From a virus, in the IMG/VR virus record IMGVR_UViG_3300040810_000755, positions 1 through 26,254 of that record: 26,254 nt of DNA. One strand, 5' to 3'. Positions 1 through 26,254 of this stretch are shown in pieces (the stretch's first letter is position 1; every line of letters starts with the position of its first letter). The notes beneath the pieces were generated by a model. That model was not told the origin of the DNA, searched no databases, and saw only the letters and a list, made by a program, of their open reading frames with translations. The translations under genes and the position numbers were made by a program.

Positions 1-342
1 CGCGAATTGTTAATTGATAATATCATTACAGATAGAACTATTATTGATGTAATGGCTTTTGCTCAAGCCTCTAAATCGATGGATTGGCCTGATAAAGAAG
101 CATTTTATGCTTATGCTATTCGTTTAATTAGAGAATACGATTATATTTTCTATGTTTCACCAGAAGGGGTAGAAATTGAGGATAATGGTATTAGAGAAAC
201 TAATGCTGATTATAGAGAAGAAATTGACATTATTATTCGTCATATTTTAAGCCAACAAAAACATCGTATTAAAAATTATGGTGTACTTGAGGGTAGCACT
301 GAGGAACGAATTTCACAAATGATTAATATTATTGAACTTTAA
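1..342 (+). CDS. NadR/AAA_28-like ATPase or nucleotide kinase, C-terminal part (5' truncated by window edge)
   Basis: The frame is open from the first base (Arg-Glu precede the TTG at 7), so this is the 3' end of a longer gene and not a TTG-started small ORF. The fragment carries the pattern of the C-terminal half of AAA_28/NadR-like P-loop proteins. Near the left edge is ITDRTIIDVMAF, the D-R-(S/T)-x-x-D segment that follows the Walker B strand in these kinase-like ATPases. It is followed by YDYIFYVSPEGVEIEDNGIR and a C-terminal helix with YREEIDIIIRHIL. The P-loop itself would lie upstream of the window. Family members bind ATP and probably phosphorylate a nucleotide or cofactor precursor; the substrate cannot be read here. 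The stop is 27 nt before the next gene, with a TATTTATAATAA element in the gap. Family call is fairly sure; function is inferred. Confidence 0.62.
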   Translation, partial: RELLIDNIITDRTIIDVMAFAQASKSMDWPDKEAFYAYAIRLIREYDYIFYVSPEGVEIEDNGIRETNADYREEIDIIIRHILSQQKHRIKNYGVLEGSTEERISQMINIIEL

Positions 343-344
343 CA

Positions 345-356
345 TATTTATAATAA
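345..356 (+). promoter_or_regulatory. AT-rich promoter-like element (TATTTATAATAA), copy 1
   Basis: TATTTATAATAA lies in the 27-nt gap between the kinase-like gene and the ATG at 370, with 13 nt between element and start codon. The same 12-mer recurs before 2895, 4788 and 11987, always intergenic. It contains TATAAT. No -35 box is visible at normal spacing. Promoter function is inferred from recurrence and position. Confidence 0.5.
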
Positions 357-369
357 AACATATATTATA

Positions 370-732
370 ATGAAACGTTCAGAATTAGCAGAATATATCA
401 AAGAAACTATTGTAGATATTCTTTCAGAAGCATCAGCTGAAGATGTAGAAAACCAAGCTGAGTTAAATAAAGAACTTGAAAAAACAGTTGCTCTAAATAA
501 AGAACTTTCTGAAGATATTGATGACGAAGATGAAGCTGATAAATCAGCATCTAAAGCAGCTGGTAAAAAAGACAGCGTATCTACCTTAGCTCGTAAACTC
601 CAAGATGTTACTAAGGAAATGAAAACTACAGTTAACAAATGGAAAAAAGCTGAAGGTGAAGAAAAAGAAAGATTGTTAGCTCGTTTAAAAGAACTAACTA
701 AAATCAAGAAAGAACTTGAAGGACTTATTTAA
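370..732 (+). CDS. Small charged coiled-coil protein, unknown function
   Basis: 120 residues, starting with ATG 13 nt after a TATTTATAATAA element. The N-terminus (MKRSELAEYIKETIVDILSE) is an amphipathic helix of the type seen at the start of many small T4-like head-region proteins. Two Glu/Lys-rich heptad-like stretches follow (about residues 28-50 and 72-118), separated by an acidic and Ser/Ala/Lys linker (DIDDEDEADKSASKAAGKK). There is no membrane segment or recognisable catalytic motif. It lies two genes upstream of the large terminase, where a small terminase (gp16) might be expected. A coiled-coil core is compatible with gp16-like oligomers, but I see no DNA-binding motif and do not assign it. 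A scaffold accessory protein is the alternative. Confidence 0.7.
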   Translation: MKRSELAEYIKETIVDILSEASAEDVENQAELNKELEKTVALNKELSEDIDDEDEADKSASKAAGKKDSVSTLARKLQDVTKEMKTTVNKWKKAEGEEKERLLARLKELTKIKKELEGLI

Positions 733-1294
733 AAATATTCAAACTCTACTAATTGTAGTATTAGCAGTTTTATTGTTTTTACAACGAAGCTGCTCTTCTA
801 CACCTCCAGTAGAACCAACGGTTATTACAGAAATAGTAACCCATTGGGATACTGTTAAAGTAGAGACAACAAAATACGTTCCTAAAATAGTAGAAAAAGT
901 AGTAGTTAATATTGATACATTCTCTGCTCCTATTGATACAGTTACGGTATTAAAAGATTATTATGCTAAATACTTCTATACTGATACTATTCAGATAGAT
1001 ACGTTAGGTTCTATTGTCATCAATGACACTATTACCCGTAACCTAATCTCAATGCGTGATGTACAATCCAACATTTTCATCCCAACAACTACAATTACTA
1101 ATACTGTTTACCTCTACAAACGTGAGTTTTATGGGGGTATTTCGGTAGGAGCAACTAATCAAGCAGTACAAAATATTAACGGTGAATTATTATACGTTAA
1201 TAAAAAAAGAGATGCATACGGTTTTGGTATAGGTTTAAACCCAGACTTCCAACCTATTTATACAGTTCGTATGTATTGGAAGATTGGTAAATAA
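716..1294 (+). CDS. Membrane-anchored protein with extended Asp-Thr-rich domain (possible spanin-like/DUF6808-type)
   Basis: About 192 residues. The only sensible start is TTG at 716, overlapping the previous gene by 17 nt; no in-frame ATG occurs until the middle of the protein. The N-terminus is a single hydrophobic segment (about residues 8-22, IQTLLIVVLAVLLFL) followed by QRSCSS. A Cys is present but the preceding residues do not make a good lipobox, so a signal anchor is likelier than a lipoprotein. Residues 30-125 are rich in Thr, Val, Ile and Asp-Thr pairs, suggesting an extended periplasmic stalk. The last 55 residues (GGISVGATNQ to YWKIGK) look like short amphipathic beta strands. This layout resembles Rz-like DUF6808 proteins of Bacteroidota phages. 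That is a resemblance in architecture only, so a lysis role is a guess. Its stop overlaps the terminase start (TAATG). Confidence 0.6.
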   Translation: MKDLFKNIQTLLIVVLAVLLFLQRSCSSTPPVEPTVITEIVTHWDTVKVETTKYVPKIVEKVVVNIDTFSAPIDTVTVLKDYYAKYFYTDTIQIDTLGSIVINDTITRNLISMRDVQSNIFIPTTTITNTVYLYKREFYGGISVGATNQAVQNINGELLYVNKKRDAYGFGIGLNPDFQPIYTVRMYWKIGK

Positions 1295-2868
1295 TGGCTG
1301 AACCTAATTTAAGACAGATAATCCAACAGGAATATATTAAGTGTGCTGCTGACCCAGTACATTTTATGAAGAAGTACTGTTTTATTCAACACCCACAACG
1401 TGGACGTATTCCTTTTAATTTATATCCTTTTCAAGAAAAAGTATTAAAATTATTCCAAGAAAATCCTTATTCGGTAGTACTTAAATCTCGTCAGTTAGGT
1501 ATCTCAACTTTAGGTGCAGGTTATTCTTTATGGTTAATGTTATTCCATAAAGATAAAAACGTACTTTGTATTGCCACAAAACAGGATACAGCTAAAAACA
1601 TGGTTACGAAGGTTAAATTTATGTATGAAAATTTACCTTCCTGGCTTAAAATAGATGCTCAAGAAAATAATAAACTAACACTCCGATTAAATAACGGATC
1701 CCAAATCAAAGCAACCTCAGCATCAAGTGATGCAGGTAGATCAGAAGCCGTTTCTTTACTATTAATTGATGAGGCAGCTTTCATTGATAACATTGGTGAG
1801 ATCTGGGCTTCAGCTCAACAAACCCTAGCTACGGGTGGTGGGTGTATTGCTTTATCTACTCCTTATGGTACTGGTAACTGGTTTCACCAAACATGGGTTA
1901 GAGCAGAAAATGGTGAGAATGATTTCTTACCCATCAAATTACCTTGGTACGTTCACCCTGAACGAGATGAGACTTGGAGAAAACGACAAGATGAATTACT
2001 AGGTGATCCTCGTATGGCAGCACAAGAATGTGACTGTGATTTCTCTACCTCAGGTGATATTGTATTCTACCCTGAATACATTGAATTTTATGAAAAAACA
2101 TATATTAAAGACCCACTTGAAAAACGAGGCGCTGACCAGAACTTATGGATTTGGGAACCCGCTGATTATTCAAGATCCTACCTTGTGGTTGCTGATGTGG
2201 CTCGTGGAGACGGGAAGGATTATTCTGCGTTCCACGTTATTGACATTGAAACAAATACACAAGTAGCAGAATATAAGGGTCAAATTGGTACTAAAGAATT
2301 TGGTCATTTATTAGTAGGTATTGCTACTGAGTATAATGAAGCTTTACTTGTAGTAGAAAATGCTTCAATTGGTTGGGCTACTATTCAAACTGTAATAGAT
2401 AGAGGATATACTAACCTTCATTATTCGAGTAAAGGTGATGTTACAAGAGCAGATTCGTATTTTGATAAATATATGGATACGAGTAAAATGGTTCCTGGTT
2501 TTAGTATGACTTCTAAAGTTAGACCTATGGTAATTGGCAAATTCCAAGAATACATTTCAGATCAAAGTGTAATTATCCAATCAAGTAGATTGATAGAAGA
2601 AATGAAAGTATTTATTTGGAAAAATGGACGCGCAGAAGCTCAACAAGGATACAACGATGACTTGGTTATGTCATTTGGAATTGGTATGTTCATGCGTGAC
2701 ACATCGTATAAATTTAGACAACAACATTTAGATATGAGTAGAGCCACTTTAAATAATATATCTACAAATAAAGTAGGTTGGTCTGGGGCTTATACAGCTA
2801 ATAGTACTCAAAACCCGTATAAACAACAAATAAACGGTAAAGAAGAGGACATTAGCTGGCTACTTTAA
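1294..2868 (+). CDS. terL: Terminase large subunit, T4 gp17-like packaging ATPase-nuclease
   Basis: 524 residues. Motor that cuts concatemeric DNA and pumps it through the portal. The ATPase domain shows a deviant Walker A, KSRQLGIST (residues 64-72), with Lys at the start and Ile where T4 has the GKT lysine. Walker B is LLLIDE (155-160, catalytic Glu160), and the coupling motif is STPYG (188-192). The RNase H-like nuclease domain has DVARGDGKDY (Asp301), VVENASIG (Glu355) and NDDLVMS (Asp455/Asp456), the three acidic metal ligands of gp17. Length is slightly under T4 gp17. The start ATG overlaps the previous stop in TAATG, implying translational coupling. No intein or frameshift is visible. 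In T4 the tail sheath and tube genes follow gene 17; here the portal gene follows directly. Confidence 0.97.
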   Translation: MAEPNLRQIIQQEYIKCAADPVHFMKKYCFIQHPQRGRIPFNLYPFQEKVLKLFQENPYSVVLKSRQLGISTLGAGYSLWLMLFHKDKNVLCIATKQDTAKNMVTKVKFMYENLPSWLKIDAQENNKLTLRLNNGSQIKATSASSDAGRSEAVSLLLIDEAAFIDNIGEIWASAQQTLATGGGCIALSTPYGTGNWFHQTWVRAENGENDFLPIKLPWYVHPERDETWRKRQDELLGDPRMAAQECDCDFSTSGDIVFYPEYIEFYEKTYIKDPLEKRGADQNLWIWEPADYSRSYLVVADVARGDGKDYSAFHVIDIETNTQVAEYKGQIGTKEFGHLLVGIATEYNEALLVVENASIGWATIQTVIDRGYTNLHYSSKGDVTRADSYFDKYMDTSKMVPGFSMTSKVRPMVIGKFQEYISDQSVIIQSSRLIEEMKVFIWKNGRAEAQQGYNDDLVMSFGIGMFMRDTSYKFRQQHLDMSRATLNNISTNKVGWSGAYTANSTQNPYKQQINGKEEDISWLL

Positions 2869-2870
2869 CA

Positions 2871-2882
2871 TATTTATAATAA
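2871..2882 (+). promoter_or_regulatory. AT-rich promoter-like element (TATTTATAATAA), copy 2
   Basis: An exact TATTTATAATAA lies 2 nt after the terminase stop and 12 nt before the portal ATG. If TATAAT (2875-2880) acts as a -10 element, transcription would start about 8 nt before the ATG. Confidence 0.5.
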
Positions 2883-2894
2883 TAATATATTACC

Positions 2895-4751
2895 ATGGCT
2901 GATACTAGCTTATTTAGAAGATTACAAAGATTATTCTCAACGGATGTAATTATCCGTAATGTAGGAGGTAACCAACTTAAAGTAATAGATTCAGATAAAA
3001 TTCAAACCTCAGGTGAATTTGCAACTAATGCTTTAATGAATCGTTTTCAGGGTGTTTATCAAAACCCTGCCTCAACCTCTTTATATGGTCAACAGTTTAA
3101 TCTTAATTACCAATACTTAAGAACTCAACTTTATTCAGATTACGATAATATGGATACAGATGCTATTATTGCATCTGCTCTTGATATTATTGCTGACGAA
3201 TGTACTCTTAAGAATGACATGGGTGAAGTACTCCAGATTAAATCATCGGACGAAGATATTCAAAAGATACTTTACAACTTATTTTACGATGTTTTAAACA
3301 TTGAGTTTAATCTTTGGTCTTGGACTCGTCAAATGTGTAAGTATGGTGATTTCTTCCTAAAACTAGAAATCTCAGAAAAATTTGGTGTTTATAATGTTAT
3401 CCCTTATTCAGCATATCATATTGAGCGTAAGGAAAATTTTGACCCTGAAAATCCTTCAAAAGTAATATTTGTATATAATCCTGAAGGTTTCTTCGGTGGT
3501 AATTCATCTGGTTATTACTATACTCCTAATCAAGATAATGCTAATAATATTACATTTGATAATTATGAGATAGCTCATTTTAGATTATTATCTGATATGA
3601 ACTATCTTCCTTATGGTAGAGCATATATCGAACCAGCTCGTAAATTATTTAAACAATACTCATTAATGGAGGATGCTATGTTAATTCATAGAATTGTACG
3701 TGCTCCTGAAAAACGTATTTTTAAAATTAATGTTGGTTCTATTCCACCAAATGAAGTAGAAAACTTCATGCAAAAAACTATTTCAACACTTAAACGTACT
3801 CCATATATGGATGAACAAACAGGTGAATATAACTTGAAATATAATATGCAAAACCTACTTGAAGATTTCTATCTACCAGTTAGAGGAAATGATCAAGCAA
3901 CCCAAATTGATACTACACCAGGTTTATCATATGATGGTATTCAAGATGTAGAATATTTAAGAGAAAAATTATTTGCTGCTCTTAAAGTACCAAAAGCGTT
4001 TATGGGTTATGATGAAAATCTTCAAGGTAAAGCTACGTTAGCAGCAGAAGATATTCGTTTTGGTCGTACAATTGACCGTATCCAACGTATTCTACTTTCA
4101 GAATTATATAAAATTGCTTTAGTCCACTTATATTCTCAGGGATATAGAGATGAACAAATGACTAATTTTGAGCTTAATTTAACTACTCCTTCTATTATCT
4201 ACGATCAAGAAAAGATTGCGTTAATGAAAGAAAAAGTAGATTTAGCGGCTCAAATGATGGAAAATAAAATGTTCCCTACAGATTGGATTTACGAAAATGT
4301 ATTCCACTTTAGTGAAGACCAATACGAAGAATACAGAGATCTTATTGTACAAGATCAAAAACGTAGATTCCGTTTATCTCAAATTGAAACTGAGGGTAAC
4401 GATCCACTTACAACAGGTCGTTCATATGGTACCCCACATGACTTAGCTTCATTATACGGTCAAGGTAGGATGGAAGAAGACCCAGGTAACGTTCCTGATG
4501 GATATAATGAAAAACAACCTTTAGGTCGTCCACAAGAAAAAGCATCAAATATTAATACTCAAGATAACGCTTTCGGTAGAGATCGTTTAGGTCGTAAAGA
4601 TATGAAAATAGATGATCAACCTAACTTTAACGAAAGTAAAACAGCTTACAGTAAAAATCGTTCCTTATTAGAGTCTATGAATAAAGAAGTTGTGTTTACG
4701 TCCGATAAACGTAAAGAATCGTTATTAGATGAAAAAAATATCAAAGAGTAA
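2895..4751 (+). CDS. 20: Portal vertex protein, T4 gp20-like
   Basis: 618 residues, longer than T4 gp20 (524). It forms the dodecameric ring at the unique capsid vertex through which gp17 packages DNA, and on which prohead assembly starts. Typical gp20 segments are visible: MDTDAIIASALDIIADE (about residues 85-102); PYGRAYIEPARKLFKQYSLM and the following basic IHRIVRAPEKRIFKI (about 239-275); and EYLREKLFAALKVPKAFMGY (about 352-371), next to the helix that lines the channel. The last ~120 residues are polar, low in hydrophobics and rich in Gly, Asn, Lys and Asp, ending SLLDEKNIKE. This is a probably flexible tail absent from T4. The start ATG has no Shine-Dalgarno sequence but is preceded by TATTTATAATAA. 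Confidence 0.95.
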   Translation: MADTSLFRRLQRLFSTDVIIRNVGGNQLKVIDSDKIQTSGEFATNALMNRFQGVYQNPASTSLYGQQFNLNYQYLRTQLYSDYDNMDTDAIIASALDIIADECTLKNDMGEVLQIKSSDEDIQKILYNLFYDVLNIEFNLWSWTRQMCKYGDFFLKLEISEKFGVYNVIPYSAYHIERKENFDPENPSKVIFVYNPEGFFGGNSSGYYYTPNQDNANNITFDNYEIAHFRLLSDMNYLPYGRAYIEPARKLFKQYSLMEDAMLIHRIVRAPEKRIFKINVGSIPPNEVENFMQKTISTLKRTPYMDEQTGEYNLKYNMQNLLEDFYLPVRGNDQATQIDTTPGLSYDGIQDVEYLREKLFAALKVPKAFMGYDENLQGKATLAAEDIRFGRTIDRIQRILLSELYKIALVHLYSQGYRDEQMTNFELNLTTPSIIYDQEKIALMKEKVDLAAQMMENKMFPTDWIYENVFHFSEDQYEEYRDLIVQDQKRRFRLSQIETEGNDPLTTGRSYGTPHDLASLYGQGRMEEDPGNVPDGYNEKQPLGRPQEKASNINTQDNAFGRDRLGRKDMKIDDQPNFNESKTAYSKNRSLLESMNKEVVFTSDKRKESLLDEKNIKE

Positions 4752-4763
4752 TAGATCCTTATA

Positions 4764-4775
4764 TATTTATAATAA
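4764..4775 (+). promoter_or_regulatory. AT-rich promoter-like element (TATTTATAATAA), copy 3
   Basis: An exact TATTTATAATAA lies in the 36-nt gap after the portal gene, 12 nt before the ATG at 4788. Between element and start is AGTAGGA, one of the few weak Shine-Dalgarno-like strings in the window. Confidence 0.5.
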
Positions 4776-4787
4776 ATCCTAGTAGGA

Positions 4788-5645
4788 ATGAACATTAAAC
4801 ATTCAAAGTATAAAAATACTGGTATTCTTTTTGAATTACTTGTACGCCAAGTAACGGCCGATACTCTTAATGGGGTAGAATCTGCTGCTATTAAACTTAT
4901 TCAAAAATATTTTGTTAAGTCTGAATTAGGGAAAGAATATAAATTGTACGAAGCTTTAACTAAAAGTACTTCTTTAACTGAAAGTAAAGCTAATGTATTA
5001 ATTCAAACATTATTAGAATCTTCTAAAAAACTTAATAGAGGATCCCTTAAAAGGGAAAAATATAATCTTATTAATGAGATTAAAACCAACTATAATTTAG
5101 AAGAATTCTTTAAAACTAAACTTCCACATTATAAAGTACATGCTGCTTTTTATATGTTATCCGAAGTACAAAATGCTAAAGCTTTAGTAAATACTGATAT
5201 TATTGTAAATAATAAAATGACATTACTAGAGCATCTTTCTTCTAATGAAATTAAAGAAGCAAAAGTAGAAGCGGAAGTATTACAAGAATTCCAATCATAC
5301 GATAAAGATACTCGTATGCTTACCTATAGAATTTTAATGGAAAAATTCAATGGTAAATATGATGGATTACATAACAGCCAAAAAGAAGTACTTAGACAAT
5401 ATGTTAATTCAGTTGACTCAACCCCAGTATTAAAAGAATTTTACAATGCTGAAGTAGAAAAAATTAAAATTCAATTAGCTGAATTAAATTCTAAAGTAGA
5501 CGATAAAGCTGTTCAAATTAAAATTAATGAAGTAGTTAACTTAATTGAAGAATTAGATAAAACTTCTAAGGTAACCTCAGATAACATTGTAAATATTCTA
5601 CAATATCTTGAATTAGTAGAAGAGCTTAAATCAGCACATGGCTAA
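4788..5645 (+). CDS. Conserved head-region protein of T4-like phages, unknown function
   Basis: 285 residues, almost entirely helical in appearance (Leu, Lys, Glu and Asn rich). There is no signal peptide, membrane segment or catalytic motif. The N-terminus, MNIKHSKYKNTGILFELLVR, is a pattern I associate with a protein found between portal and prohead protease in distant T4-like phages; that is memory of a pattern and not a search. In T4 this interval holds the prohead core proteins gp67 and gp68, which are much shorter. A role in the prohead core or portal assembly is therefore suggested by position only. The C-terminal ~90 residues (about 190-285) contain heptad-like helices. Its last 8 nt overlap the next start (ATGGCTAA). 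Confidence 0.75.
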   Translation: MNIKHSKYKNTGILFELLVRQVTADTLNGVESAAIKLIQKYFVKSELGKEYKLYEALTKSTSLTESKANVLIQTLLESSKKLNRGSLKREKYNLINEIKTNYNLEEFFKTKLPHYKVHAAFYMLSEVQNAKALVNTDIIVNNKMTLLEHLSSNEIKEAKVEAEVLQEFQSYDKDTRMLTYRILMEKFNGKYDGLHNSQKEVLRQYVNSVDSTPVLKEFYNAEVEKIKIQLAELNSKVDDKAVQIKINEVVNLIEELDKTSKVTSDNIVNILQYLELVEELKSAHG

Positions 5646-6114
5646 AATTGGTGATACTCAAGTAAAAGATGGTATTGTAACTACCGTAACTAATATTGAC
5701 CCTGAAACAGGTCAAATTACTTGGGATGTTGATTACGCCCCCGATTATAAAAAATTATTTAAAGAAATAACTATAATGTTAGCTACAGCTAAAGAAGTAG
5801 CTCAAGCAACAAATGAACCTTTCTTTAAAGATCATTATGATGACGTTCGTAAATTAAGAAACCAATTAAGAACTTATTTACGAAATAATAAATCAGAAGA
5901 ATACGAACGTATTAAAAGTATGAATGAAATGAGTGCTACTGGTGGTAGTGCTAATTTTAGTTCCCATACAGGTACTGGTGCTCAATATGCTACACCTAAG
6001 GCATTTGGTAAAGCTCCTATTTATTATTATAAGTTAGGATATAAACCTGTTAACCAAAAATCTTTAAGAAAAAAAGCTAAAGGTATTGAGGTTAAAAATT
6101 TATGGAAAGATTAA
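5638..6114 (+). CDS. Small head-region protein with GTGAQYATP motif, unknown function
   Basis: 158 residues, overlapping the preceding gene by 8 nt. The N-terminal ~35 residues look like two short beta strands (IGDTQVKDGIVTTVTNIDPE, TGQITWDVDY). A helical middle follows (about 38-96). Residues 98-124 are low-complexity: MSATGGSANFSSHTGTGAQY and then ATPKAFGK. The last 35 residues are very basic (KSLRKKAKGIEVKNLWKD). The 103-118 segment resembles the major capsid protein just after its likely cleavage point (see findings). A basic tail plus this motif suits a DNA- or capsid-contacting head component. That is inference; the family is unknown to me. Confidence 0.72.
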   Translation: MAKIGDTQVKDGIVTTVTNIDPETGQITWDVDYAPDYKKLFKEITIMLATAKEVAQATNEPFFKDHYDDVRKLRNQLRTYLRNNKSEEYERIKSMNEMSATGGSANFSSHTGTGAQYATPKAFGKAPIYYYKLGYKPVNQKSLRKKAKGIEVKNLWKD

Positions 6115-6115
6115 T

Positions 6116-6361
6116 ATGTATAAATATAAATTAAATCTAAAGGAAAGAGACGAAAGTCGTGCCTCATATCAAGAAAAACGTATTGCTGCGTTTTCTGAAA
6201 TTGAAAAACGTCTTAATGCTCTTTACCCTAAAATAGATAAAGCTAAAGATGAAACAATAGCTTATTATAGGGAAAAACCACACTCTTATGGTGTAGTATA
6301 TCCTACAGATTTACTTTTAGATTATATTAAAGATATTGAAGATTTATTAAAACACGAATAA
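6116..6361 (+). CDS. Small helical protein, unknown function
   Basis: 81 residues from ATG at 6116, one base after the previous TAA. An upstream in-frame TTG at 6086 would add ten residues lying wholly inside the preceding gene, so I prefer the ATG. The protein begins MYKYKLNLKERDESRASYQE, is mostly charged helix with a Tyr-rich middle (IAYYREKPHSYGVVYPTD), and ends in another helix (LLLDYIKDIEDLLKHE). No motif is recognised. It is coupled to the next gene by a TAATG overlap. Its place between portal and protease suggests a head-assembly accessory, comparable in size to T4 gp67 (80 aa), but without convincing sequence similarity. Confidence 0.7.
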   Translation: MYKYKLNLKERDESRASYQEKRIAAFSEIEKRLNALYPKIDKAKDETIAYYREKPHSYGVVYPTDLLLDYIKDIEDLLKHE

Positions 6362-7419
6362 TGAAAACTCTACAAGAACAATACCAATTAATTAAAGAAG
6401 GTAAGGGTCGTAAAGATCTTTTTATGAAACAAGCCTTAAGACAGTTTCCTCAATACGTAACTAAGTTTAATACGTTTGAAGAAACTACCTCTATTTTAAA
6501 AGGTAAACAAATCCTATCTGAAGGTATTGGTGGGGTTGCTACCGGTCGTCCTAATCCATTTACTAACTGGGCTAAATTTTTAGCTGAAGAAGCTAAAGCA
6601 GTAGAAAAAAATCCTACTAAAGAAGTTACCGATATGGAAACTAGAGATTTTGACTACAAGGACGATAAAAATATTGATAATCTTTATGGTGAAGCCTTCT
6701 TACAAGGTTATTACACCGAAATGAAAGACCCAGCTAACGCTGACAAATCAGTAGCTGAATTAAAAGAAATTGTAGCTAAAAATTTAGCTAAAGATAGAAC
6801 ATATTATACTACTGAAGCTCAATTCGGTATTAAAGGTATTGGATATACTGAAGATGTTCCTGGTTTAGGTCCTACCAAAGAAGTAAAGGGTAAATACGCT
6901 TCATCTGGAATGGAAGAAGTTAAATTAAAAGAAGGTAAAATGGCTAACCTAAAAGACTTATTAAATGAAGCAATCGCAGGATATACAGAAGTACGTCCTA
7001 TAGGAATGACTAACGAAAACGCAAGAACTGATGCCGAAGAAGAAGGCTATTTAGACGGTATGCGTGATGAAAAAGAAGATCTTAAAGCAAAAGCTAAAGA
7101 TAAAAAGAAAAAAGTTAGAAAAGAAACTGTAGATTCTAAATTAGCTGAAATTGAAAAAGCTGGTAAACTTACTACTTTAGAGGCTCAAATCGAGGCTTTA
7201 GATGAAGCAATTGAAACTAAAAACCAAAGAATTTCAATGGTATCAGAAGATGAAAATCTTTCTGAGTTAGTAGATAAGAAAAAAATGAAAGAAATGCAAC
7301 GTGAAGTTAAAGATCTTGAAAAGAAAAAAGCTAAGATGGAATCACTTTACGAAAAAATGTGTGGTAAAAAATACGTTAAAACCGAAGTTGTAGACGAAGC
7401 TGACGAAATGGATTTCTAA
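6361..7419 (+). CDS. Prohead-core-like protein with C-terminal coiled coil, unknown function
   Basis: 352 residues. The N-terminal half (about 1-190) is mixed, with an F/Y-rich acidic stretch around 95-125 (ETRDFDYKDDKNIDNLYGEA). From about residue 193 it is highly charged. At 221-240 it has ARTDAEEEGYLDGMRDEKED, nearly identical to a segment of the scaffold protein encoded two genes downstream. The remainder is a long Lys/Glu coiled coil (about 241-335) with Leu-spaced heptads, ending in an acidic tail (VVDEADEMDF). Several Leu-x-Glu or Ile-x-Glu sites (for example LNEAIAG near 201) match the cleavage preference known for T4 gp21. With the shared segment and the protease gene one base downstream, an internal core or scaffold role is likely. 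No enzymatic motif is seen. Confidence 0.78.
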   Translation: MKTLQEQYQLIKEGKGRKDLFMKQALRQFPQYVTKFNTFEETTSILKGKQILSEGIGGVATGRPNPFTNWAKFLAEEAKAVEKNPTKEVTDMETRDFDYKDDKNIDNLYGEAFLQGYYTEMKDPANADKSVAELKEIVAKNLAKDRTYYTTEAQFGIKGIGYTEDVPGLGPTKEVKGKYASSGMEEVKLKEGKMANLKDLLNEAIAGYTEVRPIGMTNENARTDAEEEGYLDGMRDEKEDLKAKAKDKKKKVRKETVDSKLAEIEKAGKLTTLEAQIEALDEAIETKNQRISMVSEDENLSELVDKKKMKEMQREVKDLEKKKAKMESLYEKMCGKKYVKTEVVDEADEMDF

Positions 7420-7420
7420 A

Positions 7421-8029
7421 ATGAAAAAAGTCCTTATTGAAACCCAATTATTTAAGCCTGTAGGTACTTTACTTGCCGAAGGTAAACTTTCTGATCGTGG
7501 GAATCCTATGGTAGAAGGTATTTTAGCTACTGCCGAAGTAAAAAACGGTAATGGTAGATACTATGCTAAAGATTTATGGGAAAGAGAAATCGATAAGTAT
7601 ATGACATCTGTTAAAGAAAACAGAGCATTAGGTGAACTAGACCACCCAGAATCCCAAGTAATTAACTTAAAAAACGTTTCACACAATATTAAAGATATGT
7701 GGTGGGACGGAGACAATGTTATAGGTAAGATTGAGATCTTACCTACTCCATCAGGTAACATCCTCAAAGCGCTTATTGAAAGTGGTGTAACTGTTGGAGT
7801 ATCTTCTAGAGGAATGGGTTCCTTAGAACAAAATGGTAATGTAATGGAAGTGCAAGATGACTTCGAATTACTATGTTGGGATTTTGTTTCAACACCTTCT
7901 AACCCTGGTTCGTTTATGGAAGTAGTTACTGAAGGTAAAACCGTACAACAATTAAACAAGTACAAAGAAGTAAATAATATTGTAAGAGAAATCTTATGTG
8001 CTAATACTTGTACTTGCTATTTAGACTAA
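7421..8029 (+). CDS. 21: Prohead core maturation protease, T4 gp21-like serine protease
   Basis: 202 residues. It cleaves scaffold and capsid proteins during head maturation. The protein has the gp21/herpesvirus-assemblin-type layout. GNGRYYAKDLWEREI (44-58) is the typical N-terminal strand-turn-helix. ELDHPES (72-78) holds the catalytic His75. VGVSSRGMG (125-133) holds the nucleophilic serine (Ser128 or Ser129). DFELLCWDFVSTPSNPG (147-163) completes the core. Size is close to T4 gp21 (212 aa). The last ten residues contain three cysteines (C193, C197, C199), unusual in this Cys-poor set. The start is one base after the preceding stop; the stop is 28 nt before an intrinsic terminator, so the gene closes the operon that runs from the terminase region. 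Confidence 0.93.
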   Translation: MKKVLIETQLFKPVGTLLAEGKLSDRGNPMVEGILATAEVKNGNGRYYAKDLWEREIDKYMTSVKENRALGELDHPESQVINLKNVSHNIKDMWWDGDNVIGKIEILPTPSGNILKALIESGVTVGVSSRGMGSLEQNGNVMEVQDDFELLCWDFVSTPSNPGSFMEVVTEGKTVQQLNKYKEVNNIVREILCANTCTCYLD

Positions 8030-8031
8030 TA

Positions 8032-8047
8032 CCTCTATTTTTAGAGG
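8032..8047 (+). other. Small perfect hairpin before the terminator
   Basis: CCTCTA (8032-8037) and TAGAGG (8042-8047) form a 6-bp stem with a TTTT loop directly after the protease stop. It has no T-run of its own and may stabilise the 3' end of the upstream transcript next to the stronger terminator at 8058-8088. Confidence 0.4.
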
Positions 8048-8057
8048 CGCTACCCAG

Positions 8058-8088
8058 AAAAACGCTCTTCGAAAGGAGGGCGTTTTTT
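8058..8088 (+). terminator. Intrinsic terminator after the protease gene
   Basis: The stem ACGCTCTTC (8062-8070) pairs with GGAGGGCGT (8075-8083) around a GAAA loop, with two G-U pairs. It is flanked by A5 on the left and T6 on the right (8083-8088). The A-run/T-run symmetry means it could work in both directions. It separates the terminase-protease operon from the scaffold-capsid unit. Confidence 0.85.
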
Positions 8089-8101
8089 ATATCTCTCTAT
8101 A

Positions 8102-8189
8102 TATGTATTAATATAAAGTGAACAATATACTATGTTCTATATAGTATTTCACTAATTAATAATTCTTATTACGGTTCTTAATAACCGTA
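8102..8189 (+). promoter_or_regulatory. Scaffold-gene leader: promoter-like element plus two dyads
   Basis: This 184-nt intergenic region is the longest non-coding stretch in the window. After the terminator it has TATGTATTAATA (8102-8113), a one-base variant of the TATTTATAATAA family. Next is a dyad, ATACTAT/ATAGTAT (8127-8133 and 8141-8147, 7-nt loop), and then a second, TACGGTT/AACCGTA (8170-8176 and 8183-8189, 6-nt loop), ending 24 nt before the ATG. It may be a structured 5' leader or operator controlling the most highly expressed unit. Function is inferred. Confidence 0.42.
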
Positions 8190-8213
8190 CTCCACAAACT
8201 AAATTTTGAGGTA

Positions 8214-9470
8214 ATGGCAAACAGAGATCTGCTTAAAGAAGCAATCGCTGACGCAAAAGCACTTAAAGAAACTGCTATTGCGAACGCAAAAGCTGCTCTA
8301 GAAGAAGCTTTCGAACCAAGACTTAAGTCTATGCTTTCAGCTAAACTTGAGGAAATGGAAAAGGAAGAAGAACTAGAAGAAGCTGAAATGACCGAAGCTA
8401 AAAAAGAGTATAAGGACGATGATCGTAAAGATGGAGGTGAAAGTAAAGAAACTAAGCGTACTGAAAAAATGAAGTACGGTAAAGACTTAGCTGAAGCTGA
8501 AGACATGGACGAAGAAATGGACTTAGATGAAATTTTAGCTGAACTCGAAGAAGGTGAAGACTTATCTGAAGATGCTAGAACGGATGCCGAAGAAGAAGGC
8601 TACGAAGACGGCATGGAAGATGAGAAAGAGGACATGGAAGACGATGAAGAAGATGAAGAAATTGATCTTGAAGAAATGACTGAAGATGACCTTAAATCTT
8701 TTATCGAGGACGTAATCGCTGATATGGTTACATCTGGAGAATTAGAAGCAGGCGAGGAATTCGAAGCCGAAGACGAAGATGAAATCGACGTTGAGGATGA
8801 CGAAGAAATCGATGTAGAAGATGACACAGAAGTAGACGTTGAGGTTAACGAAGAAAAAGAAGAAGTTGACGAAGCAAAAGAAGAAATCGACGAAGCGAAA
8901 GAAGAAGTTGAAGAAGGCTACGATAAGGAAGACATGGACGAAGGTATCATGGACAAATTAAAGAAAGCTTACAACGACAAAGAATTACTTTCTAAAATCG
9001 TTACTGTTGATGGTGAAAAAGTATCTATGAAAGACCTTTTATCATTAGCATCTTCAGGAGCTACTGCTGGTATGGCTAAGTCTGGTTCAGGCAAAACTTC
9101 ATCAGTAGGCGAAGCTAAAGAAGAAATGGATGAAATGAAAAAAGAACTTGACGAGTTAAGATCTGAACTTCACGAAACTAATCTTCTTAACGCTAAACTT
9201 CTTTACACAAATAAAATCTTTAGAGCTAAAAACTTAAAAGAAGCTCAAAAGGTTAAAGTTTTAGAAGCGTTTGACAAAGCGTCAAATGTATCTGAAGTAA
9301 AACTTATTTTTGAAACTTTAAACGAAGGTATGGTAGCTAATACTACTAAAACTGTAGTTAAAGAAAACTTAGGTTCAGCTTCAAAAGCAGCTGGTGTTGC
9401 TCAAAAAGCTCCTATTATGGAAATTGATCCACAGGTAGCTAGATGGCAAAAATTAGCTGGTATTAAATAA
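8214..9470 (+). CDS. 22: Prohead core scaffold protein, T4 gp22-like
   Basis: 418 residues, extremely acidic. It forms the internal core on which the capsid is built, and is then degraded by gp21. The N-terminus is helical (residues 1-60). Residues 95-245 are dominated by Glu and Asp, including ARTDAEEEGYEDGMEDEKED (121-140) and tandem acidic repeats of the type DEIDVEDDEE (about 185-210). The C-terminal third has the gp22 signature: a heptad helix, then LLNAKLLYTNKIFRAKNL (about 322-339), EAQKVKVLEAFDKASNVSEV and KLIFETLNE, ending ARWQKLAGIK. T4 gp22 is 269 aa, so this version is enlarged, mainly by the acidic middle. It lies 23 nt upstream of the capsid gene. GAGG ends 2 nt before the ATG, too close to be a typical Shine-Dalgarno. 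Confidence 0.9.
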   Translation: MANRDLLKEAIADAKALKETAIANAKAALEEAFEPRLKSMLSAKLEEMEKEEELEEAEMTEAKKEYKDDDRKDGGESKETKRTEKMKYGKDLAEAEDMDEEMDLDEILAELEEGEDLSEDARTDAEEEGYEDGMEDEKEDMEDDEEDEEIDLEEMTEDDLKSFIEDVIADMVTSGELEAGEEFEAEDEDEIDVEDDEEIDVEDDTEVDVEVNEEKEEVDEAKEEIDEAKEEVEEGYDKEDMDEGIMDKLKKAYNDKELLSKIVTVDGEKVSMKDLLSLASSGATAGMAKSGSGKTSSVGEAKEEMDEMKKELDELRSELHETNLLNAKLLYTNKIFRAKNLKEAQKVKVLEAFDKASNVSEVKLIFETLNEGMVANTTKTVVKENLGSASKAAGVAQKAPIMEIDPQVARWQKLAGIK

Positions 9471-9493
9471 GTATAATTTTAAATTTTAGACAA

Positions 9494-11131
9494 ATGTCAC
9501 AAATTCAATCACTTTTAGAAAGCTCAGCTCAAGGTTGGAAAAACCTTCAGTCTGATGCTGCTAAATTGGCTAACAAGTGGGAAAAGACAGGTTTATTAGA
9601 AGGTCTTAAAAACGAGACTGATAAAAATAATATGTCAATGATCCTTGAAAACCAAGCTAAGCAATTAGTAACTGAGATCTCTGCTGACGGTGGCGCTCCT
9701 GCTGCTGCTGGTGCTGCTAGCTTCTCAGCTAACGTAGGTACAGGTGCTCAATGGGCTGGTATCGCTTTACCTTTAGTACGTAAGGTATTTGGTCAAATCG
9801 CTGCTAAAGAATTCGTTTCTGTACAGCCAATGAACCTTCCTTCAGGTCTAGTATTCTACTTAGACTTCCAGTACGGTTCAACTAAAAACAGCGACACTGG
9901 TACTTCACCTGAAACCTTTACTCAAGGTAACTCACTTTACGGTGGTTCAGGTACTCCTTTCTCTACTGACGGTTCAGCCGGTCAAGGTCTTTATGGTCCT
10001 GGTAGATTTGGATACTCTATTCCTTCTCAATCAAACGGTGATGTAGTATTTACTGTAGCATCAGCTTCTTGGAAAGATGTAGGTTTCGATTCAGACCTTT
10101 CAGCTTCTGTTGCTGCCAACGAAATCGTTGAAGTTACTGTTGCTAACTTAACTACTCAATTAGTACAACCTGATGTTGAATCAGTAAGAGGTTGGGCTTT
10201 CGTTTCTGCTTCTGCTGTTGCTTCTCAGGTTAACGCTTACAACACTGTTTCTGGTACTACTGGTACTTTCTACGTATCTGCTTCTGAAGGTGCTATCGCT
10301 GCTGGTTCGACTGCAACTTTATACTACGGTCGTCAACCTGAAGATAACACTTTAGGTGATTTCGAGAACACATCTGCTATTCCTGAAATCAACATCGGTA
10401 TGAGATCTGAAGCAATCGTTGCTAAGACTCGTAAGTTAAAGGCTGTTTGGACTCCTGAGTTCGCTCAAGATCTTAACGCTTACCAATCTCTTGACGCTGA
10501 AGCTGAAGTAACTAACATCATGAGCGAATACATCTCTTTAGAGATCGATTCAGAAATCTTAGCGATGTTAATCCAAGATGCTTCTGCTGGTACAGAGTAC
10601 TGGTCAGCTCAAAACAACCGTTTCTACGTTTCTGGTGATGACTTCACTAACGACACTAACGGATACTTTAACACTCAAGGCCAATGGTTCCAAACTCTTG
10701 GTACTAAAGTAAACAAGTTAAGCAACGAAATCCACAGATTAACTCTTCGTGGTGGTGCTAACTTCATGGTAGTTTCTCCAACTGTATCTACTATCTTAGA
10801 ATCTATTCCTGGATTCGCTGCTGATAACTCAGATGCAGAAAAAATGGAGTACGCTTTCGGTATCCAAAAAGCTGGTCAATTCAATGGTCGTTACAAAGTA
10901 TACAAAAACCCATACATGAAAGAAAACACTGTACTATTAGGTTACAGAGGTTCTCAATTCTTAGAGTCTGGTGCTGTATTCGCTCCTTACGTACCGTTAA
11001 TCATGACTCCTCTTGTATACGATCCTGATACGTTCGTACCAAGAAAAGGTCTATTAACACGCTACGCTAAGAAGATGTTACGTCCTGAATTCTACGGTAA
11101 GATCTACATTTCTGGTCTAAACACTCTTTAA
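9494..11131 (+). CDS. 23: Major capsid protein, T4 gp23-like
   Basis: 545 residues (T4 gp23 is 521). HK97-fold shell protein. Recognisable gp23 blocks are: WAGIALPLVRKVFGQIAAKE with FVSVQPMNLPSG (about 87-118); KTRKLKAVWTPEFAQDLNAY followed by the DAEAEVTNIMSEYISLEID helix (about 310-350); NFMVVSPTV; and KVYKNPYMKENTVLLGYRG with the C-terminal APYVPLIMTPL block. The Lys-rich helical N-terminal 60 residues look like the removable delta domain. LVTE (58-61) is a plausible gp21 cut site close to T4's position 65. Residues about 180-280 are Ser/Thr/Ala/Val-rich and probably form the insertion domain. Codons for Asn, Phe and Tyr are mostly C-ending, unlike its neighbours, as expected for the most abundant protein. 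It is followed by a perfect terminator. Confidence 0.96.
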   Translation: MSQIQSLLESSAQGWKNLQSDAAKLANKWEKTGLLEGLKNETDKNNMSMILENQAKQLVTEISADGGAPAAAGAASFSANVGTGAQWAGIALPLVRKVFGQIAAKEFVSVQPMNLPSGLVFYLDFQYGSTKNSDTGTSPETFTQGNSLYGGSGTPFSTDGSAGQGLYGPGRFGYSIPSQSNGDVVFTVASASWKDVGFDSDLSASVAANEIVEVTVANLTTQLVQPDVESVRGWAFVSASAVASQVNAYNTVSGTTGTFYVSASEGAIAAGSTATLYYGRQPEDNTLGDFENTSAIPEINIGMRSEAIVAKTRKLKAVWTPEFAQDLNAYQSLDAEAEVTNIMSEYISLEIDSEILAMLIQDASAGTEYWSAQNNRFYVSGDDFTNDTNGYFNTQGQWFQTLGTKVNKLSNEIHRLTLRGGANFMVVSPTVSTILESIPGFAADNSDAEKMEYAFGIQKAGQFNGRYKVYKNPYMKENTVLLGYRGSQFLESGAVFAPYVPLIMTPLVYDPDTFVPRKGLLTRYAKKMLRPEFYGKIYISGLNTL

Positions 11132-11155
11132 TAGAGTAATACCATAGAGAAAATT

Positions 11156-11183
11156 GAACCCCGCGTAAGCGGGGTTCTTTTTT
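11156..11183 (+). terminator. Strong intrinsic terminator after the capsid gene
   Basis: GAACCCCGC (11156-11164) and GCGGGGTTC (11169-11177) make a perfect 9-bp stem with a GTAA loop, followed by six T (11178-11183). It ends the scaffold-capsid transcript. Confidence 0.95.
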
Positions 11184-11185
11184 CA

Positions 11186-11197
11186 TATGTATAATAA
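11186..11197 (+). promoter_or_regulatory. AT-rich promoter-like element (TATGTATAATAA), copy 4
   Basis: It differs from TATTTATAATAA at one base. It begins 3 nt after the capsid terminator's T-run and 21 nt before the phoH ATG, a position suited to restarting transcription. Confidence 0.48.
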
Positions 11198-11218
11198 ACA
11201 ATTAAACGTTCTTATTTT

Positions 11219-11950
11219 ATGGCTTCAAATCATCATAATGATGAGGTCTTCCGTCAAAAGAGAAGGCCTAAAAACCCAATTAAATTTAAAATTTCACTAA
11301 ATGACGAACAAAAAGAAGCAAAAGCAAAAATTCTAGAAAACACAGTTACACTATTAGCCGGTTCGGCAGGTTCAGGAAAGACATTTTTAGCATGTCAAAT
11401 AGCACTTGAAAAACTATTCATGAAAGAGTGCGAAAAAATTATAATTACACGACCTACGGTGAGTAAGGAGGAAATCGGTTTTTTACCGGGTGACCTCCGC
11501 GAAAAAATGGACCCATGGGTTCAACCCATATATCAAAATATGTATGCGTTATATGATAAAGTTAAAATCGAATCTCTTATACAAGAGGGAAAAATCGAAA
11601 TCGTTCCTGTTAGTTTTATGCGTGGTAGAACTTTTCTTGATAGCGTAGTTATCGTAGACGAAGCTCAAAACGTTACACACGAACAAATGGAAATGATTGT
11701 AACCCGTTTAGGTATCCGTTCTAAAATGATAGTATGTGGTGACGATCATCAAGTAGATTTAAAATCTAAAAAAGACTCTGGATTTAGATTCTTATATTCA
11801 GCAGCACGTAAAGTAAAAAATATGTGTGCTATTTCTCTTAAAACTAACCATAGAGATCCAATTGTAGAAGACTTAATTAGTTTATACGAGGAAGCAGAAG
11901 AAAATGGAATGAATTTAGGTACTGCTGGTTCTAGTGGAAGACGTAAATAA
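11219..11950 (+). CDS. phoH: PhoH-like P-loop ATPase
   Basis: 243 residues. The PhoH family is an RNA-helicase-like ATPase common in marine and T4-like phages; the phage role is unsettled. Visible motifs are Walker A GSAGSGKT (48-55), IIITRPTVSKEEIGFLPGDL (about 74-93), the family's best-conserved block, Walker B VVIVDEAQN (143-151) and IVCGDDHQVDLKSKKDSGF (171-189). A basic, disordered N-terminus (residues 1-24) includes RQKRRPKNP. Length equals the core PhoH domain without extra domains. It is the first gene after the capsid terminator and lies among structural genes, 36 nt before the neck gene. Co-transcription with virion genes is likely, but I infer no virion role. The start ATG at 11219 lacks a Shine-Dalgarno. 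Confidence 0.95.
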   Translation: MASNHHNDEVFRQKRRPKNPIKFKISLNDEQKEAKAKILENTVTLLAGSAGSGKTFLACQIALEKLFMKECEKIIITRPTVSKEEIGFLPGDLREKMDPWVQPIYQNMYALYDKVKIESLIQEGKIEIVPVSFMRGRTFLDSVVIVDEAQNVTHEQMEMIVTRLGIRSKMIVCGDDHQVDLKSKKDSGFRFLYSAARKVKNMCAISLKTNHRDPIVEDLISLYEEAEENGMNLGTAGSSGRRK

Positions 11951-11965
11951 GCCAAAGTTTTTTAA

Positions 11966-11977
11966 TATTTATAATAA
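11966..11977 (+). promoter_or_regulatory. AT-rich promoter-like element (TATTTATAATAA), copy 5
   Basis: An exact TATTTATAATAA in the 36-nt gap after phoH, only 9 nt before the gp13-like ATG. If TATAAT (11970-11975) is a -10 box, the mRNA leader would be about five bases. Confidence 0.5.
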
Positions 11978-11986
11978 AACTATATA

Positions 11987-13165
11987 ATGGCAAATATTCC
12001 TATATATGATGGTAACCCAACATGGGACGCAACTGCTCTCCCATTTGGGTTCTATAATTCTGATGCTCAATTCCAATCTGATGCTATTAAAGTAGCTAAA
12101 TTTTGTGCTGTTCGTTTAGGTTACCCTATCGAAAACGTAGAATTATCCTCAGGTTCATTTTTTACAGCATTCGAACAAGCCGTAACAGTATATGGGAATG
12201 AATTATATGCCTATAAGCAACGTGAAGATTACTTATCATTAGAAGGAGGAGATTATTCTTATTCTGCTTCAGTAGCTGCTGGTACTACATTTGAAAATAC
12301 TTTAGTTACTCCTAACTTAGGTCCTGTAATTAGATTATCTCAACAATACGGTACTGAAGCCGGTGTAGGAGGTAATGTAAATTATTATAGTGGATCTATA
12401 ATGTTAACTGCTAGTGTTCAAGATTATGACTTAAACGAATGGGCTACTTCAGTAGGTTTAACAGGTAGTGATGTAGAAATCAAAAGAATTTTTTACCAAC
12501 CAACCCCAGCTTCTTTTCAATTTTTAGGTGGTTTAGGTTATACTGGGACTGCTGTTGCTATGTTTGGTGATAGTGCTGGTTTAACTGCTTATGGAGGTAA
12601 TAGCTTTTTAATGATGCCCTTAAGTTTTGATTTACAAGCAATCCAACAAGTTGAAATGTATAGAGATGTTTTATTTTCGAATTATACATTTGAATTAGTT
12701 AATAATAGACTTAGAATATTCCCTATTCCTAATAATGATGATATTGGAGTAAGTAGAATTTGGTTCCAATATCTATTAAAATCAGAAAGAATGGCTGATA
12801 GCTTAACCTCAGGCAGTGATCAAATTAATAATATTTCTCAATATCCCTATAATAACCCAGTTTACACTACTATTAATTCAGTAGGTAGAAGTTGGATTTT
12901 TGAATATACTTTAGCTATATGTAAGGAAATGTTAGGGTATGTTAGAGGTAAATATTCAACAGTACCTATCCCAGGAGCAGAAGTAACATTAAACCAAGGA
13001 GATCTTATCTCAGCGGCTACTGCCGAAAAAGATACCTTAGTAAATAAATTAAGAGACTATTTTGATCAAACCTCACGTCAATCCTTATTAGAAAGACGTA
13101 ATGCTGAATCTGTAGCTCGTCAAAGTGAATTAGATAAAGTACCAATGGTAATTTACGTAGGATAA
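11987..13165 (+). CDS. 13: Neck protein, T4 gp13-like
   Basis: 392 residues (T4 gp13 is 309). gp13 binds below the portal after packaging and helps close the head for tail attachment. The N-terminus has RLGYPIENVELSSGSFFTAF (about 44-63) and AVTVYGNELYAY, matching the gp13 pattern L-G-x-P-I-x-N-V-E-L plus helix. The C-terminal domain has SWIFEYTLAICKEMLGYVRG (about 301-320), PIPGAEVTLNQGDLISAATA (about 325-344) and a final VPMVIYVG. This parallels the K-D-Y-A-x-A-x-A-K-E-x-x-G, L-P-G-G-V-T and terminal I-L-V-G elements of gp13. The middle (about 85-215) is a Gly/Ser/Tyr-rich insertion not found in T4. The stop overlaps the next start (TAATG), as do the next junctions. Confidence 0.85.
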   Translation: MANIPIYDGNPTWDATALPFGFYNSDAQFQSDAIKVAKFCAVRLGYPIENVELSSGSFFTAFEQAVTVYGNELYAYKQREDYLSLEGGDYSYSASVAAGTTFENTLVTPNLGPVIRLSQQYGTEAGVGGNVNYYSGSIMLTASVQDYDLNEWATSVGLTGSDVEIKRIFYQPTPASFQFLGGLGYTGTAVAMFGDSAGLTAYGGNSFLMMPLSFDLQAIQQVEMYRDVLFSNYTFELVNNRLRIFPIPNNDDIGVSRIWFQYLLKSERMADSLTSGSDQINNISQYPYNNPVYTTINSVGRSWIFEYTLAICKEMLGYVRGKYSTVPIPGAEVTLNQGDLISAATAEKDTLVNKLRDYFDQTSRQSLLERRNAESVARQSELDKVPMVIYVG

Positions 13166-13743
13166 TGGCATTATACGGAGAGGCAAGAGATATAAGCTTT
13201 TTTAGACACATTAATCGTGAGTTAATGGCTAACATTATTTCACAACAATGTGTTTACTATAAATTTGACTTAGGTGAAACTAAAGTTAACATTTATGGTG
13301 AGGCATCAGGTGGAAAATATTTCCACCCTCCTGTATTATTAAATTGTTTAGTTGAAAGATCTAGCCAAGAATTCCCAGAAAGTGATTTAGGTATTAACTT
13401 TAATTGGAATATTACTTTTAAATTTTTAAGAGACGATTTATTAGATCGTAATAAAGATTTTAACAAGGATTGGCAATTTGCTAACACATATGGAGCTAAT
13501 TTAGTCCCTGAAGTAGGTGATATTATCATGTATAACCAAGGTTACTACGAAGTAGATAGTACAAACGCTAACCAATACTTTGTAGGTAAAAACCCATCAT
13601 ACGATTATAAAGATGATAATGGTAATAACGTATTAAATGAAACTGATTTAGCTAATTTTGGTTCAAGTATTTCAATTATTTGTAACACACATTACGTACC
13701 AGCTGATAAATTAGCTTTATCACCATTTAAAGAAAGAATGTAA
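13165..13743 (+). CDS. 14: Neck protein, probable T4 gp14-like head closure component
   Basis: 192 residues (T4 gp14 is 256). Assignment rests on gene order directly after gp13 and on a gp14-like core. An early segment reads SQQCVYYKFD (about 27-36), comparable to the gp14 'ECYYVPRE' region. The block VPEVGDIIMYNQGYYEVDST (about 114-133) corresponds to gp14's 'EGDLIYFP...FEIN' strand pair. The C-terminus ends with SPFKERM, close in style to gp14's terminal SPFDDD. The protein is soluble and mixed alpha/beta, with no membrane segment. It would bind gp13 and the tail terminator. Similarity is patchy, so a structure comparison would be needed for certainty. Overlaps TAATG at both ends imply tight coupling with neighbours. 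Confidence 0.68.
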   Translation: MALYGEARDISFFRHINRELMANIISQQCVYYKFDLGETKVNIYGEASGGKYFHPPVLLNCLVERSSQEFPESDLGINFNWNITFKFLRDDLLDRNKDFNKDWQFANTYGANLVPEVGDIIMYNQGYYEVDSTNANQYFVGKNPSYDYKDDNGNNVLNETDLANFGSSISIICNTHYVPADKLALSPFKERM

Positions 13744-14738
13744 TGGCTAAACAAGGAAGAAAACCAGTACCAAAAACTCAAAAAGAGATTAGTGTAGGAT
13801 TACAAACACCTTATGATCCTAAGGTAGGTAATCCAAACAATCCTGATGAGTTTTCCATTCATCCTGACATTAACCAGGCTGGTATTCCTTTTAACCGTTC
13901 AGAAAAATTATCTCAAAAAGGAGATACTTACAAACAATTTTCAGTAGGCTTAGAAGATATAGATGAATCTATATTTTACTATTTTAACAATGTAATTAAA
14001 CCATTTGTTTACCAAAACGACGAGAGAATTCCTGTACCCATTATTTACGGTAATCCTGAAAGATGGAATAATTTCCAAAAAGATGGGTATTATAGAGATA
14101 AAAATGGCTCTATTATGATGCCTATTATTGTAATTAAAAGAGATTCAATTACTAAAAATAGAAATATCGCTAATAAATTAGATGCTAACTTTCCTAATTT
14201 ATACACTTCTTGGCAAAAACAATACAACCCAAAAAATTTCTATTCTAACTTTAATGTATTAAATAATAGAATACAAACTAAACAATTTGTTGCTAACGTT
14301 GTTCCTGATTATGTAACTTTACAATATAGTGTTATTGTTCAAACCTATTATATGGATCAACTAAATAAAATAGTTGAAGCTATAAATTACGCATCAGATG
14401 CATATTGGGGTGACCCAGAACGATTTAAATTTAAAGCAATGATTGATGGTTTTACAAATGCTAATCAACTTGCAATGGGTCAAGAAAGAGTTGTTAGGAG
14501 TAATTTTACTATCAATATGTATGGGTATATAGTACCGGATGTAATACAAAAGGATTTATCTTCTGTTAAAAAATATAATTCAAAATCTAAAATTATATTC
14601 TCAATGGAAACCACTTCAAATCCTGAAGTATTTGATCCTAACCCTCAAGTTTCACCTCCTGTAAATGGAGCTGGAGCTGCCAGAGATAGACTATCAGAAA
14701 ATGTTAACACTCGTAAAAGAATAAGTACAGATGAGTAA
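13743..14738 (+). CDS. 15: Tail completion/sheath stabiliser, T4 gp15-like
   Basis: 331 residues (T4 gp15 is 272). gp15 forms the ring ending the tail that binds the neck. The gp15 layout is readable. IPVPIIYGNPERWNNFQKDG (about 96-115) matches the 'I-x-V-P-I-x-Y-x-x-x-E' opening strand. MMPIIVIKRDS follows. Then comes YSVIVQTYYMDQLNKIVEAI (about 195-214), as in gp15's 'YELSIFTRYEDDMFQIVEQI'. The next block is FKFKAMIDGFTNANQ, and the domain closes with RSNFTINMYGYIVPDV (about 253-268). The N-terminal ~60 residues are Pro/Lys/Asn-rich and probably flexible. The C-terminal ~55 are polar with PNPQVSPPVNGAGAARDR. Placement right after gp13 and gp14 agrees with T4, where 13-14-15 are also consecutive. 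Its end overlaps the next ORF by 8 nt. Confidence 0.83.
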   Translation: MAKQGRKPVPKTQKEISVGLQTPYDPKVGNPNNPDEFSIHPDINQAGIPFNRSEKLSQKGDTYKQFSVGLEDIDESIFYYFNNVIKPFVYQNDERIPVPIIYGNPERWNNFQKDGYYRDKNGSIMMPIIVIKRDSITKNRNIANKLDANFPNLYTSWQKQYNPKNFYSNFNVLNNRIQTKQFVANVVPDYVTLQYSVIVQTYYMDQLNKIVEAINYASDAYWGDPERFKFKAMIDGFTNANQLAMGQERVVRSNFTINMYGYIVPDVIQKDLSSVKKYNSKSKIIFSMETTSNPEVFDPNPQVSPPVNGAGAARDRLSENVNTRKRISTDE

Positions 14739-15039
14739 TGTAAGATTTTTAGATAATGTAGCAGTAACATCATTTGCTAGTTCTAATCAACTAGTAGGTT
14801 CAACCTTTCCTAGAGTAGTATTCCCAGGAGAAATTAAAACTGTACCTACTAACCAAAACTCATACGCTTACGAGGTATTTAACCAAGGAATTATCAACAT
14901 TACTTCAGGTATTGGTGTTACATTTGGAAATGAAACTGTTTATTCTCATGGTTTATTAAGAATGGAAAGTAAATTCGTAAACGAAGGTAAAATCAATATA
15001 AATGGTATTTTAGAAATTGGAGATATTTTCACAATTTAA
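14731..15039 (+). CDS. Small beta-rich protein, unknown function
   Basis: 102 residues, starting inside the last codons of the gp15-like gene (8-nt overlap), so probably translated by coupling. It begins MSNVRFLDNVAVTSFASSNQ and is almost all alternating hydrophobic and polar residues with Gly and Asn turns (GIINITSGIGVTFGN, LRMESKFVNEGKININGILE). This is the look of a short beta-helix or jelly-roll strand set. There is no signal peptide. It sits between the neck genes and a repeat-rich structural protein, so a virion or fibre-associated role is plausible. I do not recognise a family. Confidence 0.7.
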   Translation: MSNVRFLDNVAVTSFASSNQLVGSTFPRVVFPGEIKTVPTNQNSYAYEVFNQGIINITSGIGVTFGNETVYSHGLLRMESKFVNEGKININGILEIGDIFTI

Positions 15040-15052
15040 CAGAAAAATATAA

Positions 15053-15065
15053 TATTTATATATAA
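15053..15065 (+). promoter_or_regulatory. Degenerate promoter-like element (TATTTATATATAA)
   Basis: It shares TATTTATA with the other copies and then diverges. It lies 12 nt before the GTG start at 15078, the same spacing as copies 2 and 3. A palindromic ACGTACGTAC follows it (15066-15075). Confidence 0.35.
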
Positions 15066-15077
15066 ACGTACGTACAA

Positions 15078-16760
15078 GTGGCTCAAATTAATATTGCAAA
15101 CACAGGCACCTCAGGCATAGAAACCCCACAATCAGGGGTTGTTGCTGTCTTCTCTAATAGTGCCGACAACGGTAAATTATATTATAGATTTTCAGATGGT
15201 TCATATGCCCCTGTAGATACAGGAGGTACTGGAGGTGGCTCTGAAACTTCAGGTACTTCGGGTACTGGAGGAGGTGGAGGTACTGGTACTTCAGGTACTT
15301 CAGGAGATGGTACTTCAGGTACATCAGGAGCAGACGGCTCATCAGGTACTTCAGGAACTGGTTCAGGAGATTCTGGTACTTCAGGTACATCAGGAGCAGA
15401 CGGCTCATCAGGTACTTCAGGAACAGGTTCAGGAGATTCAGGCACTTCTGGAACATCAGGTGAAGCAGGCTCATCAGGTACATCAGGTACTAATGGCGCT
15501 GGAGGTGGAGATGGTACTTCAGGTACAGATGGTTCTTCAGGTACAGATGGAGATTCAGGCACTTCAGGTACAGATGGAGATTCAGGCACTTCAGGAACAG
15601 CAGGTCCAGACGGTAATTCAGGTACCTCAGGTACAAACGGTGATTCAGGTACTTCAGGTACAGATGGAGCTTCAGGTACAGCAGGTACTTCAGGTAATGG
15701 AACTTCAGGTACATCAGGAGATGGTACATCTGGAACCTCAGGAGATGGTACTTCTGGTACCTCAGGTACACAAGGTGAAACAGGTACAGGCGGTACATCA
15801 GGTACCCAAGGTGAAACAGGTACAGGCGGTACATCAGGTTCTTCTGGTACCTCAGGTGATGGTACTTCTGGTACATCAGGTACACAAGGTGAAACAGGTA
15901 CAGGCGGTACTTCAGGTACACAAGGTGAAACAGGTACAGGCGGTACTTCAGGCTCTTCAGGTACTTCAGGAGACGGAACCTCCGGTACTTCAGGTGCAGC
16001 AGGTACCTCAGGTACAGGTGGAGCAGGCACATCAGGTACTTCAGGAGCAGCAGGTACCTCAGGTACAGGTGGAGCAGGCACATCAGGTACTTCAGGTGAA
16101 GGTACCTCTGGAACTTCAGGTGCAGCTGGTGCAGCCGGTGACGATGGCACTTCAGGTACTTCAGGAGCTGGAGGTGGTTCTATTTCAGTAACTGATGGAA
16201 CAACAACTGTTAGTACTGTAACTACAATTGATTTCACTTCAGGAGCTACTGTAACTGATGGTGGTAGTGGTACAGCCGAAGTAGCAATCTCCGGAGGTGG
16301 AGGTGGTGGGGGTACTCATTACTGTTTTTATGTAGAATTTGCTGATGGTCCTACCGTTACTAATACTTTAGGTAGTGTTACTCAAATTACAGCTGGAAAC
16401 TTTACTACAGACTCAGTAACAATTACATTAACTGCTACCTCAAATGAAGTAAACATTGAATTTGATAATGAAACTCAACCTCCAACTTCAGCAATAGGCC
16501 ATTTTTATAATGTAACAGCTAATACCTACTCAGTAGTAGCCTTAAATTATAAATCAGATGGTTATATGGAAGCTTCAGGTATGACTTTTAGTACATCAGG
16601 TGCTAATGTAATTGAAACTGATTATATTGATACTGTAAGTAATGCTAGTTTTGCATTTGATGTAACTCCTGGTACATTTGGGGGTGGTCAGGGAGCTATT
16701 CCTACACCACCATTTACCACATTATTAACCCATGCTTATATAATGGTTACTTTCCCATAA
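15078..16760 (+). CDS. Collagen-like Gly-Thr-Ser repeat virion protein, probable fibre or head decoration
   Basis: 560 residues from GTG at 15078. Three regions are seen. Residues 1-52 are a short domain with PQSGVVAVFSNSADNGKLYY then RFSDGSYAPV, the 'S-G-x-V-A-x-x...D-G-K-L-Y' pattern found at the head of many phage structural proteins. Residues about 53-370 are G-x-y repeats (GTSGTSG, GADGSSGTSG, GTQGETGTGG) with no proline-rich collagen signature. Residues 371-560 begin SISVTDGTTTVSTVTTIDFT, a segment common in phage fibre proteins. They then pass through a Gly-run (about 404-413) to a beta-rich Cys-containing C-terminal domain that may trimerise or bind ligand. Transcription ends at the terminator 26 nt downstream. 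Long open frames in other frames and on the other strand are by-products of the codon pattern. Confidence 0.85.
   Translation: MAQINIANTGTSGIETPQSGVVAVFSNSADNGKLYYRFSDGSYAPVDTGGTGGGSETSGTSGTGGGGGTGTSGTSGDGTSGTSGADGSSGTSGTGSGDSGTSGTSGADGSSGTSGTGSGDSGTSGTSGEAGSSGTSGTNGAGGGDGTSGTDGSSGTDGDSGTSGTDGDSGTSGTAGPDGNSGTSGTNGDSGTSGTDGASGTAGTSGNGTSGTSGDGTSGTSGDGTSGTSGTQGETGTGGTSGTQGETGTGGTSGSSGTSGDGTSGTSGTQGETGTGGTSGTQGETGTGGTSGSSGTSGDGTSGTSGAAGTSGTGGAGTSGTSGAAGTSGTGGAGTSGTSGEGTSGTSGAAGAAGDDGTSGTSGAGGGSISVTDGTTTVSTVTTIDFTSGATVTDGGSGTAEVAISGGGGGGGTHYCFYVEFADGPTVTNTLGSVTQITAGNFTTDSVTITLTATSNEVNIEFDNETQPPTSAIGHFYNVTANTYSVVALNYKSDGYMEASGMTFSTSGANVIETDYIDTVSNASFAFDVTPGTFGGGQGAIPTPPFTTLLTHAYIMVTFP
15240..16180 (+). 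repeat. Coding tandem repeats in the 560-aa protein
   Basis: The region is built from nine-base G-x-y units with larger recent duplications. A 66-nt unit appears twice (GCAGAC marks at 15330 and 15396). A 36-nt unit (codons for TQGETGTGG...) starts at 15771 and 15807, and the pair is repeated 114 nt later at 15885 and 15921. A 51-nt unit starts at 15996 and 16047, with 50 bases identical between copies. The near-identity at DNA level suggests recent slippage or recombination, unlike the older repeats of the downstream gene. Confidence 0.85.
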
Positions 16761-16785
16761 AAAATCATTTTAAAATTCTTTTAGA

Positions 16786-16811
16786 AGCCCCTCATTTGAG
16801 GGGCTTTTTTT
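16786..16811 (+). terminator. Intrinsic terminator after the 560-aa repeat protein
   Basis: AGCCCCTC (16786-16793) pairs perfectly with GAGGGGCT (16798-16805) around ATTT, followed by seven T (16805-16811). It separates this gene from the giant gene at 16894. Confidence 0.93.
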
Positions 16812-16813
16812 AA

Positions 16814-16825
16814 TATTTATCGTTG
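16814..16825 (+). promoter_or_regulatory. Partial promoter-like element after terminator
   Basis: TATTTAT (16814-16820) matches the first seven bases of the recurrent element, then diverges (CGTTG). It begins 3 nt after the T-run, the same arrangement as at 11186. The rest of the 82-nt gap to 16894 is AT-rich, without a clear -35/-10 pair, hairpin or Shine-Dalgarno. Confidence 0.25.
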
Positions 16826-16893
16826 ACTAGTCTGTTTGGAAGTGAAAAACAACTATTACTTAAATTAATTTATTAAAGTAATATACTAATATA

Positions 16894-19800
16894 ATGGCGG
16901 AATATAATCCCGAATCACCAAATTTAACTTTATATGGGTTTTTTGCAGACCCTTCAAATAAAGATAAATATGGAATAAATGATGAAACTGGTTTAGGTCC
17001 TAATGGATCTGATGCCTATATTTCATATGATGTAGTAATCAATACTATATCAGCTCAAAACATAGGTGACGCTAGTGTTCGAAAATCCTCAGGATTAGCT
17101 GTAGGAGGTTCATACAATGGACAAGATATTAAAGTTGGTGATTGGGTTGCTACTCGAGATGGATTAAGAGTTTGGCAAATTACTGAAATTACTCAAAAAG
17201 GAGATACTTACGTTTCATGTTCTATTGAAGATGTAGGTATGAATATGGCCCGCACTAGAAGTGATAGATCTAATAACCCTGTAGGAGGTGCTGGTGTTGT
17301 AGTATTTGAGGTTAATGATAATAATGTCCCATTATTTGCAAGTAATCAAACAGACCAAATTACCGTTAATAATGGTTTAGACCTTATTAATACTTATTTT
17401 GCAACCTACGAACCCTTCCAACGATTTACCTTCTACCCAGATATTACAGGTAGTATAGAAATTGGAGATTTAGTAACTATTACGGGTTCAGTATCAGGTA
17501 CTCCTGTAACCCCTTATAGATTAATCCCAGCACAAGATGGAGATAGAGTAATAGGTGTTGTTTCTGATATTTTTGGAGGTAATAATGTTAATGTACGCCC
17601 TTATAACAAAATTATAACTAATTTTTCTAAGCCTGAATTATTAACAGAGGGAATAGTTAGTTCAACTTGGTATTTAAGTGGTAGTGATGGAGCTTATACT
17701 ACAAGTAGTGATTTTGGAGATCCTAAATTTTTCCAATTAAGTAATGCTATCGGGACTTCAACTACTGGTAGTTATGATGGGCCTTCGTTAGATGAAACTA
17801 ATTACAATTTAATAATAAATAATATTGAAGTAATCCCTGTAGATGCAGGAGGTAGTACTTTAAATATAGGTCAAATTACTTCTTCAATTAATGATTATAG
17901 TGGTTCTACTTTTGTAACTGCTAGCATTAATGAACAAGGAGGAGTAGCTACTATTACAAGTGGAGACTCAGCCGGTATTGGAGGTGAAGATGGTAGTTAT
18001 GGGTATAGCTCTGAACCTATCCAATTATTTGCAGTATTAGATGGTAGTACTGGTACCCCTGGATCTTACCCCTCAGCTCCAGGTAAATTTGCTATTACTG
18101 CTAGTGGGTATGAAATGGTTATTCATCCAACTCAATCTAGTGATACCGTATATGATAGTTTTGGGGGTTATCCTGGGGCTATGGCTGTGGATATTAAAGC
18201 AGCCATTGATTCAGCTTCCGCAGCTACTGGTGCAGATTTAACTGTAACGGTTGTAGATGATAATACTTTAACTCTCACAGTAAATGATGGTACTAATTTA
18301 GAAATTGAAAAAATCTCTAATGATTCATTTGTTAGAGCCTTAGTTGGTCTTAGTTCAGGTACTGCTTTACCTACAGGTCAATTTGTTGCACCATCTTTAG
18401 AACAATATTTAGCTTTAGAAAGAACAGACGGAGGTGATATTTTATTACAAGGTACTTGGACATCAAGACCTGAAGCCACCGGATTAACCAGTGTATCAGG
18501 TACCCCACCTTATCTCTTAATGGTTGAAGCTGCTGGTGGTGGTAGCGATTTAGAAATAGTATACACAGGTTCAATAGTAGAAACTGAAACAACTTCTATT
18601 CATTTCACAGGTTCAGGAGTTGTAGTTGAAGCATCAGGTTCAAATGGTGTTTTAGTAACTATAGGAGATACCAGCACATCTGGTACTTCAGGTACAGCTG
18701 CAGGTTCAGGTACATCAGGTACAGATGGTAGCTCAGGTACTTCAGGTAATGGTACTGATGGTACTTCAGGTACTACAGGTACAGCAGGTTCTTCAGGTAC
18801 AGCTGGTACTAGTGATACTTCAGGTACTTCAGGAGCATCTTCCGGTACTTCAGGTACAAATGGTAGCAACGGTACAACAGGTACAGCTGGGGATTCAGGT
18901 ACCTCAGGCACAAGTGACACCTCAGGTACAACAGGTTCAGCCGGTACTTCAGGTACTTCGGGTGATGCTGCTAGTGCTACTTCAGGTACAAATGGCGTAA
19001 GTGGTACTTCAGGTACTTCAGGTGATAGTTCAACATCAGGAACGGCTGGTTCTTCAGGAACAAGTGGTTCAGATGGTTCTTCTGGTACAACTGGTACTTC
19101 AGGATCATCAGGCACAAGTGATACTTCAGGTACTTCAGGTACAGCTGGTAGTTCAGGTACAACAGGTAATGACGGAACTTCTGGTACAGTAGGTGAATCT
19201 GGTACATCAGGTACCTCAGATACCTCAGGTACTACAGGTTCAGCAGGTACATCAGGTACAAGCGGTGACAATGAAAGCGCTACTTCAGGTACAAATGGAG
19301 AATCAGGTACTTCTGGAACATCAGGTGAAAGTTCAACTTCAGGAACTGCAGGTAGCTCAGGAACTTCTGGTACAACAGGTGATGATGGTACAAGCGGTAC
19401 AGCAGGTGAATCAGGTACTTCTGGTACATCTGAAACAAGTGGTACAGCAGGTAATAATGGAACTTCAGGCACAACAGGTGAAGACGGTACTTCAGGTACA
19501 GTAGGTGAATCTGGTACATCAGGTACTTCGGATACAAGCGGTACTACTGGTAGCGCAGGTACTTCAGGTACTTCAGGCGATAATGAATCAGCAACTTCAG
19601 GTACAAACGGAGAATCCGGTACTTCAGGTACCTCAGGAGATTCAAGTACTTCAGGTACAGCAGGTTCTTCAGGAACTTCAGGTACAACAGGTGAAGATGG
19701 AACCTCAGGTACAGCTGGTGATTCAGGAACATCAGGTACAAGCGAAACTTCAGGTACCGCAGGTAATGATGGAACCTCAGGTACAACAGGAGACGATGGT

Positions 19801-22800
19801 ACTTCTGGTACAGTAGGAGCATCAGGTACTTCAGGTACAAGTGACACCTCTGGTACAGCAGGTAGTGCTGGTACTTCAGGTACCTCAGGAGACAACGAAA
19901 GCGCTACTTCAGGTACAAACGGTGTAAGTGGTACTTCAGGTACTTCAGGTGATAGCTCAACTTCAGGAACTGCAGGATCTTCAGGAACCTCAGGCGATAA
20001 CGAAACTTCAGGTACAGCTGGTACAGGAGGCTCATCAGGTACAGCAGGAGACTCAGGTACATCAGGAACTTCAGATACTTCAGGTACTTCTGGAGCAGAT
20101 GGATCTTCAGGTACAACAGGAGACGATGGTACTTCTGGTACAGCAGGAAATTCAGGTACAGCTGGTACTTCAGATACAAGTGGTACAACAGGTTCAGCCG
20201 GTACCTCAGGTACTTCAGGCGATAACGATAGCGCAACATCTGGTACAAACGGAGAATCCGGTACTTCAGGTACTTCAGGTGATAGCTCAACATCAGGAAC
20301 AGCTGGTTCATCTGGTACTTCAGGTACAACAGGTGAAGATGGAACCTCAGGTACAGCTGGTGATTCAGGAACATCAGGTACAAGTGATACTTCAGGTACA
20401 GCAGGTGAAGACGGAACTTCGGGTACTTCAGGAGACAATGGTACTTCAGGTACTGTAGGTGAATCTGGTACTTCAGGTACAAGTGATACCTCAGGTACTA
20501 CAGGTAGTGCAGGTACATCAGGTACTTCAGGTGATAACGAATCAGCAACTTCAGGTACAAATGGTGTTTCAGGCACTTCAGGTACTTCGGGTGAAAGTTC
20601 AACTTCAGGAACAGCAGGTTCTTCAGGAACAAGTGGTTCAGATGGTTCTTCGGGTACTGTAGGTACAGCAGGTTCAAGCGGTACATCTGATACTTCAGGT
20701 ACTTCAGGTACAGTTGGTAGCTCAGGTACTTCAGGAGACGACGGAACTTCAGGTACAGTTGGAGAATCAGGAACTAGTGGTACTAGTGATACTTCAGGTA
20801 CAACAGGTTCAGCAGGTACTTCAGGTACTTCAGGCGATAATGAATCATCAACTTCAGGTACAAACGGTATAAGTGGTACATCAGGTACTTCAGGTGAATC
20901 TAGTACTTCAGGAACTGCAGGTAGTTCAGGAACTTCTGGTTCAGATGGTTCTTCGGGTACTGTAGGTACAGCTGGTTCAAGCGGTACATCTGATACAAGT
21001 GGAACTTCAGGTACAAACGGTAGTTCAGGTACTTCAGGAGATGATGGTACAAGCGGTACAGTTGGTACAGCAGGTTCAAGTGGTACCTCAGATACCTCAG
21101 GTACAACAGGCTCAGCAGGTACTTCAGGTACTAGTGGTGATAACGAAAGTGCTACCTCAGGTACTAATGGTGTAAGTGGAACTTCAGGAACATCTGGCGA
21201 ATCAAGCACTTCAGGAACCGCAGGTTCAAGTGGTACAACAGGTTCGGATGGTACTTCAGGAACTGTAGGTACAGCAGGTTCTTCAGGAACTTCAGATACA
21301 AGTGGCACTTCAGGTACAAATGGTAGCTCAGGTACTTCAGGTGATGATGGTACTTCAGGTACAGTTGGTACAGCAGGTTCAAGTGGTACCTCAGATACCT
21401 CAGGTACAACAGGTTCTGCTGGTACTTCAGGTACCTCAGGTGATAATGAAAGCGCAACTTCAGGTACAAATGGTGTAAGTGGTACTTCAGGTACATCAGG
21501 TGAAAGCTCAACTTCAGGTACAGCAGGTTCTTCAGGAACCTCAGGTTCAGATGGTACAAGCGGTACTGTAGGTACAGCAGGTTCAAGTGGTACAAGTGAT
21601 ACTTCAGGCACTTCAGGTACAAACGGTAGTTCAGGTACTTCAGGTGATGATGGTACTTCAGGTACAGTAGGTACAGCTGGTTCTTCAGGTACAAGTGATA
21701 CTTCAGGTACAACAGGTTCTGCCGGTACTTCAGGTACTTCAGGCGATAATGAATCAGCAACTTCAGGTACAAATGGTGTAAGTGGAACTTCAGGTACATC
21801 AGGTGAAAGCTCAACTTCAGGTACAGCAGGTTCTTCCGGAACAAGCGGTTCAGATGGAACTTCAGGAACTGTAGGTACAGCTGGTAGTTCAGGTACTTCC
21901 GATACAAGTGGAACTTCAGGTACAAATGGGTCATCAGGTACAACAGGTGACGATGGTACAAGTGGTACAGTAGGTACTTCAGGTAGCTCAGGTACATCCG
22001 ATACTTCAGGTACAACAGGTTCAGCAGGTACTTCAGGTACTTCAGGCGATAACGAAAGTGCTACATCAGGTACTAATGGTGTTTCAGGTACATCAGGTAC
22101 TTCAGGTGATAGCTCAACTTCAGGAACAGCTGGTTCTTCAGGAACAAGCGGTTCAGATGGTACTTCAGGAACCGTAGGTACAGCTGGTAGTTCAGGTACT
22201 TCAGATACAAGCGGTACTTCAGGTACTAATGGTAGTTCAGGTACTTCAGGAGATGATGGTACTTCAGGTACCGTAGGTACTGCAGGTTCATCAGGTACAT
22301 CTGATACTTCAGGTACAACTGGTTCAGCTGGTACCTCGGGTACAAGTGGTGATAACGCAAGCGCAACCTCAGGTACAAACGGTGTAAGTGGAACCTCAGG
22401 AACTTCAGGTGAAAGTTCAACCTCAGGTACTGCAGGTTCTTCAGGAACAAGCGGTTCAGATGGTACTTCAGGAACTGTAGGTACAGCAGGTTCAAGCGGT
22501 ACATCCGATACTTCAGGAACTTCAGGTACAAACGGTAGTTCAGGTACTTCAGGAGATGACGGAACTTCAGGAACTGTAGGTACAGCTGGTAGTTCAGGTA
22601 CTTCAGATACCTCAGGTACTACAGGTAGTGCAGGTACTTCGGGTACTTCAGGAGACAATGCTTCAGCAACATCCGGTACAAATGGTGTTTCAGGCACCTC
22701 AGGAACTTCAGGCGAAAGTTCAACCTCAGGTACAGCAGGTTCATCAGGTACTTCTGGTTCAGATGGTACAAGCGGTACAGTTGGTACAGCAGGTTCTTCA

Positions 22801-25800
22801 GGTACTTCAGATACAAGTGGCACTTCAGGTACAAACGGTAGTTCAGGTACAACTGGTGATGATGGTACTTCAGGTACAGTAGGTACTTCAGGTTCATCAG
22901 GTACAAGTGATACTTCGGGTACAACAGGTTCAGCTGGTACGTCAGGTACTTCAGGAGACAATGCTTCAGCAACATCCGGTACTAATGGTGTAAGTGGCAC
23001 TTCAGGAACTTCAGGTGAAAGTTCAACCTCAGGTACTGCAGGTTCTTCAGGAACAAGCGGTTCAGATGGTACTTCGGGTACAGCTGGTACAGCAGGTAGT
23101 TCAGGTACTTCAGATACTTCAGGCACTTCAGGTTCAGCAGGTACTTCAGGTTCAACCGGAGATAGCAAAACTTCAGGTACAGCTGGTACTGCAGGATCAT
23201 CAGGTACAAGTGATACTTCAGGTACAACAGGTAGTGCTGGTACTTCAGGTACTTCAGGTGATGTATCAAGTGCAACTTCAGGTACAGCAGGTACTTCAGG
23301 AAGCTCAGGTACTTCAGGCGGATCAAGCACTTCAGGAACTGCAGGTTCTTCAGGTACAACTGGTTCAGATGGTACAAGCGGTACAGTAGGTACTGCAGGT
23401 TCAAGTGGTACTTCAGATACAAGCGGTACTTCAGGTTCAGCAGGTACTTCGGGTTCAACTGGAGATAGCAAAACAAGTGGTACTGCAGGTACAGCAGGTT
23501 CAAGCGGTACTTCAGATACTTCAGGTACAACTGGTTCAGCAGGTACTTCAGGTACTTCAGGTGACGTATCAAGTGCAACTTCAGGTACAGCAGGTACTTC
23601 AGGTTCAAGTGGTACTTCAGGCGGATCAAGTACTTCGGGGACAGCAGGTAGCTCAGGTACTACCGGTTCAGATGGTACTTCAGGAACTGCAGGTACAGCA
23701 GGTTCATCAGGTACCTCAGATACTTCAGGCACTTCAGGTAGTGCTGGAACTTCTGGTACAACAGGAGATAGTAAAACTTCAGGTACTGCAGGTACAGCAG
23801 GTTCAAGCGGTACATCCGATACAAGTGGTACAACAGGTTCTGCGGGTACTTCAGGTACTTCAGGCGATGTAGCAAGTGCAACTTCAGGTACAGCTGGTAC
23901 TTCAGGTTCAAGCGGTACTTCAGGTGGATCTAGCACTTCAGGAACTGCAGGTTCAAGCGGTACAACTGGTTCAGATGGTACTTCAGGTACAGCTGGTACA
24001 GCAGGTTCATCAGGTACTTCAGATACTTCAGGCACTTCAGGTAGTGCTGGAACTTCTGGTACAACAGGAGATAGTAAAACTTCAGGTACTGCTGGTACAG
24101 CAGGATCATCAGGTACTTCAGATACAAGTGGTACAACTGGTAGTGCTGGTACTTCAGGTACTTCAGGTGATGTAGAAAGCGCTACTTCAGGTACTGCAGG
24201 TACTTCAGGAAGCTCAGGTACTTCAGGCGGATCAAGCACTTCAGGAACAGCAGGTTCAAGTGGTACAACAGGTTCGGATGGTACTTCAGGTACTGCAGGT
24301 ACAGCAGGTTCAAGTGGTACATCCGATACAAGTGGAACTTCAGGTTCAGCTGGTACTTCAGGTTCAACTGGAGATAGTAAAACAAGTGGTACAGCAGGTA
24401 CCGCCGGTTCAAGTGGTACATCCGATACAAGTGGTACAACTGGTTCAGCAGGTACTTCAGGTACAAGTGGTGATGTAGAAAGCGCTACTTCCGGTACAGC
24501 TGGTACAAGCGGTAGTTCAGGTACCTCAGGTGGATCAAGTACTTCAGGAACAGCAGGTTCAAGCGGTACAACTGGTTCAGATGGTACAAGCGGTACAGCA
24601 GGTACTGCTGGTAGTTCAGGTACAAGTGATACTTCAGGTACTTCAGGTTCAGCTGGTACTAGTGGTAGTACAGGAGATAGTAAAACTTCAGGTACAGCAG
24701 GTACAGCTGGTTCTTCAGGTACAAGTGATACTTCAGGAACAACAGGTTCAGCTGGTACTTCAGGTACAAGTGGTGATGTAAATTCAGCAACTTCAGGTAC
24801 AGCAGGTACTTCAGGAAGCTCAGGTACTTCAGGGGGATCTAGTACTTCAGGTACAGCAGGTAGTTCAGGTACTACAGGTTCAGATGGTACAAGTGGTACA
24901 GCTGGTACAGCAGGTAGTTCAGGTACTTCAGACACAAGTGGAACTTCAGGTTCAGCAGGTACTAGTGGTAGTACAGGAGATAGTAAAACATCAGGTACTG
25001 CTGGTACAGCAGGTAGCTCAGGTACTTCAGATACAAGTGGTACAACAGGTAGTGCAGGTACTTCAGGTACAAGTGGTGATGTAAATTCCGCAACTTCAGG
25101 TACAGCTGGTACAAGCGGTAGCTCAGGTACTTCAGGTGGATCAAGCACTTCAGGTACAGCAGGTAGCTCAGGAACCTCAGGTTCAAATGGTACTTCAGGC
25201 TCTTCAGGTACAGCAGGTAGCTCAGGAACTTCGGGCTCAAGCGATACTTCAGGAACTGCAGGTAGTTCAGGAACTTCAGGTTCAGATGGTACTTCAGGTT
25301 CTTCAGGTACAGCAGGTTCTGCAGGTACTTCAGGTACAAGTGATACTTCAGGTACTACAGGATCACATGGATCATCAGGTACTTCAGGAACTTCAGGTTC
25401 TTCAGGTACAGCAGGTTCTGCAGGTACAGGTGGTACTTCCGGTGTGAGTGGAGTTGCTAATAGTTCAGGTACTTCATCTACTTCAGGTACAGCAGGTTCT
25501 TCAGGTACAACAGGTACAGCAGGTACTTCAGGTGTAGCAGGAGCTAGTAACTCATCAGGTACTTCAACCTCAAGTGGTACAGCTGGTACTACAGGTACAT
25601 CAGGTACATCGGGTTCAGGTGATGCTACATCAGGTACAGGAGGATCTGGTACTTCAGGTACAGCAGGTACTTCAGGTTCTTCAGATACTTCAGGTACTTC
25701 AGGTTCAGCAGGTACTACGGGTACAGATGGTACAGCAGGTACTTCAGGTGGTAGTGGATCATCAGGTACTACTGGATCTTCAGGTACATCAGGCTCAAGT

Positions 25801-26254
25801 GGTACTTCAGGAAGCTCAGGTTCATCAGGTATTTCAACTTATGGATTCCGTATAGAATACTCTACAACTACAACAGCAGCAGACCCAGGTTCAGGTAAAT
25901 TTAGATTTAACGCCTCTGACCCGGCTTCAGCTACTGAAGTTTATATTAGTGAGACTGATTTAGATGGATTAGGTGTTATTGGAATATTAGATACCTTAAC
26001 AGATTCTACAAATGGTAATAAATCTGTTATAACATTTAGATTAGAATCTAACCAAACATACAATGATATTGCTTATGTAACAGGCCAAACCGATAATGGT
26101 ACTTGGCGAACATTAGATATTTCCCATATTGATAAAAACGGTTGGGTTAATGTAGGTAATGGCGATGCTATGTTTATGGCGATTGAGCTTATAGGTGATG
26201 AAGGTACCTCAGGTTCATCAGGTACATCAGGTTCAAGTGGTACAGGATTTAATA
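16894..26254 (+). CDS. Giant Gly-Thr-Ser repeat protein (3' end beyond window), probable long virion fibre or adhesin
   Basis: The frame is open from ATG at 16894 to the right edge with no stop: at least 3,120 codons. Residues 1-596 are non-repetitive and beta-rich. The start is MAEYNPESPNLTLYGFFADP; a middle block reads LINTYFATYEPFQRFTFYPD then ITGSIEIGDLVTITGSVSG; the end is VEAAGGGSDLEIVYTGS. Residues 597-2979 are G-x-y repeats with a 101-residue super-period. Residues 2980-3103 form a compact domain, after which GTSG repeats restart. No signal peptide, membrane helix or catalytic motif is visible, and the repeat has no Arg, Trp, Pro or Cys that I noticed. Position after the neck genes and a shorter repeat protein, and the fibre-type domains, point to a tail or head fibre, or a surface adhesin. 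Attachment through the N-terminal region and tip domains beyond the edge are inference. The large antisense frame is not a gene. Confidence 0.9.
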   Translation, partial: MAEYNPESPNLTLYGFFADPSNKDKYGINDETGLGPNGSDAYISYDVVINTISAQNIGDASVRKSSGLAVGGSYNGQDIKVGDWVATRDGLRVWQITEITQKGDTYVSCSIEDVGMNMARTRSDRSNNPVGGAGVVVFEVNDNNVPLFASNQTDQITVNNGLDLINTYFATYEPFQRFTFYPDITGSIEIGDLVTITGSVSGTPVTPYRLIPAQDGDRVIGVVSDIFGGNNVNVRPYNKIITNFSKPELLTEGIVSSTWYLSGSDGAYTTSSDFGDPKFFQLSNAIGTSTTGSYDGPSLDETNYNLIINNIEVIPVDAGGSTLNIGQITSSINDYSGSTFVTASINEQGGVATITSGDSAGIGGEDGSYGYSSEPIQLFAVLDGSTGTPGSYPSAPGKFAITASGYEMVIHPTQSSDTVYDSFGGYPGAMAVDIKAAIDSASAATGADLTVTVVDDNTLTLTVNDGTNLEIEKISNDSFVRALVGLSSGTALPTGQFVAPSLEQYLALERTDGGDILLQGTWTSRPEATGLTSVSGTPPYLLMVEAAGGGSDLEIVYTGSIVETETTSIHFTGSGVVVEASGSNGVLVTIGDTSTSGTSGTAAGSGTSGTDGSSGTSGNGTDGTSGTTGTAGSSGTAGTSDTSGTSGASSGTSGTNGSNGTTGTAGDSGTSGTSDTSGTTGSAGTSGTSGDAASATSGTNGVSGTSGTSGDSSTSGTAGSSGTSGSDGSSGTTGTSGSSGTSDTSGTSGTAGSSGTTGNDGTSGTVGESGTSGTSDTSGTTGSAGTSGTSGDNESATSGTNGESGTSGTSGESSTSGTAGSSGTSGTTGDDGTSGTAGESGTSGTSETSGTAGNNGTSGTTGEDGTSGTVGESGTSGTSDTSGTTGSAGTSGTSGDNESATSGTNGESGTSGTSGDSSTSGTAGSSGTSGTTGEDGTSGTAGDSGTSGTSETSGTAGNDGTSGTTGDDGTSGTVGASGTSGTSDTSGTAGSAGTSGTSGDNESATSGTNGVSGTSGTSGDSSTSGTAGSSGTSGDNETSGTAGTGGSSGTAGDSGTSGTSDTSGTSGADGSSGTTGDDGTSGTAGNSGTAGTSDTSGTTGSAGTSGTSGDNDSATSGTNGESGTSGTSGDSSTSGTAGSSGTSGTTGEDGTSGTAGDSGTSGTSDTSGTAGEDGTSGTSGDNGTSGTVGESGTSGTSDTSGTTGSAGTSGTSGDNESATSGTNGVSGTSGTSGESSTSGTAGSSGTSGSDGSSGTVGTAGSSGTSDTSGTSGTVGSSGTSGDDGTSGTVGESGTSGTSDTSGTTGSAGTSGTSGDNESSTSGTNGISGTSGTSGESSTSGTAGSSGTSGSDGSSGTVGTAGSSGTSDTSGTSGTNGSSGTSGDDGTSGTVGTAGSSGTSDTSGTTGSAGTSGTSGDNESATSGTNGVSGTSGTSGESSTSGTAGSSGTTGSDGTSGTVGTAGSSGTSDTSGTSGTNGSSGTSGDDGTSGTVGTAGSSGTSDTSGTTGSAGTSGTSGDNESATSGTNGVSGTSGTSGESSTSGTAGSSGTSGSDGTSGTVGTAGSSGTSDTSGTSGTNGSSGTSGDDGTSGTVGTAGSSGTSDTSGTTGSAGTSGTSGDNESATSGTNGVSGTSGTSGESSTSGTAGSSGTSGSDGTSGTVGTAGSSGTSDTSGTSGTNGSSGTTGDDGTSGTVGTSGSSGTSDTSGTTGSAGTSGTSGDNESATSGTNGVSGTSGTSGDSSTSGTAGSSGTSGSDGTSGTVGTAGSSGTSDTSGTSGTNGSSGTSGDDGTSGTVGTAGSSGTSDTSGTTGSAGTSGTSGDNASATSGTNGVSGTSGTSGESSTSGTAGSSGTSGSDGTSGTVGTAGSSGTSDTSGTSGTNGSSGTSGDDGTSGTVGTAGSSGTSDTSGTTGSAGTSGTSGDNASATSGTNGVSGTSGTSGESSTSGTAGSSGTSGSDGTSGTVGTAGSSGTSDTSGTSGTNGSSGTTGDDGTSGTVGTSGSSGTSDTSGTTGSAGTSGTSGDNASATSGTNGVSGTSGTSGESSTSGTAGSSGTSGSDGTSGTAGTAGSSGTSDTSGTSGSAGTSGSTGDSKTSGTAGTAGSSGTSDTSGTTGSAGTSGTSGDVSSATSGTAGTSGSSGTSGGSSTSGTAGSSGTTGSDGTSGTVGTAGSSGTSDTSGTSGSAGTSGSTGDSKTSGTAGTAGSSGTSDTSGTTGSAGTSGTSGDVSSATSGTAGTSGSSGTSGGSSTSGTAGSSGTTGSDGTSGTAGTAGSSGTSDTSGTSGSAGTSGTTGDSKTSGTAGTAGSSGTSDTSGTTGSAGTSGTSGDVASATSGTAGTSGSSGTSGGSSTSGTAGSSGTTGSDGTSGTAGTAGSSGTSDTSGTSGSAGTSGTTGDSKTSGTAGTAGSSGTSDTSGTTGSAGTSGTSGDVESATSGTAGTSGSSGTSGGSSTSGTAGSSGTTGSDGTSGTAGTAGSSGTSDTSGTSGSAGTSGSTGDSKTSGTAGTAGSSGTSDTSGTTGSAGTSGTSGDVESATSGTAGTSGSSGTSGGSSTSGTAGSSGTTGSDGTSGTAGTAGSSGTSDTSGTSGSAGTSGSTGDSKTSGTAGTAGSSGTSDTSGTTGSAGTSGTSGDVNSATSGTAGTSGSSGTSGGSSTSGTAGSSGTTGSDGTSGTAGTAGSSGTSDTSGTSGSAGTSGSTGDSKTSGTAGTAGSSGTSDTSGTTGSAGTSGTSGDVNSATSGTAGTSGSSGTSGGSSTSGTAGSSGTSGSNGTSGSSGTAGSSGTSGSSDTSGTAGSSGTSGSDGTSGSSGTAGSAGTSGTSDTSGTTGSHGSSGTSGTSGSSGTAGSAGTGGTSGVSGVANSSGTSSTSGTAGSSGTTGTAGTSGVAGASNSSGTSTSSGTAGTTGTSGTSGSGDATSGTGGSGTSGTAGTSGSSDTSGTSGSAGTTGTDGTAGTSGGSGSSGTTGSSGTSGSSGTSGSSGSSGISTYGFRIEYSTTTTAADPGSGKFRFNASDPASATEVYISETDLDGLGVIGILDTLTDSTNGNKSVITFRLESNQTYNDIAYVTGQTDNGTWRTLDISHIDKNGWVNVGNGDAMFMAIELIGDEGTSGSSGTSGSSGTGFN
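18682..25830 (+). repeat. 7.1-kb coding low-complexity G-x-y array
   Basis: It encodes about 2,383 residues, nearly all GTS, GTA, GTT, GSS, GSD, GTN or GES triplets. GGT is the main Gly codon; Thr uses ACT or ACA; Ser alternates between TCA/TCT and AGT/AGC. Gly falls every third residue, with breaks at fixed places (GxSSTSG, SDTSG, GDSKTSG, GDNESATS). No unit is absolutely identical to the next over its whole length. Confidence 0.95.
18976..25089 (+). repeat. Twenty tandem 101-codon super-repeats
   Basis: The anchor codons for (A/S)TSGT fall at 18976, 19279, 19591, 19903, 20233, 20545, 20848, 21151, 21454, 21757, 22060, 22363, 22666, 22969, 23272, 23575, 23878, 24181, 24484, 24787 and 25090. 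Intervals are 303, 312, 312, 330 and 312, and then 303 fifteen times. A partial unit precedes (18682-18975) and a degraded one follows 25090. Units 1-13 are type A (ATSGTNG...GDN-S or similar end). The unit at 22969-23271 is a hybrid. Units from 23272 are type B (ATSGTAGTSGSSGTSGGSS... GDSKTSG ... GDV-S). Confidence 0.93.
25831..26202 (+). other. Compact domain inside the giant repeat protein
   Basis: It encodes about 124 non-repetitive residues between two GTSG tracts: ISTYGFRIEYSTTTTAADPG, SGKFRFNASDPASATEVYIS, then ETDLDGLGVIGILDTL and a final TDNGTWRTLDISHIDKNGW block. The 'Y-S-T-T-T-x-x-x-D-P-G-x-G-x-F-R-x-N...A-T-x-x-Y-I' pattern recurs in phage fibre proteins and is probably a beta-sandwich spacer or trimerisation knob. 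Its binding partner is unknown. Confidence 0.7.

Follow-up and report, generated by a model that had tools for sequence, protein, structure and literature searches.

A portable peptide cassette in the scaffold and in a candidate second core protein of a T4-like phage

Little is known about the assembly of phage scaffolding cores. In phage T4, the capsid-targeting sequence (CTS) of IPI, IPII, IPIII and Alt is a short portable peptide of otherwise unrelated head-core proteins and is linked to gp21 (PMC9026906). The T4 genes of this region, including those of gp67, gp68 and gp22, follow the order portal, small core proteins, protease, scaffold and capsid, and the T4 core proteins carry an excess of L/I-x-E sites. 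Short units shared by unrelated proteins are also found in Rickettsia and Wolbachia, where palindromic elements are inserted in frame in coding genes. The viral DNA analysed here (the window, 26,254 nucleotides) shows the T4 gene order, and the excess of L/I-x-E sites is found here in the scaffold and in a protein of 352 residues, protein A.

Head genes of the window and protein A

The head genes named here all lie on the plus strand. The portal protein Gp20 (2895..4751, Pfam 3.7e-72) is followed by a protein of 285 residues (4788..5645), protein A (6361..7419), a T4 gp21-like prohead maturation protease of Peptidase_S77 type (7421..8029, Pfam 7.6e-32; PHROG 207 head maturation protease, 1.4e-60), the scaffold protein (8214..9470) and the major capsid protein Gp23 (9494..11131, Pfam 2.3e-74). 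A promoter and terminator scan of the region gave nothing above chance. The scaffold, of 418 residues, matches no Pfam or PHROG family and reaches an hhalign probability of 6% with T4 gp22. In position and composition it is like a gp22-type protein: its gene stands between the protease and Gp23 genes, and the protein is very acidic and rich in cleavage motifs.

Protein A is likewise without a match among Pfam and PHROG families. Its gene is located between the portal (gp20) and protease (gp21) genes, directly upstream of the latter, a position held in T4 by gp68. No sequence similarity between protein A and gp68 was detectable by hhalign (probability 0.1%), so homology was not found and protein A was not filed as a gp68 homologue; it is also longer than T4 gp68 (352 against 141 residues). 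Sites of the gp21-type cleavage motif, L/I-x-E before a small residue, were counted, with T4 as calibration, on which controls behaved correctly. Protein A of the window possesses five LxE[AGS] sites against 0.9 expected, and its family shows 2.8x enrichment over 163 homologues. The scaffold (3.5x), capsid and protease families are also enriched in gp21-type motifs, as is the family of the 285-residue protein (3.35x), which is a further candidate core protein. The portal showed 1.2x and TerL 1.1x, and PhoH was not enriched. The N-terminus of protein A, MKTLQEQYQLIKE (6361..6399), ends in I-K-E|G and resembles MKTYQEFIAE|A of T4 IPII/IPIII; 139 of 182 homologues have [LI]xE[AGS] among their first 22 residues. 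The suggestion of the earlier note that protein A is a second core component is well supported by its gp68 position and its enrichment in L/I-x-E sites. With the CTS-like N-terminus and the cassettes described below (C1 and a second cassette pair), protein A is very probably a second component of the prohead core.

The shared segment and the C1 cassette

The segment ARTDAEEEGYLDGMRDEKED (residues 221-240 of protein A, nt 7021-7080) and the segment ARTDAEEEGYEDGMEDEKED (residues 121-140 of the scaffold, nt 8574-8633, and not 8577-8636 as first given, which is 3 nt too far) are identical at 18 of 20 amino acids and 48 of 60 nucleotides. Two nonsynonymous codons (L/E and R/E) account for five of the 12 base differences. 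The likeness stops at the edges of the segment, and the intervening protease gene plays no part in it, as the earlier note had said. E, D and K are abundant in both proteins, and a chance likeness of two acidic low-complexity regions was considered. When the two proteins were shuffled 300 times with their composition preserved, the best match over 20 residues had 7-11 identities, and the real pair with the motif masked had a maximum of 9. The motif also recurs in hundreds of copies. The match is real, and the shuffles rule out a chance origin.

The shared 20-mer is the core of a portable cassette of about 24 residues, here called C1, with the consensus E[DN]ARTDAEEEGYxDGMxDEKED[ML]x. The complete unit is ENARTDAEEEGYLDGMRDEKEDLK in protein A (7015..7086, plus strand) and EDARTDAEEEGYEDGMEDEKEDME in the scaffold (8568..8639, plus strand). 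At least 257 distinct copies were found, mostly in IMG/VR contigs, and among the matches listed 200 belong to scaffolds, 34 to protein A and 23 to other proteins. Protein A carries 0-2 copies and the scaffold 0-3. In the copies listed, T4, D5, A6, E7, E9, G10, D13, G14, D17 and D21 are invariant or nearly so, and Y11 is almost invariant.

The codons of this conserved peptide are not conserved to the same degree. Within single genomes the protein A and scaffold copies have a synonymous codon identity of 0.576, where about 0.60-0.61 is expected from codon usage, and between genomes it is 0.56-0.67 with an expectation of about 0.60. Since these values are close to the codon-usage expectation, it is the peptide that is conserved and not the DNA; selection on the peptide holds C1 almost constant while the codons drift. 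The DNA likeness pointed out earlier is thus true as a count of bases, but codon usage and the constancy of the amino acids are enough to account for it. The same figures bear on the proposal that a piece was copied recently between the two genes of this genome, or that the copies are homogenised by gene conversion. The agreement of 48 bases and a scaffold-like piece in the protein A slot of one relative speak for such an event, but synonymous identity within a genome is not above that of randomly paired genomes (0.592). With synonymous sites saturated, recent copying and gene conversion were rejected and are left with very little probability.

Database searches gave no name to the cassette. 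C1 has no match in PDB, and nothing convincing was found among 50,697 phage records; its PHROG matches are only to families of unknown function at E 0.03 or worse, and the phage-collection searches found no such cassette in T4. No isolate of that collection has both protein A and C1; the nearest protein A homologue belongs to Flavobacterium phage immuto, which possesses a duplicated scaffold element of its own. The string DAEEEGY and six further peptides of the C3 family and the CTS-like tag are absent from open-access papers. The only Pfam match is a sub-threshold one to Yae1_N (PF09811), a GxxxG-type helical motif, with weak local likeness around GYxDG (E 0.082; 13.1 bits, under the curated cut-off of 27.5), and AlphaFold places no confident helix at C1. 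Helix packing through small residues at every fourth position (A2, A6, G10, G14) is likewise unsupported, the AlphaFold monomers being low-confidence coil there.

Gain, loss and exchange in the linker slots

Both C1-bearing linkers are predicted to be unstructured in AlphaFold monomers (pLDDT <50). In protein A the cassette occupies a variable slot of residues 214-252 (7000..7116, plus strand), where C1 is replaced by other segments in the alignments of relatives. In the scaffold it lies in the linker of residues 114-148 (8553..8657, plus strand), the first of two regions whose cassette number ranges from 0 to 3 among relatives. Mapped on a protease tree of 117 relatives, C1 changed at least 9 times in protein A, 16 times in its presence in the scaffold and 36 times in scaffold copy number. 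C1 is missing from both proteins in 32 of the 117 relatives having the same protease, and this type of head assembly can therefore do without it. The earlier note had reasoned that absence from close relatives would point to chance or recent transfer only. Such absence was partly found, but what it reveals is a conserved cassette that was gained and lost repeatedly, not chance. The scaffold carries C1 in 21 of 22 genomes with C1 in protein A and in 63 of 95 genomes without it, an association which is not significant when phylogeny is counted (median p 0.5, 6 independent pairs).

Turnover of cassettes by recombinational replacement of linker segments can in part be seen directly. Between L014 and L029 the protein A genes share 96% identity in total and about 99% away from the slot (95-100% in each 60-nt block beyond the slot and its edges), and their slot sequences are unrelated, a clean replacement. 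A stretch of the L029 replacement (MDEGVMDK) agrees with scaffold genes at 28 of 30 nt. One and the same position of protein A holds C1 in L007 and a different cassette, C3, in L023. The slots hold other cassettes as well: C3 and C3b are common to protein A and scaffolds, and C2 occurs in protein A. C3 is about 90% identical between protein A of L235 and the scaffolds of other phages; it is also present in 1325-residue and ~85-residue proteins without known head link.

Further carriers and the possible role of C1

C1 was found in two further protein types. The third carrier comprises proteins starting M[DN]NFD[YL]KKYLxEG, a CTS-like N-terminus, and carrying C1, C3 or C3b; 14 of 37 of these NFDxKKYL proteins have a strict [LI]xE[AGS] in the first 20 residues. 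The fourth is a scaffold-position protein between an XkdF-type protease, unrelated to the gp21-like one, and a putative capsid gene whose product is non-Gp23. C1 resembles the T4 CTS in being a short peptide that head-core proteins of a single phage have in common although they are otherwise unrelated, and the N-termini of protein A and of the NFDxKKYL proteins themselves resemble the CTS. The T4 CTS, however, is N-terminal, about 10 residues long and cut off, whereas C1 is internal, has about 24 residues, can occur more than once in a protein and is part of the scaffold itself.

The reading preferred here, to which a probability of about 50% is given as a whole, is that C1 is a portable core-protein cassette, exchanged by recombination and probably acting as a linear interaction module. 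On this reading C1 sits in flexible, acidic linkers of proteins of the prohead core, in T4-like phages known from aquatic metagenomes. Both protein A and the scaffold, as core proteins, would assemble within the prohead, and the gp21-like protease would probably cleave them at many L/I-x-E sites ahead of DNA packaging. C1 and at least two other cassette types are gained, lost and multiplied as units, in part visibly through recombinational replacement of linker segments. The most likely role of C1 in prohead assembly would be that of a short linear interaction module, several copies of which weakly join core proteins to each other or to a common partner, to be destroyed together with the core at maturation.

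The earlier note had offered, as a possibility, docking to the protease or capsid. Core proteins would in this way bring in the prohead protease or attach to the capsid shell. The carriers are predicted protease substrates, and [LI]xE precedes C1 in 143 of 199 scaffold copies (72%) against a background of 8-21%. But no L/I-x-E precedes C1 in protein A, 32 of the 117 genomes with the same protease and capsid lack C1 in both proteins, and C1 also stands beside the unrelated XkdF-type protease and its non-Gp23 capsid candidate, so that the docking proposal finds no support and is judged improbable. Slightly better placed, though still unlikely, is an inert acidic spacer, in which only linker length, charge and flexibility count and the sequence spreads by hitch-hiking recombination. 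The predicted disorder of the linkers agrees with it, as does the alternation of C1 with unrelated segments or nothing in the same slot. Selection for a spacer only, however, would not keep T4, D5, G10, Y11, D13, G14 and D17 near-invariant while synonymous sites are scrambled.

Codon bias in C1 is position-specific (G10 is GGC in 75% against 7-14%), and native copies form more stable folds than do synonymous recodings, at -8.8 kcal/mol on average against -5.6 (p 7e-9), with a smaller difference in control segments; the favoured hairpin stem is at A6-G10. This bias shows some constraint at the nucleic-acid level, which a pure peptide model leaves unexplained. C1 could be a small selfish or palindromic coding element of the Rickettsia type, inserting in frame in tolerant linkers and partly kept by nucleic-acid structure. 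Like the Rickettsia and Wolbachia elements, it is a short in-frame unit in unrelated proteins (at least four contexts) with some hairpin tendency. It differs in its ~72 nt, its protein-level conservation and its restriction to few head-type proteins in the contigs examined, and its palindrome is unproven: a permutation test gave no covariation beyond the positional bias, RNAalifold gave no consensus structure and the stems are of 3-5 bp only. C1 as an RNA element was set aside for this absence of covariation, real as the codon bias is. Synonymous sites are otherwise saturated, and C1 is not scattered, being found in 22 long contigs only in protein A, the scaffold and one CTS-like protein. A selfish element is judged as improbable as docking.

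The interaction-module reading may be extended, tentatively, to a portable assembly code of C1, C3/C3b and C2 serving T4-like and HK97-type heads, C1 adding a nucleic-acid-level signal. Cassettes would then pass among T4-like scaffolds, companion core proteins, CTS-tagged proteins and unrelated HK97-type scaffolds with a different protease. Recurring in core proteins across unrelated scaffold systems, C1 offers a handle to mutate, count and use as bait. Exchange of cassettes in disordered linkers would be an evolutionary mode of assembly proteins, and the cassettes are a possible marker of head-core proteins among unannotated genes of uncultured phages.

Head module and the shared segment

The window (26,254 bases, an IMG/VR virus record) encodes a head module of T4 type. 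It runs from terminase (1294-2868) and Gp20 portal (2895-4751) through three unknown ORFs to the 352-aa protein A (6361-7419), which is followed by a gp21-like S77 protease (7421-8029), the scaffold (8214-9470), Gp23 capsid protein (9494-11131) and, last, PhoH (11219-11950). Among cultured phages, the closest relative of A found is in Flavobacterium phage immuto, where the gene order is the same and identity to A is 28% over the N-terminal 205 residues; on this basis a Bacteroidota host is only a guess. Further downstream, a 3120-aa open frame (16894-26253, + strand), mostly G/T/S repeats (GTSGTSG...), runs off the contig. The 2182-aa ORF at 18600-25148 (- strand) is its mechanical shadow, and a second G/T/S-repeat protein is situated at 15078-16760.

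A and the scaffold share a 20-residue segment identical at 18 of 20 residues and 48 of 60 bases. This confirms the match described in the earlier note, except that the scaffold copy lies at 8574-8633, 3 nt away from the position assigned there. In 300 shuffles of both proteins the best 20-residue window reached at most 11/20, and the rest of A and scaffold showed no other 20-residue match above 9/20. The observation is correct and wider in reach than first seen.

Protein A as a candidate core protein

In T4, gp21 cleaves after L/I-x-E (PMC9026906); gp21 itself is part of the core, together with gp22, gp67, gp68, internal proteins and Alt (PMC9958956, PMC9026906). Relative to shuffles, [LI]xE[AGS] sites were enriched in A (2.8x), scaffold (3.5x), capsid (3.4x) and protease (3.9x), whereas the values were lower for portal (1.2x), terminase (1.1x), PhoH (0.6x) and two downstream genes (0.2x and 0.1x). 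The T4 controls behaved as they should (observed vs shuffled sites: gp22, 8 vs 1.3; gp23, 4 vs 1.1; portal, 1 vs 1.07), with gp68 having only 1 site vs 0.40. The downstream gene at 13743-14738 reached 5.7x with 1.8 sites per protein (two in the window protein), a reminder that such enrichment is a pointer and not proof. The 285-aa ORF between portal and protease (4788-5645, + strand) showed 3.35x, on par with scaffold, and may be a further core protein.

The gene position of A is like that of T4 gp68, although the two have no sequence similarity. At its N-terminus A has MKTLQEQYQLIKE|G, which is similar to the T4 capsid targeting sequence (CTS) MKTYQEFIAE|A, as found in IPII/IPIII. Together with the site enrichment, these features favor the earlier proposal of A as a second core component, which we consider likely (roughly three chances in four). 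A 120-aa ORF (370-732, + strand) starts with MKRSELAEYIKETIVDILSE|A, having an L-x-E|A site near the N-terminus, and possibly encodes another head-targeted protein.

C1 as a recurring cassette

Similarity to A and the protease yielded 151 related IMG/VR loci, and a degenerate DNA pattern encoding DAEEEGYxDG added others; counts from listed matches are lower bounds, and frequencies are those of a chosen sample, not natural abundances. The segment recurs as a unit of ~24 aa (C1); in many scaffolds among the matches listed, copies stand in tandem at a spacing of 72 nt. At least 257 distinct copies were collected (at least 200 in scaffolds, 34 in A homologues and 23 elsewhere), with 0-3 per scaffold and 0-2 per A in the sampled relatives. 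As a pattern, C1 is well supported as a portable cassette of head-core linkers.

The likeness of the two window copies had been attributed, as one option, to a piece copied between the genes. The amino acids of C1 are nearly fixed across the collected copies while synonymous codons differ like random draws from codon usage, within and between genomes, which indicates selection on the peptide. The likeness of the two window copies is accordingly not accounted for by copying or by gene conversion. Some codon preference exists. Gly10 (codon 10 of 24) is GGC in 75% of the copies collected over all carriers, against a background of 7-14%; with one copy per host cluster it is still high (62% at 80% identity, 44% at 65%). 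A6 avoids GCA, R3 favours CGT and D17 favours GAC. These positional choices favour a small nested hairpin (folding z of -4.5 for the scaffold copy and -2.0 for the A copy), and folding is stronger in 65 representatives than in their synonymous recodings (p 7e-9; mean z -1.5 vs -0.6 for control segments). The pairing persists when codons are permuted within positions, so C1 has no covariation. Such a bias might be left over from DNA ancestry, or reflect an effect on translation or a weak structure.

On a FastTree protease tree of 117 relatives, many inner branches of which are weak, C1 presence changes at least 9 times in A and at least 16 times in the scaffold, and the scaffold copy number at least 36 times. 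Away from the slot, the variable linker where cassettes alternate, the A genes of loci L014 and L029 are 95-100% identical in each 60-nt block of nucleotides; inside it they have no similarity. The L029 replacement includes a stretch matching scaffold genes at 28/30 bases, and its junction, GATAAGC.TAAA, is common to A and scaffold genes, which makes this a clean case of replacement. In L023 the slot is occupied by a different cassette, C3 (KQGYNDELDDSLGMKHGSKEQDMAQRRADSENMEKADGDRKYSGD), a type about 90% identical between A of L235 and the scaffolds found in other phages. The same holds for C3b, whereas C2 (RPDYPDVDGDGDKEESMEKALKDKKKK) is present in A only. C1, C2, C3 and C3b can thus each occupy one kind of site in place of another. 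Relatives of C3 were also seen in unrelated proteins, some of ~85 aa and others above 1000 aa, so this kind is not limited to heads. Small basic phage proteins of ~85 aa (MRNDFGTRPYK...; L313-L348, e.g. L316:2914-3171) are made up for the most part of a C3-type cassette, KKQGYDDRLDESLGARHGKKSQSYKARRKESEGMEKAMGRRK. The immuto scaffold (L432:6583-7824), annotated 'DNA polymerase phi-like protein', has its own duplicated element of ~53 aa (EGFEQWLDSVSAQMDKFGKNNPTIQAIEKAV...GHGMTKGHK), a further sign that such linkers accept repeated cassettes.

Other carriers and possible contacts of C1

Two other kinds of protein carry C1. The first has the N-terminus M[DN]NFD[YL]KKYLxEG; it lies ~14 kb from A in one contig and is also found in L199, L260 and L308, often with C3 or C3b alongside. 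Like the T4 CTS, an NFD-type N-terminal peptide, M[DN]NFD[LYF]xKYLxEGxLxxE, heads many otherwise different proteins (L053, L128, L137, L260, L267, L303, L308, L355-L386), and it looks like a capsid targeting sequence used by these phages. Across 22 long contigs, C1 was confined to A, scaffold and one protein of this first kind. The second is a protein of 177-263 aa. Its gene is immediately followed by a putative capsid gene and, where this could be seen, preceded by an XkdF-type protease (PF14550); a PF04860-type portal lies further on. This is a scaffold position, in phages outside the T4 type. Among 84,980 species genomes scanned for C1, four contigs had it, three with a scaffold gene and one with a partial protein resembling the first kind.

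Both window copies are situated in linkers of AlphaFold confidence below 50 (monomers only, shallow alignments). That single residues are conserved (T4, D5, G10, Y11, D13, G14 and D17) favours a specific contact over a spacer. The earlier note had suggested docking to the protease or capsid. Since C1 is found alongside two proteases, and two capsids, that are unrelated to each other, the protease is an unlikely partner, and docking to protease or capsid is not supported; core proteins contacting one another, or a shared host factor as partner, would fit better. In 72% of the collected scaffold copies [LI]xE precedes the unit, so the protease could release it by cutting there, although the E is followed by D or N, not by the A/G/S of the site count.
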